Positions 1-64,000 of a stretch of DNA of 64,000 nt are shown here, piece by piece (the stretch's first letter is position 1; each line of letters begins with the position of its first letter). Source of the DNA: Deltaproteobacteria bacterium (GTDB lineage: Bacteria > Desulfobacterota_D > UBA1144 > Nemesobacterales > JAJCZQ01); the NCBI GenBank assembly GCA_029262335.1, contig JAJCZQ010000017.1, positions 68,033 through 132,032 of the forward strand. Reading direction: 5' to 3'. A program made the position numbers and the translations under genes. Under the pieces are notes generated by a model. That model did no database searches and was not told where the DNA came from. It saw nothing but the letters and a program-made list of their open reading frames with translations.

Positions 1-529
1 TCTGAAGCTAATGTGCTTTATGAACTAGACGGTAAATCAGCACTCGATATATATAAAAAATATTTAGGCGATTATGCAGAAGGACTTCCCGCTACCGGCC
101 TGCTTTTCCCACTCAGTATAAGGAAAAACCTCGATGACGAGCCGATTGTACGCACACTGCTTGCCCTTGGAGAAGAAGGCGATAGTCTTATTTTTGCCGG
201 TAATATGGCTGAGGGATCGTACGTAAAATTTATGAAAGCCAATTTTGACAGACTGATAGACGGCGCAGTGGGAGCTGCAAACAACAGTATGAGCTTTTCC
301 TCTTATACATTTGAACCCGAGCTTGCAATACTTATAAGCTGCATTGGCAGAAAGATGATTTTAAAGCAAAGGGTTGAAGAAGAGGTTGAAGGAGTTGATG
401 AAGTGCTTGGCGGTCATTCCATACTTACAGGGTTCTATTCATACGGGGAAATTCCCCCCCCTTGTAAATGGTGATCCATGCGCTCTGCACAATCAAACTA
501 TGGTTATTACAGCTTTTTCAGAGAAATAA
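1..529 (+). CDS. FIST C-terminal domain protein, 5' end outside window, apparent +1 frameshift in a C8 tract
   Basis: ORF is open from base 1 and ends early at TGA 472-474. Removing one C from the C8 run at 454-461 restores EIPPLVNGDPCALHNQTMVITAFSEK*, ending at 527-529, a typical FIST_C tail. Confidence 0.8.
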
Positions 530-530
530 T

Positions 531-3461
531 ATGGATCATTTACACAGTCTATTAAAAAGACAAATAAAGCGGAACCTTAAGGAAACTGACGATGTTCCAG
601 AAGATTTCCTTAATTTACTAAACAGTATAAGTGAAGCTTATAAAAGCTTTGATGATGACAGAAATATGCTGGAACGCTCACTTGAGCTGAGTTCGGAGGA
701 GCTTTTGTCCGCAAACATAGAGCAAAGGGGACTTTTCCAGTCCCTTCCCGATCTGATATTCGTTATTGATATTAATGGATTGATTCTGGACTGCCGGGGT
801 GGAAATGAATCCGATATGTTACTCCCAAGAAAAGAATATAGAAATAAGAATTTCCTGGGAATACCGAATGAAGATATTCGTGCAAGGATCAGGGAATCTA
901 TAGAAAAAGTTGTCAAATCAAAAGAGAATGCCTCATTTGAATACAGTCTCGATATATACGGTAAAAGAAATTTTTATGAGGCGCGATTATTAAAACTTGA
1001 CGATAAACGCATTATTATTGTAATTAAAAACTTTACCGAGAGAATTAAAACTGAGGAAATTCTGATGAATAATTTCCTCGAAATTTCGAAAAAGAATCTA
1101 TACGAATCTATTTTGAGTTCGGTCTCCCAGTCAGCACATAATACACCTGATGTTGATGAAATAATGAACACCACCATTGAATCTGTTTTTGATCAGGTTG
1201 ATTCAGTTGAATTTATATCTGTTTTTCAGGTTGAGGGTGACAATGCGGTATTAAAATCACAGAGGGGTTACCCGGACTGGTTTACTGAAAAAATCAAAGT
1301 AATTGATTCCCCTACCAGTGTAACACGGCAATGTGTAAAAAACGGGCAGTCCATACATGTAAACAATCCCGATGAAGACAGTTACCTTGGAAAAGCAGGC
1401 AGGGAACTCGGTATAAAGTCATATGTGTCCACACCAATATTCTTACACGGCAGGCCTACCGGGTGTATACACATACAGTCGACCATTACTGATGCATTTG
1501 ATAAGAATGATTTTAATTTTCTTGAAAGTCTAAGCCAGCAGATTGCAAATACAATTAATACTTCGCTCCATGCCCAGGCACTAAGGGAATCCGAGCAGCG
1601 TTACAAAACACTTTTTGAACAGTCACCCGACGCTATCTGCATTATAGATAAAAGTTTCAGGATAATACATTGTAACCAGAGCCTTGCCGATATATTTCAA
1701 TCCAGTTTTGAAAATATTATCGGTCTGGACCTTAATAAACTAAAAGACAAAGCTTTTGTACCCGTTGTTGAGAGGGCTTTTAATGGTGAGATATGTACAC
1801 ATACAACTTACTATGAGGCATCAACCAGTTCTGCAAAACTCTGGCTTAGTGCAAGGTTGGTACCCATTTACGGTAAGGATGAAGATGAAATTATAAGCGT
1901 AATGGGTGTTGTAGAAGATATTACAGAAAGAAAGATTGCCGAAACAAAATTAAAAGACAATGAAACAAGGTTCCGCCGGATAGTGGAAAATACCACAGAT
2001 ATAATTGTGGAGGCAAGTTTTGAAGGAAAGTTTCTTTACTTAAGCCCGAACGTGAAAGAAATAATGGGTTATGAAGAGGAAGAATTAATCGGTACAAGTA
2101 TTTTTGATAGGATACATCCCGATGACCTTGCCGCTGCGATCAAAGAGTTTTCAGGAACAATACAGGAAATGCGTAAGGGCGCCATGACTCTGAGAATGCA
2201 CCATAAAAACGGTGACTGGAAATGGCTGGACATTTCAGGAAGACCTTATACTACGTCGGACAACATAATTAAATCTGTTATTACAGCAAATGACATTACC
2301 GATAAAAAGAATCAGGAAGAAGAGACTATTAAGCTGCAAAAACTGGAATCCCTGAGTGTACTTGCAGGGGGTATTGCTCACGACTTTAACAATATTCTTA
2401 CAGTTGTAATAAGCAATCTTTCGCTGGCAGAGATGCATCTTGAAGGTAATTCGGAAGTTGTTGAGATGATATCTTCGGCACAAAGGGCATCTATGAGGGC
2501 AAGCGACCTGACCAACCAGTTAAGGACTTTTGCAAAGGGAAGTTCCCTGATTAAACAGGAAATGCTCCTGAACACATTTCTCGAAAAATCCATAAAATTT
2601 GCACTAATGGGTTCAAATGTATCTTGCGAATTTAATTTATCTGAAGACGTAGCTGTTGAGATTGATGAGAACCAGATCAGCCAGGTTGTAAACAACCTTA
2701 TTATTAATGCCAAGCAGGCAATGCCTAACGGTGGCCTGATTAAAATAACCAGTCAGGTAGCAGAGCTTACCGAAGAATCAGGACATAATCTCGAACCTGG
2801 AAAATATATAAAAATTTCTATTGAAGATGAGGGTGTTGGAATTGCAGGTGAAAACATTACTAAAATATTTGACCCCTATTATACGACAAAGGAAAAAGGA
2901 AGCGGCCTTGGACTTGCAACTTCATATTCTATAATACAAAAACATGACGGTTTAATTACTGTGAGTTCCAAATTGGGAGAAGGTACTGAATTTGTTATAC
3001 ACCTGCCCTGTATATCAAAGCATCTGTATTCCAACAACCTTCATTCCGAAGGCGATAATATGGATGTCAATCAGCAGGGGAAATTGCTCCTGATGGATGA
3101 TGAAGAGGAGTTAGTTGAGACGCTCAGTCTTATGTTAAAAAAGATTGGATACGAAGTAGATACCACAAGAAATGGGAATGAAGCCATTTCAGCTTATAAT
3201 AAGGCCCTGAAAAGCAGTAATTCTTATCTTGCGGTAATTCTGGATTTGACAATACCGGGAGGTATGGGCGGTGTTGAGACTGTTAAAAAATTAAAGGAAT
3301 TAGACCCTGATTCTTACTGTATTGTTTCCAGCGGTTATTCAGCAGACCCTGTAATAGAACAATACAGGGAACACGGATTTAGTGACTATCTTAATAAACC
3401 ATTTTCCGTAAATAAACTTAAGGAAGTATTGCACAAATTACAAAAACACCACGCAGGTTAG
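531..3461 (+). CDS. Hybrid sensor histidine kinase (PAS/GAF/PAS/PAS-HisKA-HATPase-REC)
   Basis: H-box GGIAHDFNNILT, ATPase GSGLGLATSYSIIQKHDG, receiver LLLMDDEEELVETL...VILDLTIPGGMGG...NKPF. The start is moved from 468 to ATG 531, just after the corrected FIST stop. Confidence 0.92.
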   Translation: MDHLHSLLKRQIKRNLKETDDVPEDFLNLLNSISEAYKSFDDDRNMLERSLELSSEELLSANIEQRGLFQSLPDLIFVIDINGLILDCRGGNESDMLLPRKEYRNKNFLGIPNEDIRARIRESIEKVVKSKENASFEYSLDIYGKRNFYEARLLKLDDKRIIIVIKNFTERIKTEEILMNNFLEISKKNLYESILSSVSQSAHNTPDVDEIMNTTIESVFDQVDSVEFISVFQVEGDNAVLKSQRGYPDWFTEKIKVIDSPTSVTRQCVKNGQSIHVNNPDEDSYLGKAGRELGIKSYVSTPIFLHGRPTGCIHIQSTITDAFDKNDFNFLESLSQQIANTINTSLHAQALRESEQRYKTLFEQSPDAICIIDKSFRIIHCNQSLADIFQSSFENIIGLDLNKLKDKAFVPVVERAFNGEICTHTTYYEASTSSAKLWLSARLVPIYGKDEDEIISVMGVVEDITERKIAETKLKDNETRFRRIVENTTDIIVEASFEGKFLYLSPNVKEIMGYEEEELIGTSIFDRIHPDDLAAAIKEFSGTIQEMRKGAMTLRMHHKNGDWKWLDISGRPYTTSDNIIKSVITANDITDKKNQEEETIKLQKLESLSVLAGGIAHDFNNILTVVISNLSLAEMHLEGNSEVVEMISSAQRASMRASDLTNQLRTFAKGSSLIKQEMLLNTFLEKSIKFALMGSNVSCEFNLSEDVAVEIDENQISQVVNNLIINAKQAMPNGGLIKITSQVAELTEESGHNLEPGKYIKISIEDEGVGIAGENITKIFDPYYTTKEKGSGLGLATSYSIIQKHDGLITVSSKLGEGTEFVIHLPCISKHLYSNNLHSEGDNMDVNQQGKLLLMDDEEELVETLSLMLKKIGYEVDTTRNGNEAISAYNKALKSSNSYLAVILDLTIPGGMGGVETVKKLKELDPDSYCIVSSGYSADPVIEQYREHGFSDYLNKPFSVNKLKEVLHKLQKHHAG

Positions 3462-3473
3462 TCTTCAGTTATT

Positions 3474-4127
3474 TCAACGCCCTGAGCTGGAAGGGAATAT
3501 AACAATCTTTTTGTAATCACCTTCGACAACTGTTTCAAAGGATATGCCTCTTTCGCGTTTTAAGGCTATGTAGGCCATTCTTCTTTCATTTGCGGGCATT
3601 CTGTCGAGTATATATCTTCTTTTGCTCTTTTTAACCTTCTGTACGGCTTCCGACACACGTTTGTTTACTATGTCTTCTTTTTTGCTGATATATCCGTCTA
3701 CGTCGATATAAACGCGCTTGTCACGGCCTGTCTCGCAGTCCTTGGCTGATATTCTGCCCACTATATATTCAAGTGCCTTAAGAGTCTCACCGCGTTTGCC
3801 GATAAGAAGCCCTTTGTCATCACTAAGATTGATTTCGAGTTTGATTCTGTCTGAAGTCTCAGAGAGAGCTACGGTCTGATTTTCTACAAGATAACCAAGT
3901 ATGTTTTCAAGTGTCTTTTTAGCTTTAAGCCCTTTTTCGCTGACCCCGTCACTCTTTAGTGTAACCTTTACTTTTGCCAGTCTTTCGCCAATTCCAAATA
4001 CACCCTTGGAGCCTTCTTTTATCACTTCTACGTCAATGTCACTTCTGGAAACACCAAGTTCTTCGCAAGCGTTGATTGTGGCTTCCGATACTGTCTTTCC
4101 TTCTTTTTCAATTTCTACAGGCATCAT
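3474..4127 (-). CDS. jag: Jag/KhpB RNA-binding protein (Jag-N, KH, R3H)
   Basis: GLLIGKRGETLKALEYIVGRI KH motif and R3H-like MPANERRMAYIAL; located downstream of yidC. Confidence 0.92.
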   Translation of the reverse strand: MMPVEIEKEGKTVSEATINACEELGVSRSDIDVEVIKEGSKGVFGIGERLAKVKVTLKSDGVSEKGLKAKKTLENILGYLVENQTVALSETSDRIKLEINLSDDKGLLIGKRGETLKALEYIVGRISAKDCETGRDKRVYIDVDGYISKKEDIVNKRVSEAVQKVKKSKRRYILDRMPANERRMAYIALKRERGISFETVVEGDYKKIVIFPSSSGR

Positions 4128-5836
4128 TTACCTCCTTGTACGACATGCATAGTCCGATTGATATATATTTGCTGGAATATAGAGAGAATATTACTTACAG
4201 TCCAATACAGTATCAACCCTGAAGGCAGGCTCCAGAACATCACTGTAAATATAATCGGCATAAACTGCATCATTTTCATTTGTAGTTCCATACTTTCACT
4301 TCCTGGAGCTGTCTGCGGGGTCATTTTTTGTGAAATAAACCAGGATACGCCCATTAGAAGCGGCAGTATTCTGAAAGGAAGCTCATAGCCGGCAACGAGT
4401 GGAATGTTAAAAAGGTGCTCCGGCTCGGCTAGGTCATTTATCCAGAGGAATGAACTCTGCCTGACATCTATGGAATAGAGAAGTACATCATAAAGTGCTA
4501 CGAATACCGGGAGCTGTAAAAGCAGCGGAAAACATCCCCCGAGACTGCTTAGAGGGTTTACACCGTTGTCCGTGTAAAGCTTCATAAGCTCGGCATTCTG
4601 TTTTTGTTTATCTTCTTTATATTTTTCTTTTAACGCATCTACCTTAGGCTTGATCGCCTGCATTTTGTTCTGCATTACCTTCATGGATCTCATGCTTTTT
4701 AAGGTAAGCGGAAGGAAAAGCACCCTTAATATCACCGTGATTGCGATAATTGATAAGCCGTAGTTATGTAATACTGAATTCAGTATCTTGAGGAACTTAA
4801 GCATTATCTTGGCAAGTATTCCGAGCCATCCCCAGTTTATCGCTTCGTTCAGCCCATAGCCTACAACATCAAGGTTTTTTGATTCTTTGGGGCCAAGGTA
4901 TGTTTTCCATTTAGTTGTGCTGTTGTTTCCGGCGTTTACAATTTCACGCGGATAAAAGAACTTTGCATTCAGTATCTGGTTGCTGTTTAAAGAGCTGTAG
5001 CTAAGTGTTGTATTACCGCCGATTTCGGGAATTACCGCATCAAGAAAATATTTGTCGGTAAGTCCAAACCAGTTTATCTGCCCGGTAAGCTGCTGAGTCT
5101 GTTTTGGCAGGCTGGATACTTTTTCTACTTCATTATTAATAAGGACTATGAGTTCGTCGCTGCTGTCTCCACGGCCTTTTTGTTCGATTTTGCCGAAAGC
5201 TTCAAAACCAAGCCCGTATTCTACTGAATTACCAGAGCTGTTGGTAAGAGTCATGGACTGATTAAGAAGGTAGTTATCAAGTTCAAACTCAATTGTTTTA
5301 GTTAATTTAAACCCATTCGGGTCATTGTAGGTAAGTGAAATCCCCTTGTTTGCATCAGTAAGTTCTATATTAGTAGAGCCGGAATAACTATAAGGTATAA
5401 GGTAAGGAACATTTGCCCCTTTTACATTCACCCTGGTTATTAACTGTTTATCACCGTTTATAATGTTTACAGGGGGAGAGTCCTTGGCGGTTGTTGCATT
5501 GTAATCCTTAAGACTCCATTCGGTAATTCTTCCGCCCAGTGTGTCAATTTTGGCGGTATAAATTGGTGAATTTACCGTTATTATTGTTCCACTGTCTTTA
5601 TTGAGCAGTTCATCGTAGTGGTTTACGTTTTCAGCAGCATTTGAAACAGCCTGCACAGGTGCTGAGGTCTGGGCATTGTTGTTGCCGGACGGGTCATTTT
5701 GAATGTTTTCGGTAGTTTGTGGGGTTACTGCTTTTTCTTCGTTTGTGGTTTTGCCGAAATAGTAGGAATATCCGAATATGATAAAAAACGAAAGGACCAG
5801 AAATAGTACGTAATTTAAAGTAAGTTTGCTATTCAT
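4124..5836 (-). CDS. yidC: Membrane protein insertase YidC
   Basis: C-terminal LPLTLKSMRSMKVMQNKMQAIKPKVDALKEKY...NPLSSLGGCFPLLLQLPVFVALY; large periplasmic domain of Gram-negative type. Confidence 0.97.
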   Translation of the reverse strand: MNSKLTLNYVLFLVLSFFIIFGYSYYFGKTTNEEKAVTPQTTENIQNDPSGNNNAQTSAPVQAVSNAAENVNHYDELLNKDSGTIITVNSPIYTAKIDTLGGRITEWSLKDYNATTAKDSPPVNIINGDKQLITRVNVKGANVPYLIPYSYSGSTNIELTDANKGISLTYNDPNGFKLTKTIEFELDNYLLNQSMTLTNSSGNSVEYGLGFEAFGKIEQKGRGDSSDELIVLINNEVEKVSSLPKQTQQLTGQINWFGLTDKYFLDAVIPEIGGNTTLSYSSLNSNQILNAKFFYPREIVNAGNNSTTKWKTYLGPKESKNLDVVGYGLNEAINWGWLGILAKIMLKFLKILNSVLHNYGLSIIAITVILRVLFLPLTLKSMRSMKVMQNKMQAIKPKVDALKEKYKEDKQKQNAELMKLYTDNGVNPLSSLGGCFPLLLQLPVFVALYDVLLYSIDVRQSSFLWINDLAEPEHLFNIPLVAGYELPFRILPLLMGVSWFISQKMTPQTAPGSESMELQMKMMQFMPIIFTVMFWSLPSGLILYWTVSNILSIFQQIYINRTMHVVQGGK

Positions 5837-5845
5837 CCATAATCC

Positions 5846-6088
5846 TTATTGTTCAGCAGTCTTCTTAACAACCGGATCATATCCGCCGGAACAAAAAGGA
5901 TGACACTTAGTGATTCTTTTCAGGCTGTACCAGATTCCCCGTAATACGCCGTGTTCAACTAAACATTCCTTAGTATAGTCTGAACAGCTGGGATAAAATC
6001 TGCAGGAATTTGGTAATAGGGGAGATACTAATTTTTTGTAAATGCTAATGAGAAATAAAAAAATATTTAAAAACAGTTTGTTAATCAT
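5846..6088 (-). CDS. yidD: Membrane protein insertion efficiency factor YidD
   Basis: YKKLVSPLLPNSCRFYPSCSDYTKECLVEHGVLRG...KCHPFCSGGYDPV. Confidence 0.96.
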   Translation of the reverse strand: MINKLFLNIFLFLISIYKKLVSPLLPNSCRFYPSCSDYTKECLVEHGVLRGIWYSLKRITKCHPFCSGGYDPVVKKTAEQ

Positions 6089-6089
6089 C

Positions 6090-6437
6090 TCAATGCAAAT
6101 CTGGTGAATTACCTACCACGTCCCCGATCATCTTAAAATTCCAGCTTGAAATATCTTTCTTACAAACAAATATGATGTCGTTTGATCCAAAGAGCGGCTT
6201 ATTGTGCCTGAAATACTCTCTGAATATCCTTTTGATCCGATTTCTTATGACTGCTTTTGAAGAAATCTTTTTGCTTACTATATAACCAATGCGTGGATAA
6301 CCCAAATCGTTAGGACCATAGATCAGCTCAAAGCCCTCTGACCTTAGTCTTTTTCCACCCCTTAATAACTTCAAGAAATCTTTGCTGCTATGTAAAATCT
6401 GCTCCTTAGTAAGGTGCAAATTCACATCACTGTTCAT
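6090..6437 (-). CDS. rnpA: Ribonuclease P protein component
   Basis: [13 protein letters not shown] motif; position between rpmH and yidD. Confidence 0.93.
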
Positions 6438-6583
6438 TTCTTCCAGCGCTGCACGGTAAGGCTATGCCTTCCCTTTGCGATTCTTCTCTTAAGGGTACGC
6501 CTGCCTGCCTTCGTGCTTAACCTCTCACGAAAACCGTGCGTCCTCATTCTTTTTTTAACATGCGGTTGATATGTTCTTTTCAT
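6434..6583 (-). CDS. rpmH: 50S ribosomal protein L34 (49 aa; absent from ORF track)
   Basis: Translated by hand: [53 protein letters not shown] overlap with rnpA. Confidence 0.97.
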
Positions 6584-6894
6584 TTTTGTAAGCGAGTTAA
6601 ACTAACATGAATTAAATTAATGGTCAAGGATATAGTTTTTTTATTTTCTGTAACCTTTTAACTCTTGTTTTGTTAAATATTAGGTAGCAAAAAAAAATTG
6701 ACATAATATTGCTATAAAATTTTAATATGTTATTAAATTGAGTAGTTTCAGAAACGCAAATCTATACTAATTTCATCTTTTAGAAGTTTTACTAAATTAT
6801 CCAGCTACTAATTTCAAAAAAATAACTATTATTGACTAGATGAAAAATTGAATTATTTTGGATTAAAGATGTTTCGGGGAGAGAAGTTAAAAAA

Positions 6895-7818
6895 ATGAAT
6901 TCGTTAAATGCAAAAGCAAAGGAATACTATAAAAAAACTGAGTCTTTTATGAATAAAATTGTTCTATATATACAAATGTTTTACAAACAGCTGATAAATC
7001 TGTTGGAAATTAATATACGCAAAGCAAAACCATACGTTGATGTAATCACATCAAACCTTAGCAGGGCAAAGGGTTTTATTATGGATCTATTTTTAAGGAA
7101 GCTTATCCATAATATAAAAAGCAGATGGGACGCGATTGATTTTAACAGGCGTTACCCGCTTTCGTCCAAGTACGGGATTGCATATGTACTTCTTATAGTG
7201 GTTGCACTTAACCTTACGGGATTTAATATTCTTCTGACCGGCAGCACCAATGACGCGCAGGTAAGAGAAGTTAACATTCTGAGTACTGTCAAAGTCGACA
7301 GCAAAGTTTCGGAAGAAAGTCAAAGCCTTGTTCCTGAGCTTGAGATATTTCAGCAGATTATAAGACACTCCGATATGGACCAGCACCTGGCACTTAAACT
7401 TGCAAGCATTATTAACAGTGAAAGTGAGAAATATAATATAGACCCATACCTTATTCTTTCTGTTATACAGGTAGAAAGCAGATTCTCTCCAAAGGCAGTT
7501 TCCCATAAGGGAGCCAGGGGGCTTATGCAGCTTATGCCTACAACCGGAAGATATGTAGCAAATAAATACGATCTTCCCCTAAAGAACACAAGGTCTCTTT
7601 TTGACCCGGTAACGAACATCAGGCTGGGTGTAGCTTATCTTTCATACCTTGAAAATATGTACGGTAATATGGACTACGCGCTGTTTGCCTATAATCACGG
7701 GCCTAAAAAAACCAGGCAGATTAAAAAAACATTCAGCAAAGCAAAACCTTATTACGTAAAAGCCGTAATGAATTTTAAAGAGTTTCTGGAAACCGAGAGA
7801 CTCGTTACAGAAAGTTAA
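6895..7818 (+). CDS. Membrane-anchored lytic transglycosylase (SLT domain)
   Basis: ESRFSPKAVSHKGARGLMQLMPTTGRY...LFDPVTNIRLGVAYLSYL...ALFAYNHGP. Confidence 0.9.
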   Translation: MNSLNAKAKEYYKKTESFMNKIVLYIQMFYKQLINLLEINIRKAKPYVDVITSNLSRAKGFIMDLFLRKLIHNIKSRWDAIDFNRRYPLSSKYGIAYVLLIVVALNLTGFNILLTGSTNDAQVREVNILSTVKVDSKVSEESQSLVPELEIFQQIIRHSDMDQHLALKLASIINSESEKYNIDPYLILSVIQVESRFSPKAVSHKGARGLMQLMPTTGRYVANKYDLPLKNTRSLFDPVTNIRLGVAYLSYLENMYGNMDYALFAYNHGPKKTRQIKKTFSKAKPYYVKAVMNFKEFLETERLVTES

Positions 7819-7934
7819 AGATTCGCACCTTTTTCCTTCCCCATTTAAGAATTTTATAATTGACTTTTATCTAAATTCTTGCTAATAATTAATTTCTCTA
7901 ACAATTTTAAAGGGGATTATTTTTAGCAGATATA

Positions 7935-8162
7935 ATGATATTAGAAGGTTTTAAATTGATGGTCCTTGGAATGGTCATAGTTTATATATTCCTGATAGTT
8001 CTGATGATATTTGTGGTATTGTCATCAAAATTATTTAAAGGTAGGGCTATGGCTGCCACGTCATCCGGTATGAGTCCTTCTTCTAAATCTGCTGATGAAT
8101 TAATTGCTGTGTTATCAGCCGCTGTATCTTCGTATCGCAATAGAAAAAAAGGTAGTAAATAG
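7935..8162 (+). CDS. oadG: OadG-family sodium pump decarboxylase gamma subunit
   Basis: Short single-TM protein (GFKLMVLGMVIVYIFLIVLMIFVV) directly upstream of oadA. Confidence 0.75.
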   Translation: MILEGFKLMVLGMVIVYIFLIVLMIFVVLSSKLFKGRAMAATSSGMSPSSKSADELIAVLSAAVSSYRNRKKGSK

Positions 8163-8171
8163 GTTGGTGCT

Positions 8172-9974
8172 ATGAAAAAGATTTTGTTTCAGGATACGTC
8201 CTTTAGAGACGGGTTTCAGTCTTTCTTTGGGGCAAGAGTATTAACAGAAGATTTTATTCCTGCCGTTGAGGCTGCCGCACATGCAGGCATAACTCACTTT
8301 GAAGCAGGAGGCGGAGCAAGGTTCCAGAGTCTGTTCCTTTACTGCGGTGAGTCCGCATTTGATATGATGGACAAATTCAGGCAGGCCGCAGGCCCCGATG
8401 CAAACCTCCAGACACTTGCAAGAGGTATAAATGTCGTTGCTCTTTCGCAGCAGCCAAAAGACATGATTGACCTTCATGCCAAGATGTTTAAAAAACACGG
8501 TATAACCCATATCCGGAATTTTGATGCGCTTAATGATGTAAGAAACCTTGAGTACTCGGGCCAGTGCATTAAAGATGCCGGTCTTCATCACCAGGCAGTG
8601 GTTACTTTGATGGAACTTCCTCCAGGTTGTTCAGGTGCACATGATGAAGAGTTCTATATCGACAGGTTAAAACAGATACTTGATTCCGGACTACCATATG
8701 ATTCAATCTGCTTTAAAGACGCATCAGGTACTTCTCATCCTGATAAAATTTATAAGACAATAAAAGCTGCAAGGAAACTTGTAGGCGATGATACTATCCT
8801 TTGGCTCCATACTCATGAAACTGCCGGACAGGGAGTTTACCAGTACATGGCCGGTATTAACGGCGGAGTTGACGGAATATGTGTGGCAAGGGCCCCGGTT
8901 TCCGGCGGTACAGGCCAGCCTGACCTTATTTCCATGTGGAACGCATTAAAAGGTACAGACTACACGCTCGATATTGATGTAAACAAAATACTTGAAGCAA
9001 ATGCGGTATTTAATGAACAGATGAAGGAATACTATTTCCCTCCTGAAGCATTAAAGGTTTCTTCCGAGGTATTACTTTCACCTATGCCCGGCGGAGCACT
9101 TACTGCAAATACCATGATGATGAGAGATACGGGCACACTTAAGCTCTATCCACAGGTGATTGAAGCAATGTCCGAATGTGTTGCAAAAGGCGGGTTCGGA
9201 ACTTCCGTGACCCCGGTTTCACAGTTTTACTTTCAGCAGGCATTTGCAAATGTAACGCAGGGCCCGTGGAAAAAGATTACTGACGGATACGGCAACATGG
9301 TGCTTGGCTATTTTGGCCGTACACCAGTAGCGCCTGATGAAGAGGTTGTAAAGATTGCAGAAGAGCAGATGGGTAAGCCACGTTTTGACGGCAATCCGCT
9401 TGATATTCTGGAGCCGGGCATTCCAAAGGCAAAAGCAATACTTGAAAAAGAAGGGCTTGAAGTAACAGATGAAAATATATTTATAGTAGGTGCCCTCGAA
9501 ACCCCGGGTGGAAACAAGGGGCTGGAATTCCTTAAGGGCGATTTCACTATTAACGTAAGAAAGAATGTAGAAGAACAGGCAAGCAAACCCGCAGCTAAGA
9601 GTAAAGGAGCAGGCGGAAGCGAAAATTTTGTGGTAACGGTAAACGGAAAGGACTACAACGTATCTGTTAAAGAAGGTACTGCGGATGTGCAGAGCTACCA
9701 GGAAGTTAAAACTGTTGAACAAAAACCGCAGCAGCCCGCAGCAGCACCCACCGGGGAAGTGGAGGAAGTCATATCCAGCGTTCCCGGCAATGTATATAAG
9801 GTGGCTGTTAAAGTAGGGGATGCAGTAAATGAAAACGACACGCTTATGATACTTGAAGCGATGAAGATGGAGACACCAGTTGCTTCTCCTTTCGCTGGTA
9901 CGATTGCAGCAATTGATGTTGAACAGGGTGATGTTGTTGAGGCCGGTCAAAGACTCTTAACAATCAGTAAATAA
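8172..9974 (+). CDS. oadA: Oxaloacetate decarboxylase alpha subunit-like (carboxyltransferase plus biotinyl domain)
   Basis: [10 protein letters not shown] carboxyltransferase motif and C-terminal [11 protein letters not shown] biotinylation motif. Confidence 0.9.
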
Positions 9975-9979
9975 CAGAT

Positions 9980-11284
9980 ATGAATAGAATTCTAATTTTT
10001 CTTTTGCTCTCAGCTGTACTAATGAGTCTGTTTACTACTGCAGCTGTGTACAGTGCGCCGCAAAGCAGCACTCAGCCGGTTGAGGTACAGCAGGAAAAAC
10101 AGTTAAAACTTCCGGGTTTTCCCGAACTTATAGCAAATATTGCAAATTCAACAGGTATAAAAGGTTTTATCGATGGCAATAAAGAATCATGGACGGGTGG
10201 GCTTGGGCGCATCCTGATGATAATTGTTGGGTTTCTGCTTTTATATCTTGGGATAGCAAAGAAATTTGAACCACTCCTGCTGGTCACTATTGCATTTGGC
10301 TGTATTCTTTCGAATATACCGCTTGCAGGTATAAGTGAACCAGGTGGAATAATCTATTACATATATGATATTGGAATAAAAACGGGAATTTTTCCCCTTA
10401 TTATTTTTATGGGTGTTGGAGCATTAACAGATTTTGGACCGCTTCTCGCAAATCCCAAAACAATACTTCTTGGCGGTGCTGCCCAGTTTGGTATTTTCAG
10501 CACACTGGTAGGAGCGCTTGCACTTACGCAGTTTGTGCCCGGCATTGATTTTTCATTTAAAGATGCAGCATCTATTGGTATTATCGGAGGAGCAGACGGC
10601 CCGACTGCTATTTACCTTTCTTCCCAGCTATCACCGAGACTGCTCGGGGCAATATCTATTGCGGCTTATTCCTATATGGCACTTGTGCCGATAATACAGC
10701 CGCCTATTATGAGGCTCCTTACCACAAGCGAGGAAAGAAAAATAAGGATGACCCAGCTTAGGCCCGTGGGAAAGACCGAAAAGATTATTTTTCCATTAAT
10801 AGCACTAACACTATGTGCCTTATTACTTCCTTCTGCGGCCCCTCTTATCGGCTTTTTTATGTTTGGTAATTTAATGAGGGAATGTGGCGTTGTTGAACGT
10901 TTATCTGATACAACACGAAATGCTTTAATCAATATTACAACAATATTCCTTGGGCTCGGGGTTGGTTCGCAGCTGCTTGCCGACAAGTTCCTAAACGTGG
11001 AAACACTTGGAATACTTTTCCTCGGAATAATTGCATTTAGCATTGGTACTGCTTCAGGAATATTGATGGCAAAGCTTATGAATGTGTTTTCATCTACAAA
11101 AGTAAACCCGCTTATTGGTTCAGCCGGAGTATCCGCTGTACCTATGGCCGCAAGGGTGTCTCAGGATATGGGAGCCAAGGAAGACCCTCAAAATGTACTT
11201 CTTATGCATGCAATGGGCCCTAATGTAGCAGGTGTTGTTGGTTCCGCAGTTGCAGCAGGGATGCTGCTTGCAGTATTTCAGTAA
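9980..11284 (+). CDS. oadB: Na+-translocating decarboxylase beta subunit
   Basis: [39 protein letters not shown], hydrophobic throughout. Confidence 0.93.
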
Positions 11285-11287
11285 TTT

Positions 11288-12073
11288 TTACTGAAGTGAG
11301 ATGTTTTCGCTTCCATCCCCAGATGCTTTAGAGGAAATATCAAACCATTTAAGATTTAACAGTTTTAATGTACTGTCTGCCGAACTATAATCCTGATTTT
11401 TAATATCTTCCAATACCTTCTTTATTTCGCTTACTGAGTCTTCGTTCTTCATGGAGTCAGGTTCAATAAAATTACAGATCTCACCATAGTTAAGCATGAT
11501 AACACCGCTTTCTGAAAAGCCTTTTATCCATTCCTTAATATGAGAGGCCCCTTCGGCAAGAAAAGTTAAATTCTTCAGTTCAGGGTGCTTGCCGATTTCT
11601 GCTGAGGAATCATTTAATACGCCCGATAAAATATCAAGTGTCTCATCAAGCCTTTGAAGGCTGCTTTTAAAATCAGAGCTGTAGTAAATAGCATCATGGT
11701 GTACTGCCCCAAAACCCGTATGAGTGTAAAAGTAGCTTTTTTGGCTACTCTCAAAAAGAAGGAACCATTCAAGGGGGATAAAGTTGTCACAGGCCATAAT
11801 GTTGAGATTTACCTCAGTGCCTATTGGACATATAAAGTAGTTATCATCCTTGTCTTTTGTAAAGAAGCAGTCCCTGATATGTTTTTTATCAAGCCCAAGC
11901 TGATTTGAAAGTGATACACGGAAATCTTCGTATTCCTGCCCCCACCATGAGGATTTTGGTGTTGCAGGGGCGTCCCAGTATTTCTCATAAAAATGAACAT
12001 ACTCCTTCCAGTAATTCCCGTTTTCCCTGATAGAATTTAGGTTTTCATAAACCATAAGTACCGACTGTGCCAT
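11288..12073 (-). CDS. Hypothetical protein
   Basis: 261-aa ORF, intergenic boundaries consistent, no family recognised. Confidence 0.6.
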   Translation of the reverse strand: MAQSVLMVYENLNSIRENGNYWKEYVHFYEKYWDAPATPKSSWWGQEYEDFRVSLSNQLGLDKKHIRDCFFTKDKDDNYFICPIGTEVNLNIMACDNFIPLEWFLLFESSQKSYFYTHTGFGAVHHDAIYYSSDFKSSLQRLDETLDILSGVLNDSSAEIGKHPELKNLTFLAEGASHIKEWIKGFSESGVIMLNYGEICNFIEPDSMKNEDSVSEIKKVLEDIKNQDYSSADSTLKLLNLKWFDISSKASGDGSENISLQ

Positions 12074-12147
12074 TCAATAAAGTTAAATGATAAATTAATA
12101 TTCGCAATCCGAAGTAGGTATAATAGTCCGGAAGGAGAAATATCAGT

Positions 12148-12912
12148 ATGAAACTTGAAGGTAAATCAGCGATTGTAACAGGGGGAGGCGGAAAGGGAAT
12201 TGGTGCAGCCACTGCATTGCTTTTTGCAAGGCAGGGGGCAAAAGTCCTTATAAATGGTACACGTGAGGACAGGCTCTTGGAGCTTGTGGAAGAAGGTGCT
12301 GAAGAGGGCCTAGAAATAAAATATGTTGTAGGGGATGTTTCAAAAGAAGAGGACTGTATTAATACTGTTGAGACAGCTGTCAGAGAGTTTGGCGGCCTTG
12401 ATATACTTTTTAATAATGCGGGGATCCTTACACCTGGTATAACTCATGAAGTAGATGCAGAGACATTCAGGCGTATTATGGATGTGAATGTTACGGGTAC
12501 TTTTCTTATGTCAAAATATGCAGTTATTGAGATGTTAAAGAAAGGCAGTGGGTGTATTGTAAATAATTCATCTACAGGCGGCCTCAAGGGATTTCCCGGA
12601 CTTGCTTCATATACTGCTTCAAAGGGTGCAGTTTGTATCTTTACAAAAACCATGGCGCTTGACTATGCAGATAAGGGGATACGGGTTAATGCCATATGCC
12701 CCGGGGGCGTGTGGACACCAATGATGGACAGGTTTATTGAAAGGGCAGAGGACAAGATCGCTGCTGAAAAATATATGACCTCTTTCTACCCAATGGACAG
12801 GCTCGGAGATGATTCTGAAATTGCAAATGCGGTTCTTTTCCTTTGTGATGATAACGTAAAATTTATGACCGGAACAATGTTGTCTGTTGACGGGGGATTC
12901 ATTGCCAAGTAA
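12148..12912 (+). CDS. SDR-family oxidoreductase
   Basis: TGGGGKGIG nucleotide-binding motif, NNAG, YTASK, C-terminal SVDGGF. Confidence 0.95.
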   Translation: MKLEGKSAIVTGGGGKGIGAATALLFARQGAKVLINGTREDRLLELVEEGAEEGLEIKYVVGDVSKEEDCINTVETAVREFGGLDILFNNAGILTPGITHEVDAETFRRIMDVNVTGTFLMSKYAVIEMLKKGSGCIVNNSSTGGLKGFPGLASYTASKGAVCIFTKTMALDYADKGIRVNAICPGGVWTPMMDRFIERAEDKIAAEKYMTSFYPMDRLGDDSEIANAVLFLCDDNVKFMTGTMLSVDGGFIAK

Positions 12913-12926
12913 TTTTTTTATGGAAT

Positions 12927-13322
12927 ATGCCAAAGAGATTACCGGAACTGGAAAAAATACTCTCAGAATGTTCAGAGTTGCTGGGACAGGCTGCACATGC
13001 AATAAGAGAGTCAGAGCTTGAAGATATACGTGAAAATATTCACCGTATTGCCTATGCACTCAGAAACCTCAATGAGATAAGGCTCCAGATTTACAGACAT
13101 AACCCTGACCTGCGGCCCGAATTCCTAAATGAAAGCTTAAAGGACCCGGAAACAAACAAGGTATTTGCAAACCTTATAATGGCGGCCGAAGATCTTTGTA
13201 AGGAAGGTAAATATAACGAGGCCTTAAAGATCTATGAGGAATATATATATAGCTCCCCCCCTGAGTTTTTTCAAAAACTTGCCAGTGCCGAAATAAAAAG
13301 AATTAAAAGTTTTTATTCCTGA
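12927..13322 (+). CDS. Hypothetical helical protein
   Basis: 131-aa ORF following the SDR gene. Confidence 0.6.
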   Translation: MPKRLPELEKILSECSELLGQAAHAIRESELEDIRENIHRIAYALRNLNEIRLQIYRHNPDLRPEFLNESLKDPETNKVFANLIMAAEDLCKEGKYNEALKIYEEYIYSSPPEFFQKLASAEIKRIKSFYS

Positions 13323-13350
13323 GTTTTCTTAAAATTACCCCTTTTTTTCT

Positions 13351-13379
13351 TTGACAACTGTTTTATATTAAATTATAAT
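13351..13379 (+). promoter_or_regulatory. Consensus sigma70 promoter TTGACA-N17-TATAAT
   Basis: TTGACA 13351-13356, 17-nt spacer, TATAAT 13374-13379, upstream of the Fur-family gene. Confidence 0.8.
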
Positions 13380-13397
13380 TGAGAAAGTTTCTCAATT
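13377..13397. promoter_or_regulatory. Perfect palindrome AATTGAGAAA-G-TTTCTCAATT overlapping the -10; candidate Fur/Zur-type operator
   Basis: 10-bp arms with 1-nt centre, located where a repressor would block the promoter. Confidence 0.7.
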
Positions 13398-13430
13398 GGG
13401 TGCAGTTGGTAATTAAAAAGGAAAAAAAAT

Positions 13431-13877
13431 ATGTCACATTTTCCATGTGCAAAAGAGATTGATGCAAAAGAGGTATTAAAAGAAAAGGGGCTTAAGTCCA
13501 CACCCCAGAGGCTGGCCGTGCTCCATGTTCTTCATGAAAGCACTAAGTACCTGTCAATAAATGATATTCTTGATAAAACAAAGGAACTTTTGCCAAATAC
13601 GGGCCTTGCAACAATTTACAGAACTCTTGATGTGCTTGCAGAAATCGGACTGATCACAAGAGTTCATTTCGAGGACGGCTGCCATACTTATGCATATTCA
13701 TCAGACAGTCATGGCCATCACATTGTGTGCACAACATGCAATAAAATTATGGATTTTGCGGAATGCCCGTTTGATGACTATCTTGAGAATCTATCGATTA
13801 AAACAGGATTTAAGATTAAAAACCATTTTCTCCAGCTCTTTGGAGAATGTAATGAATGTGCGGGAAGTGCGAGTTAA
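13431..13877 (+). CDS. Fur-family metalloregulator (Zur-like by context)
   Basis: LKSTPQRLAVLHVLHES...ATIYRTLDVLAEIGLI, HGHHIVCTTCNKIMDF, C-terminal CNEC. Confidence 0.92.
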   Translation: MSHFPCAKEIDAKEVLKEKGLKSTPQRLAVLHVLHESTKYLSINDILDKTKELLPNTGLATIYRTLDVLAEIGLITRVHFEDGCHTYAYSSDSHGHHIVCTTCNKIMDFAECPFDDYLENLSIKTGFKIKNHFLQLFGECNECAGSAS

Positions 13878-13879
13878 TT

Positions 13880-14635
13880 ATGAATGAATTTTTATTATCG
13901 TTTTCAAAAGAGTTTTATATTATAGCAAGCGTTGTTATTGTCAGCCTTATCTCTATATTTACTATTTTTGCACTCTATTTTAACAATAAAAAATACAACA
14001 CGCTTATAATCCTGATGATCAGCCTTGCGGTAGGGACACTGCTTGGAGAAGTTTTCCTTCATATTCTGCCAGAGTCTTATGAGAAGCAGGGATTTTTAAA
14101 AACCGGGCTTCTGGCACTTTTTGGCCTGCTCTCATTTTTTATCCTGGAAAGGTATCTCCTTTGGAGAAACCTGAAAAATAAAAATAATTTAAAAACGGTT
14201 GGCCAGATGAGCCTTTTTGCTGACGGTTTATGCAACTTTACTGACGGATTTATTATAGGAGCTGCTTATCTTGTAAGTATACCACTTGGGGTAGCTACTA
14301 CATTTGCAATCTGTATTCACGAAATACCACAGGAAATCGGGGAATTCGGCATACTCATTAAGTCCGGCTTTTCAAAGACCCAGGCGGTACTTTTTAATTT
14401 TGCATCAGCGTCAATAGCAATAATTGGGGCTTTAATCGCTATATATATAGGGGTCAGGTTCAGTGGGACATCTCACCTTATTATTGCATTTGGAGCAGGG
14501 GCATATATCTATATATTGTGGTTTGGACTTTTTCCGCTACTAAGGAAAGAGTTTAAAACCTCGAGGGCAGCTGCTCATTTCCTCGCCATTGGTATTGGGC
14601 TTGGAATTATGCTTCTGATTTCCTGCATGGAGTGA
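13880..14635 (+). CDS. ZIP-family metal transporter
   Basis: ADGLCNFTDGFIIGAAYL and HEIPQEIGEFGILIKSG ZIP metal-site motifs. Start moved to ATG 13880 after the regulator stop. Confidence 0.9.
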   Translation: MNEFLLSFSKEFYIIASVVIVSLISIFTIFALYFNNKKYNTLIILMISLAVGTLLGEVFLHILPESYEKQGFLKTGLLALFGLLSFFILERYLLWRNLKNKNNLKTVGQMSLFADGLCNFTDGFIIGAAYLVSIPLGVATTFAICIHEIPQEIGEFGILIKSGFSKTQAVLFNFASASIAIIGALIAIYIGVRFSGTSHLIIAFGAGAYIYILWFGLFPLLRKEFKTSRAAAHFLAIGIGLGIMLLISCME

Positions 14636-14647
14636 TAAGATATTATT

Positions 14648-14947
14648 GTGAAAACCATACTTATAATACTTTTTTTCTCATTAATTGCCGGCCAGGGTTT
14701 TCATAACCATTTAGTATCGGACTATCTTGATAGTTCTCAGATACTATCGACTGATTCACAAGAAGAACACAACAGCCAGGATTGCCCGGCCTGTATGAGC
14801 TCTTCCGGAAAAACATTTCTAACTACTAAAAAATCAGAAGGAAATTTTGACTTTATAAAGTTTTCTTCTATGTCCTCTGATCGAATATTACTAAAAGATA
14901 ATTATCTAAATAACTCTCTTTCCTCACGTGCACCTCCGAAAGCCTGA
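14648..14947 (+). CDS. Small exported His/Cys protein with RAPP C-terminus
   Basis: Signal-like N-terminus, FHNH, CPAC and terminal SRAPPKA; in the metal operon. Confidence 0.6.
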   Translation: MKTILIILFFSLIAGQGFHNHLVSDYLDSSQILSTDSQEEHNSQDCPACMSSSGKTFLTTKKSEGNFDFIKFSSMSSDRILLKDNYLNNSLSSRAPPKA

Positions 14948-14970
14948 GGATTTTTACAGGCTTACTTTTT
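14940..14970 (+). terminator. Hairpin AAGCCTG...CAGGCTT followed by a T-rich run; attenuator/terminator candidate
   Basis: 7-bp perfect arms (14940-14946, 14957-14963) then ACTTTTTT, inside the putative operon. Confidence 0.45.
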
Positions 14971-15008
14971 TAAACCCGTTTTAAACGGAAAATTTGGAGG
15001 TGAATTAA

Positions 15009-16391
15009 ATGATTAACCGCAATAGTATTGCGTTTTTATTCCTATTTACATTATTAATTTTTTCCATACCTGCCGTGAATACTGCTGCTGCAGATACCGA
15101 GCTCGAAATGATTAAAAAGCAGATGAAGCAGATGGAAAAAAATATGAACTTAATGAACCAGAAGATTGTTGATCTGGAAGAAAAGAACAGGCAGTTGGAA
15201 ACCGAGGCCCAAAAAGACAGGGTAAGGGTAAAAGAAGAGGTAGTAGTTGAAGAACAGGCTGATATTGTAGTAGAACCTGAACAACCCGGTGGGCAGACAT
15301 TTATGGGTAAGGCGTTCCAGACTTTTAACCCCGAAATAAGTGTTATCGGACTGTTTGCTGCGGCCTACTATTCAGATGACGAACCCATAGTATTTGCCGA
15401 GAATGACCCTGAGGACACAGGTGTTAATCTGCAGGAGCTGGAGATAGGCTTTCAATCCGTAGTAGATTCGTATTTCCGTTTTGACAGTTTCCTCTCAATC
15501 AGCAGGGAAGGAATCGAGATCGAAGAAACATATGCTACGACCCTTTTATCTCTACCCGCAAACTCCCAGTTCAGAGTTGGTATTATGAGAAGTAAGTTCG
15601 GAAGGATAAACCAGCTTCACCGCCACAGCCAGAACTTTGTAACGCTTCCTATGGTTGCAGCTGAATTTCTGGGTGAGCATCTCAATCCCACTTCAATTGA
15701 GGCCAACTTCCTTATCCCTGTTCCGTGGTATATGGAGCTTAGCGCATCCGGAGGAAGCCCCGAAGTTGAAACAGCTTCTTTTGCAAGGGACGAAGACGGT
15801 AATAATCTCGGAAGGCTTCTTTATGTTTTTCATTTAGCAAATTTCTTCGATCTTAGTGATTCTGTTGGCATGTCACTTGGAGCGTCTTATGCAACGGGAT
15901 CAAACGGGACGGAACCAGGCAACAGGACAAACCTCTACGGGGTGGACTTTTTTGCCAAGTACAGGCCGCTTGCATCTCATCCTTACCAGGAACTCCAGCT
16001 TCAGTCGGAGTTTATGTACAGAGACGCGCAGACAGCTGAAGGTGACCAGGGTGACTGGGGACTTTACGCGCAGGCTGTGTACAGGTTTGCAAAAAGATGG
16101 AACGCCGGCGTACGCTACGGTATCACTGACACGAATGATCCTATCTCCCCCGAGGAAGAGCTGGTTGAAATTGAAGCAGAAGAGGAAGAAGAACATGGAC
16201 ATGAGGACGGTGAACTTGGGCTGTTCGGTAAGCAGTACAGGGTGTCGGGCATGTTGACTTTTAATCCGACTGAATTTTCAAGGATACGTCTCCAGTATGA
16301 CTACCTGAACCAGGACTTTGCAGAAGACCAGCACGGACTGTTCCTGCAGTTCCAGTACGCAATAGGTGCCCACGGAGCACATCCATATTAA
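15009..16391 (+). CDS. Outer-membrane porin-like protein with N-terminal coiled coil and His/acidic loop
   Basis: Signal peptide, coiled coil, beta-barrel-like alternation, terminal FLQFQYAIGAHGAHPY. Confidence 0.7.
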   Translation: MINRNSIAFLFLFTLLIFSIPAVNTAAADTELEMIKKQMKQMEKNMNLMNQKIVDLEEKNRQLETEAQKDRVRVKEEVVVEEQADIVVEPEQPGGQTFMGKAFQTFNPEISVIGLFAAAYYSDDEPIVFAENDPEDTGVNLQELEIGFQSVVDSYFRFDSFLSISREGIEIEETYATTLLSLPANSQFRVGIMRSKFGRINQLHRHSQNFVTLPMVAAEFLGEHLNPTSIEANFLIPVPWYMELSASGGSPEVETASFARDEDGNNLGRLLYVFHLANFFDLSDSVGMSLGASYATGSNGTEPGNRTNLYGVDFFAKYRPLASHPYQELQLQSEFMYRDAQTAEGDQGDWGLYAQAVYRFAKRWNAGVRYGITDTNDPISPEEELVEIEAEEEEEHGHEDGELGLFGKQYRVSGMLTFNPTEFSRIRLQYDYLNQDFAEDQHGLFLQFQYAIGAHGAHPY

Positions 16392-16406
16392 TAGAGGTGA
16401 TAAATA

Positions 16407-17354
16407 ATGAAAAAACTTAAAATAACAGCAGTAACAATCAGTTTATTTCTTACAATATTTGTTTTTTCAGGTTCTGCTTTGGCAGAGCTAAATATTGTAA
16501 CAACAGTCCCGGACCTCGCTTCGATAGCAAAGGATATCGGGGGTGACAATGTAAATGTAAAGAGTCTTGGCAAGGGTTATCAGAACCCTCACTATGTGGA
16601 TGCCAAGCCGAGTTACATAGTTGACCTTAACAAGGCCGATTTGCTTATATCTATAGGCCTTGACCTTGAGATTGGCTGGCTTTCTATTTTGGTAACCGGT
16701 GCAAGGAATTCAAAAATAAACAGCCCGAATTTTGATGGCAACCTCAATACTTCAACTCTGGTACCTCTCATGGATGTTTACCAGACCAAGGTCGACAGGT
16801 CGCAGGGTGATATACATCCCGAGGGGAACCCACATTTTCTGCTGGACCCCAGGAGGGCCATAATTGTTGCAAACGGTATTGCAGAAAGGTTGACAGAAAT
16901 CGACCCGGAAAATGCCCTGAGTTATGAAACTAATCTTGCGGGATTTGCAAGCAAGCTTGAAGCAAAGATCATTGAGTGGGACAAAAGTCTCGCCCCTTAC
17001 AAAGGTACAAAAATATTTACCTATCATAAACTCTGGACCTATTTTATTGACTGGGCAGATTTTGAGGAAAAGGGGACTATAGAACCCAAGCCAGGCATAC
17101 CTCCTTCACCCAGGCATGTAGCAGATTTGATTAAGATAGCTGAAAGCTCCGATGTAAAACTGGTGTTGTCTGCTAACTACTATCCGAAGAAAACAGGGGA
17201 ACAGATAGCAAGTACAGCAGGTATACCTTTCCTTTCACTTCCGGTTCAGGTAGGTGGCGAGAATGGGATAGATAGTTATACTTCGCTCATAGACAATATT
17301 GTAAACAGTATTACATCAACTCTTAAAAAAGATTTAATGGCAATTAATGAATGA
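16407..17354 (+). CDS. znuA: Metal (Zn/Mn) ABC transporter substrate-binding protein
   Basis: Cluster A-I features: NIVTTVPDLASIAKDIGGDNV, NPHYVDAKPSYI, GNPHFLLDP, FTYHKLW. Confidence 0.85.
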   Translation: MKKLKITAVTISLFLTIFVFSGSALAELNIVTTVPDLASIAKDIGGDNVNVKSLGKGYQNPHYVDAKPSYIVDLNKADLLISIGLDLEIGWLSILVTGARNSKINSPNFDGNLNTSTLVPLMDVYQTKVDRSQGDIHPEGNPHFLLDPRRAIIVANGIAERLTEIDPENALSYETNLAGFASKLEAKIIEWDKSLAPYKGTKIFTYHKLWTYFIDWADFEEKGTIEPKPGIPPSPRHVADLIKIAESSDVKLVLSANYYPKKTGEQIASTAGIPFLSLPVQVGGENGIDSYTSLIDNIVNSITSTLKKDLMAINE

Positions 17355-18051
17355 ACTTATAAAACTTGATGATGTCTCAATAGGTTTTGGCAAGACCCCT
17401 ATTATCAGGGGGATTGACCTTACCTTAACATCCGGTCAGTTTTGGGGCGTAATCGGCCCCAACGGGGGAGGTAAGTCCACGCTGTTAAAGACAGTTATAG
17501 GGCTTACCGAACCACTTGCCGGGAGTTTTAAAATTAAAGAGGGACTCAGGTTTGGGTATGTTCCGCAGCATGAAAAGTATGACAACCTGTTCCCGGTCTC
17601 TGTCGAAGAGATGGTAACAATGGGAAGGTATTCCATGGTTCCGTTCAGCAAAAAGCTGAAACAGGAGGACAGGGAAGCAGTAAGGATTTCGATAGAAAAG
17701 ACCGGTATCACTAATCTTTCAAATAAAGTGTTCAGGGAACTGTCCGGTGGTGAAAAACAAAAAGTCCTGATAGCAAAGGCTATTTGCGGAAATCCGGATG
17801 TGCTGGTCCTTGATGAACCCACTTCATCTCTAGATCTGAAAGGTGAGGCGGAGATAATGTCGCTTATAAAAGATTTGAAAGATGAATTAAATCTTACCGT
17901 AATAATGGTAAGTCATTTTGCCGACACCATAAGAAAATATGCAGATAGTATAATCCTTGTTGACAAGGATAAAGATATTTTACTTAATTGCGGTATAGAT
18001 GATGCAGTATCGAATCAACATATAAAAAGATATTTCGGCCTGCAGTCCTAA
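17347..18051 (+). CDS. znuC: Metal ABC transporter ATP-binding protein
   Basis: GPNGGGKSTLLK, ELSGGEKQKVLIAKAI, VLVLDEPTSSLD. Confidence 0.87.
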   Translation: MNELIKLDDVSIGFGKTPIIRGIDLTLTSGQFWGVIGPNGGGKSTLLKTVIGLTEPLAGSFKIKEGLRFGYVPQHEKYDNLFPVSVEEMVTMGRYSMVPFSKKLKQEDREAVRISIEKTGITNLSNKVFRELSGGEKQKVLIAKAICGNPDVLVLDEPTSSLDLKGEAEIMSLIKDLKDELNLTVIMVSHFADTIRKYADSIILVDKDKDILLNCGIDDAVSNQHIKRYFGLQS

Positions 18052-18057
18052 AATAAA

Positions 18058-18909
18058 ATGGACATTTTTATACAGTTTATACAAAGCTATTTTCTATGGA
18101 AGTCCCCGATGCTGGTTGCAGCATTTGCAGGAGCAATCTGCGGTTTTATGGGAGTCTACGTAGTACTTAGAAGGGTTGTTTTCGTGAGTGCCGCCCTTAC
18201 GCAGGTAGCGGGGTTTGGCGTAGTTCTTACATTTTACCTGCAGTCACTTTTTTTAAGCAGCCTGGTTTCTCACATTGACCCGTTTATTTTCTCCATTTTT
18301 GTTACCGTTCTTGCAGCACTTTTTTTCTCTCTAAAAAAAGACTATATGCCTATATCAATGGAAGGTGTTATAGGTTTTACTTTCCTGATATCTTCTTCAC
18401 TGATTATTATTCTTTCTGACAAGATTGTTCAGGGACACCACGAGATACATAACATTTTGTTTGGCAGTGCAGTAGTTGTCGAGCCGGACGAAGTGATAAT
18501 AGTACCTCTGGTTTCAATTATCGCATTTATTATAAATATACTTTTATTTAAAGATTTTATATTTGTCTCCTATGATTCCGAAACTGCACAGCTTTATAAA
18601 TATCCCGTAAAGTATATAAACCTTATATTTTTTATTGTTCTGGCGGTAATTCTTGCGATCACAACGAGGGCCCTTGGTGCTCTTACGGTTTTTTCACTGC
18701 TTGTACTGCCCGCACTTTCCAGTATGTATCTTAGCAGGCGTTTGATCATAATATTCATACTATCTGCTGTTTTTGGACTTTTATCAGCAGTCTTTGGTTA
18801 CTTTTTTTCATTTATTTTCTCTTTGCCAACGGGCGCAACAATGGCTTTTGCAGCATCGTTAATATTTATTTTTTCTTATATTAAGCACGAATTATTTAAT
18901 AATTCATAA
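18058..18909 (+). CDS. znuB: Metal ABC transporter permease (ABC-3 family)
   Basis: FAGAICGFMGVYVVLRRVVFVSAALTQVAGFG, typical ZnuB/MntB N-terminus. Confidence 0.88.
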   Translation: MDIFIQFIQSYFLWKSPMLVAAFAGAICGFMGVYVVLRRVVFVSAALTQVAGFGVVLTFYLQSLFLSSLVSHIDPFIFSIFVTVLAALFFSLKKDYMPISMEGVIGFTFLISSSLIIILSDKIVQGHHEIHNILFGSAVVVEPDEVIIVPLVSIIAFIINILLFKDFIFVSYDSETAQLYKYPVKYINLIFFIVLAVILAITTRALGALTVFSLLVLPALSSMYLSRRLIIIFILSAVFGLLSAVFGYFFSFIFSLPTGATMAFAASLIFIFSYIKHELFNNS

Positions 18910-18961
18910 AGTCACAGGTATTTTAATTAGTGAGTCGAATTAATCTTAATGATTTTTTGCA

Positions 18962-19645
18962 ATGGTAAATAATCTCCCACTTCTAAAAGTAGAAAAACTA
19001 AAAAGGACTTTTATCTCTCCTGACGGGGAGTCAAACCTTATTCTGGATATTCCCACTTTTAAAATAAGGGCCGGTGAACATATCGGTATACAGGGCAACA
19101 GTGGATCCGGGAAAACGACTTTTCTAAACCTGCTGGCAGGAATACTTAACGCAGACAGCGGAAGTATAATGTTTGATTCACGCGAGCTGACCCTGCATTC
19201 GGAGTCCGAGCGGGATGTGCTGAGGGCAGGGAGCATTGGGTATATATTTCAGACATTTAATCTCCTTCAGGGTTATACGGCCCTTGAGAATGTAACACTT
19301 GCCATGATGTTCGCCGGAAAACCGGATATCGATTATGCCTCAAAACTCCTGGAGAATGTTGGCCTTGGCAACAGGATGGATTATAAACCCGCTCAGCTTT
19401 CTGTAGGCCAGCAGCAGAGAGTGGCGCTTGCAAGGGCCCTTGCCAACAGGCCAAAGATAGTCCTGGCCGATGAACCAACCGGCAACCTCGATTACAGAAG
19501 GGCAAAGCAGGCTGTTAAGATGATAAAAGAACTCTGCATAGTAAACGGTGCCTCACTGATATTTGTGAGCCATGACCTTGATGTACTTGATGATTTTGAT
19601 ACTGTGCTAGATTTTACAATATTAAACAGGGCATTCACCAGTTAA
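18962..19645 (+). CDS. LolD/MacB-type ABC ATPase
   Basis: [43 protein letters not shown]. Confidence 0.88.
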
Positions 19646-19651
19646 TACAAA

Positions 19652-20914
19652 ATGAAAAAGATTTTTTTCATAGTTAAAAAAAGTTTACTTCAGCACAAGT
19701 TATCCACCGTGATAACAATACTTTCCGTAGCACTTGCTGCGGCACTCGTGATGTCTGTATTCAGCATAAGGGACCAGGCGGAGACTGCTTTTACCGGTGG
19801 GCCGGTAGGTTTTGATGCAGTACTTGGGGCGCGGGGAAGCCAGCTGCAGCTCGTACTGAACACAGTTTTTCACCTTGAAACCTCACCGGGGAATATCCCC
19901 TGGGAAGATTACGAAGCACTGAAAGAAAACAGCAGTGTTAAACTGGCAGTCCCCTATGCAGTCGGAGATAATTACGAAGGCTACAGGATTGTGGGCACTT
20001 CACCTGAACTATTTGAAGGCTTTGAATACTCTAAAGGAAAGACATTTGAGTTTAAAAGCGGCGGTGTTTTTGACCCCGAACACAGGGAAGCCGTAGTTGG
20101 AAGTTACGTTGCCCAGAAGACTGGGCTTAAGAAAGGGTCAAAATTCAGCGCCTCGCATGGAATCTATTTAGACAAAAACAACGTTCACGATGAAAAGTAC
20201 GAAGTATCAGGTGTTTTAAAACCCACAAATTCCCCGTCTGACAGGGTAATATGGGTGCCAATCGAACAGTTCTATATGACCGAAGGCCATGTACTGAGGG
20301 GGGCCGGGGAAGACTATGAGGCCCATGTACACCATCATGCTGAAGATATTCCGGACCAGCATAAGGAGATAAGTGCTGTAATGCTTAAGCTTAAAAACCC
20401 CGCATCCGGGTTTAAGCTTGCAACTCAGTACAACAGGGAAGGTAAAGACGTAACCCTTGCCTGGCCTATTGCCACTGTTATGGCAGAGCTTTTTGAAAAG
20501 ATCGGCTGGGTAACAAAAATACTTACCCTTGTAGCTTATATTGTAATTGCAGTCGCGGCCGGTTCTATATTAGCAAGTATTTACAACACCATGAATGAAA
20601 GGAGAAGGGAGTTTGCGATACTACGGGCACTGGGAGCTAAAAAAGGGACCGTATTCTCATCCGTTGTTCTCGAAGCTGTAACAATAAGTTTTATTGGTAC
20701 GCTAATAGGGTTTATCTTCTACTTTATACTTATGATGTTTGCTTCTTATGTTATAAGGAACCAGACAGGCGTTGTGATTGATATATTAAGCCTTCACCCG
20801 GTACTTATAATCGCCCCAGCCGTTATGATCGCACTCGGTGCCCTGGCCGGCATTATTCCTGCTTACAAGGCTTATAAGACAGAAGTTGCGGGCAGTCTTT
20901 CTCACAACAGTTAA
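19652..20914 (+). CDS. FtsX/MacB-type ABC permease with His-rich extracytoplasmic segment
   Basis: MNERRREFAILRALGAKKGTVFSSVVLEA FtsX signature; HVHHHAEDIPDQH segment. Confidence 0.85.
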   Translation: MKKIFFIVKKSLLQHKLSTVITILSVALAAALVMSVFSIRDQAETAFTGGPVGFDAVLGARGSQLQLVLNTVFHLETSPGNIPWEDYEALKENSSVKLAVPYAVGDNYEGYRIVGTSPELFEGFEYSKGKTFEFKSGGVFDPEHREAVVGSYVAQKTGLKKGSKFSASHGIYLDKNNVHDEKYEVSGVLKPTNSPSDRVIWVPIEQFYMTEGHVLRGAGEDYEAHVHHHAEDIPDQHKEISAVMLKLKNPASGFKLATQYNREGKDVTLAWPIATVMAELFEKIGWVTKILTLVAYIVIAVAAGSILASIYNTMNERRREFAILRALGAKKGTVFSSVVLEAVTISFIGTLIGFIFYFILMMFASYVIRNQTGVVIDILSLHPVLIIAPAVMIALGALAGIIPAYKAYKTEVAGSLSHNS

Positions 20915-20994
20915 AATATTGATTCTTTTGAAACCTTATTTATAAAAATACGGTTTAAATATTGTAATGAATGATTATATTTTAGTGAGAGACG

Positions 20995-21495
20995 ATGCTT
21001 AAATCTATTCCAATAACGAAAGTCCTTCTTATACTTGTAGTACTGTTTGTTTTTATGCTTGGCGTAAACTACAAACCGGTTGAAAAGCTGGACTATTCAA
21101 AATTAGAGGCCCTGGAAGTTGTAGACGGGGCCACAAATGTGAGCTTTAAGTTTCTCGGCGGTTTTGATTACAGCGCAGACAAGGAAATACCGGAACCGGT
21201 AATGGTTCTTAACGGAGAACTTGTTCAGGTAACAGGCTATATGCTCCCCGTGGATTTTGAAGACGGCAGGGTAAACAGTTTTCTTCTCATGAACAGCAGG
21301 CTTGCCTGCTGCTTCGGCGTTATGCCGAGGGAAAATGAGTTTATTTATGTTGAAATGCCTGATGGTATGACAACGAAATTTATGACTGATATACCAATAA
21401 ATATCGCCGGCAGGCTTGATATTGGAGGCGGCAACCTTGTCGGGAGCCTGTACACAATAGATTTACTGAGTATTAAAAAAGCAGATAATTTTTAG
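20995..21495 (+). CDS. DUF3299-like exported protein
   Basis: [51 protein letters not shown]. Confidence 0.7.
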
Positions 21496-21514
21496 AATTT
21501 ACTTGCATTCTAAA
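21491..21514. promoter_or_regulatory. Inverted repeat TTTAGAAT-N8-ATTCTAAA overlapping the putative -35 upstream of rpmG
   Basis: 8-bp perfect arms; TTGCAT 21503-21508, N16, CATAAT 21525-21530. Confidence 0.4.
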
Positions 21515-21563
21515 TTTATTTCTGCATAATAATCTTCTCTTTTTAAAGTATTTGGAGTTTACA

Positions 21564-21725
21564 ATGGGAAAATCAGAAAACAGGGTGTTGGTAAAACTTA
21601 AAAGTACCGAAAGCCCATATCTTTATTATACAAAGAAAAACAAGAAAAATACCGAGGACAGACTCGAACTTAAAAAATACGACCCTGTGATCAGGAAGCA
21701 TGTTCTTTTCAAGGAGTCCAAGTAG
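21564..21725 (+). CDS. rpmG: 50S ribosomal protein L33, Cys-free form (53 aa; absent from ORF track)
   Basis: [53 protein letters not shown]; no cysteine. Confidence 0.92.
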
Positions 21726-21740
21726 TACGGAGTATTAACA

Positions 21741-21980
21741 ATGGCCAGGAAATGTGAATTAACAGGAAAAAAACCATTAGTAGGAAACCATGTTTCACAT
21801 GCAAACAATAAAGTGAAACGCCGTCAGAACCCTAATCTGCATACAAAAAGGATCTATATTCCTGAACTTGAAAAATACGTAAGAATTAAGATTTCCAACA
21901 GGGCACTCAGAACAATTAACAAAAAAGGGCTTCTTAACTTCCTAAAAGACGAAGGCCTTACCCTTAAAGATATTTCCTGA
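21741..21980 (+). CDS. rpmB: 50S ribosomal protein L28, single-Cys (C-minus) form
   Basis: MARKCELTGKKPLVGNHVSHANNKVKRRQNPNLHTKRIYI. Confidence 0.95.
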   Translation: MARKCELTGKKPLVGNHVSHANNKVKRRQNPNLHTKRIYIPELEKYVRIKISNRALRTINKKGLLNFLKDEGLTLKDIS

Positions 21981-21994
21981 TTTAAGATATAAAC

Positions 21995-23449
21995 CTATTT
22001 TTTCCAGAACAGCGGGGTAAAAAGCACAAGTATTGTGTATAGCTCCAGCCTTCCAAGAAGCATAAGAAAGCAAAGGTAAATCTTTGTAAATCCAGATAAA
22101 AAACCATAGTTTTGTGAAGCACCGACTTCAGCAAACCCAGGGCCTACATTTGTAATAGCTGCGGCAGAAGCTGAAATTGCACCGAGTATCGATATGTTTT
22201 CCGCAAATGAAATTATAAGGATCGATACTACAAATATAAATATAAACAGAAGAAAATAGCTTGTAACACTGGAAATTACATCCTTGTCTACGGAATGTTT
22301 ATCAATCCGGACAGGCAGCACAGCCCTCGGCTTAATCAGCATATTAATTTCCCTGTAGCCCTTTTTAATTAGTATGAGAATCCTGAGGGATTTTATAGAA
22401 CCGGAAGTTGACCCTGCACATGCTCCTATAAACATCAGTGTAAAAATCATAAAAATTGCAAAATTGGGCCAGTGATCAAACTCCGAAGTGTGAAAACCGC
22501 TTGTTGTAATAATTGATAAAACCTGAAAAGATGAGTACCTGAGGGCGTCCATAAATCCCATCAGGTGGTTAACAATCAGATCAAACACTATAAAAGCCGT
22601 AAATACGCCGATTAATAAAAAGAAAAACCTAAGCTCTGAACTTTTAAAGATATTAAATTTTCTACCAGTGAAAAAATAGTAAAGCAGTACATAGTTAAGA
22701 CCGCTAAGCAGCATAAAGAACATCACAATCAGTTCGACCCAGCCACTGTTAAACCCTGCAATACTTGCGTTTTTCACTGAGAAACCACCTGTTGCCAGAG
22801 TTGAAAACGCCGTGGTAATGGAATCGAAAACAGAAAGGCCTGATATCAAAAGAAGTACAAAACAGACTACAGACATTACCACATAAACAGACCAAAGTTT
22901 TTTGGCTGTCTCTGAGATCCTGGGGGTAAGTTTCTCTGTTGCAGGGCCGGGGGCTTCAAGGCCCATTAACTGCATCCCTCCAACGGACAGCCTGGGCAGA
23001 ATAGCAATTGCAAGGATGATAATACCCATACCGCCAAGCCACTGTGTAAAACTCCTGTAAAAAAGGATCCCATGTGGCAGGGACTCTATCTCGGCCAATA
23101 CGGTTGCGCCGGTAGTTGTATATCCGGAAAAGGATTCAAATACTGCATCAACGGGATGAGAAAATACATCCAGAAGTATATACGGAAGGGAGCCAAACAG
23201 GCATGCAAGTATCCAGCAAAGAGCTGCTATAAGGAACGCTTCCTGTCTTTTTAACTCTTTTATTTTAGATGAATCGGAATTGATAATTTCAAGTACATAG
23301 CCCGTTACGATGATTACAAGTGATGTTGTCAGAAACGCAAACAGCTCATTGTCTCTGTAAATAGTGGATATAACTGCCGGAACCAGCATCAGGAAACCAA
23401 AATACTTTAAAAAATTGCCGACGACATAAAATATTAGACTGAATTTCAT
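21995..23449 (-). CDS. trkH: TrkH-family potassium uptake protein
   Basis: SFSGYTTTGATVL, FRSFTQWLGGMGIIILAIAILP, STLATGGFS, GACAGSTSGSIKSLRI. Confidence 0.93.
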   Translation of the reverse strand: MKFSLIFYVVGNFLKYFGFLMLVPAVISTIYRDNELFAFLTTSLVIIVTGYVLEIINSDSSKIKELKRQEAFLIAALCWILACLFGSLPYILLDVFSHPVDAVFESFSGYTTTGATVLAEIESLPHGILFYRSFTQWLGGMGIIILAIAILPRLSVGGMQLMGLEAPGPATEKLTPRISETAKKLWSVYVVMSVVCFVLLLISGLSVFDSITTAFSTLATGGFSVKNASIAGFNSGWVELIVMFFMLLSGLNYVLLYYFFTGRKFNIFKSSELRFFFLLIGVFTAFIVFDLIVNHLMGFMDALRYSSFQVLSIITTSGFHTSEFDHWPNFAIFMIFTLMFIGACAGSTSGSIKSLRILILIKKGYREINMLIKPRAVLPVRIDKHSVDKDVISSVTSYFLLFIFIFVVSILIISFAENISILGAISASAAAITNVGPGFAEVGASQNYGFLSGFTKIYLCFLMLLGRLELYTILVLFTPLFWKK

Positions 23450-23520
23450 AGTTAATACTTGTTTAAAAGTGCCCTAGTGCTTATCCCTTTATTGTACCCA
23501 ATTTAATTATACAGTTTATT

Positions 23521-24399
23521 TTAAAAATCGAGTAAATAAGTAAGTACAAGCGGTATTGTTATCAGGGATACAATTGTCCCTGCCATAATAACTGAGGCTA
23601 CTGTTTCCGAGTCTTTCTTATATTTTTCTGCAAGAACAAAGTTAAATACCGCCGGGGGCATTGATGATTGAAGAATCATAACTTTTGCTGCAATCCCGTC
23701 GAGGTTAAGAAGATGAACAAAGAAAATCCCGAGAAAAACCCCAAGAAAGATTCTCATTGAACCAAATAGGAAAGACAGCCAAACTTTGGTCAGTTTAAGC
23801 TCTGAAAGCTTATAACCCAGGGCAAACATCATTGCAGGGATACTTATATCACCCAGCAGTTCTATGGACCGGCCTATGGGAACAGGAATTTCATACTCTA
23901 CTGCACTTATTACAAGCCCTATAACTGTTGCATAAATCAGTGGAAGCCTGAATACCTCGAGCGGTTTTTTATAGGAACTCAGAATTAATATACCAAGTGT
24001 GTAGTGGATGACTGTCATTGAGACCATACACAGTATTCCTATATTGAATCCGGCATTTCCGAATGCAAAAAGGCATAGAGGCAGTCCCATGTTTCCCGTA
24101 TTTGCAAAGATTACGGGCGGAAGAAATACTTCGTACTCAAGTTTGAGAAGCCGGATTACTGCAAGGCCTATCAGCATTGCCGCCATTATTATTAATGCGG
24201 ATATAATAAATATTTTTCCTGCTATATTCAGGTCTACCGGAAACCTGGAGAGTGAGGAAACAATAAGGCACGGGGTTGTTATGTAAATAACAAGTTCGTT
24301 AACGGATTTTAAGTCTATTTTTTTGTACCTGCTAAACGCAAACCCGACACCTATTACAATAAATACGGGAAGTACAATGTTAAAAATCTCTGTATAGAT
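23521..24399 (-). CDS. AEC-family transporter, probable non-canonical ATC start
   Basis: Listed ORF begins at 24186, but the conserved N-terminus (IYTEIFNIVLPVFIVIGVGFAFSRYKKIDLKSVNELVIYITTPCLIVSSL) is in frame upstream to a GGAGG at 24411-24407. Confidence 0.8.
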   Translation of the reverse strand: MYTEIFNIVLPVFIVIGVGFAFSRYKKIDLKSVNELVIYITTPCLIVSSLSRFPVDLNIAGKIFIISALIIMAAMLIGLAVIRLLKLEYEVFLPPVIFANTGNMGLPLCLFAFGNAGFNIGILCMVSMTVIHYTLGILILSSYKKPLEVFRLPLIYATVIGLVISAVEYEIPVPIGRSIELLGDISIPAMMFALGYKLSELKLTKVWLSFLFGSMRIFLGVFLGIFFVHLLNLDGIAAKVMILQSSMPPAVFNFVLAEKYKKDSETVASVIMAGTIVSLITIPLVLTYLLDF

Positions 24400-24484
24400 A
24401 GTTAATCCTCCGGTATTAAAAAGCCTAAGATTTTAACTGGTAAAAAATGTGATAAAAGAAAGTAAAAAGTAGAAGTGGAATTTT

Positions 24485-25462
24485 CTAAAGTTTAAAAATA
24501 CTGGCGCCCCAGGTAAATCCGGCCCCGAATGCTGCAGTTAATATTATATCACCTTCTTTTGCCCGCCCTGCTTTAACTGCTTCGTCCAGAGCTATTGGGA
24601 CAGAAGCTGATGAGGTGTTGCCGTATTTGTCGAGGTTTATATATACTTTTTCCTCAGGCATATCGAGCCTCTTTCTGACGGCATCTATAATTCTCAGATT
24701 TGCCTGATGAGGAACAAAGAGGTCTATGTCATCCGGCTTCAGGTTTGCTTTTTCGACTGCAGCAACTGAAGAAGTTTCAAGGGACTTAACCGCTACCTTA
24801 AATACGTCCCTTCCGTTCATTTTAAGGTAATGGTCACGGTTTTTTACACTTTCTTCGGTAGCAGGGATTCGTGAACCTCCGCCAGGCATATAGAGCATTT
24901 CCCAGTTGTCGCCATCAGAGTTAAGTATTGAAGACATTACACCGGGTTCATCTGACTGTGTAAGAACAACTGCACCTGCACCATCACCAAAAAGTATGCA
25001 GGTAGAACGGTCTTCATAGTCCATAATTCTTGATAGTACTTCAGCACCTACAATAAGCAGGTTTTTTGACTGCCCGGAACATATCATGCCGTTTCCTACA
25101 TGAAGAGCGTACTGAAAACCGGAACATCCGGCCAGGAGGTCAAACGCCATAATATTTCCACATCCAAGCTGGCTTTGTAAAATGCAGGCTGTAGAGGGGA
25201 ATATAAAGTCAGGGGATATAGTGCCCAAAATTATCCCGTCAAGTTCGGAAGCAGGCATATTTGCATCATCAAGTGCCCTAATACATGCTTCCATTGCAAG
25301 GTCAGATGTATATTTACCCTTATCTACGATTCTTCTTTGTTTTATCCCGGTCCTGGTTGTAATCCATTCATCAGAGGTATCAATTATCTTTTCAAGATCT
25401 TCATTGGATAGAACATTGTCAGGTGCGCAGGAGCCAGTGCCTTGTATTTTTGCGTATTTCAA
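24485..25462 (-). CDS. fabH: Beta-ketoacyl-ACP synthase III
   Basis: DEWITTRTGIKQRRI, DLLAGCSGFQYAL, FVPHQANLRIIDAV, DKYGNTSSASVPIAL. Confidence 0.97.
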   Translation of the reverse strand: MKYAKIQGTGSCAPDNVLSNEDLEKIIDTSDEWITTRTGIKQRRIVDKGKYTSDLAMEACIRALDDANMPASELDGIILGTISPDFIFPSTACILQSQLGCGNIMAFDLLAGCSGFQYALHVGNGMICSGQSKNLLIVGAEVLSRIMDYEDRSTCILFGDGAGAVVLTQSDEPGVMSSILNSDGDNWEMLYMPGGGSRIPATEESVKNRDHYLKMNGRDVFKVAVKSLETSSVAAVEKANLKPDDIDLFVPHQANLRIIDAVRKRLDMPEEKVYINLDKYGNTSSASVPIALDEAVKAGRAKEGDIILTAAFGAGFTWGASIFKL

Positions 25463-25520
25463 TATAAGTTGCCTTTAAACTCTATGTGAAATGATTATTA
25501 TTCAAAATTCATATACTTTG

Positions 25521-25964
25521 TCAACTGTTAACTTCATTCAGAATACCCGAAAGATGATGCACATCTTCTTCCTCGAACTCTATTCCAAAATGTTTTACTA
25601 CTATATCTGAAAATAAGAAAAGAGATATCACCTTTTGATTCATTATCTCATTCAGAAGATTCATCTCAAATTCGGATTCGAAATTAAAAAAATAGTCATA
25701 TTTTACCGAAAGCCCTTTTGCTGTCTTTAACCTTAGCTCTGAATTTACCGCGGGGAACTCGGGCCTGTCGATATATGTAAATTTGAGATTGACGGAAACA
25801 AGCTCCGAAAGTGATGAAATCATCTCGGGATTATCTTTTAAAATTATATCAACTTCATCATCAATGGCCGTGAATATTATTCCTGAATCAATTATTGAAA
25901 GCTCAATTTCAAGTTCAGAAGGGAGCTGGTAATTACTGGTTTCTTTTTGAACTATTTTCATCAA
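25521..25964 (-). CDS. Hypothetical protein
   Basis: 147-aa acidic ORF; no family recognised. Confidence 0.6.
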   Translation of the reverse strand: MMKIVQKETSNYQLPSELEIELSIIDSGIIFTAIDDEVDIILKDNPEMISSLSELVSVNLKFTYIDRPEFPAVNSELRLKTAKGLSVKYDYFFNFESEFEMNLLNEIMNQKVISLFLFSDIVVKHFGIEFEEEDVHHLSGILNEVNS

Positions 25965-26057
25965 TAAATCCGGAGTATTTAAAAAACTGTTACCATGTGT
26001 TAATATTCTATGTATTGAATTACGGTTAAGTTATTTTTAATAATTATGCAAAACCTC

Positions 26058-26087
26058 TTGACATGATAACAAAAAATTTATTACTAT
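26058..26087 (+). promoter_or_regulatory. Promoter candidate TTGACA-N18-TACTAT
   Basis: Upstream of the DPFK-repeat protein gene. Confidence 0.45.
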
Positions 26088-26168
26088 CAATTAATTAGGA
26101 ATTATATTTAGTTATAAGAAATTAAGAATTAAGATGAAAAATAATATAAAAATACTCAGGGGGATATC

Positions 26169-26720
26169 ATGCCTGCAAGTTTTATAATTATATTAGCGAT
26201 TCTTGTATTAGTTGTTCTTGCCATGCTCTTAATGCAAAAAGATAAGGGTGGTGACTTGGGCGGCGAAGCAGGATCCGACAATACACAGGGTGCAACCCCT
26301 CCAACCGCTTCCAATGTGTCTGATGCCGGTGGTGATGCTGCAGACCCCTTTAAATCAGCTTCATCAGCCGTAAGTTCCGTAGCAGCAGAGGTAACTGAGA
26401 CAATAACTGAAGCTGTTGAGGAAGTTAAGGAAGTAGTTGTTGAAACTGCAGAAAGTACAGCAGGAGCAGTTGCAGATCCCTTTAAATCAGCTGCATCGGG
26501 AGCCGCAGCAGCAGTAGAGGAAGTTGCTGAGACCGTAACTGAAACAGTTGCAGAAACTGTGGAAGAGGTAAAAGAAGTGGTTGCTGATACTGCAGAAAGT
26601 GTTGCAGACCCATTTAAACCGGCGTCTTCAACCGGAGCATCGTCTGCACCAGCACCATCTGAACCCGCACCAAGCTCTGGTGGTGGTGATTCATCAGATC
26701 CTTTTAAAGCTCCGAGTTAA
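26169..26720 (+). CDS. Single-TM protein with Ala/Val/Glu-rich tail and repeated DPFK motifs
   Basis: N-terminal TM FIIILAILVLVVLAMLLM; four DPFK motifs separated by VEEVKEVV(V/A)(E/D)TAES-like segments. Confidence 0.75.
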   Translation: MPASFIIILAILVLVVLAMLLMQKDKGGDLGGEAGSDNTQGATPPTASNVSDAGGDAADPFKSASSAVSSVAAEVTETITEAVEEVKEVVVETAESTAGAVADPFKSAASGAAAAVEEVAETVTETVAETVEEVKEVVADTAESVADPFKPASSTGASSAPAPSEPAPSSGGGDSSDPFKAPS

Positions 26721-26738
26721 TTTATAAGCTTAGCTTTA

Positions 26739-27683
26739 TTAACCCAAGACAGACTGTATCTGCATATAATTTCTCAAATTTATAATAGAACCCGGGGGAG
26801 GTTCCATTTTAAACAGGTCGGAATGTATAGTCCTGGCTATTATTTCAATTCCATCAACTATTCTCGGCCCCGGCCTGCTAAAATACGAATTTGCATCTAC
26901 TATGTATACATGACCTTTTTGTGAAGCAGGGGTCTGATGCCATACGGGGTTTGAAGTAACTGAGTCAATCTCATTCAGGGTTTTATCGATATCAAATCCA
27001 CAGGGCATAACAAAAATATAGTGTGGGGCAAAATCAAGAATTTCTTCCCATGTTACTTTTATTGATTGCTCACCTTTAGCCCTTAGTCCGTTTTCACCAC
27101 CGGCAATTTCAACCATATCCGGGACCCAGTGTCCGGCGACAAAGGGAGGTTCGAGCCATTCGAGGCAAAAAACCCTGGGTTTGTCACGTTCTCTTCCCGA
27201 TACGGTCCTTATTTGGTCTATTCTGTTATTAAGATTATCGACTAATTCAGATGCCTTATCGGATTTTCCGGTTGCATTACCGATTGTTACTATTGATTCC
27301 AGGACCTCATTGACCGTTCCTGGTTCGAGGGAAACAATCTCCGGACTTTTATCCAGTACCTCTACAGCTTCAAGTACGGTATTACCGGATACAGCGCATA
27401 CTTCGCATAGCCCCTGTGTGAAAATGATATCAGGGTTTGCGTCTTTAAGTTTGTCTTTATCTACCAGGTAAGTGCTTTTCCCGTCTTTGGCATTTGCTGT
27501 AACAATGTCATCAATCTCTTTGCTGGTCAGGGTTTTATGGTCGATACTGCTCATAATAACCGTTTCCTTGCTGTTAACAGCTTCCGGATAATCACATTCG
27601 TGAGTGATGCCGACAAGATTATCCAGCAGATCCAGCTCACATATAATTTCAGTTGTACTTGGAAGGAATGAACATATTCTCAT
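26739..27683 (-). CDS. btuF: Cobalamin-type ABC transporter substrate-binding protein
   Basis: RICSFLPSTTEIICELDLLDNLVGITHECDYP, IFTQGLCEVCAVS; next to cob genes. Confidence 0.8.
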   Translation of the reverse strand: MRICSFLPSTTEIICELDLLDNLVGITHECDYPEAVNSKETVIMSSIDHKTLTSKEIDDIVTANAKDGKSTYLVDKDKLKDANPDIIFTQGLCEVCAVSGNTVLEAVEVLDKSPEIVSLEPGTVNEVLESIVTIGNATGKSDKASELVDNLNNRIDQIRTVSGRERDKPRVFCLEWLEPPFVAGHWVPDMVEIAGGENGLRAKGEQSIKVTWEEILDFAPHYIFVMPCGFDIDKTLNEIDSVTSNPVWHQTPASQKGHVYIVDANSYFSRPGPRIVDGIEIIARTIHSDLFKMEPPPGSIINLRNYMQIQSVLG

Positions 27684-27790
27684 ATAGACTCTCTGAATAA
27701 TAGATTTAAAATGATATATTAGTTGTTTTAATAAATGATTAACCGATAATCATACAGTTTCAAATTTATTAGCATTTTATACTGGTTTAA

Positions 27791-28564
27791 TTGCCTGCAA
27801 TGAAGAAAATGACCCCTATAGAAAAAATCAGGACAGCACTTCAGTTTCTCACAATTTTTGATCTTGGAAATAATAAAAGTGATTATGATTTGGAAGATAT
27901 TGCGGGATCAATAATTTTTTTTCCGTTTGCAGGCCTTATCCTTGGATTAATATGTGCTGTGGTATATTATGCAGTAGTTTATATTTCCGGCAACCATCTA
28001 ATTGCATCATTGTTCCCGGTTTTTCTTCTTGCTGTCCTGTCGAGAGGGCTTCACCTTGATGGTATCGCAGATACTTTTGATGCAATCCATTTTGCAAAGT
28101 ATGACAAGAAAAAAGCTCTTGAAGTGATGAAAGATAACTCTGTCGGTGCATTTGGTGCTACAGCACTTATACTGCTATTAATTACTAAATTTATATTTAT
28201 TTATTCAATCCCTTATGAAAGTATATTCCCAGTAATTGTATTAATCCCGGCAGTATCAAGATGGACATCGTCTCTTGTCGCAAGGTATACAACTCCCGCA
28301 TCGGAAAAGGGCCTTGGTTATACATTTACAGAGTATGTAACTACGGAAAATTTTGTGGTTTGTTCTATTGTTACCTTTGTAATCTCTATTATTTGTCTTG
28401 GGCTGGCAGGAGTCCTTATTTTCTTTTCTGTTGTAATATTCTCGGCCTTACTAACATGGTATTTTAACAACACTTTTGGCGGAACCACGGGAGATATATA
28501 CGGTTCTGTGATTGAAATTTCAGAGCTTTTCGGACTATTAGCTGCAATCTTAATATTAAAATGA
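27791..28564 (+). CDS. cobS: Adenosylcobinamide-GDP ribazoletransferase
   Basis: ALQFLTIF, FPFAGLILGL, RGLHLDGIADTFDA, FGGTTGDIYGSVIEISEL. Confidence 0.94.
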   Translation: MPAMKKMTPIEKIRTALQFLTIFDLGNNKSDYDLEDIAGSIIFFPFAGLILGLICAVVYYAVVYISGNHLIASLFPVFLLAVLSRGLHLDGIADTFDAIHFAKYDKKKALEVMKDNSVGAFGATALILLLITKFIFIYSIPYESIFPVIVLIPAVSRWTSSLVARYTTPASEKGLGYTFTEYVTTENFVVCSIVTFVISIICLGLAGVLIFFSVVIFSALLTWYFNNTFGGTTGDIYGSVIEISELFGLLAAILILK

Positions 28565-29328
28565 AAATCGGAACAACTTCTTATATCTACCCTGACAACA
28601 TAATCCCAAATGCAGAAAAACTCTGCGGACTTGTAGAAGACCTTCAGCTTATTCTGTTTGAAGGGGAGGATTACTCTAACCTTCCGACTGTAAATGACAT
28701 TAAGGTTTTATCTGAAATTACAAAGAACTCCGGGTTAAGCTACACTGTGCATCTTCCAATAGACCTTGACGTATGTTCATCTGAGGAAAATTTCAGGAAG
28801 TTCTCATTAACCAGAACACTTGAAATCATGGAACTCACAAACCCTCTTAATCCAACGGGTTTTGTACTTCATTTGCCCCGAAAATCGGTAATAAGTGAAG
28901 GCGAATGGCAAAGATGCGCTTCGGAATCTCTCTCGGCTATTTATGAAAAGTATCCTGTGGACAGTCTCTATGTAGAAAACCTGAGTTACCCTATTAGTTT
29001 ACTTGAACCGGTAATTAATAATTTTAATTCAAACCTTTGCCTGGATATAAGTCATGCAGTCAGGTGTGGGGATGATTGGGAAAATTATTTTGAACTGTAT
29101 TTTGACCGTATTGGAGTTATCCATTTTTACGGGCCTGAGTCTGATTCAGAAGGGCATCTGGGTCTTCAAAAAGCTGACAGGTCGTTTGTAAACAGTGCAG
29201 TAAAAAAGTTGGTGACGGACGGTTTTGACGGGCTATTAATTTTAGAGGTTTTCGGGAAGGAAGATTTTTTTGAATCTATGACAATTTTAAAAGAGGAACT
29301 TGGTAAATGGCAAAAAAAATCCTTGTAA
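28561..29328 (+). CDS. cbiR: CbiR-like cobamide-remodelling phosphodiesterase (TIM barrel)
   Basis: MKIGTTSYIYPDNIIPNAEKL...VEDLQLILFEGEDYSNLP with ATG overlap to cobS; embedded between cobS and cobU. Confidence 0.7.
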   Translation: MKIGTTSYIYPDNIIPNAEKLCGLVEDLQLILFEGEDYSNLPTVNDIKVLSEITKNSGLSYTVHLPIDLDVCSSEENFRKFSLTRTLEIMELTNPLNPTGFVLHLPRKSVISEGEWQRCASESLSAIYEKYPVDSLYVENLSYPISLLEPVINNFNSNLCLDISHAVRCGDDWENYFELYFDRIGVIHFYGPESDSEGHLGLQKADRSFVNSAVKKLVTDGFDGLLILEVFGKEDFFESMTILKEELGKWQKKSL

Positions 29329-29813
29329 CAGGCGGAATAAAAAGCGGGAAAAGTTCATTCGCACTGGAACTGGCCCGGAAGCACGAAGGCCAAAAAACAT
29401 TTCTTGCAACGGCAAAAGCATTTGACAAGGAGATGGAAGAAAAGATAAAAAGACACAGGGCAGAGCGTGGAAATGATTTTGTTACTTTGGAAGAGCATCT
29501 CAGGATCGGCAAGGTGCTTGAAAATAATTATCCTGTTTTGTTAATAGACTGTATAACAATATGGCTTTCTAATCTTTATTTTGAGTCAAATGAAGAGGAG
29601 ATTGAAAATTATAAGACCAAATTCCTGGAAAACCTTTCTAAATATAACGGTGAATTAATAGTAGTGACTAACGAAGTAGGTGGCGGCATTATTCCGGAAA
29701 ACAGTTTATCAAGGAAATACCAGTCTGAGCTCGGTAAACTCAATCAAAAAATTGCAGCAATTTGTGACGAGGTATACCTTCTGGTCTCAGGTATTCCTAT
29801 GAAGATAAAATAG
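29307..29813 (+). CDS. cobU: Adenosylcobinamide kinase/guanylyltransferase
   Basis: VTGGIKSGKSSFALEL P-loop, RHRAERG, LLIDCITIWLSNL, VTNEVGGGIIPEN. Confidence 0.93.
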   Translation: MAKKILVTGGIKSGKSSFALELARKHEGQKTFLATAKAFDKEMEEKIKRHRAERGNDFVTLEEHLRIGKVLENNYPVLLIDCITIWLSNLYFESNEEEIENYKTKFLENLSKYNGELIVVTNEVGGGIIPENSLSRKYQSELGKLNQKIAAICDEVYLLVSGIPMKIK

Positions 29814-29817
29814 ATAT

Positions 29818-30888
29818 TTATTGTTTTTCCCCCGAAACACCGGCTTTTTCAAACGTGTTCATATTGTTATACACCGAAAGTGCTGCTTCAATAATTGGAA
29901 ATGCGAGCACAGCACCGGTACCTTCACCAAGCCTGAGATCAAGATCAAGAATTGGTCTGGCATTAAGTTTCTCAAGTGTCAACTTATGTCCTTTTTCGGA
30001 ACTAATATGACTAAAAAACAGATAATCAAATACTGCGGGGCACAACTTAATTGCAATACATGCGGCGGCAGTAGAGATAAACCCATCAGCAACTACAGGT
30101 ATCCTGCTTTTCGCACATCCAAGCATAAGCCCGGCAATACCACCGATCTCATATCCCCCTACTGAAGAAAGAACATCTAATGCTGACATATTCTTTTTTC
30201 CATATTTTTTTATTGCCTTATCTACTGTTTCAACTTTTAAAATCCATGTTTCTTTGTCGATTCCAGTGCCAAATCCGACGATTTCTGAAGCTTCAAGGTC
30301 GAGACAAAGGCATATTACAGCAGCAGCTGATGTTGTATTGCCAATCCCCATTTCTCCTCCGGCAATTAAATCGTAGCCGTGTAGAGCAGATTTTTCTGCA
30401 ATTTTTATTCCGGATTCCAGGCTTTTAACAGCATTTACTGATGTCATTGCAGGGTTTTTCAGGAAATTATTTGTACCTCTGCTGATTTTTATAGAAAGAA
30501 GATCTTTCAGATCAGGGAAATCGTGGTTCACTCCGATATCTGCAACATATACATCGGTACCTGTCTGCATGGAAATTGCATTAATTGCAGCACCTTCGTC
30601 AAGGAAATTGTAGACCATCTGCGCTGTCACTTCCGGGGGATATGCACTTATGCCCTCAGCCGTGATTCCGTGGTCAGATGCAAATACAAAAACCGCCTTC
30701 TTTTCTATAGTAGGTATAACGGTTTCCTTAATTGCCACAATCCTTGATGAAATATCTTCAAGCATACCAAGGCTGTGTTTGGGTTTTGTGAGACTGTCTA
30801 ATCTTTGACGGGCTTTCTTTAAATAGTCCTCATTAAGCAGGTCAATTGATTTTATTGTCTCATTTATAATTTTAGATTTGATATTCAT
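29818..30888 (-). CDS. cobT: Nicotinate-nucleotide--dimethylbenzimidazole phosphoribosyltransferase
   Basis: FASDHGITAEGISAYPPEVTAQMVYNFL, GGEMGIGNTTSAAA, LRLGEGTGAVLAFPI. Confidence 0.96.
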   Translation of the reverse strand: MNIKSKIINETIKSIDLLNEDYLKKARQRLDSLTKPKHSLGMLEDISSRIVAIKETVIPTIEKKAVFVFASDHGITAEGISAYPPEVTAQMVYNFLDEGAAINAISMQTGTDVYVADIGVNHDFPDLKDLLSIKISRGTNNFLKNPAMTSVNAVKSLESGIKIAEKSALHGYDLIAGGEMGIGNTTSAAAVICLCLDLEASEIVGFGTGIDKETWILKVETVDKAIKKYGKKNMSALDVLSSVGGYEIGGIAGLMLGCAKSRIPVVADGFISTAAACIAIKLCPAVFDYLFFSHISSEKGHKLTLEKLNARPILDLDLRLGEGTGAVLAFPIIEAALSVYNNMNTFEKAGVSGEKQ

Positions 30889-30895
30889 TATTTAT

Positions 30896-30924
30896 ACAGG
30901 AGGCTGCTTCAAACAGCCTCCTGT
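30896..30924 (-). repeat. Perfect 11-bp stem-loop between the lipoprotein gene and cobT
   Basis: ACAGGAGGCTG-CTTCAAA-CAGCCTCCTGT. Confidence 0.7.
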
Positions 30925-30931
30925 TAATTTT

Positions 30932-32413
30932 CTATGGTAAAATTATATTGGCATTTACTGAGCCAAGCTGAGAACTTATTCCTGTTGCATAGAAAAGATT
31001 CGGCCCTGTAAAATCAACTCCCGATACTCCTTGTCTTAAAGCTAAAAATTGAACACCTTCCGGTAAGTCAGCATTTGGATCAAACGCTGCAATACCTGCT
31101 GGGAAGGGTGTAATTGCCGGGAATGGATTTACTTCGTCATTCTCTGTATTAAATACAGCAATCTGGTCAGTATTAAATAAACTTGTAAATCCAATTCCAT
31201 TATCATCAATTGCAATACTTGCAGTAAAATTTAAAGTACTTAAATCTGTAATAATAATTGGATTATCTGTTCCTCTGATTACTTGTTTATTTGCTAAATC
31301 AACTTTAAGTAAGGCACCTACAACACCTAATCCCAGGTAGGCAAATTCATTGTCGGGAGTAGCTGTCATACTTCCTGGTAAACAGACTTCCGGATTAATA
31401 TCACTTAAAGGTATTGGGATATTATTCACAATAGTATTTGTGTTGATATTAATTACGTCTATTGAGGGTTCAAAAATAGGATCACATTCAAACGTTAGAG
31501 TTGTATTTCCGCCGTTTAAGACAAATAGTTCTTCTCCAACGAGAAGCATTGCCCCCGTGTTTACATCACTAGCCTGTATTGTAAAAGATGAATTATTTTC
31601 CAGGTCAATAACTGTTATGAAACCAAGTCCTATTGGATCTGCAAACCCCTGGAGATTATTATTTGTGATATATCCCGTATTTCCTACAACAACTACACCA
31701 GAGGGGTCTTCAAACCTGCCGGTTCCAAGATTTATCATTTCATTGCAGGGTTCAAAAGGTACATTAAGTTGCCTTGTATAAAGCGTCTCACACTCAAAAG
31801 TATCCAGGTTAACAATAGCTGCAGTCTGTCCTATATTGTTTGCAACAAGTGCCTGCGTGTCATTTATAAAATCCATATTCATTGGATTTGAATCTACCGG
31901 AAGAACAATTGTGCCAATTTCTACAGGGGGTATTTGGTTTATGTCGAATACCTGGATATTATTAGAAAAACCGTTTATTACATATGCCCTGTCATCAAGT
32001 ATTTTTAATGATGCTGGGACGCTTCCAAGTACAGCCTGGTTGGGATTAACAAGGCTTTCAAGTGTGATTACAGACAGATCTGTTGTATCTATCAGTTCTT
32101 CCTCTACAAATACTTCCACAAGAAAGGTGTCATCAGTACTTCCTTCGAACGGAGGGTCAAAACTGCCGTCCTGAAGCCCGGTTGTTGTCTGGATTTCACC
32201 GGTATCCTGGTTTGTTACTACCACTTCACTCCCGGGAGGAACTGCGCCAGCCACACCACCAACTTTGATTTCCTCTTCGTCACCCTCGAATTCGGAAACA
32301 GCAAGAATCCTGTCCGCTACTACATCTCCACCGCCTCCGGTATCTGTTTCGTCACATGCAGCTGTAAAGACTGCAATGACTGCTAATAAAACTAATAAAT
32401 GAAATTTTTTCAT
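30932..32413 (-). CDS. Beta-propeller (YncE/NHL-like) surface lipoprotein, BtuG-like by context
   Basis: Lipobox VFTAAC, repeated propeller-like strands (VFDINQIPPVEIGTIVL, AAIVNLDTFECETL, VIDLENNSSFTI); directly follows btuB. Confidence 0.75.
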   Translation of the reverse strand: MKKFHLLVLLAVIAVFTAACDETDTGGGGDVVADRILAVSEFEGDEEEIKVGGVAGAVPPGSEVVVTNQDTGEIQTTTGLQDGSFDPPFEGSTDDTFLVEVFVEEELIDTTDLSVITLESLVNPNQAVLGSVPASLKILDDRAYVINGFSNNIQVFDINQIPPVEIGTIVLPVDSNPMNMDFINDTQALVANNIGQTAAIVNLDTFECETLYTRQLNVPFEPCNEMINLGTGRFEDPSGVVVVGNTGYITNNNLQGFADPIGLGFITVIDLENNSSFTIQASDVNTGAMLLVGEELFVLNGGNTTLTFECDPIFEPSIDVININTNTIVNNIPIPLSDINPEVCLPGSMTATPDNEFAYLGLGVVGALLKVDLANKQVIRGTDNPIIITDLSTLNFTASIAIDDNGIGFTSLFNTDQIAVFNTENDEVNPFPAITPFPAGIAAFDPNADLPEGVQFLALRQGVSGVDFTGPNLFYATGISSQLGSVNANIILP

Positions 32414-32429
32414 CTGTGCCTCCTTAATT

Positions 32430-34325
32430 TTAAATATTCAGCCCCAACGTGAGAAAAATTGTTCTACCCGGGAGGGGAAAATCAAAAGCATCTCTCACGT
32501 TGAGGTTGTTAAAAATATTTTTTGATTCTAAATTTGCATAGTAATTTTTCCACGAATATTTTATCCCTGCATCAAAAGTGGTCCTCGCATCTGTGGTCCT
32601 TGAGTTGCGGAATGCTGTGAGCGGGATTTTATCCAGGTAGTGCGCTTCTGCATAAACCTTTGTGTTGTACTTCTCAAATACAGCTCTTATATCAAACTGG
32701 TTTTTTGGCCTGCCCGGAAGCTGGGCACCTGTGTCATCAAGTTCACCATCGAGGAAAGTATAAGCTCCGTAAAAGCTTAGATAATCGGTTGGACTGTAAA
32801 TAACTGTTGATTCAATTCCATTCTCAAAGACTTTGCCCACATTCCTGGGCTCTATTCTCTGGGCGCTTACAAAAACAAACAGTATCAGGTCATCCACATC
32901 ACGGAGGAAATAGTTTACTTCAAAACTTAGTTTAGGAGTTTCATAAGAAATGCCTATATCAAAATCAATAGATGTTTCGTTTTCCAGATTGGGGTTTCCG
33001 CCGATAAATCCCTGTTCAGGGAAAAAAAGTTCACTGAAAGTCGGTACGCGGAATGAACGTGCAATGTTTGTTTTTATATTAAAATTTTCATAAAAGTTGT
33101 ACTTAATGCCAAGCTTTGGTGAGAATGCAAAATCGAAGGAGTCTTCACTGCCGTTTGTAAAAACAAGGTCTATCCGGGTAAGCAGGTCAATAAATAATTT
33201 GTTGTTAAAAAGAAAAAGTTCATTTCCGATAAAATAGCTAAGTGTGTTTCTGTCGGGGTTGTTAAATTCATCATTGTTCAGGTTTTCATAATTATACTGT
33301 GCAAAAGAACGAACGCTTAGATTGTCTGTCGGATACCAGGTTACGGTAGGTTTTAAACCAATGTTGTTGAGTTTGCTTTTTGTATCAATTGGGATTCCGA
33401 CTGTTGGAGTGGGGTCTGTAAATTTGAGATAATCAAAATTGTTATAGAGAATCAGTTCGAAATCTAAATTATCATTAATAAAGCTGTTTTTTGAAAACCT
33501 AAGTGTTGTAAAGTTCCTGACATCCTTCTGGTTTGAGCTGTCACTCTGAAATTCTCCAAGTCCCGGAACGCCCTTGTCATCATAATAAAACTCATTAAGA
33601 AAATCTATGTTCCAATAATTAAGACTATAATCCAGTTTTACAAGAAAGCTTTCTGCCCTGTATTCATTGTTAATTCTTCTGAGAGTAAGCCCGTTTACTG
33701 ACCTGAATTTAAAATCACCGTCTGTCTGTGCGTGGTTAAAAGACACAAGGTATCCAAGGCCTCCCGCTTTTCCCGAAGTAGCAGCATTGATAAGAAAAGT
33801 ATTAAAAGAGCCGTATGTAGCATAAAAGCTGGTAAATGGGTTGCCAGTATCTTTTGTAATGATGTTTATCACTCCGCCTATTGCATCAGACCCAGCAATT
33901 GCAGATGAGCCGCCCCTTATCACTTCAATTCTGTCAATTATCCCGGCTGGTATAGTAGAAAGGTCTACTCCTCCCCCAAAAGAGTTGTTTATTTTTATTC
34001 CGTCGAGAAGTATTACAACCTGTTCGTTGGAGCTGCCCCTGATTGAAACGGTCTTCAACTTTCCGAACCCTCCAAAATCCCGGACTGTTGTTCCGGGGGC
34101 GAGGTTTATCAGGTCGGCAGTTGTTTCAAATTCACCTTCATAATCTTCTGTATAAATAGTTGTTGAGAACGAGGAAGGGTAGTTCACCGGTGATTTGATG
34201 GAGTAGTCCTCTACTATCACGGTGTCAAGGATATTAGAATCCTGCGCACGGAGTAATCCGGGTAAAAAAAGAACTGGTATTATTAAGATATATTTTAACA
34301 AACGTATCCCCGTTGCTTTAAGCAT
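32430..34325 (-). CDS. btuB: TonB-dependent cobalamin receptor BtuB
   Basis: Plug IRGSSNEQVVILLDGIKINNSFGGGVDLSTIPAGIIDRIEVIRGGSSAIAGSDAIGGVINIITK; barrel; upstream B12 riboswitch. Confidence 0.93.
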   Translation of the reverse strand: MLKATGIRLLKYILIIPVLFLPGLLRAQDSNILDTVIVEDYSIKSPVNYPSSFSTTIYTEDYEGEFETTADLINLAPGTTVRDFGGFGKLKTVSIRGSSNEQVVILLDGIKINNSFGGGVDLSTIPAGIIDRIEVIRGGSSAIAGSDAIGGVINIITKDTGNPFTSFYATYGSFNTFLINAATSGKAGGLGYLVSFNHAQTDGDFKFRSVNGLTLRRINNEYRAESFLVKLDYSLNYWNIDFLNEFYYDDKGVPGLGEFQSDSSNQKDVRNFTTLRFSKNSFINDNLDFELILYNNFDYLKFTDPTPTVGIPIDTKSKLNNIGLKPTVTWYPTDNLSVRSFAQYNYENLNNDEFNNPDRNTLSYFIGNELFLFNNKLFIDLLTRIDLVFTNGSEDSFDFAFSPKLGIKYNFYENFNIKTNIARSFRVPTFSELFFPEQGFIGGNPNLENETSIDFDIGISYETPKLSFEVNYFLRDVDDLILFVFVSAQRIEPRNVGKVFENGIESTVIYSPTDYLSFYGAYTFLDGELDDTGAQLPGRPKNQFDIRAVFEKYNTKVYAEAHYLDKIPLTAFRNSRTTDARTTFDAGIKYSWKNYYANLESKNIFNNLNVRDAFDFPLPGRTIFLTLGLNI

Positions 34326-34391
34326 GGGGGAGGCACAAAAAATTTAAGCATATATTTTTCTCCCCTCGAAGAAAATATAAATCTAGTTTTT

Positions 34392-34548
34392 GGGGCAGGT
34401 CTTCTGACTTATAACCAATTGTGGCCGGTGCGCCTTCCCGGTTTTCACCAGTGGCATAATGCATCGGTTTGTAAGGTTAAATACAGCAGCGGGGCTGTGC
34501 CGGACTCTAACCGGCTTCCCGTTTTAATCCTTCAGGAACCCTAAAATT
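34392..34548 (-). promoter_or_regulatory. Cobalamin riboswitch
   Basis: Minus strand: CGGGAAGCCGGTTAGAGTCCGGCACAGCCCCGCTGCTG...GCCACTGGTGAAAACCGGGAAGGCGC...AAGTCAGAAGACCTGCC, including the B12-box-type element. Confidence 0.95.
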
Positions 34549-34617
34549 AAATTAAATTATAAAAGATCGAGTAAATTAGATTATCTATCAGTTAAAAAAT
34601 ATTGTCAAGTTTCAGAC

Positions 34618-35640
34618 TTAAAACCGTGAGATAACTTTCTCTCCAAACAGCTTTATACAGCCAGCAATAGCTTCATTTGGGGCCTGCGGAAAAACCATAC
34701 GGTTACAGATGTAATTAATGCCCGTCTCTTCTTTATATTTATTAATTTCATCTACGCAGTAGTCCGGTGTGCCGATCATAAAACGGTCCTCAGCAAGATG
34801 TTCGAAAAGAGGGTCATCAATGTCTTTTACCTGCTCACCCCTGATTACTATCTTTACTCCAAGAGTGAAATAAAATTTATACATATTAATAATATATTCT
34901 GTCCCGCCTTCGATGGCTTCTTTCTGCGTATCAGCAATATAGGTTTCCCTGAGCAGTATATGTTCGATACTGTCCGGGTCATGCCCGGCTTCAGTAGCTG
35001 ATTCGTTAAACCATCCGAGAGTGTCTTTAATCATCTGTGTTGTTCTGCCGGGCCCTATTAATAGAGGTTTTCCGAGCCTTCCGGCCCTTCTAATAGCAGG
35101 TTCTTCAAATGCCCCTATATATATCGGAAGCGTCTTTTGAACAGGTTTGGGTGTTACTTCTATATTCGAAAAATTAAACCTTTTTCCTTCATATGTAAAA
35201 GGCTTGTCACCCCATGATTTTTCAATAATATCTATTGCTTCTTCGATTCTTGACGGCCTCTGGTTAATCGGGATATTAAAACCTTCAAACTCTTCCTTCC
35301 TGTAGCCTATTGCAAGTCCCAGATCAAAGCGGCCGTCTGAAATTATATCAACTGTTGCTGCATCTTCAGCCACCCTTACGGGGTTATGAAGGGTCACTAT
35401 AAATGCCCCGGTACCTATTCTGATAGTGCTAGTGGCATTGGCAAGTGCTGCTGCCATTACAAGCGGGGAGGAGCAGTAACCATCTTCCAGGAAATGATGT
35501 TCTGACAGCCATGCGGAATAAAAGCCTGTTTCTTCAGCAAGCTTAACATTGTCGATAGAGTTTTTATAAAGTTCCCTGTGTGTTACACCGGGTAAGTCTT
35601 TATGTGTCTGCATACTAAATAGTCCGGCACCAAATTTCAT
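34618..35640 (-). CDS. LLM-class flavin-dependent oxidoreductase
   Basis: ETGFYSAWLSEHHFLEDGYCSSPLVMAAALANAT luciferase-like. Start set at 35640, after GGAGG. Confidence 0.9.
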   Translation of the reverse strand: MKFGAGLFSMQTHKDLPGVTHRELYKNSIDNVKLAEETGFYSAWLSEHHFLEDGYCSSPLVMAAALANATSTIRIGTGAFIVTLHNPVRVAEDAATVDIISDGRFDLGLAIGYRKEEFEGFNIPINQRPSRIEEAIDIIEKSWGDKPFTYEGKRFNFSNIEVTPKPVQKTLPIYIGAFEEPAIRRAGRLGKPLLIGPGRTTQMIKDTLGWFNESATEAGHDPDSIEHILLRETYIADTQKEAIEGGTEYIINMYKFYFTLGVKIVIRGEQVKDIDDPLFEHLAEDRFMIGTPDYCVDEINKYKEETGINYICNRMVFPQAPNEAIAGCIKLFGEKVISRF

Positions 35641-35758
35641 TTTTCTGCCTCCAGAGATAAAATATTTCAGAATCAATTATAGCATTATTTTAATTCAGTT
35701 GAATCTGCAATTTAAATATGTTTATAATGAATACTAATATAATTCAAGAGGTGAACTA

Positions 35759-36814
35759 ATGGCTAAAGATATAAAATTCGGACTTTCAGCCCCAATGCCG
35801 GGAGCAGATGTAAATGGTTTGATAGAGTTTTCTATAAAAGCAGACAAGCTGGGTTTTGATACAATCTGGTATCCGGACCACCTTTTGTTTGTAGCCCCCG
35901 GAGCCATAGCCCCGGAAGCCTGGACAGTGGCCGCTGCTGCAGCACCTCAGACAACTAACATACAACTCGGGACTGTATCCGATCCTCACAGAATGCACCC
36001 CGCTGTATTTGCACAAAGACTGGCTACAGTAGACCAGCTTTCAAAGGGAAGGACTGTGCTTACTCTTGGTGTTGGCGAATCCATGAACCTCGATGCATTT
36101 GGGATTGAGTGGAATAAACCTCTTGGAAAACTTAAAGAATCAATCGATGTAATGAATATGCTCTGGGATACCGATGAACCAATTAACTTTGACGGGCAGT
36201 TCTACAAACTTGAAGATGCATTCCTGCAGATTAAGCCATATGAAAGAAACAGTATTCCTTTTTATATTGCAACACATACCCCAAAGGGCCTGCAGCTCAC
36301 CGGGGAAAAAGGTAACGGCTGGCTCCCAATTGATTTAAACCCCGGACTGTATAAAGAGTACCTTGGAGATATAACATCCGCGGCAGAAAATGTGAACAGA
36401 CCTCTTGATGATTTTGACCCAGCTCTATGGGTATTTACTTCCCTTGGTAAAGATGTTGATGAAGCTTATAAAACCCTTGAGCCTTTTAAATACGTGCTTG
36501 TTATGCAGGACCAGCTCCTAAAAGCCGGATACGATGTGGATATTCCAGAGGAGTATCACGGAATTAATTATTTTAATATTGTTCCTACTGACGAAGAGAA
36601 ACGTGCCAAGTTTAGAGAACTAGGCCAGCTTTTCCCGCGCGAAGCAATCCTGGATTTTACAATTACCGGAGCTAAAAAAGACTGCATAGAAAAAATTGAG
36701 AAATATATAGATGCGGGTGTTAGGAACTTTGTACTGTTTTACAGATTCAGTCCGGACCCTGACCTTGCACTTGAAACTTATGCAAAAGAGATTATTCCTT
36801 ATTTTAAGGGTTAA
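35759..36814 (+). CDS. LLM-class flavin/F420-type oxidoreductase
   Basis: ADKLGFDTIWYPDHLLF, GVGESMNLDAFGI. Confidence 0.9.
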   Translation: MAKDIKFGLSAPMPGADVNGLIEFSIKADKLGFDTIWYPDHLLFVAPGAIAPEAWTVAAAAAPQTTNIQLGTVSDPHRMHPAVFAQRLATVDQLSKGRTVLTLGVGESMNLDAFGIEWNKPLGKLKESIDVMNMLWDTDEPINFDGQFYKLEDAFLQIKPYERNSIPFYIATHTPKGLQLTGEKGNGWLPIDLNPGLYKEYLGDITSAAENVNRPLDDFDPALWVFTSLGKDVDEAYKTLEPFKYVLVMQDQLLKAGYDVDIPEEYHGINYFNIVPTDEEKRAKFRELGQLFPREAILDFTITGAKKDCIEKIEKYIDAGVRNFVLFYRFSPDPDLALETYAKEIIPYFKG

Positions 36815-38400
36815 TTTGTTTCGATAAATTCGACCCTGTTAAAATAGATCAGATTTAGAGGGTCTGGTTCTAGCCCTTTAATAAAAGGCTTTATCATGTT
36901 TTGCTGTACCTGGTTTACGTATGGGACAATAGCTACATCAGTCTCCGTAAGTATGGTCTGTGCTTTGTTGTAAAGATCTACTCTTTTTTCCGTATCCTGT
37001 TCTTCAGCTGCAGTTTCGACAAGCCTGTCGTATTCGGGATTGCACCAGTTTGTATGGTTATTACCGCTTGCACACTCAAAGAGGTTCATAAAATTGTGAG
37101 GGTCAGGAAAATCAGCTCCCCAACTGCCCCTTGATATCTCGGGAGGATTTGTCTGACGTGTTTTTAAATAGACTTTCCACTCCTGGTTATCAAGTTCAAC
37201 TTCAACGCCAAGATGTTTTTTCCACATACTTTGAAGGGCTTCGGCTATAATCCTGTTGTTTCCGACATCCGGATACAGAAATGAAGCATCAGGAAAGTTT
37301 TTGCCCCCGGGAAATCCTGCTTCTGCAAGCAGCTTCCTGCCATTTTCGGGATCAAATTTTATTCCAATATCAGGATTATGGGCAAGCATATTTTTAGGTA
37401 TCCATGAAGTAGCCGGAAATCCTGCACCCTGGATCAGACCGACTATACTGTCACGTTCTATTGCGCTGGCAAATGCCTTTCTTACCAGGGGATTATCAAA
37501 AGGCGGTTTCTTAATATTAAATGCTACGTAGCTTCCCCTGTAGGCTTCTCTTGTAATAAATTCTCCGGTGTCGACCAGTCTAGGCACTTCCAGGACAGGG
37601 ATACTTTTACTATCAAGAAAATCTAGTTCCCCGCTTTCGTAAAGTGCCAGAGCAGAGCTCGGATTTTCGTTCATTATCATCTTTACTTTTTTTACGTTCT
37701 TTGGTTTCTGGCCCCAGTATTTTTCATTTTCCTCAAGGATCATAAAATCATGGTGTTTCCATTTGGTGAGTTTGTAAGGGCCAATCGTCACAATGTTTTC
37801 CGGATCAGTCCAGCTCTGGCCGTGTTTTTTTATGATGTCTTCCCGCTGTGGGAATGTGGACATAAATGATACAACACTTGGAAAATATGTAGCCGGACGT
37901 TTTAATTTCACCTGGAGCGTATTATCATCAATAGCTTTTACCCCAACTTTTGAAAAATCCGTGATCTTCCCCGCGTTGTATTCTTCGGCATTTTCAAGAT
38001 CGAACAAAAAATATGCATAGTCCCCGGCGGTTGCGGGGTTTAATATTCTGTTCCAGGAATATACAAAGTCCTGTGCCCGAAGGGGAACACCGTCCGACCA
38101 TACAACTCCTTCCCTGATTTTAAATACGAATGTTTTACCGTCTTCGCTTATAGTCCAGCTTTCGGCAAGGGCAGGTTCCGGTTTGTGTTCATGGCTGAAT
38201 TTCGTAAGTCCGTCCATTATGTTGTTAAGAATAGTGTAGGAAGTGCTGTCCGTAGCCAAAGAACCGTCAAGAGAAGGCGGCTCTGTACCTATGTTTATAT
38301 TTAGAGTGTCTTTTTCAGAAATGTTTACCACAGTGGGATTATTGTTGCATGAAAAGAACAGGATTAGTGTTGAAAATAGAAAGAAATAATAGTTTTTCAT
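36811..38400 (-). CDS. Peptide ABC transporter substrate-binding protein (OppA-like)
   Basis: LNINIGTEPPSLDGSLATDSTSYTILNNIMDGLTKF...WTISEDGKTFVFKIREGVVWSDG. Confidence 0.93.
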   Translation of the reverse strand: MKNYYFFLFSTLILFFSCNNNPTVVNISEKDTLNINIGTEPPSLDGSLATDSTSYTILNNIMDGLTKFSHEHKPEPALAESWTISEDGKTFVFKIREGVVWSDGVPLRAQDFVYSWNRILNPATAGDYAYFLFDLENAEEYNAGKITDFSKVGVKAIDDNTLQVKLKRPATYFPSVVSFMSTFPQREDIIKKHGQSWTDPENIVTIGPYKLTKWKHHDFMILEENEKYWGQKPKNVKKVKMIMNENPSSALALYESGELDFLDSKSIPVLEVPRLVDTGEFITREAYRGSYVAFNIKKPPFDNPLVRKAFASAIERDSIVGLIQGAGFPATSWIPKNMLAHNPDIGIKFDPENGRKLLAEAGFPGGKNFPDASFLYPDVGNNRIIAEALQSMWKKHLGVEVELDNQEWKVYLKTRQTNPPEISRGSWGADFPDPHNFMNLFECASGNNHTNWCNPEYDRLVETAAEEQDTEKRVDLYNKAQTILTETDVAIVPYVNQVQQNMIKPFIKGLEPDPLNLIYFNRVEFIETN

Positions 38401-38471
38401 AATGCCGATTTATCATAAAGGAAAAAATGATATTGTCCAACTGTTTTAGTAATGGTTATTTTATTTTAACA

Positions 38472-39674
38472 ATGCCTACGATTAAAGATATTAAAAAAGC
38501 TTCAGGAAGACTTAATAATGTGATACATGAAACCCCGCTGGTTTATTCCTATGCCATGCAGGAATTGATTGGTGCAAATGTGTATTTCAAGCTTGAGAAT
38601 CTGCAAAGGACGGGCTCGTTTAAGATAAGGGGTGCATATAATAAGCTCTATCAGATTAAGAATAAAAATAATTCCGTGATAACAGCCTCAGCAGGGAATC
38701 ATGCACAGGGAGTGGCACTGTCATCAAGGCTGCTTGATATTAAGGCAAAAGTAATAATGCCCGAAGCAACTCCCATAAATAAGATGCTGTCTGTAAAACA
38801 TTACGGCGGTGAGGTATTGCTTCACGGGGCTAATTTTGATGAATCATTAGAGTATGCACTGGAAGAATCTGAACGTGAAGGATCTACCTTTATTCATGCA
38901 TTTGATGACGAAGATGTAATTGCCGGGCAGGGTACAATCGGCCTTGAGATACACAAAGACCTGAAAAAAGTTGATGCGGTATTTGTTCCGATAGGAGGGG
39001 GCGGATTAATCTCGGGGATTGCGGTAGCATTAAAAGAAACAAATCCAAAAATAAAAATATTTGGTATTCAGACTGAGAATATTCCCTCAATGGTTGAAGC
39101 AATCAAGAAGAAGAAACCCGTTGAGGTCCCTTCAAAATCAACACTTGCGGATGGTATTGCAGTCAAAAAGGCAGGAGATATCACTTTAGGCCTGGTAAAT
39201 AAATATGTTGACGATGTCTTTACCGTAAATGAAGACGAGATTGAAGATTCGCTATTGATACTGGCAAGTAAAAAAAGGCTTGTTGTTGAGGGTTGCGGTG
39301 GTGTGGGCCTTGCGGGCCTTATGAAAAGGCGTAAGAAATTTAAAAATAAAAATGTCGTGGTCCTTATCAGCGGCGGTAACATAGATATTAATATTTTATC
39401 AAAAATTATAGAGAGGGGACTGAATAAACAGGGTCGGCTTATGAGAATGGACCTGGAGCTTCCTGATATCCCCGGGGCACTTGGAGTGCTTTCCACTTTG
39501 ATTGGTGACCTTAAAGGAAATATTATTCACATACTGCATGACAGGATGACTGAGGGACTTGCTCTTAACAGGGCAATTGTGGAAATAACCCTTGAAACAA
39601 GAAATAAGGAACATCAGAAAGAAATTGCGGGTGTCTTAAAAAGAAACGGTTACAAAATAATTAAAACTGACTGA
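38472..39674 (+). CDS. Threonine ammonia-lyase with C-terminal ACT domain
   Basis: ETPLVYS, LENLQRTGSFKIRGAYNK, TASAGNHAQGVA, PIGGGGLISG. Start moved to 38472. Confidence 0.93.
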   Translation: MPTIKDIKKASGRLNNVIHETPLVYSYAMQELIGANVYFKLENLQRTGSFKIRGAYNKLYQIKNKNNSVITASAGNHAQGVALSSRLLDIKAKVIMPEATPINKMLSVKHYGGEVLLHGANFDESLEYALEESEREGSTFIHAFDDEDVIAGQGTIGLEIHKDLKKVDAVFVPIGGGGLISGIAVALKETNPKIKIFGIQTENIPSMVEAIKKKKPVEVPSKSTLADGIAVKKAGDITLGLVNKYVDDVFTVNEDEIEDSLLILASKKRLVVEGCGGVGLAGLMKRRKKFKNKNVVVLISGGNIDINILSKIIERGLNKQGRLMRMDLELPDIPGALGVLSTLIGDLKGNIIHILHDRMTEGLALNRAIVEITLETRNKEHQKEIAGVLKRNGYKIIKTD

Positions 39675-40166
39675 TTACTCTTCAGTAAGAACTACAAGAA
39701 GGGTTTTTGCTTCTACTGCATCACCTTCGCTTACTTTGATGGTTTTAATCGTTCCGGCCTGAAGCGCTTTTAATTCACTTTCCATTTTCATAGCTTCAAC
39801 TACAACTACAGATTCACCTTCTTCGACAGTGTCTCCTTCGCTCTTCAGCAGCTTAACTACACGGCTTGGCATTGGGGAAATTATTTCAAGGCCACTTCCC
39901 ATAGCACCCGATTTTGAAAGTTCCCTGTCGGAGATAGCTTCAAGCTCGTAAAGGTTGCCGGCATGAAATACCTGTATCTGTTTGCCCTGCTTAAAGGTAC
40001 CTATAGTAAAAGATTTATCGTTAATAATTATAGAATAGAGGTTGTCATCCAGCTTTGTGTATTCAACGGGATATTCTTCTCCGCTTATTTCGACAACAAC
40101 TCCGGAGTCATCCTCTTCAATATTTACTTTGTATATTTGGTTGTCTAGTTTAAAACTGTATGTCAT
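39675..40166 (-). CDS. Biotin carboxyl carrier subunit of an acyl-CoA carboxylase
   Basis: VVVEAMKMESEL. Confidence 0.92.
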   Translation of the reverse strand: MTYSFKLDNQIYKVNIEEDDSGVVVEISGEEYPVEYTKLDDNLYSIIINDKSFTIGTFKQGKQIQVFHAGNLYELEAISDRELSKSGAMGSGLEIISPMPSRVVKLLKSEGDTVEEGESVVVVEAMKMESELKALQAGTIKTIKVSEGDAVEAKTLLVVLTEE

Positions 40167-41662
40167 ATCAGCGGGTTCCTCGATACTCCTAGTCTCCTGG
40201 CAAGTAACTTCCAGTTTGATGCTGTCGATTTTCCATTGCCATTGTTTGTTTCCGGTACCGCGTGCTCCATAGTGACAGCTGCTGCTATCAGTGCGGGATC
40301 AATTTCCGGAGATTCTTCGCTAAGAAGTTCCGGATGTCTTTCAATATATCCTGTGTCTATTTTTGCCTGGTTAAACTCTTCTTCATCCATAACCCTGATC
40401 AAAAAGCCTATGTTGGTCCTAACTCCAAGTACCACATACTCACTAAGTGCTGCAACCATTTTCTTTAAGGCATCTTCACGGGTTTCTCCCCAAGTAATAA
40501 GCTTTGAAAGCATCGGATCGTAAAATGATGTAACTTCATATCCGCTGTAGATTGATGAGTCGTCCCTCACACCAGGCCCTGTAGGTGCTTTAACGTAGTG
40601 AAGTATCCCGGGAGAAGGCATAAAATTCATTGCCGGGTCTTCAGCATAAACTCTGCATTCAAGTGCATGTCCGTTAATTTTCAGGTCAGACTGCTTAAAG
40701 GGAAGTTTTTCCCCTTCGGCAATTCTTATCATCCATTTTACAATATCAATACCTGTTATCATTTCTGTTACAGGGTGTTCGACCTGCACCCTTGTGTTCA
40801 TTTCAAGGAAAAAAAAGTTTTGTTTCTGGTCCATTATGAATTCAACAGTCCCGGCGCCCTGGTAATTGACAGCCTTTGCTATCCTTACCGCGGTGTCACC
40901 CATTTTTTTCCTGGTTTTTTCAGTCAGATATGCCGAAGGTGCTTCTTCTACTACTTTCTGGTGTCTTCTCTGTATAGAGCACTCTCTTTCAAAAAGGTGA
41001 AGTACCTTACCGTGAGAGTCTGCAAGTATCTGAATTTCTATATGTCTTGGCTGTTCAATAAATCTTTCTACAAAGACGGAATCATCACCAAAAGATGAAA
41101 GTGCCTCACTCTTTGCCATTCTGAGTGAGTTTTCAAACTCTTCCTTGTCCCTTACAAGTCTCATACCTTTACCACCACCACCGGCAGAGGCTTTTATCAT
41201 TACGGGATAACCGATCTTCTCGGCAACCATTGCTGCTTCGACATCGGTAACTGCTCCGTCTGATCCTGGTACAAGAGGTACCTTGGCTTCTTTTGCAATT
41301 TTTCTAGCGGTGATTTTATCACCCATAAGCCTTATAGCTTCAGGAGTCGGGCCTATAAATACAATGCCTTCCTTTTCGCAAAGCTCTGCAAAGGAGTCAT
41401 TTTCGGAAAGGAAACCAAACCCGGGATGAATGGCCTGAGCTCCGGATTTTTTTGCCACTTCGATTATTTTTTCTTTTACCAGATAACTTTCGGCCGGTTT
41501 GGGAGGGCCGATATGATAAGCTTCATCGGCAAGTGCCACATGAAGTGAGCTTCTGTCGGCATCGGAATAGACGGCCACTGTTTTAGCCCCAAGTTCCTTA
41601 CATGCCCTTATTATTCGTACGGCGATTTCGCCTCTGTTTGCTATCAGTATTTTTTCAAACAT
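40163..41662 (-). CDS. Biotin carboxylase subunit
   Basis: KILIANRGEIAVRIIRACKELG, IKASAGGGGKGMR, ERECSIQRRHQKVVEEAPS. Confidence 0.96.
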   Translation of the reverse strand: MFEKILIANRGEIAVRIIRACKELGAKTVAVYSDADRSSLHVALADEAYHIGPPKPAESYLVKEKIIEVAKKSGAQAIHPGFGFLSENDSFAELCEKEGIVFIGPTPEAIRLMGDKITARKIAKEAKVPLVPGSDGAVTDVEAAMVAEKIGYPVMIKASAGGGGKGMRLVRDKEEFENSLRMAKSEALSSFGDDSVFVERFIEQPRHIEIQILADSHGKVLHLFERECSIQRRHQKVVEEAPSAYLTEKTRKKMGDTAVRIAKAVNYQGAGTVEFIMDQKQNFFFLEMNTRVQVEHPVTEMITGIDIVKWMIRIAEGEKLPFKQSDLKINGHALECRVYAEDPAMNFMPSPGILHYVKAPTGPGVRDDSSIYSGYEVTSFYDPMLSKLITWGETREDALKKMVAALSEYVVLGVRTNIGFLIRVMDEEEFNQAKIDTGYIERHPELLSEESPEIDPALIAAAVTMEHAVPETNNGNGKSTASNWKLLARRLGVSRNPLI

Positions 41663-41676
41663 CAGTTACCTCAAAA

Positions 41677-43221
41677 TTAAAGCGGAATATTTCCATGTTT
41701 TTTCGGCGGGTTAGTCTGTCTTTTCCCATCCAGCATATCAAGCGCAAGCGCTATCCTGTGTCTTGTGTCCTCTGGTTTAATTACTTCATCAATATATCCA
41801 AGGTCTGCAGCCCTGTAAGGGTTTGCAAAGTTCTGCTTGTATTCATCAATAAGTTTTAATCTTTCTGCATCAGGGTCATCAGCCCCTGCAATCTGTCCTT
41901 TAAAAATAATGTTTACAGCTCCGTCCGAGCCCATAACAGCAATCTCGGCAGTCGGGTAAGCAAGGTTGACATCACCTCTTATATGCTTGGAGGACATTAC
42001 ATCATATGCCCCGCCATATGCCTTTCTTGTTATGACAGTGACCCTTGGGACGGTTGCTTCGCAGTATGCATACAGCAGTTTCGCCCCGTGCCTTATGATT
42101 CCGCCCCATTCCTGTTCAGTACCGGGTAAAAATCCGGGTACATCCACAAATGAAACAATCGGAATATTAAAACAGTCACAAAACCTGACAAACCTGCCGG
42201 CTTTTATTGAAGCATCGATATCAAGGCATCCTGCAAGAACCATTGGCTGGTTGCCTACAATGCCAACAGACCTGCCGTTTATCCTGGCAAATCCTACAAC
42301 AATGTTTTGAGCAAAGTGCTCCTGAATTTCAAAAAAGTAGTTGTCATCGACAACTTTATTTATTAATTCCTTTATGTCATATGGTTTATTCGGATTAACA
42401 GGGACTATTTCCCTGAGGCTTTCTTCTTTCCTGTCAACAGGATCATCACATGGCACCCTTGGAGGGTCTTCCATATTATTTGATGGCAGAAAGCTTAGTA
42501 GTTCTTTTATAATTGAAATGGAATCTTCATCATTTTCTGCAGCAAAGTGAGCAACGCCGCTTTTTGAGTTGTGTACCATTGCACCACCAAGATCTTCTGA
42601 TGATACATCTTCATGGGTTACAGCCTTGATTACGTCCGGTCCTGTGATAAACATGTAACTCGTATCTTTTGACATTACTGTAAAGTCGTTCATTACAGGG
42701 GAGTAAACTGCACCACCGGCACATGGCCCCATTATACCGGCTATCTGTGGTACAACACCTGAAGCCAGAACATTTCTTAAAAATATGTCTGCATATGCCC
42801 CAAGGCTTTCAACACCTTCCTGGATCCTTGCACCGCCTGAGTCATTAAGCCCAATTACGGGTGCTCCGACTTCCATGGCTTTTTCCATTATTTTACAGAT
42901 CTTTTTCCCATGAGCGAGGCCCAGGGAACCACCAAATACTGTAAAGTCCTGCGCATAAACAAAGACCTGCCTGCCTTCAATTTTTCCGTAGCCGGTAACA
43001 ACCCCGTCACCAAGAAATTTTTTGTCACCCATTCCAAAATCGTCGCATCTGTGTACTACGAATTTATCAAGTTCAACAAAACTGTTTTTGTCCAGGAGAA
43101 GGTCAATTCTTTCCCTGGCAGTGAGTTTTCCAAGATCGTGCTGCCTTTTTATTCTGGCTTCACCACCACCAAGTTCGGCTTCTTTTTCTTTCTGTTCTAA
43201 AAATTCAATTTTTTCCTTCAT
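41677..43221 (-). CDS. Acyl-CoA carboxylase carboxyltransferase subunit (propionyl-CoA carboxylase beta-like)
   Basis: [62 protein letters not shown]. Confidence 0.95.
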
Positions 43222-43381
43222 TCATAAGGCTCCTGATAAAATGTTGCATTTAATGATGCGATTTTTTATAAACAATTATGCTGAGTATTGTTTTTGAAAT
43301 GTATTTTTAAAAATCCAGTGAAATATAACACAATGATTAATAAATATAAAACTTATTATTAATATAGATGTCTTTGGGGTT

Positions 43382-43975
43382 TTAAGTCAAATTACTCCAT
43401 ATATTCCTAACCTGCTCCCGGGTATTTTCCAACTTACCATTATTGTCGATAATATAGTCTGCATGCTTTATCTTTTCACTGTTGCTAAGCTGGGATTTAA
43501 TCCGGGCATTGATCTGCTCCACGGAAAGATCACCCCTGCCTTTTAGTCTTTTTTTCTGTTCCTCTTCGTTTATAGAAACCACAATTAATTTTTCTATTAA
43601 TTTGAGCAAACCTTTCTTTTCCAGAATTAGAGCAGCTTCTACTATTACTATGTCTGCCCCTTTTTCACTGTAGCTCTCAATTGAGCTTAAAATTTCATCA
43701 TATATCCTGGGGTGAATAATACTGTTTAACTGTTCTCTTTTTTCATCGCTGCTGAACACAATCTCAGCTACATGCTTCCGGTTTAATGAGCCATCTGAAT
43801 TTAAAATACATTCCCCAAATAGTTGGGCAATTTCCTTAAGTGCCGGTTTCCCCTGTTGCACTACGTCTCTTGCAACCTGATCGGCATCAATTATTTCGGC
43901 ACCGAGTTCTTTGAATAAAAGTGCTACGGTAGATTTACCAGAGCCTATATTCCCTGTTAGTCCTATTACTTTCAT
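43382..43975 (-). CDS. coaE: Dephospho-CoA kinase
   Basis: VIGLTGNIGSGKSTVA, IIDADQVARDVV, HPRI. Confidence 0.96.
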   Translation of the reverse strand: MKVIGLTGNIGSGKSTVALLFKELGAEIIDADQVARDVVQQGKPALKEIAQLFGECILNSDGSLNRKHVAEIVFSSDEKREQLNSIIHPRIYDEILSSIESYSEKGADIVIVEAALILEKKGLLKLIEKLIVVSINEEEQKKRLKGRGDLSVEQINARIKSQLSNSEKIKHADYIIDNNGKLENTREQVRNIWSNLT

Positions 43976-44072
43976 CTTTATAAATTATGATTATAAGTAA
44001 TATTTAATCAAATATCTGAGTATATATACAAACTGAACACTAAAAAATTGTTTTAATTAATATGGAGGCAAC

Positions 44073-44561
44073 ATGAGTTTTACTACACCAGACCTATGCG
44101 ATGATTTCCCTGAACTTGTCAGGGTAGTTGATCCGATGTTTAATAATTTTGGGGGTAATGATACCTTTGGCGGCGAAATTGTTACGGTTAAATGCTTTGA
44201 AGACAATTCACTAGTTAAAGAAAATGCCTCTAAGCCTGGACACGGAAAGGTAATGGTTGTAGACGGCGGTGGGTCACTAAGGCGGGCCCTGCTCGGAGAC
44301 CTGATAACTAAGGATGCAGTTAAGAATGGCTGGGAAGGTTTTGTTATTTACGGATGCATCCGTGATGTGGATATTATTGGCAGGCTGGATATTGGTGTGA
44401 AAGCACTCGATACAGTGCCTCTTAAAACAGAGAAAAAAGGAATAGGTGACCTTAATATTGCTATAACTTTTGGCGGTGTTACTTTCAGGCCGGGTGAGTA
44501 TGTCTATGCTGATAATAACGGCGTGGTTGTTTCAAAAGAAAAATTATTAACGGATGATTAG
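44073..44561 (+). CDS. rraA: RraA-family protein
   Basis: [40 protein letters not shown]. Confidence 0.9.
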
Positions 44562-45946
44562 ATTGAATCTATTGCTTTTTGTATTCTGCTTATTACAACT
44601 TCTTTACCAAGAATTTCAATGACCTCACCAATCCCCGGACTTACAGTGCCTCCTGTAAGGGCCACTCGCATAGGCTGTGCGATTTTGCCGAATTTCAGGT
44701 CAAGCTCTTCGACAACCTCCTCAAGAGCTTTTTGAATATTGTCATAAGTAAAGTTTTCAACCGAACTCAGTTTCCCGGATAATGCCTGCAGCACCGGCCT
44801 TGTATCTTCTGTCAGAAACTTGTTTCTTGCCTTTTCTTCATATTCATTAACATCATTGTAAAAATATGAAGACTGACTCACAAAATCATTAAGAGTTTTT
44901 GATCTTTCCCGAAGCTGTTCAATAATTTTTAATAATTTATCGTCATCTTCTGCTTTATATCCTTTGCCGTTCATGAGCGGTAATATGAGCTCTGCAATCT
45001 CTTTAGCGGGTTTTTCCTTTATATAATGAGCATTTAGCCACTGGAGCTTTTCGGGATTAAAAACGGCGGGGGACTTTCCAACATTATCAAGTGTAAACTT
45101 TTCAACAAGTTCATCTTTTGAGAAAATTTCTTCGTCCCCAAAAGACCAGCCAAGCCTTGTAAGATAGTTTATCATTGCTTCGGGCAGATAACCGTCGTCC
45201 CTGTAAGCGCCGACTGATGTTGCGCCGTGGCGTTTGCTGAGTTTTGTCTTGTCGGCACCATGAATCATCGAAACATGTGCAAACTCGGGAAGATTAAATC
45301 CAAGTGCATCGTAAATTAACTGCTGTTTAGGTGTATTTATAAGATGGTCATCCCCACGGATAATATGGGTCAGTTCCATTAAGGCATCATCAATTACAAC
45401 TGCAAAGTTGTAGGTTGCAAAGCCGTCCATACGTAAGATTATAAAGTCATCTATTTCCCCGGCATCGAAACTAATTTTTCCCCTTAGTATGTCATGTACT
45501 TCTATTTCACCTGTGTCAGGAGTGAGTATTCTTATTGAATAGGGTTTGTCGGGGCCGGAATTTTCATCTGCCCATTCCCTTTTGTACTGAAAAAACTCCC
45601 CTTTGTCCTGTGCTTCTTTCCTTTTATCGGCAAGCTGTTCAGGTGTAACGTAGCATTTATATGCTTTTCCGGATTCAAGCATCTTATTTGCATATTCATT
45701 GTAAAGCTCAAGCCTTTCAGACTGCTTTATAGGGGTTCCGTCCCAGTCGAGGCCAAGCCATTTCATGGAATCATAAATTTCATTAAGGGATTCTTCTGTG
45801 GACCGTACCTGGTCGGTATCTTCAATCCTAAGTACAAATTCCCCGCCATGGTGACGGGCAAAAAGCCAGTTGAATATAGCAGTCCTTGCTCCACCAAGAT
45901 GGAGAGAGCCCGTGGGACTTGGTGCAAATCTTGTTTTTACAGACAT
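44558..45946 (-). CDS. gltX: Glutamate--tRNA ligase
   Basis: [38 protein letters not shown]. Confidence 0.97.
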
Positions 45947-45987
45947 CGGAATTAAAGTAAATAAAGTTTAGTGAGTGTCAATTATTA

Positions 45988-46239
45988 TTAATTCAGTAGT
46001 TCATCAAGCTTGTTTGCCCTTTCAAGAGAGACAAGCTGATCGTAACCGCCAATGAGTTCATCGCCGATCAGTATTATTGGTACAGTCCGCCAGTTGAGCT
46101 TTTGCATTGTTTCAATCTTTTTTTCAGGGTTTTTATCAAGATTTACTTCATCGTATTCAATACCCTTGCTGTCCAGCAGCTGTTTTGCTCTAATGCAATA
46201 CGGACAGTAGCTGCTTGTATATATTTGAACTTTATTCAT
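45988..46239 (-). CDS. grxC: Glutaredoxin 3
   Basis: YTSSYCPYCIRAKQLL...TVPIILIGDELIGGYDQL. Confidence 0.93.
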   Translation of the reverse strand: MNKVQIYTSSYCPYCIRAKQLLDSKGIEYDEVNLDKNPEKKIETMQKLNWRTVPIILIGDELIGGYDQLVSLERANKLDELLN

Positions 46240-46338
46240 GGAAAATTATGATGCTTGGTTTTTAGAATAGATTCAAGTATTCTTGACAGCAGCTTAGTTG
46301 AAAAATGGTGTTCACAAACAAAATTACCAAAAAAAATT

Positions 46339-46890
46339 ATGTATACCCGTTTACTGATTCTTCCAGTTTTTGTTGCCCTTGCTCTAACTATTAGTTCGTG
46401 CTCTGTATTTAAATTTGCGAAAATTTATGCTTCCTCTGACCCCGGCAGCGGGCAGCTGCAAGGTGATGTTTATACAACTGATCTCACAAGCTACAGGATT
46501 GGCACACTCGGGAATAACTGGAAAAGGGTAAACATAGATTACGGGGACCTGTTTTTTACAAACAAAAAAAGGACTTCTGCCATTACCGTGAATTCTTCGT
46601 GCGGCCCTAACAAAGCCAAATACAGCCTCACTGCACTTGCAGGATCATTACTGGTTGGTATTAAAGGGAAACAGCTTATTGAGAGGGAATTAATACAGGT
46701 GGATGGCCAGGAAGCATTATTTTCACTTTATGATGCAAAGTATGAAGGAGAGGACCTTAAAATATCTACAGTAGTATTTAAAAAAGAGCAGTGTGTTTAT
46801 GATTTCAGTTATTCGAATATAAACGATGAATTTGATACTTACTTTAAAGAATTTGTTACTTTCCTGTCGAAATTCAGGGTACTGAGCTAA
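46339..46890 (+). CDS. Predicted lipoprotein of unknown function
   Basis: Start moved to MYTRLLILPVFVALALTISSCSVF (lipobox); upstream of mlaE-like gene. Confidence 0.7.
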   Translation: MYTRLLILPVFVALALTISSCSVFKFAKIYASSDPGSGQLQGDVYTTDLTSYRIGTLGNNWKRVNIDYGDLFFTNKKRTSAITVNSSCGPNKAKYSLTALAGSLLVGIKGKQLIERELIQVDGQEALFSLYDAKYEGEDLKISTVVFKKEQCVYDFSYSNINDEFDTYFKEFVTFLSKFRVLS

Positions 46891-46893
46891 GCT

Positions 46894-47679
46894 ATGATCG
46901 GCCTCTTTTACAAAATTGGAGCATTTTGTATTGATTCATTATTAACTGTCGGGGAAGTTACAATATTTTGCTATAATGCTTTTATTACAACACTGAAACC
47001 ACCTTATGACTATAAACAGATAACAGAACAGGTATTTGAAATTGGTATTAAATCAATATTGATTGTAATTGTATCAGCTCTAGCAATCGGGATGGTTATG
47101 GTTGTCCAGCTATCGTGGGGATTTGCATGGTTCGGAGCAAAAGGGCTTGTAGGCCCGGTTGTTACGTTGTCATTTGTAAGAGAACTTGGCCCTGTTGTAA
47201 CTTCACTCCTCGTAGGAGGAAGGGTAGGCTCGGGGATTACAGCCGAAATTGGTTCAATGAATGTTACCGAGCAGATAGATGCAATAAAGACACTTGGTGC
47301 AGACCCGATAAAAAAACTTGTAGCTCCAAGGATCTGGGCTGCAATGATTTCTTTTCCCCTACTCGCCATTATTTCCAACCTCGCAGGTATATTTGGTGCT
47401 ATGATTATTTCTTCAATTGATCTTGATATAGGGCCCCAGCTGTTTTTAACTTCAACAAGAGAGTGGGTCGGGGTAGATGATTTTATAAGTGGTATTTCAA
47501 AAACCTTTTTCTTCGGTTTAATTGTTGCTTTCACAGGGTGTTATATTGGTATGAACGCAGAAGGCGGGACACAGGGAGTAGGAAGGGCAACAACAAGGAC
47601 TGTTGTAGTATCTTTGTTATTAATTATTATTTCCGATTTTCTACTATCAAAATTATTTGTCTTTTTATTTTATATTTAA
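46894..47679 (+). CDS. mlaE: MlaE-family ABC permease
   Basis: FVRELGPVVTSLLVGGRVGSGITAEIGSMNVTEQIDAIKTLGADP. Confidence 0.93.
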   Translation: MIGLFYKIGAFCIDSLLTVGEVTIFCYNAFITTLKPPYDYKQITEQVFEIGIKSILIVIVSALAIGMVMVVQLSWGFAWFGAKGLVGPVVTLSFVRELGPVVTSLLVGGRVGSGITAEIGSMNVTEQIDAIKTLGADPIKKLVAPRIWAAMISFPLLAIISNLAGIFGAMIISSIDLDIGPQLFLTSTREWVGVDDFISGISKTFFFGLIVAFTGCYIGMNAEGGTQGVGRATTRTVVVSLLLIIISDFLLSKLFVFLFYI

Positions 47680-47705
47680 TTTTTTATAACGGAGGAGTCT
47701 CATAA

Positions 47706-48827
47706 TTGTCCTTATCAGAAAACAGCAGTACTAAAATGAAATCAAAGCTATTAATGGGTCCCGGGCCCAGCAATGTAAGCAGGAGAGTTTATGACGCTCT
47801 TGCAACACCTATTATAGGCCATCTTGATCCCGAATTTCTGGATATGATGGACGAAACCACCCAGATGCTAAGGGATGTATTCCAGACTAAGAACAAGCTT
47901 ACAATCCCTGTCTCCGGCACCGGAAGCTCCGGAATGGAAGCAGGTTTTGTCAATATACTTGAACCAGGTGATAAGGTAGTTATCGGGGTGAATGGGGTAT
48001 TTGGCGAGAGGATGTCAGATGTTGCTTCGAGATACGGCGGCGAGGTTATAAGGATAGAAGAAGAATGGGGAAGAATTATAGAGCCCTCAAGAGTAATAGA
48101 TGTATTAAAACAAAATCCTGATACAAAACTTGTGGCTATTGTGCATGCTGAGACATCAACCGGGGCAAAACAGCCGCTTCAGGAGATAGGTGATTATGTA
48201 AAAGGGACTGATACACTCCTGCTGGTAGATGCGGTAACCTCACTTGCAGGATGCGAACTTAAAATTGACGATTGGAACATTGATATATGCTATAGCGGAA
48301 CGCAAAAGTGCTTAAGCGTTCCTCCAGGGCTTTCCCCTGTAACGTTTAGTGATAAAGCAGTGGATGTGATAGAGGCAAGGGGTTCCAAGGTTGAGAGCTG
48401 GTATCTTGACCTCTCCATGATAAGGAAATACTGGGGTAGTGAAAGGGTCTACCATCATACAGCACCAATTTCCATGATTTATGCCCTGAGAGAAGGGCTT
48501 AAGATTATATTGGAAGAAGGCCTTGAGGAAAGGCACAAAAGGCACCAGATGGTTGGGGACTATTTTGTTGAAGAAATTAGCAAGCTCGGATTTAGTTTGT
48601 TTGCCCAGGAAGGGCACAGGCTCCCTATGCTTGTATCCGTAGTCTTACCAGACGGAATAGACGATGACCAGGTAAGATCAAAACTCCTTCAGGAACATGG
48701 AATTGAAATAGGTGTTGGCCTTGGTAAAACAAGGGGTAAAATATGGAGAATAGGGTTAATGGGTGAATCCTGTACAAAAGAGAACGTAGATATTTTTATT
48801 GGTGCATTAAAAGAAATAATAAGCTAG
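47706..48827 (+). CDS. Alanine-glyoxylate/serine-pyruvate aminotransferase family
   Basis: LLMGPGPSNVSRRVYDAL, SGTGSSGMEAGFVNIL, SGTQKCLSVPPGLSPV. Confidence 0.92.
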   Translation: MSLSENSSTKMKSKLLMGPGPSNVSRRVYDALATPIIGHLDPEFLDMMDETTQMLRDVFQTKNKLTIPVSGTGSSGMEAGFVNILEPGDKVVIGVNGVFGERMSDVASRYGGEVIRIEEEWGRIIEPSRVIDVLKQNPDTKLVAIVHAETSTGAKQPLQEIGDYVKGTDTLLLVDAVTSLAGCELKIDDWNIDICYSGTQKCLSVPPGLSPVTFSDKAVDVIEARGSKVESWYLDLSMIRKYWGSERVYHHTAPISMIYALREGLKIILEEGLEERHKRHQMVGDYFVEEISKLGFSLFAQEGHRLPMLVSVVLPDGIDDDQVRSKLLQEHGIEIGVGLGKTRGKIWRIGLMGESCTKENVDIFIGALKEIIS

Positions 48828-48872
48828 TATTTATTAAAATTATTTGAGGAAAAAAAGCGATATAGGTACATC

Positions 48873-48900
48873 TTGACATTATATTAGATTTTGGTAGAAT
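48873..48900 (+). promoter_or_regulatory. Promoter TTGACA-N16-TAGAAT for rplM-rpsI
   Basis: TTGACA 48873-48878, TAGAAT 48895-48900, upstream of rplM. Confidence 0.6.
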
Positions 48901-48928
48901 GACACACCTTATTGTTTAGGAAAATAGT

Positions 48929-49357
48929 ATGAAATCATATATGGCAAAAAACGAAGAAGCAGACCAGAAATGGTTTATTATTGACGCTGAAGGCAAGACT
49001 GTTGGCAGACTTGCTACCAAAGTTGCAACATTGCTCAGGGGTAAAGGAAAACCACAATTTACTCCACATGCAGATATTGGCGATTTTGTTGTAGTTATCA
49101 ATGCTGATAAAGTTAATTTTACCGGTAACAAATGGAGCCAGAAGACTTATTACTGGCATACGCAGTTCCCAGGTGGAATAAAATCAATTACAGCTGAAAA
49201 ACTAAAAGAAAAAGAACCAGAAGAAATTTTAAGAAAAGCTGTCTGGGGTATGCTGCCGAAATCTAAATGGCAGAAAACTCTTATTGGCAGATTAAAAGTA
49301 TATGCGGGTGATTCCCACCCTCATTTGGCCCAACAGCCGGAAGCACTGGAGGTTTAA
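48929..49357 (+). CDS. rplM: 50S ribosomal protein L13
   Basis: WFIIDAEGKTVGRLATKVATLLRGKGK, VWGMLPKSKW. Confidence 0.97.
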   Translation: MKSYMAKNEEADQKWFIIDAEGKTVGRLATKVATLLRGKGKPQFTPHADIGDFVVVINADKVNFTGNKWSQKTYYWHTQFPGGIKSITAEKLKEKEPEEILRKAVWGMLPKSKWQKTLIGRLKVYAGDSHPHLAQQPEALEV

Positions 49358-49361
49358 TTAA

Positions 49362-49754
49362 TTGTCTGAAACATTATATAACGGAACTGGACGCAGAAAA
49401 ACATCGGTAGCCAGGGTATGGTTAAAACCCGGCAAAGGTAGTTTTAAGGTTAATAACAGGGAATTAAATGAATATTTTCCCCGCGAATCATGGCAGATAC
49501 AGGCCAGAGAACCTCTTGCAGTAACAGAAACTGATGGTCAGTTCGATATACTTGTAAATGTACAGGGCGGTGGTTTAACAGGACAGGCCGGTGCAGTCAG
49601 ACACGGACTTTCAAGGGCTTTGCTTCAATCCAATGACACACTACGTAAGAAACTAAAAGTAGCCGGATTTCTAAGACGTGACTCAAGAATGGTCGAAAGT
49701 AAGAAATACGGTAAAAGAAAAGCAAGAAGAGGACAGCAGTTCTCAAAGAGGTAA
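49362..49754 (+). CDS. rpsI: 30S ribosomal protein S9 (TTG start)
   Basis: YNGTGRRKTSVARVWLKPGKG...ESKKYGKRKARRGQQFSKR. Confidence 0.97.
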   Translation: MSETLYNGTGRRKTSVARVWLKPGKGSFKVNNRELNEYFPRESWQIQAREPLAVTETDGQFDILVNVQGGGLTGQAGAVRHGLSRALLQSNDTLRKKLKVAGFLRRDSRMVESKKYGKRKARRGQQFSKR

Positions 49755-49761
49755 TTTCTTC

Positions 49762-51102
49762 TTGTCGAAAATATCTAAAAATACTGATTCAACTCAAATT
49801 AAGATTGCTTCCCACAAGGGAAAACTCGGTGTATTACTTCCGGGAATGAGTGGTGCTGTAAGTACTACCTTTATTGCCGGCATTGAGGCTATAAAAAAAG
49901 GGCTCGGAAGGCCAATTGGGTCCCTTACCCAAATGGGTACAATTCGACTCGGCAAAAGAACTGATAAGAAATCCCCGTTAATTAAGGATTTTATCGGTTT
50001 AACTGATATAAAAGATATAGTTTTTGGAGGATGGGACATCTATCCTGACAATTGCTATGATGCAGCCGTTAAATCAGGTGTTCTAAAAAATGAATTACTC
50101 CAAAAATTAAAACCAACTCTAAAAAAATCATCCCCGATGAAGGCTGTATTCAGCCAGCAGTATGTAAAGAACCTGTCCGGGACTCATGTAAAAAAAGGCA
50201 AGACAAAGATGGACCTTGCCGAACAGCTTATAAAAGACATAAATAAGTTTAAAAAAGATAATAAATTAGACCGCCTTGTTATGCTTTGGTGCGGAAGTAC
50301 CGAAGTGTTTCTCAAAATAACCAAAGTACACAGTACTCTAAAAAGTTTTGAAGCGGGCCTTAAAAAGAACAGCAAAGATATACCGCCAAGTATGATTTAT
50401 GCATATGCTGCAATCAAATGCGGTATTCCATACGGAAACGGTGCACCAAATCTTTCTGCAGATGTTCCGGCACTTGAAGAACTTGCAATAGAGAACAAAG
50501 TTCCTATTGCCGGTAAAGATTTTAAGACCGGGCAGACACTTATGAAAACTATTCTTGCTCCAGGTTTTAAGAGCAGGCTGCTGGGAATAAACGGCTGGTT
50601 TTCAACAAATATCCTTGGCAACAGGGACGGAGAAGTACTTGATGACCCATGGTCATTTAAAACCAAAGAAGAAAGCAAACTTAGTGTACTTGATTCAATA
50701 TTTCAGCCACATCTATATCCTGCGCTTTACTCAGATTTTTACCACAAGGTAAGGATTAACTACTATCCGCCAAGAGGTGATGAGAAAGAAGCCTGGGACA
50801 ATATAGATATTTTCGGATGGCTTGATTACCCGATGCAGATAAAGGTGAATTTCCTTTGCAGGGACAGTATCCTGGCAGCCCCTATTGTGCTTGACCTTGT
50901 CCTGTTTCTTGATCTTGCAAAACGTGCTGAAATGTTTGGTATTCAGGAATGGCTTTCATTTTACTTTAAAAGCCCGATGGTTAAGAGAGGTCTGTACCCA
51001 GAGCATGACCTTTTCATTCAGCAGATGAAGCTGAAGAACACACTTCGCTTCCTAAAAGGCGAAAACCTTATTACTCACCTGGGTCTTGATTATTACGACT
51101 AG
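49762..51102 (+). CDS. ino1: myo-Inositol-1-phosphate synthase family
   Basis: GKLGVLLPGMSGAVSTTFIAGIEAI, FGGWDIYPDN, GKDFKTGQTLMKTILAPGFKSRLLGINGWFSTNILGNRDGEVLDDPWSFKTKEESKLSVLDSI. TTG 49762 chosen over 49678 to avoid overlapping rpsI. Confidence 0.88.
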   Translation: MSKISKNTDSTQIKIASHKGKLGVLLPGMSGAVSTTFIAGIEAIKKGLGRPIGSLTQMGTIRLGKRTDKKSPLIKDFIGLTDIKDIVFGGWDIYPDNCYDAAVKSGVLKNELLQKLKPTLKKSSPMKAVFSQQYVKNLSGTHVKKGKTKMDLAEQLIKDINKFKKDNKLDRLVMLWCGSTEVFLKITKVHSTLKSFEAGLKKNSKDIPPSMIYAYAAIKCGIPYGNGAPNLSADVPALEELAIENKVPIAGKDFKTGQTLMKTILAPGFKSRLLGINGWFSTNILGNRDGEVLDDPWSFKTKEESKLSVLDSIFQPHLYPALYSDFYHKVRINYYPPRGDEKEAWDNIDIFGWLDYPMQIKVNFLCRDSILAAPIVLDLVLFLDLAKRAEMFGIQEWLSFYFKSPMVKRGLYPEHDLFIQQMKLKNTLRFLKGENLITHLGLDYYD

Positions 51103-51602
51103 GTAACGGCTTTTTCTCTTATTCTTCTATTAATATCTTTAATGTGATGCCCAATTCTGTAATAAATCCAAAAGGGAAGTAATATTGAAAATGTTAGCTT
51201 TATGTAAGTTACGTAATGATTTGATATTGCTTCGTTGATTTTTCCTTCATTTTCAAGAATTGTTAATATAATTATTGAAAATAACAATATTCCAAATATA
51301 AATGCACAATATCTAAAAGATATAACCCATAATAAACATATAAACTTATCAGCAAAGTTTTCGCCTTTGTTTCCACCATTACAGATATAGCAATAATATA
51401 TTCCAATACCAAGAACTAGTGAAGATATGATCATCATGAAAATAATAGGAGAATTATTTTCAAATTGAATATTAAAATTCCTTAAGTATTTATTAATTAA
51501 GGAAACTTGCGGCAACAATAGAAAAAAAAGTAAATATAAAAAAACAGATATATGCGAGAGTTTGCCGTTTATTATTTCTTCTTTTAAACCATTTAAATCC
51601 AA
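51099..51602 (-). CDS. Hypothetical multi-pass membrane protein
   Basis: Four hydrophobic segments; no family recognised. Confidence 0.6.
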   Translation of the reverse strand: MDLNGLKEEIINGKLSHISVFLYLLFFLLLPQVSLINKYLRNFNIQFENNSPIIFMMIISSLVLGIGIYYCYICNGGNKGENFADKFICLLWVISFRYCAFIFGILLFSIIILTILENEGKINEAISNHYVTYIKLTFSILLPFWIYYRIGHHIKDINRRIREKAVT

Positions 51603-51637
51603 AAGTACATGATTAAACCTTAATATAAATTCACTTA

Positions 51638-52561
51638 TTAATAAACCGGTATTAAGAAATTCTTAAGCAGGTCCTGGCCGTCTGTTTCAGCCTTTATTTC
51701 CAGTTCCCAGTAAGTTGGTGGTCGTTCCTTAAGCTTTGTACGGTAAATTTCCTCAGACGGCAGATCAAACTGGACAGGTATTTGCAAAGATCCGTGCTTT
51801 TCCTCTGAAAAAAAATCGATATCCCTGGTTTCAGAGTAGAGGTGGTAACACACAACAACTGATTTTTTATTATCCCCCGACCCCCTTGTCTCGTATTTTT
51901 CTTCAATGCAGCTAAGAGTAGCATTAATGTGTCCGGCACCTTTTAGCCTGTTTTTAATAATAAAAGTAAGTTCCAGTCTGTTTCCAAGGAAATAGGGAAA
52001 CTGGTTAAACCTCAGGGTACTCATGCCGTATTTTAAGTATCTGAATAGTTTTTTTAAATAGGTCAATATTATTATTGATACTGCCAGGTCAAATATGATC
52101 ATTAATGCCATCGGGAAATAACCAATTTTACTCTGACCAAGGAATTTAAATATGAAAATATGGAACGGTATTAAAAATAATATTAAAAAAACAGTACTGA
52201 AAAAAAACTTTATAAGGTCTGACCTGCTCCTGTCATTAATATGAGAGTGGTTCCAACTGTAGTCATTGTCCCATGGGGAAGCATTTACCAGAAACTTAGC
52301 GGGCCTGTAATTGAGGCTGAGAAGTCCGTGTATTACTAAAAAAAGCCCGGGCAATAAAAATACTCCTCCAAACATTGCAGCCATATACCTGGGTACATTA
52401 AATTTGCTGTCGGGTGTTTCAATAATATTAAATGAAATTAATACTATATATAGGCCTGCTGCTACGAATAAAAGACCAAACAGGACAGAGCTCCATCCGT
52501 GTATAGTTGTCCGGCTTATTGGGGTTTTTCCCTTAATTTCATACCTTTCTTTTTTTACCAT
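51638..52561 (-). CDS. Hypothetical membrane protein with extramembrane beta domain
   Basis: Two N-terminal TM segments, second TM pair, soluble C-terminal part. Confidence 0.65.
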   Translation of the reverse strand: MVKKERYEIKGKTPISRTTIHGWSSVLFGLLFVAAGLYIVLISFNIIETPDSKFNVPRYMAAMFGGVFLLPGLFLVIHGLLSLNYRPAKFLVNASPWDNDYSWNHSHINDRSRSDLIKFFFSTVFLILFLIPFHIFIFKFLGQSKIGYFPMALMIIFDLAVSIIILTYLKKLFRYLKYGMSTLRFNQFPYFLGNRLELTFIIKNRLKGAGHINATLSCIEEKYETRGSGDNKKSVVVCYHLYSETRDIDFFSEEKHGSLQIPVQFDLPSEEIYRTKLKERPPTYWELEIKAETDGQDLLKNFLIPVY

Positions 52562-52611
52562 TTATTGTTTTAGTATTTTAATTCTTAAAGTTAATCTTTA
52601 TAGTAATATTT

Positions 52612-52962
52612 ATGATTTATATAGCACTCAAATTTTTTATTACAGCCGGGGTCGTGGTTGGAGTTTCTGAAATAGCCAAGAGGTCGGGTTATTTTGCGGC
52701 AATGCTGGCAGCTTTACCGTTAACTTCCATACTTGCGATGATATGGATCTATGTGGATACGAAAGATTCACAGAAGATAATTGATCTTTCCTACGGAATA
52801 TTTTGGCTGGTTTTACCAACCTTACTGTTTTTTATAGTATTGCCGGCACTGATTAAGAATCATTTTGGCTTTTGGCCTTCAATGATAATATCAATGGCAA
52901 TAATGGTGGTCTTTTACCTTTTATTTGCTTTCTTTGGTAAAAAGTTAGGTTTGCCTTTGTAA
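52612..52962 (+). CDS. DUF3147-like membrane protein
   Basis: GVSEIAKRSGYFAAMLAALPLTSILAMIWIYVDTKD. Confidence 0.75.
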   Translation: MIYIALKFFITAGVVVGVSEIAKRSGYFAAMLAALPLTSILAMIWIYVDTKDSQKIIDLSYGIFWLVLPTLLFFIVLPALIKNHFGFWPSMIISMAIMVVFYLLFAFFGKKLGLPL

Positions 52963-52963
52963 A

Positions 52964-53059
52964 CTAAATACCCGGAATGAGGGGTACTCCGCATCCGCAT
53001 CCGGAAAGTATAATAGTTACAGCTATGAGTAATAGTAGACCAGGTTTTATAAAATTCAT
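52964..53059 (-). CDS. 31-aa lipoprotein, MNFIKPGLLLLIAVTIILSGCGCGVPLIPGI (absent from ORF track)
   Basis: Lipobox LSGC. Confidence 0.5.
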   Translation of the reverse strand: MNFIKPGLLLLIAVTIILSGCGCGVPLIPGI

Positions 53060-53086
53060 AAGTTAATTCCGGGATAAAGTATTAAT

Positions 53087-53242
53087 TTATTTTGTTACAG
53101 GTGACTGAACCTTGTAACCTTTTTCTGTCATTATATATGCTGCACTTCCGCCTGCTGCTGCTCCTGCTACAAGAGCCACGCAGCTGGTTCCAAGAAGAGA
53201 AACACATATAACCATCGGTATTAAAAGATTTTTTAATTTCAT
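53087..53242 (-). CDS. 51-aa lipoprotein, MKLKNLLIPMVICVSLLGTSCVALVAGAAAGGSAAYIMTEKGYKVQSPVTK (absent from ORF track)
   Basis: Lipobox LGTSC followed by an Ala/Gly-rich segment. Confidence 0.6.
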   Translation of the reverse strand: MKLKNLLIPMVICVSLLGTSCVALVAGAAAGGSAAYIMTEKGYKVQSPVTK

Positions 53243-53307
53243 TTTTCAGACCTAATAAGTTTTGGTCATTAGTATACTAAATTATTGGGTGATTTAAAAG
53301 TGGTTTG

Positions 53308-53880
53308 TTATGGGCTGCACGTTTCACACTCTTCACAGTTCTCATTCGGCCAGTCCCCGCCAATAAGCTTTCCGTTATCATCAAGCTTAAATTTACAACA
53401 GTCGATAAAGTGCTGCTTTATCATCTCTTTTCCCCTAAGAATCCTGGATTTGGCCGCAGGCAGGGATATGCTGAGTGTCTCAGCAACATCTTTCTGCTTC
53501 ATGCCCCGAAGCTCGCTGAGTTCGACAGAGTCTCTGTATTTTTCGGGCAGGATTTTCACAAATGAACTGAGGCATGCTTTTATCTGGCAGTAAAGATCAC
53601 CTTCAACTTCTATTTCCGGCACTATGAAGTCTTCATTGAACTCAATATTTATTTTGTTTCCGCTGTTCCTGTAATAATCAATAATTGTATTTCGTGCAAT
53701 GCTGTATATCCATGCAGGAAGTTTTTCGGATTCTGTAAGGCTTTCTATGTTTTTATGGATCTTTATGAAAACATTCTGGAGAATATCTTCAGCTTCAACT
53801 TTATTGTTTACCCTTTTGTAGATAAAGGAATAGAGCTGCTTATTAAAATTGTCCCAGACTTCTTCAGTAGAGTAATTCAT
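53308..53880 (-). CDS. sigZ: SigZ-type ECF RNA polymerase sigma factor with C-terminal Cys cluster
   Basis: Region 2 DILQNVFIKIHKNI...AWIYSIARNTIIDYYR, region 4 LPEKYRDSVELSELRGMKQKDVAETLSISLPAAKSRILRGKE, then CCKFKLDDNGKLIGGDWPNENCEECETC. Confidence 0.88.
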   Translation of the reverse strand: MNYSTEEVWDNFNKQLYSFIYKRVNNKVEAEDILQNVFIKIHKNIESLTESEKLPAWIYSIARNTIIDYYRNSGNKINIEFNEDFIVPEIEVEGDLYCQIKACLSSFVKILPEKYRDSVELSELRGMKQKDVAETLSISLPAAKSRILRGKEMIKQHFIDCCKFKLDDNGKLIGGDWPNENCEECETCSP

Positions 53881-53917
53881 CGTATATATGTCCTGATTGT
53901 CATTGTGAGTAAAATGA

Positions 53918-53939
53918 AGCAATCTCATAAGAGATTGCT
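53918..53939. repeat. Inverted repeat AGCAATCTC-ATAA-GAGATTGCT in the metallothionein-like/sigma intergenic region
   Basis: 9-bp perfect arms, 4-nt loop. Confidence 0.7.
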
Positions 53940-53985
53940 CCGTTGATTTTAAATATCTTAAAGAATCAATAATTACTAACTGATA

Positions 53986-54111
53986 CTATTTAGTACATGC
54001 GCATGAGCAGTTGCAGACACCGTTGGCACAGTCGCAGCCTTCGCATTTACAGCTTTCATCACAGTTGCAGCCAGCGCAGTCACATTTCTTTTCTATTATA
54101 AGATTCTTCAT
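53986..54111 (-). CDS. Metallothionein-like 41-aa Cys-rich peptide (absent from ORF track)
   Basis: MKNLIIEKKCDCAGCNCDESCKCEGCDCANGVCNCSCACTK: 12 Cys in repeated CxCxxCxC; AGGAG a few nt upstream of ATG. Confidence 0.75.
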   Translation of the reverse strand: MKNLIIEKKCDCAGCNCDESCKCEGCDCANGVCNCSCACTK

Positions 54112-54163
54112 GATTATCTCCTTTTATGGGATTGTTTACCCATTTGTATATTTTACCTATAAA

Positions 54164-54189
54164 GACGGAGGAGTATGTAAAAAGATGCA
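54164..54189 (-). promoter_or_regulatory. ECF-type promoter candidate TGCATC-N16-CGTC upstream of the metallothionein-like ORF
   Basis: Minus strand TGCATCTTTTTACATACTCCTCCGTCTTTATA resembles TGTAAC-N16-CGTC ECF promoters. Confidence 0.45.
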
Positions 54190-54212
54190 AAAGAATTAAA
54201 TTTTGTAATGCC

Positions 54213-54259
54213 TTAAAATGAAAAAGGGGATACAGTTTGTATCCCCTTTTTCATTTTAA
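54213..54259. terminator. Bidirectional intrinsic terminator, 22-bp perfect stem and 3-nt loop
   Basis: TTAAAATGAAAAAGGGGATACA-GTT-TGTATCCCCTTTTTCATTTTAA downstream of the sigma-70 gene. Confidence 0.9.
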
Positions 54260-54274
54260 TTTTATATTTTATTG

Positions 54275-55426
54275 TTACTGGCTTTTTAAGAAGCTTTCGA
54301 GATGGTCTTTGATATTGGAGTTTGCGAGTTTGCCAAGTGCGGCTTTTTCAATCTGCCTTATTCTTTCCCTTGTGAGATTAAACCTCTTACCAATTTCATC
54401 AAGAGTATAAGTACTCTGGCGGTCAATGCCGAACCTGAGTCTTATTATCTCTTCTTCTCTTTCGTTAAGAAGCAGAAGAGCTTCTTTTAATTTCTCTGCA
54501 AGAGAAGCTTTTGCAATTACTGAGTCTGGAATCATAGCTTCTTTGTCGGAGACAGAATCAAGAAGAGTTGTCTTCTCTCCGTCGAGTACCGGTGTATCAA
54601 GGCTTATTGCATCATTTGTAGAATTAAGAATTCTTTTTACAACTTCAACAGATATGCCGGACTCATCAGCAATTTCCTGCGGGGTGGGTTTTCTTTCCAT
54701 CTCTTTAGCAAGCTTAGCGCTTGTTTTGTAGACTCGGTTTGCCTGCTCCAAAAGATAAACGGGGACTTTGATCGTTCTTGTCTGGCCCTGGAGCGCCCTG
54801 AGTATTGCCTGGTGTATCCACCATGAAGCATAAGTCGAAAATTTATAACCCTTGGTATGGTCAAATCTTTCAACAGCCCTCATTAGTCCAAGGTTTCCTT
54901 CCTGAATAAGATCAGGCAGTGGAAGACCTCTGCTCATATATCTTCTTGAAATTGTAATTACCAGTCTAAGGTTAGCTTTTACAAATCTTTGTTTTAGTCT
55001 TTGTGCCCATTCGAAAAATACTTTTGTGAATGCGGCAAGGCAGTCAATTCTTTTATTAAGAACTTTCATCTTTGAGGGATTCTTACGAATCCTTGATTTC
55101 ATTGCAGTAAGCTGGGTAACAAATGAATTCAGTTCTCTTGCTTTTGCTTCACATTTTTTAATTTTTGCTGAAATTTCAACTTCCTGTTTGGCTGTAAACA
55201 GTGGTTCAACCGCCATATCTTTAAAATAGACATAAAGAAGCCTGAGCTGCTCATCAGGAACCCACTCATCTTCTTCATCTTTCTTTTTTGCGGCTTCTAT
55301 ACTGCTTTCGTCAATTTCAATTATTCCGTCTTCTATGTCGATGTCGATATCGTCATCACCAACAAAAGGCTCGAAATCTTCAGCATTTGCTTTTTTTTCA
55401 CTCATATCTTTATATTCGACTTCCAT
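54275..55426 (-). CDS. RpoD/RpoS-like sigma-70 factor
   Basis: DLIQEGNLGLMRAVERFDHTKGYKFSTYASWWIHQAILRAL...LDEIGKRFNLTRERIRQIEKAALGKL. Confidence 0.95.
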   Translation of the reverse strand: MEVEYKDMSEKKANAEDFEPFVGDDDIDIDIEDGIIEIDESSIEAAKKKDEEDEWVPDEQLRLLYVYFKDMAVEPLFTAKQEVEISAKIKKCEAKARELNSFVTQLTAMKSRIRKNPSKMKVLNKRIDCLAAFTKVFFEWAQRLKQRFVKANLRLVITISRRYMSRGLPLPDLIQEGNLGLMRAVERFDHTKGYKFSTYASWWIHQAILRALQGQTRTIKVPVYLLEQANRVYKTSAKLAKEMERKPTPQEIADESGISVEVVKRILNSTNDAISLDTPVLDGEKTTLLDSVSDKEAMIPDSVIAKASLAEKLKEALLLLNEREEEIIRLRFGIDRQSTYTLDEIGKRFNLTRERIRQIEKAALGKLANSNIKDHLESFLKSQ

Positions 55427-55588
55427 TTTTTTCCTCTCGCAAGCATATTAATACTTTTTCAAATTCAAAGCATAATATAATCAGTGTTTGTATGATAATA
55501 TGGCTGGAGGAATAACAGCTTGTTATTTATCTCATCTAAACATGATTATAACAACTAATTATAACCAGCCTTCCGGTTGCCGTCTGAT

Positions 55589-56200
55589 TTATTTTGCGGA
55601 GCTAAAGTTTTGTGCTACCTGATTCCAGTTAACAACGTTCCACCACGAACTTACGTAATCAGGTCTTCTGTTCTGATAATTCAGATAATAAGCATGCTCC
55701 CATACATCAAGTCCCAGTACAGGTTTTAATCCATCAGAGATGGGGTTGTCCTGATTAGGGGTTGAAGTAACAACGAGGTTGCCGTTACCATCTACACAAA
55801 GCCATGCCCATCCGCTGCCAAACCTTGTTGCAGCAGCTTTTGAGAACTGGTCTTTAAAGTTATCAAAACTTCCGAAAGCACTATTTATTGCATCAGCCAA
55901 TTCGCCTTCAGGGTTTCCACCACCACCTGGACCCATGCATGGCCAGAAGAGACTGTGATTTGCATGACCGCCACCATTGTTACGGACTGCATTTCTGATG
56001 TTTTCGGGTATAGAATTTAAATCTGAGATCAGGTCTTCAACTGATTTTTCCTGAAGCTCAGGATGATTTTCAAGAGCAGCATTAAGGTTATTAACATAAC
56101 CCTGGTGATGTTTTCCATGGTGTATTTCCATGGTTTTAGCGTCAATATTCGGCTCTAAGGCGTCATAGCTATAAGGTAAATCCGGTAATACATGTGCCAT
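55589..56200 (-). CDS. sodB: Fe/Mn superoxide dismutase
   Basis: [61 protein letters not shown]. Confidence 0.97.
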
Positions 56201-56404
56201 TAATTATAACCTCACTAAATTGTTAAAATTATTACAAATTTTTAGATAAATAGATATAAATAAAGATTCATTATCTAACAAACTTACTTATTGTAACTCC
56301 ATTATAGTTTGGTGTAAATAGATAAATTCCCCATATATTAAATGATATTGCTTCAATTTTTATCAATTATGAGTAAAGTAAAGGTTTGAAGCATATTATA
56401 AGTT

Positions 56405-57166
56405 ATGAATAAGAATAAAATAATAGAACTTGTAGATGTACATAAAACTTTTGGTGAGAAAGTAGTACATGATGGTGTTAACCTTGATATTTATGAAGGT
56501 GAGAAAATTACCGTGCTCGGAGGGAGTGGTACCGGTAAAAGTGTATTACTAAAAGAAATTAACGGCCTTTTAAGGCCTGATAGCGGTAAAGTAATAATAA
56601 ACGGCGGCGATATTACAACAATGCCCGAGAGTGAACTAATCGATGTTAGGAAAAATATCGGAATGCTTTTCCAGGGAGCTGCACTTTTTGATTCACTGTC
56701 TGTATGGGACAATATTGCATATACACTGGTTGAGAATTCATCACTCAGCAGAGAAGAAATAGACAAAGTTGTTAAAAAGAAACTAAAACTTGTAGGACTG
56801 CCGGATATTGATGATAAAATGCCCGGAGACCTGAGCGGGGGAATGAAAAAGAGGGTGGGGCTTGCACGTGCCCTGGCAAAAACGCCCAAAATTCTGCTTT
56901 ACGACGAACCTACTACCGGGCTTGACCCGCCAAATATTATCCGCATAAACGATCTAATTAACGATATGAACAAGAAGTTTAATATCACGAGTGTAATAAT
57001 TACACACGATATTGAAAGTGCCTTTGCTGTATCTGACCGTATTGCTTTCCTTTATGAAGGCAAGATAGTCTTTGTTGGTTCCGTGGATGAGGCTAAAAAT
57101 ACAGACAATAAAGTCTTATATAACTTTATTAACGGGGTTATGGAAGAAGAGCTGCAGTTTGTATAA
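56405..57166 (+). CDS. mlaF: MlaF-family ABC ATPase
   Basis: GGSGTGKSVLLKEINGLL, LSGGMKKRVGLARALAKTPKILLYDEPTTGLDP. Confidence 0.88.
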   Translation: MNKNKIIELVDVHKTFGEKVVHDGVNLDIYEGEKITVLGGSGTGKSVLLKEINGLLRPDSGKVIINGGDITTMPESELIDVRKNIGMLFQGAALFDSLSVWDNIAYTLVENSSLSREEIDKVVKKKLKLVGLPDIDDKMPGDLSGGMKKRVGLARALAKTPKILLYDEPTTGLDPPNIIRINDLINDMNKKFNITSVIITHDIESAFAVSDRIAFLYEGKIVFVGSVDEAKNTDNKVLYNFINGVMEEELQFV

Positions 57167-57229
57167 CATCACCCCCGGTGATATCTATAATTTATTTACT
57201 TCAGATTTCAATAAACTCAATATTGTTTT

Positions 57230-59455
57230 ATGGATAAAAACAGTAAAAGGACAATAGGGTTACTTGGTGCAACCGGTGTAGGTGTAGGAGCCATAGTAGG
57301 CGGCGGGATACTGGCTCTAAGTGGTGTAGCATTTGCATTATCAGGGCCGAGTGCGATCCTGGCATTTGGTTTTAACGGCATAATTGCAATAATTATTGCA
57401 GCCAGTTTTGCCGAGATGTCTTCCATGTTTCCGGAGTCTGGTGGAACATATCTTTTTTCTAAAAAAGTTTTATCTATAGAATCTGCATTTATTGTTGGCT
57501 GGATAGTCTGGTTTGCATCAATCCTGGCCTCTGTCTTGTATGCAATTGGTTTTGCCTCATTTTTTGTAATAGGTTTAAATGTTGTTCTTACAGACTATTT
57601 CAAAGTTTCACTTCCCTGGCTTAATTCCATATGGGCTGTTAATTTGATAGCTGTAGCAGCTGTCTCCTTTTATGCACTGAGCCTTTCATTTAGAAATTCA
57701 GGAAGCGGCCCCTGGCTGAATTTTGGCAAACTGTTTGTATTTGCTGTAATCATTGCATCAGGGCTTTATGCACTGACAGGCAAAAGTCCTTTTGAAATAA
57801 GTGAAGGGCTTACCCCTTTTTTCTCAGATGGATATACCGGAATGCTTAAAGCAATGGGATATACGTTTATCGCACTTCAGGGTTTTGATCTGATTTCTGC
57901 AGTTGGCGGCGAGATTAAAAACCCGGAAAAGAATATTCCAAGATCCATTTTCTTATCACTGGGTGTAACCCTTTTGATTTATATTCCTCTCCTTTTTATT
58001 ATACCAACAGTTGGAGTTGGTGCGAGCGGTACTGTGACCCAAATGGGTAAACAGTATATGGAGGCTGTAATAGTGGTAGGTGTAAAAAATTATATTGGTG
58101 ATTTTGGTTATTGGCTTGTATTAGTTGCCGCACTGCTATCAATGCTCTCAGCCCTTAATGCAAATATTTTTGCATCATCACGTATTGCTCTTAAGATGGC
58201 AGAGGACCGTACACTGCCAAAAAATATGGGAATTCTTAATAACAGGTTCAATACACCCTTAAATTCAATAATATTTACCTCTGCCATAATAATTCTGGTT
58301 GTTCTCACTATCAGCAATGTAGAATCGGCAGGAGCAGCAGCAAGTCTTATCTTTCTTATTTCATTTTCAATTGCACAGCTACTGGCGATGATTATCAGGA
58401 AAAGAACAGATGCAGCAAAAATTCCATATAAAATGCCGTTTTATCCGGTACTTCCCGTAGTGGGAATTATTTGCTGTCTTTTGCTCGCAGTGTTCCAGGG
58501 ATTTACTGTGCCACTTGCTGGTTTTATAATTCTTACCTGGATGCTTTTAGGAGGAATTCTCTACATTATTCTTTTTAGTAAGAGTGCAAAAGTTGCCGAT
58601 GCATCTGCTGAAGGCTTTGATCCGCAGCTATCGGTCTTAAGAGGTCACAGACCCCTGGTGCTGGTCCCTATTTCTAATCCTGCAAACGCTTCTTCCATGG
58701 TAACAGTTGCCAGTGCTATAGTACCCCCGGATTATGGCAAAGTTCAGCTTCTCTCTGTAGTAACACCTCCTGAAAATGAGTCAGGTGAGATAAACCGGGA
58801 AATAAATAATAACCGTCTTATAATGAATGAATCGCTTAAAAGGTCATTTTCCGAGGGACTTTATCCAGAGGTGCTTACCACGGTTGCTGATAATGTATGG
58901 ACAGAGATAAAAAGAGTTTCCATAAGCTCAAACTGCAGCAGTCTTCTTCTTGGACTAACTAATCTTAGTGAAAAACTGGACGGTTCTGAACTTGAGAATC
59001 TTATCAATGAAGTAAGTTGCGATGTTGTTGTTTTAAAGGCCCCTCCTGAGTGGAAATTCGGGGAAGTAAAAAAAGTACTTATACCAGTTGCCGGAAATAG
59101 CGAACATGGTGAACTTCTTGCAAGGGTTATCGGAACACTTACAAGAATCGGTAACCCGGCAATAGAATTTATCCAGATTCTTCCCGAGTATTCATCCTGG
59201 GAGAAATGCGAAAAGGCAAGGCTTGATATATTTAAAACTGCAGATGATTTTATGCAGAATGGAAACTTTACCGTAAAGATAATAAAAAGGGACAACGTGG
59301 TAGATGAGATTGTCAGCAGGTCGGTGGAATACGACCTTGTTATTCTTGGATTCAGAAGGGTAGGTAAATATTTAAAAGCTTTTGGCAGTTTAACACAGCA
59401 GATAGTTAAAAATACGGATACTCCCATAATCCTGATCAGCCGGTCAGGTAAATAA
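57230..59455 (+). CDS. APC-family amino acid permease fused to a C-terminal universal stress protein-like region
   Basis: GATGVGVGAIVGGGILALSGVAF, SFAEMSSMFPESGGTYLF; C-terminal ILGFRRVGKYLKAFGSLTQQIVKNTDTPIILI. Confidence 0.88.
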   Translation: MDKNSKRTIGLLGATGVGVGAIVGGGILALSGVAFALSGPSAILAFGFNGIIAIIIAASFAEMSSMFPESGGTYLFSKKVLSIESAFIVGWIVWFASILASVLYAIGFASFFVIGLNVVLTDYFKVSLPWLNSIWAVNLIAVAAVSFYALSLSFRNSGSGPWLNFGKLFVFAVIIASGLYALTGKSPFEISEGLTPFFSDGYTGMLKAMGYTFIALQGFDLISAVGGEIKNPEKNIPRSIFLSLGVTLLIYIPLLFIIPTVGVGASGTVTQMGKQYMEAVIVVGVKNYIGDFGYWLVLVAALLSMLSALNANIFASSRIALKMAEDRTLPKNMGILNNRFNTPLNSIIFTSAIIILVVLTISNVESAGAAASLIFLISFSIAQLLAMIIRKRTDAAKIPYKMPFYPVLPVVGIICCLLLAVFQGFTVPLAGFIILTWMLLGGILYIILFSKSAKVADASAEGFDPQLSVLRGHRPLVLVPISNPANASSMVTVASAIVPPDYGKVQLLSVVTPPENESGEINREINNNRLIMNESLKRSFSEGLYPEVLTTVADNVWTEIKRVSISSNCSSLLLGLTNLSEKLDGSELENLINEVSCDVVVLKAPPEWKFGEVKKVLIPVAGNSEHGELLARVIGTLTRIGNPAIEFIQILPEYSSWEKCEKARLDIFKTADDFMQNGNFTVKIIKRDNVVDEIVSRSVEYDLVILGFRRVGKYLKAFGSLTQQIVKNTDTPIILISRSGK

Positions 59456-59568
59456 CCTAAATTAAAAGTTGAAATTTTCAGCAACTTAAATATAATTGTT
59501 TAATTAAATAACACAAAATATAATAACAGCATTAATATATTATCAACATCATAAATCCGGAGTGGGCT

Positions 59569-59745
59569 TTGAAACATCCAATTATTAGAGGTTCGATAAG
59601 ATGTAATGTTGAGTGTGATATTTGCGGTGAAGAAGTAAATTTTCTTCTTCAGATTGGGTTTTCTGCTGACAGGGACAGTGATAAAAAATACTGCTTAAAA
59701 TGTAAACAGGACCTTTTTGACAGAATATCAAATGGAGAAATATAA
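59569..59745 (+). CDS. CxxC..CxxC zinc-ribbon-like microprotein 1 (58 aa, TTG start; absent from ORF track)
   Basis: MKHPIIRGSIRCNVECDICGEEVNFLLQIGFSADRDSDKKYCLKCKQDLFDRISNGEI. Confidence 0.7.
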   Translation: MKHPIIRGSIRCNVECDICGEEVNFLLQIGFSADRDSDKKYCLKCKQDLFDRISNGEI

Positions 59746-59797
59746 ACCTTAATAATTATGCAGTAATTGAGGTAAAGAAATAGATTTTACCGGAACA

Positions 59798-59962
59798 ATG
59801 AAAAATTTTATTTTAAAAGGGGTATTTAATTTTAGTGAAGTTTGTTCAGCCTGTAATGTTCTTTGTGAAACACACTATCTAATTGGGCTATACCAGGACA
59901 GTGACCATGATAAAAAGGTATGTAGGGACTGTTTTAAAATTTTAACAAAAATTAAAAATTAA
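59798..59962 (+). CDS. CxxC..CxxC zinc-ribbon-like microprotein 2 (54 aa; absent from ORF track)
   Basis: MKNFILKGVFNFSEVCSACNVLCETHYLIGLYQDSDHDKKVCRDCFKILTKIKN. Confidence 0.7.
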   Translation: MKNFILKGVFNFSEVCSACNVLCETHYLIGLYQDSDHDKKVCRDCFKILTKIKN

Positions 59963-60009
59963 TAACACTTTATTAGCTGCTTTTTTAAAATAATTGGATT
60001 GAAATCAGT

Positions 60010-60186
60010 ATGTGTAAAAATGAAATTATTCCGCGTGGTTCAATGGACCGAATTGGGGAATGTGAGAAATGTAAAAAAACTTCCCGGCTTCATCTAATGG
60101 AGATTACCATGCAGGGTAAAACCGATGAACTGTCCTTCTGCCTGGATTGCTATGAAAAATTAATTGATATTGCCCTTGATGATTAA
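60010..60186 (+). CDS. CxxC..CxxC zinc-ribbon-like microprotein 3 (58 aa; absent from ORF track)
   Basis: MCKNEIIPRGSMDRIGECEKCKKTSRLHLMEITMQGKTDELSFCLDCYEKLIDIALDD. Confidence 0.7.
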   Translation: MCKNEIIPRGSMDRIGECEKCKKTSRLHLMEITMQGKTDELSFCLDCYEKLIDIALDD

Positions 60187-60269
60187 TTTCCTATAAAGAT
60201 AAAACCTTTTACTTTGCAAAACCCGTATATTTTCCTAAAATGTATTAATAGATATATACAGGAGCATAT

Positions 60270-61355
60270 ATGAAACAGGTTTTGATTTATACGGTATTGT
60301 TTTCATCTCTATTTTATATTGGTTTTAATATTCTAAGTGCCGAAGAAAGTTCTCCGGCCCCAGATGTGCTTCAGCAAAAAAGTGAAAATCCCGTCGAACT
60401 CGGTCATGTAAACTGGCTAAGAAATTTTGACGAGGCTAAAGCAAAAGCAGTAAAAGAGAATAAACCATTACTTGTGTTTTTCCAGGAAGTGCCAGGGTGC
60501 AGTACTGCTTCCGGATATGGTAAAAGGGTTATGACTCACCCATTGATAATTGAAGCAGCTGAGTCACTGTTTGTTCCGGTAGCTATTTATAACAATGTGG
60601 GTGGGCACGACCGTAAAATACTTGATTCATTTAACGAACCATCATGGAACAATCCTGTTGTGAGGATTATAACCCCGGATGGTAAAGCACTTTCTCCACG
60701 TTTAAACGGCGACTATACAAGACTTGGCCTGGTTAATTCCATGGTTTTAGCCCTCAAAAATAATAATATGGAAGTTCCGCAATATCTTGAGATCTTACAA
60801 AAAGAACTTTCTGCAAATAAATTACTGAAAGATAACGCTGTATTTTCTATGTATTGTTTCTGGACCGGGGAAGCAGGGCTTGGGAATATAGATGGTGTGG
60901 TATCAACACAGCCGGGATTTATGGGTGGCCGGGAAGTAGTACGGGTTGAATTCGATACAAACATAATTTCTTATAAACAGTTGGTTAACACGGCCAGGAA
61001 AAAGAATGTTTCAAAAGTAGTATATGTAAAAAACAGTTCCGAAAGAGCAGCAGCCGAGCAGATACTTGGCAAAAGTTCAGTTTTGGATGCAGGTACCTTC
61101 AGGCAGGATAATGAACCAAAATACTATATGTCCAAAACACTATACAGATATATACCAATGATGCCTCTTCAGGCATCACTTGTAAATTCAGCGATAGGAA
61201 ACCGTATTTCACCGGACAGGTATCTGTCGCCAAGGCAGCTTGAAATACTTTCTTTTGTGAAAACTAACCCCAATCGCAACTGGAAAAATACAATTGGCAG
61301 TACGGAAATCACTTCAGCCTGGAACGAGACAATAAAAACTGCAAAAAGCAGTTAA
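60270..61355 (+). CDS. VPGUxT-like thioredoxin-like protein (Cys form) fused to an MsrA-like domain
   Basis: LLVFFQEVPGCSTASGYGKRVMTHPLI and YCFWTGEAGLGNIDGVVSTQPGFMGGREVVRVEFDTNIISYKQLV. Confidence 0.65.
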   Translation: MKQVLIYTVLFSSLFYIGFNILSAEESSPAPDVLQQKSENPVELGHVNWLRNFDEAKAKAVKENKPLLVFFQEVPGCSTASGYGKRVMTHPLIIEAAESLFVPVAIYNNVGGHDRKILDSFNEPSWNNPVVRIITPDGKALSPRLNGDYTRLGLVNSMVLALKNNNMEVPQYLEILQKELSANKLLKDNAVFSMYCFWTGEAGLGNIDGVVSTQPGFMGGREVVRVEFDTNIISYKQLVNTARKKNVSKVVYVKNSSERAAAEQILGKSSVLDAGTFRQDNEPKYYMSKTLYRYIPMMPLQASLVNSAIGNRISPDRYLSPRQLEILSFVKTNPNRNWKNTIGSTEITSAWNETIKTAKSS

Positions 61356-61822
61356 TACTCTGCATTTTTAATGCCTTCAACTCTGACAATCTGCCATGAA
61401 CCAAAGGTAGATTTCTCAAGATAAATGGTAATGTTTTCCGGTGTTTCATTCAGTCCAAGGATCCCTGTATAAATACCCCCGCTGCTTCCGGCAGCTGTAA
61501 CATCCATATTAACTACAGCGGTTTCACTGCCATCTTCATCCTTGGATATAGAGGAACTGAGTTCTGAAAAAGAACCTTCAATTTTGTCATATTTTTCGAA
61601 AACATTTTTCACAATATTTTTAATAACTATGTAATTCAATCCGTAATCATCTTTATATTGAAGTGAAAAGCTGTCCATAAATTTATCTGTATCTTTTTCC
61701 TCACCTGCTTTGACCATTTCCTGAAAATAGCTGTTAAAATACTCATCGTCATTTTTACCTCCTGAAAAGAAAAAATAGGCGAGGGCCAGAACTATTATTG
61801 CAATTATAAAAAGTTTTTTCAC
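61352..61822 (-). CDS. Hypothetical exported/membrane-anchored protein
   Basis: N-terminal TM LFIIAIIVLALAYFFFS; 4-nt overlap with comEC. Confidence 0.6.
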   Translation of the reverse strand: MKKLFIIAIIVLALAYFFFSGGKNDDEYFNSYFQEMVKAGEEKDTDKFMDSFSLQYKDDYGLNYIVIKNIVKNVFEKYDKIEGSFSELSSSISKDEDGSETAVVNMDVTAAGSSGGIYTGILGLNETPENITIYLEKSTFGSWQIVRVEGIKNAEY

Positions 61823-64000
61823 TGTTTTGTATATTCCCCGAAATTAATTTTATTGTCTCTTACAGTCACCGTAAATGTACCATTTAAATCTGTTTCATAA
61901 ATATTTTCGCTGATACCTGAAAAATTATTTTTGCATTTTCTGCAAACTATATTTTCAGGGCTGAAATTTTCTATAATTATATCACTATTGATTGCAGAAT
62001 CTTCTGTTATATAAAGCAAACTGCTTTTTTTATTATTAAATAGCCCGTATTCCGTCCCTTCACCCATATGAAAAATATAGTTGTTATATTCCATCTCAAT
62101 GAGCAGCGGTTCGGGAAACTTACTGTCATAAACAGAATGTTTACCCTGCCTCAGAAATGATAGTGATAAACTGCCAGTTTGCAGGAAGTTTTTTTCATTT
62201 GAAATTTTATTCAGATTTATATTTTTTTCATAAATTTGCTCCCAGAGTTCACTGCTTAGTTTATGGCCATTTATCCATATGTTATTAACATCGATTTTTT
62301 TTAGTACTGCGGCTGCCCCGTTTATATGTGATTTGTCGAGTGAGGCAAGTACAAGGTGGTCTATACTTGTAATGTTGTTGTGAAGTAAATACGGAATAAC
62401 AACTGATCTTTCTATAAAATCTGATTTTGATTTTCGCGAATATCCTCCGCTTATAAGAATCGTTTCTGATGAGTCTGTTTTGATAAGGGCAATATGCTTA
62501 CTGCCGGAGTCAAGAATATTTATTTCAAGTCCCCCATTGGCATGGCCATAAAAATTTTTTGCGCCGAATATTATTAATAGCAGCAGTGATAAGGGGAGCA
62601 GGTAATTTAATTTTCTATAGTTTTTTCCAAGCAGAAATAATCCTGCTGTAAACATAAGGAAAAAAGTTGTTGTAAAATCGATCCCTGGTGCCGTGATTGT
62701 TGCAAGGCCCTGTTTGTCCATCCAGTCTGTAATCTCCAGCAATATGGATATAAAGCGCGTGTCTATGTTTAAAACTAATATAGAAAGTGATGAGGAAATC
62801 TTGAATGTAATAAGTGATAAAAGCCCCAGCGGTACAATAATAAATTCTACAAAAGGAATTAAAATAAGGTTAGCAGGTACTGAAAAAAGGGGGATATATC
62901 CAAAGGTATTGATGACTAACGGAAGAGTTATAAGTGTAGCGGCAATTGTAGTTGTTAAAGCAGTCTTTATTTTGTCAAAGCCGGTACTGATTTCAAGCTT
63001 GTAGAAACTATGAACCATGAGAATCCCAAAGACAGAAAGGAACGAAAGCTGAAAAGACAGTTCAAATAATGAGTTTGGATTTAATAGCAGGATTATTAAA
63101 GCTGCGGTAAATAAGGTGTTTAATTTTGAGTCGTCTTTTCCAAGTGCAATGGATAAAAGATAGATTGTTACCATGATAAAGGCCCTTACCGAGGAGATGG
63201 AAAAACCCGCAAGTGCCGTGTAAATAAAAACGGGCAGTATAGTTAATATTGCTGCAATCCTTGGCATCTGGAAAGTGAGCAGAATATACTCTGATCTTTT
63301 AAGCAGCCATTTAATTAAAAAATAAAAACCTATGGCGATGGCCCCTACATGAAGGCCGGAGATTGCAAAAATGTGAGCTATGCCAAGCCCGGAAAATATT
63401 TCTCTAATCTGTCCCGGGATGTTGCTTTTGTCGCCTATGGTAAGTGCATTAATAACAGTGCTTTCGGGGTACTTTGAGTTTGAAGCTGCGAACCTGCCGA
63501 ACTCTGTTCTTAAAAGATTTATTCTGTATAAAAATTGGTTTACATCAGTATCTCTGCCCAGATCCTTTAAATTTTTACTTTCTACGTAAGTTGTATAAAA
63601 AATGTTTTTCCTGTTATAAAACTGCTCAATATTGAAACTGCCGGGGTTTTTGAAGTTTTTAATTTTTTTTAACTTTATATTCTTTAAATAGATACTGTCG
63701 CCGTATGTTAAATCGGAATCCACAGTTTCAAGATATGTGACTATTTTTGAAACTGTTTTTATCTCACCTGTTCCGGGGTTAATACTTTTTAGCTTTAAAA
63801 ACAGCCTGATACTGTTTTCCCTCTGCTCCGGATTTCTAATCAGAGTCCCTGTTGCAGATATTTTCTTTCCTGAATATGCTTCAAGTACGTTATTAGCCGA
63901 ATAGTTGGGAGTGAGTAAAAAGCCCAAAGGCAAAAAAAGTATAAAATAAAACCTGGGATATTTTATTGTTAGAATTAATGGGGGAATTAAAAGAAAAAGA
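61819..64000 (-). CDS. comEC: ComEC/Rec2 DNA-uptake channel, 5' end outside window
   Basis: LGIAHIFAISGLHVGAIAIGFYFLIKWLL, AGFSISSVRAFIMVTIYLLSIALG, C-terminal metallo-hydrolase-like region. The frame stays open to base 64000. Confidence 0.92.
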   Translation of the reverse strand, partial: LFLLIPPLILTIKYPRFYFILFLPLGFLLTPNYSANNVLEAYSGKKISATGTLIRNPEQRENSIRLFLKLKSINPGTGEIKTVSKIVTYLETVDSDLTYGDSIYLKNIKLKKIKNFKNPGSFNIEQFYNRKNIFYTTYVESKNLKDLGRDTDVNQFLYRINLLRTEFGRFAASNSKYPESTVINALTIGDKSNIPGQIREIFSGLGIAHIFAISGLHVGAIAIGFYFLIKWLLKRSEYILLTFQMPRIAAILTILPVFIYTALAGFSISSVRAFIMVTIYLLSIALGKDDSKLNTLFTAALIILLLNPNSLFELSFQLSFLSVFGILMVHSFYKLEISTGFDKIKTALTTTIAATLITLPLVINTFGYIPLFSVPANLILIPFVEFIIVPLGLLSLITFKISSSLSILVLNIDTRFISILLEITDWMDKQGLATITAPGIDFTTTFFLMFTAGLFLLGKNYRKLNYLLPLSLLLLIIFGAKNFYGHANGGLEINILDSGSKHIALIKTDSSETILISGGYSRKSKSDFIERSVVIPYLLHNNITSIDHLVLASLDKSHINGAAAVLKKIDVNNIWINGHKLSSELWEQIYEKNINLNKISNEKNFLQTGSLSLSFLRQGKHSVYDSKFPEPLLIEMEYNNYIFHMGEGTEYGLFNNKKSSLLYITEDSAINSDIIIENFSPENIVCRKCKNNFSGISENIYETDLNGTFTVTVRDNKINFGEYTKQ

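Follow-up and report, generated by a model that had tools for sequence, protein, structure and literature searches.

The window analyzed here, a 64,000-nucleotide stretch of a draft genome (2.09 Mb in 51 contigs) from an order represented by Candidatus Dadabacteria records, carries on its minus strand a predicted unit in which a promoter, a gene for a Cys-rich peptide, a stem-loop, and the ECF sigma factor gene sigZ follow one another, and which is conserved across phyla. Comparative sequence analysis established the conserved pairing of peptide gene and sigZ, the predicted promoter, a near-single-locus regulon, the stem-loop, the conservation of the sigma factor's cysteines, the clade in which the paired sigmas fall, and the linkage of sister SigZ loci to arsenic genes. 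We consider it fairly probable that the window's SigZ is a CorE-like ECF sigma factor that senses metal(loid)s directly, is autoregulated, and is devoted to a metallothionein-like peptide, the whole forming a self-contained unit for soft metal(loid)s.

Layout of the locus

The minus-strand elements named in a preliminary description of this DNA, namely an ECF-like promoter, a 12-Cys peptide, a hairpin, a sigma factor with a CC...CEECETC tail, and two small lipoproteins, were all found in the window sequence and its open reading frames (ORFs), in this order:

54164-54189, minus strand: SigZ-type ECF promoter, -35 TGCATC(TTTTT), 16-bp spacer, -10 CGTC(T), predicted from the sequence and from relatives
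54118-54123, minus strand: ribosome-binding site AAGGAG of the peptide gene, from the sequence
53986-54111, minus strand: metallothionein-like peptide, 41 aa, 12 Cys; an ORF conserved upstream of SigZ
53916-53941, minus strand: stem-loop between the peptide gene and sigZ, terminator/attenuator-like, from folding (z -3.3)
53308-53880, minus strand: sigZ, ECF sigma factor, 190 aa, from TIGR02959 and the Sigma70_r2 and Sigma70_r4_2 domains
53572-53574, minus strand: linker Cys C103, between sigma2 and sigma4, from the alignment of 88 SigZ proteins
53311-53400, minus strand: C-terminal Cys tail, C161 C162 ... C182xxC185xxC188, candidate metal(loid) sensor, from the alignment
53087-53242, minus strand: 51-aa lipoprotein ORF, from the window sequence
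52964-53059, minus strand: 31-aa lipoprotein ORF, from the window sequence

The promoter letters at 54164-54189 read TGCATC TTTTTACATACTCCTC CGTC on the minus strand. The ATG at 53880 is more likely the start of sigZ than that at 53928: it is where homology to relatives sets in, and the upstream alternative falls within the stem-loop. The two lipoproteins, which had been counted as members of the module, are not conserved with the sigma factor. The 51-aa protein, which is DUF3568-like, was removed from the module because its relatives are confined to two genomes without the peptide-SigZ unit and are missing from the other SigZ-bearing Dadabacteria, and the 31-aa protein was rejected as LptM with 16.6 bits against NF047847 (cutoff 27.7 bits), being at best a sub-threshold LptM-like product.

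Directly upstream of the module, a minus-strand gene (54275-55426) encodes a 383-aa sigma-70 factor of the RpoD/RpoS type, whose matches all fell below curated cutoffs; a strong stem-loop terminator lies at this gene (54214-54258), and the arrangement of such a factor beside the peptide gene was absent from the other SigZ loci examined. A Mn/Fe superoxide dismutase gene lies near the module at 55589-56200, and a plus-strand gene at 60270-61355 fuses a Thioredoxin_7 domain to a partial peptide-methionine-sulfoxide-reductase-like domain. From translations read by eye, a Fur/Zur-like regulator, a ZIP-like permease, an outer-membrane-like protein, and a ZnuABC-like zinc ABC transporter cluster on the plus strand at 13431-18909, which suggests zinc-responsive control elsewhere in the window, and a cobalamin-type cluster (BtuF-like, CobS, CobU, and CobT) stands beside a TonB-dependent receptor at 26739-34325. 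An Rfam search of the window returned chance matches only.

Conservation of the peptide-sigZ unit

SigZ loci in the window's order were found with TIGR02959, and in 11 of the 13 examined a short Cys-rich ORF lies just 5′ of sigZ on the same strand. Among 84,980 species genomes scanned, 80 SigZ loci from many phyla were found; with Dadabacterial loci included, 36 of 88 loci have a Cys-rich ORF within 450 bp upstream (35 by a count that passed over L022, whose frame begins farther upstream), compared with 0/20 other ECF loci, 10/2096 random positions, and 1/1760 shuffled upstream regions. In a maximum-likelihood tree, 29 peptide-associated sigmas stand on one side of a branch with an SH-aLRT value of 96, and all 29 of this clade share the order of ECF promoter, Cys-rich peptide of 31-52 aa, stem-loop, and sigZ. 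Its members come from Dadabacteria (the window included), Flavobacteriaceae, Pontibacter, a Bacteroidia MAG, and Balneolaceae. The other seven of the 36 loci belong to Marinifilum, which lies on another branch and has a different, 84-aa Cys-rich ORF.

The proposal that the promoter, the 12-Cys peptide, the hairpin, and the sigma factor form one unit was thus borne out, the unit being conserved across phyla and its motif near-unique to sigZ loci. The comparison of SigZ neighborhoods that had been suggested gave a divided answer: an upstream Cys-rich ORF accompanies sigZ throughout the peptide clade and is missing from most SigZ loci outside it, where arsenic genes often take its place. Many of the compared genomes are drafts. 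A same-genus relative of the window's genome (83% complete) showed no SigZ, and the unit is therefore accessory or was missed there. Two other genes recur near sigZ, a SpoIIAA-like (STAS) gene downstream of it in six Dadabacterial loci (L013, L017, L078, L079, L093, and L111) and a carboxymuconolactone-decarboxylase (AhpD-like) gene on the opposite strand in L078, L080, and L100; neither showed a SigZ motif.

The Cys-rich peptide

The window peptide, MKNLIIEKKCDCAGCNCDESCKCEGCDCANGVCNCSCACTK, comprises 41 residues, of which 12 are Cys in a CxC/CxxC arrangement, and contains no F, W, Y, or H. The ORF is not due to chance: no small ORF with at least eight Cys appeared when the window was mononucleotide-shuffled 20 times, and the position of the peptide ORF is conserved in 29 SigZ loci. 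The peptides of relatives span 31-52 aa and carry 8-14 Cys. Little besides Cys is conserved in their alignment, and homology and convergence are hard to separate for this reason. A peptide profile detected no copies away from SigZ in 44 relatives, although the same profile also missed several true peptides, that of the window among them.

Bacterial metallothioneins such as cyanobacterial SmtA and mycobacterial MymT are very small, with about 30% Cys in CxC and CxxC motifs and no aromatic residues. The window peptide resembles them in size, Cys share, motifs, and absent aromatics, and its composition agrees with that used to recognize metallothioneins (small, 20-35% Cys in CxC/CxxC, few or no aromatics). 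It differs in that it matched no Pfam or NCBIfam model, including those of described bacterial metallothionein families, in the 31-52-aa range of its relatives, and in its apparent control by a linked sigma factor instead of a metal repressor. Profile matches in the PDB were all to metallothioneins or a metallothionein fusion and were insignificant (best E 0.03). We infer that the peptide binds or sequesters a metal(loid).

That the peptide is instead itself a regulator, acting as a metal-dependent and unusually tiny anti-sigma factor (or as a metal donor) for SigZ, strikes us as highly unlikely. That it invariably accompanies SigZ, in collinear order, in all 29 clade members and that no other anti-sigma gene is adjacent is what such a role would predict, but its non-Cys sequence is hardly conserved, unlike a protein-protein interface, and its composition, like its best albeit insignificant PDB profile matches, is that of a metallothionein. 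Moreover, SigZ proteins outside the clade retain the Cys tail without having the peptide, and must in any case be controlled in some other way.

The stem-loop

A stable stem-loop was present in 26 of 27 spacers between peptide gene and sigZ (mean z -4.5), compared with a mean z of -0.85 upstream of 52 SigZ genes without the peptide, ten of which were below -2. The sequence of the stem-loop varies between lineages, and its position is constant. A clear T-run follows the stem just before the sigZ start in Flavobacteriaceae; the run is short and weak in the window and not obvious in other Dadabacteria. A constant position combined with a changing sequence is as expected for a terminator/attenuator or an mRNA stabilizer that would give much peptide and little sigma factor. 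Our choice of attenuation over mRNA stabilization is a guess, because the T-run of the window's hairpin is weak.

The promoter motif and the predicted regulon

Dadabacterial peptide genes share a common promoter, TGCRTCTTTTt-N-CGTCTwTA, which precedes the Cys-rich ORF in all Dadabacterial SigZ loci of the peptide type. A search pattern derived from Dadabacteria alone, TGCRTCTTTTN{11,13}CGTCT, matched 17 times in 29 genomes of the window's order, and its reversed control matched 0 times. Thirteen of the 17 matches lie at SigZ loci as promoters of the Cys-rich peptide gene, with a single copy per peptide-type genome and two in the genome that has two sigZ genes, and those in G021 and G031 lie ahead of a Cys-rich peptide at a contig end that cuts off sigZ. 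The match in G005 was discarded as a SigZ promoter since it falls inside an NADH-dehydrogenase-like coding gene. In G037 the motif stands upstream of copA, making one of 14 peptide-type Dadabacterial genomes with the motif there; copA was rejected as a general SigZ target, its orthologs in other Dadabacteria being without the motif. In the window's genome the motif occurs once, upstream of its own peptide-sigZ operon, and no second SigZ target was found there even with a looser motif, whose four extra matches in relatives were set aside as lying inside coding frames.

A second test set consisted of the 40 genomes behind named SigZ loci (about 184 Mb), among them Bacteroidota, Bacillota, Chloroflexota, SAR324, Thiotrichaceae, a cyanobacterium, and others. 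All 20 exact matches in this set lay within about 6 kb of sigZ, and the reversed control gave four matches. Because all 20 sit near sigZ even though only Dadabacterial sequences had gone into the motif, TGCRTCTTTT-N12-CGTCT is very likely the SigZ promoter, and the predicted SigZ regulon is essentially one locus per genome. Variants of the motif were seen in other lineages, a close one in Flavobacteriaceae (TTTGCGTCTTTTT ... (A/T)GTCT), a weaker one in Pontibacter, and a near one in Marinifilum (TGCGTCC ... CGTCTACC), where it precedes the Cys-rich ORF.

The sigma factor and its cysteines

The window's sigma factor scored 183.1 bits against TIGR02959 (SigZ; curated cutoff 168.65), in agreement with its earlier assignment as a SigZ-type ECF sigma, and matched the Sigma70_r2 and r4_2 domains; against NF007215 it scored 196.3, below the cutoff of 212. 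Five Cys are near-invariant in an alignment of 88 SigZ proteins, one in the linker (C103, 76 proteins) and four in the tail (C161, 87; C162, 83; C182, 76; C185, 77). Within the peptide clade, C103, C161, C182, and C185 are each present in 29/29 proteins and C162 in fewer. The window's tail reads CC-x19-CxxCxxC, and the family pattern is CC...C(x)0-2C. AlphaFold predicted sigma2 and sigma4 confidently and the Cys tail, which follows the last sigma4 helix, with low confidence, for which reason an argument for a metal site from this model was ruled out. The lack of an adjacent anti-sigma gene with a ZAS domain, noted earlier for the window, holds there and at every testable SigZ locus, no ORF of the ZAS type (HxxxCxxC) having been found next to sigZ in any of 87.

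This pattern suggests that the tail and linker Cys of SigZ probably bind a thiophilic metal(loid) directly and thereby switch the sigma factor on, although the tail Cys could hold structural Zn instead. The latter would suit an ordinary ECF sigma factor, under an unlinked anti-sigma or transcriptional control only, with the peptide as a generic stress protein. Many ECF sigmas do have partners, the tail Cys are near-invariant whatever the target genes and so could be structural, and autoregulation alone could make a switch. We nevertheless hold this reading to be quite unlikely given the 87 loci without an adjacent ZAS-type ORF, the convergence of sister lineages on arsenic and Cys-rich targets, and the precedent of CorE for direct sensing (PMC3107203).

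Neighbors of SigZ outside the peptide clade

Pfam and NCBIfam scans of the neighbors of about 65 non-redundant SigZ loci identified arsenite methyltransferase (ArsM; NF008823) as the commonest, with eight proteins on the downstream side and seven on the upstream side, followed by DUF2703 (7 and 2) and ArsP_1 permeases (2 and 3); ArsR accounted for 3 of the 98 downstream neighbor proteins scanned. Outside the peptide clade, 30 of 59 SigZ loci had at least one of ArsM, ArsP, ArsI, or DUF2703, compared with arsenic genes in 0/29 peptide-clade loci and in 0/21 control ECF loci, which are shorter than the SigZ loci, most SigZ arsenic-gene matches lying no more than 1.3 kb away. No credible ArsM match was found in the window's genome. 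The motif stands directly upstream of ArsM in L073, L081, and L130, of ArsI in L121 (NF041414, 191 bits, cutoff 116), of DUF2703 in L103 and L108, and of an ArsP-type permease in L074, and in L072 and L085 it precedes FAD-dependent oxidoreductases and Cys-rich small ORFs. These last (L072:5096-5380 and L085:4810-5070), with the one upstream of sigZ in L057, L059, L064, and L068, make three further Cys-rich small ORFs outside the peptide clade; they look unrelated, and each stands behind the motif or a near variant of it. Genes for DUF2703, with Cys-rich products, lie beside SigZ in L086, L103, L104, L108, L122, L124, L128, L129, and L131, making this domain, which we take to be thioredoxin-like, a candidate for an arsenic-linked function.

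The targets of SigZ thus appear to be either arsenic functions or small Cys-rich proteins, and both fit a thiophilic metal(loid) as the signal. It seems unlikely that SigZ is a thiol or redox sensor that responds to electrophile or oxidative stress through disulfide formation by its tail and linker Cys, or through loss of a structural Zn, with the peptide serving to buffer thiols and not to store metal. Paired Cys (CC, CxxC) can be redox-active, the superoxide dismutase gene lies close to the module, and the presumably thioredoxin-like DUF2703 recurs at sister SigZ loci; on the other hand, the neighbors of sister SigZ are arsenic-specific (ArsM, ArsI, and ArsP type) rather than thioredoxin or peroxidase genes, the superoxide dismutase gene lacks the SigZ motif, the genome's single copy being elsewhere, and one genome has the motif at copA. 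For direct metal(loid) sensing, the reading that we prefer, the inducer is most likely As(III) or Cu(I), arsenic being favored by the neighbors of the SigZ family, and copper by the precedent of CorE and by the single copA gene of the window's order that follows the motif.

Discussion

Direct sensing by SigZ would work as follows. A thiophilic metal(loid) entering the cell would meet a small number of SigZ molecules, bind to their linker and tail Cys, and activate the sigma factor, whose complex with RNA polymerase would recognize TGCRTCTTTT-N12-CGTCT, in the window's genome at its own operon alone. The 41-aa metallothionein-like peptide would be made in excess and chelate the metal(loid), while the stem-loop would attenuate read-through so that little sigma factor is made and positive feedback stays limited. 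Sequestration of the metal(loid) by the peptide would finally let SigZ relax and turn the unit off.

In Myxococcus xanthus, the Cys-rich tail of CorE makes promoter binding copper-dependent, no anti-sigma factor was found, and the targets are copB, cuoB, and probably copA (PMC3107203). SigZ resembles CorE and CorE2 (formerly ECF44, now ECF238) in being an ECF sigma with a short Cys-rich C-terminal extension and a linker Cys, in lacking a linked anti-sigma gene, and in metal-detoxification targets that include copA (PMC3107203, PMC8999054). The two differ in the tail, where CorE has the invariant Cys 181, 184, 192, and 194 (C-x2-C-x7-C-x-C) and SigZ has CC...CxxC, and in the linker between sigma2 and sigma4, where CorE has CxC and SigZ a single conserved Cys. 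Promoters differ as well, that of SigZ being TGCRTC/CGTC whereas an AAC -35 element was used to look for the CorE site, and in contrast to CorE the predicted SigZ regulon is essentially one locus, with the Cys-rich peptide or arsenic genes as targets.

SigZ was named in 1997 in Bacillus subtilis, according to a title cited in PMC2700814, and has been equated with ECF238 (PMC9239204), the group into which CorE-like factors were merged and in about 85% of which the linker CxC is missing (PMC8999054). The open-access literature that we searched yielded no function, promoter, or regulon for SigZ. Because the CorE Cys pattern and the linker CxC are both absent, we did not file the window's SigZ as CorE-like by class, and it appears to be a member of the uncharacterized majority of ECF238. 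Nearly all members of TIGR02959 (ECF238), the family of B. subtilis SigZ and of the window's sigma factor, carry the Cys tail, and the peptide-associated clade is distinct from other SigZ as a branch of its own. Operons of the ars type (ArsM, ArsI, or ArsP type under ArsR) contain the same effector genes that occur beside sister SigZ, and differ in their regulator, ArsR, from the sister SigZ loci with their linked ECF sigma and its own promoter motif.

A wider reading, which we offer tentatively, is that most SigZ of ECF238 are one-component sigma factors, spread across phyla, that sense trivalent arsenicals (or Cu(I)) through the linker Cys and the CC...CxxC tail and each act on essentially one locus through TGCRTCTTTT-N12-CGTCT, and that one branch may have exchanged its arsenic-methylation targets for an attenuated operon that encodes a new metallothionein-like peptide family.

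The Cys-rich peptides of 31-52 aa add a family that gene callers may skip, and the peptide-sigZ module as a whole would be easily missed by standard gene finders. For SigZ, the comparison supplies a candidate promoter and a predicted regulon, and it points to thiophilic metal(loid)s as the class of signal and to a candidate sensor in the protein. A sigma factor with its own operon as its sole strong target would be a minimal and portable switch, possibly responsive to arsenic or copper, and would be useful as a component of biosensors and as a model case for how metal sensing moved into a sigma factor.

Follow-up and report, generated by a model that had tools for sequence, protein, structure and literature searches.

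Bacterial metallothioneins that have been described include SmtA and the Pseudomonas metallothioneins (zinc, cadmium) and MymT (copper). The smtA gene is controlled by a divergent repressor, SmtB. The metal cluster of the Pseudomonas metallothionein is of the Cys9His type (PMC7387436).

In Myxococcus, the sigma factor CorE is activated by copper through its C-terminal Cys-rich domain (PMC3107203, PMC8999054), and copA is among the genes that it controls (PMC3107203). CorE-like proteins (former ECF44) are characterized by a CXC motif in the linker (PMC8999054), and the CorE tail carries four invariant Cys residues, 181, 184, 192 and 194, in the arrangement C-x2-C-x7-C-x-C (PMC3107203). For SigZ, another ECF sigma factor, no inducer was found in the literature searched, and searches for SigZ with metallothionein or arsenic, or for Dadabacteria with metallothionein, returned nothing relevant.

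In this study, we analyzed a window of 64,000 nucleotides from a Candidatus Dadabacteria genome (within G000:C17), in which a first-pass annotation had pointed out a short Cys-rich ORF as a possible metal-thiolate protein. That reading was right in part: the peptide is His-free, Cys-rich and selected, and the operon with SigZ to which it belongs had been missed. The conservation of this operon, with a promoter of its own, suggests both a function for the peptide and a class of inducer. From sequence, we consider it rather probable that a compact metallothionein-like buffer is expressed together with an autoregulated SigZ that does its own sensing and probably transcribes the gene of the buffer. 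If right, this would add a family of very short metallothioneins from an uncultured phylum, assign SigZ a testable role, supply a promoter motif that allows the regulon to be located from sequence alone, and couple metal buffering to anti-sigma-free ECF regulation.

A selected Cys-rich reading frame

The peptide gene occupies positions 53986..54111 of the minus strand. Its translation, MKNLIIEKKCDCAGCNCDESCKCEGCDCANGVCNCSCACTK followed by a stop, matches exactly the ORF first reported, with 41 codons, 12 Cys and no His. The Cys spacing is CxCx2CxCx3CxCx2CxCx4CxCxCxC, and the two CxCxGCxC blocks and the CxCxCxC end described earlier are therefore correct. A ribosome binding site, AAAAGGAGATAATC (54112..54125, minus strand), directly precedes the ATG, and a GGAGG-like site is present in all relatives.

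With a Cys fraction of 0.29, the peptide ranked first among 496 short ORFs in the window. In 60 Markov-resampled windows, matched in dinucleotide make-up and containing about 770 short ORFs each, no ORF had 10 or more Cys residues and the Cys fraction reached at most 0.21. A close homologue was found in one other of 61 genomes (G017), which belongs to another family of the same order; it is 66% identical, with 12 of 12 Cys in register and the spacing kept. Between the two sequences, pS was 0.87 and pN 0.22, and 24 of 41 nucleotide differences fell at third codon positions, a bias also seen in two further pairs of relatives. The first-pass annotation had proposed that a genuine gene would keep its Cys spacing in relatives and be enriched in synonymous substitutions, and both features were observed, the latter strongly. 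Because the Cys residues are conserved and the synonymous and third-position bias is strong, the frame is selected as protein, and this pattern indicates that the ORF is a real gene under strong purifying selection.

The ORF is short and its sequences differ widely between families, as might be expected of a chance or non-translated frame running across a regulatory leader. The null model and the third-position bias make such an origin very improbable, as does the fact that 15 copies all carry a Cys-rich frame with a ribosome site in this position. Both the peptides and their Cys spacing vary much between families, so some of the peptides may differ in function.

The window peptide matched no family among Pfam and NCBIfam models. 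Peptides of 13 relatives gave one weak match in Pfam (PF12749, Metallothio_Euk, E 0.0084) and none in NCBIfam, and the best match of the peptide profile among PDB sequences, Cd7 metallothionein-2, was not significant (E 0.22). The earlier suggestion of a possibly new family is consistent with these searches. Plasmids and viral contigs contained no match to the peptide; the profile also found none in nine genomes from other phyla that encode SigZ, in a search that was weak and had no positive control. CxC and CxxC packing is typical of metal-thiolate clusters. By its composition alone, the peptide is probably metallothionein-like and metal-binding.

A two-gene unit with SigZ

Directly downstream of the peptide gene, on the same strand, lies the gene for a SigZ-type ECF sigma factor (53308..53880, minus strand), giving a two-gene unit in which the peptide gene comes first. 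The sigma factor scored 183.1 bits against TIGR02959, above the curated cut-off of 168.65, and is thus a member of SigZ; against the stricter NF007215 model it scored 196.3, under the cut-off of 212. The start at 53880 agrees with relatives better than that of the longest ORF (53928), whose ATG lies within a hairpin loop.

We searched relatives for SigZ and inspected the upstream sequence at each match. A Cys-rich ORF of 32-41 aa was located directly upstream and in the same direction at 12 of the 14 SigZ-level loci, two of which (L017 and L018) score just below the curated cut-off. Counted over Dadabacteria SigZ genes, including the second SigZ of G035, an upstream mini-ORF accompanies 13 of 15; at other ECF loci (L019-L033) the count was 0 of 15. 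In two further genomes (G021 and G031), the peptide is present near a contig end. The genes around the pair change from genome to genome, which argues that the pair itself is the conserved unit. In a phylogenetic tree, all peptide-linked SigZ proteins fell within one supported clade (97/92), which also takes in one long-branched Bacteroidetes SigZ without the peptide; the two Dadabacteria SigZ proteins that have no peptide are not part of this clade, and one of the two branches among SigZ from other phyla. By these comparisons, the peptide-SigZ operon is new and so far seen only in Dadabacteria.

The gap between the two genes contains a terminator-like hairpin of 11 pairs with a weak T tail (53916..53941, minus strand; fold z-score -2.9). 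Of six other units that were folded, five form a stable stem-loop in the corresponding position, with z-scores from -3.4 to -6.3, and the stem of the sixth, from G037, was no better than shuffles (z -0.8); in the G017 unit the gap is too small for a hairpin. An Rfam search of the region gave no match. RNAalifold found little covariation, in an alignment that took in one wrong stretch (L085), and the case for the hairpin therefore comes from folds of single sequences. A reasonable reading is that it is a partial terminator or processing site, which would yield more peptide than sigma factor.

On the other side, a near-palindromic, terminator-like inverted repeat of 20 pairs (54214..54258, listed on the plus strand) divides the unit from an upstream sigma gene. 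The sigma-70 protein encoded there (54275-55426, minus strand) scored 311.6 bits with RpoD models against a cut-off of 555, and is probably a group-2-like second sigma factor. Two small minus-strand ORFs occur downstream of sigZ, at 53087-53242 (51 aa) and 52964-53059 (31 aa), and lipoprotein-like signals (...LLGTSC... and ...ILSGCGCG...) could be read in them by eye.

The unit promoter and its other sites

An ECF-type promoter, TTTGCATCTTTTT-N11-CGTCTTTA, lies upstream of the peptide gene (54160..54191, minus strand) and is probably read by SigZ. Its consensus, TTTGCRTCTTTTT-N10/11-CGTCTWT, is near-invariant before all complete units in 12 genomes, while the peptides downstream of it diverge. 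We take its spacing and the CGTC of the -10 element to be consistent with an ECF promoter. The motif has one site in the window and none in 100 shuffled versions of it, and the window site is its single occurrence in the genome.

A scan of 58 genomes returned 14 sites, comprising 10 of the 12 known ones, whose recovery is circular since the motif was derived from the 12 units, and four new ones. Three of the new sites precede a Cys-rich mini-ORF (in G021, in G031, and in the second unit of G035). The fourth, in G037, is an exact promoter upstream of the gene for the copper-exporting ATPase, copA (L108, G037:C50). Its motif score is 29.0, where the null reached no higher than 15.1, and this copA is the only one of that genome found by TIGR01511. 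The promoter is absent before copA of other Dadabacteria, the window genome included, and because the link is confined to G037 we do not generalize copper from it. In G024, a one-mismatch promoter (L081, about 3236-3265) precedes a glutathione S-transferase gene beside the peptide-sigZ unit. A Bacteroidetes sigZ without the peptide is directly preceded by TGCGTCTTTTT-N11-CGTATA (L068, 2143-2173), with -35 element and spacing identical to those of the Dadabacteria units. Sites with two mismatches were mostly due to chance, as judged by reversed-pattern controls, and were rejected. From the new unit sites and those before copA, glutathione S-transferase and the Bacteroidetes sigZ, taken together, it is likely that SigZ reads the motif and hence recognizes the unit promoter.

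The near-match site before glutathione S-transferase and the Cys-only composition of the peptide would also suit a unit that responds to thiol or redox stress (a disulfide or an electrophile) instead of metal, with the peptide as a thiol buffer. However, the exact promoter in G037 stands before copA, the CxC/CxxC packing is of the metal-thiolate type, and the nearest solved relatives of the profile, at a level that is not significant, are metallothioneins; we regard a thiol-stress response as quite unlikely.

Proposed metal sensing and comparison with known systems

A CC...CxxC-like tail is retained by nearly all of the SigZ proteins in the comparison; in the peptide-linked clade, the linker that leads into domain 4 also contains a Cys. 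An AlphaFold model of SigZ had a mean pLDDT of 80.7 and a pTM of 0.45, with the linker and the tail modeled weakly. No anti-sigma gene was evident beside SigZ at the loci read. The linker of the window SigZ reads CQIKAC, that is, C-x4-C and not CXC, and its tail, CC-x19-CxxCxxC, departs from the CorE spacing. Since both hallmarks fail, the protein does not belong to the CorE type. CorE, being activated by copper through a Cys-rich C-terminus, is nonetheless a precedent for a metal-activated SigZ, and by analogy the window SigZ may work like CorE in logic.

Genes for sigZ without the peptide adjoin arsenite methyltransferase genes in three lineages (L005, L065 and L066), one of these loci being from Dadabacteria, a hint that this peptide-less branch is involved with arsenic. 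Arsenate-reductase-like and aquaporin genes also occur near sigZ in L005. At two loci of other lineages, sigZ is beside an efflux-like permease gene, with permease matches below family cut-offs. The copA promoter, the CorE precedent, and the arsenite methyltransferase and permease neighbors make a soft metal or metalloid the likely signal for the SigZ unit; copper is our first choice, very tentatively.

It could be argued that the peptide is itself the sensor and sets SigZ activity in response to metal or redox state, either by acting like an anti-sigma factor or by donating metal to the Cys tail. The two are strictly paired and both Cys-rich, the place of an anti-sigma gene is apparently vacant, and zinc-binding soluble anti-sigma factors are known (PMC8999054). 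The peptide, however, lacks the hydrophobic or helical surface usual for an anti-sigma factor and diverges fast outside the Cys residues, unlike an interface. SigZ in other phyla manages without it, and the promoter and probable attenuator would give an excess of peptide over sigma factor, which fits a buffer. A sensor role therefore seems unlikely.

If the peptide is a buffer, as we favor, it would be a small cytosolic metallothionein-like protein whose 12 thiolates hold thiophilic metal ions. SigZ would read the TGCRTCTTTTT-N10/11-CGTCT promoter ahead of the peptide-sigZ operon and, having no evident anti-sigma partner, would probably sense metal itself via the linker and tail Cys. Excess metal, most likely Cu(I), with other soft metals or arsenite as further candidates, would activate SigZ, which would then transcribe the peptide gene and sigZ. 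The intergenic hairpin would cause more peptide to be made than sigma factor, and the peptide, by capturing the metal, would shut off the loop. A further step, a switch of two Cys-rich proteins in which SigZ senses metal, the mini-metallothionein competes for it, and the buffer replaces an anti-sigma factor in setting activity, is a tentative extension that we rather doubt.

Like SmtA, the Pseudomonas metallothioneins and MymT, the peptide is small, Cys-dominated and, by sequence, intracellular, and metal-thiolate chemistry is probably common to all of them. It differs from known bacterial metallothioneins in having no match in Pfam or NCBIfam and, in contrast to SmtA/PsdMT-type proteins with their His ligands, in containing no His. 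Whereas smtA has its divergent repressor, no SmtB/ArsR-type gene is in that position here; the neighbors of the peptide gene are the co-directional SigZ gene and the group-2-like sigma-70 gene. The beta domain of vertebrate metallothionein-2 is, like the peptide, CxC/CxxC-rich and His-free; homology between them is unsupported, and the likeness is likely compositional. SigZ proteins (TIGR02959) of other phyla had no Cys-rich ORF directly upstream at the loci examined, unlike the window unit. CorE and CorE2 of Myxococcus resemble SigZ in having no linked anti-sigma factor and a Cys-rich C-terminus, and copA is a target of CorE and, putatively, of SigZ in G037. The CorE regulon as described (PMC3107203) makes no mention of a metallothionein, whereas the SigZ unit has a metallothionein-like peptide.
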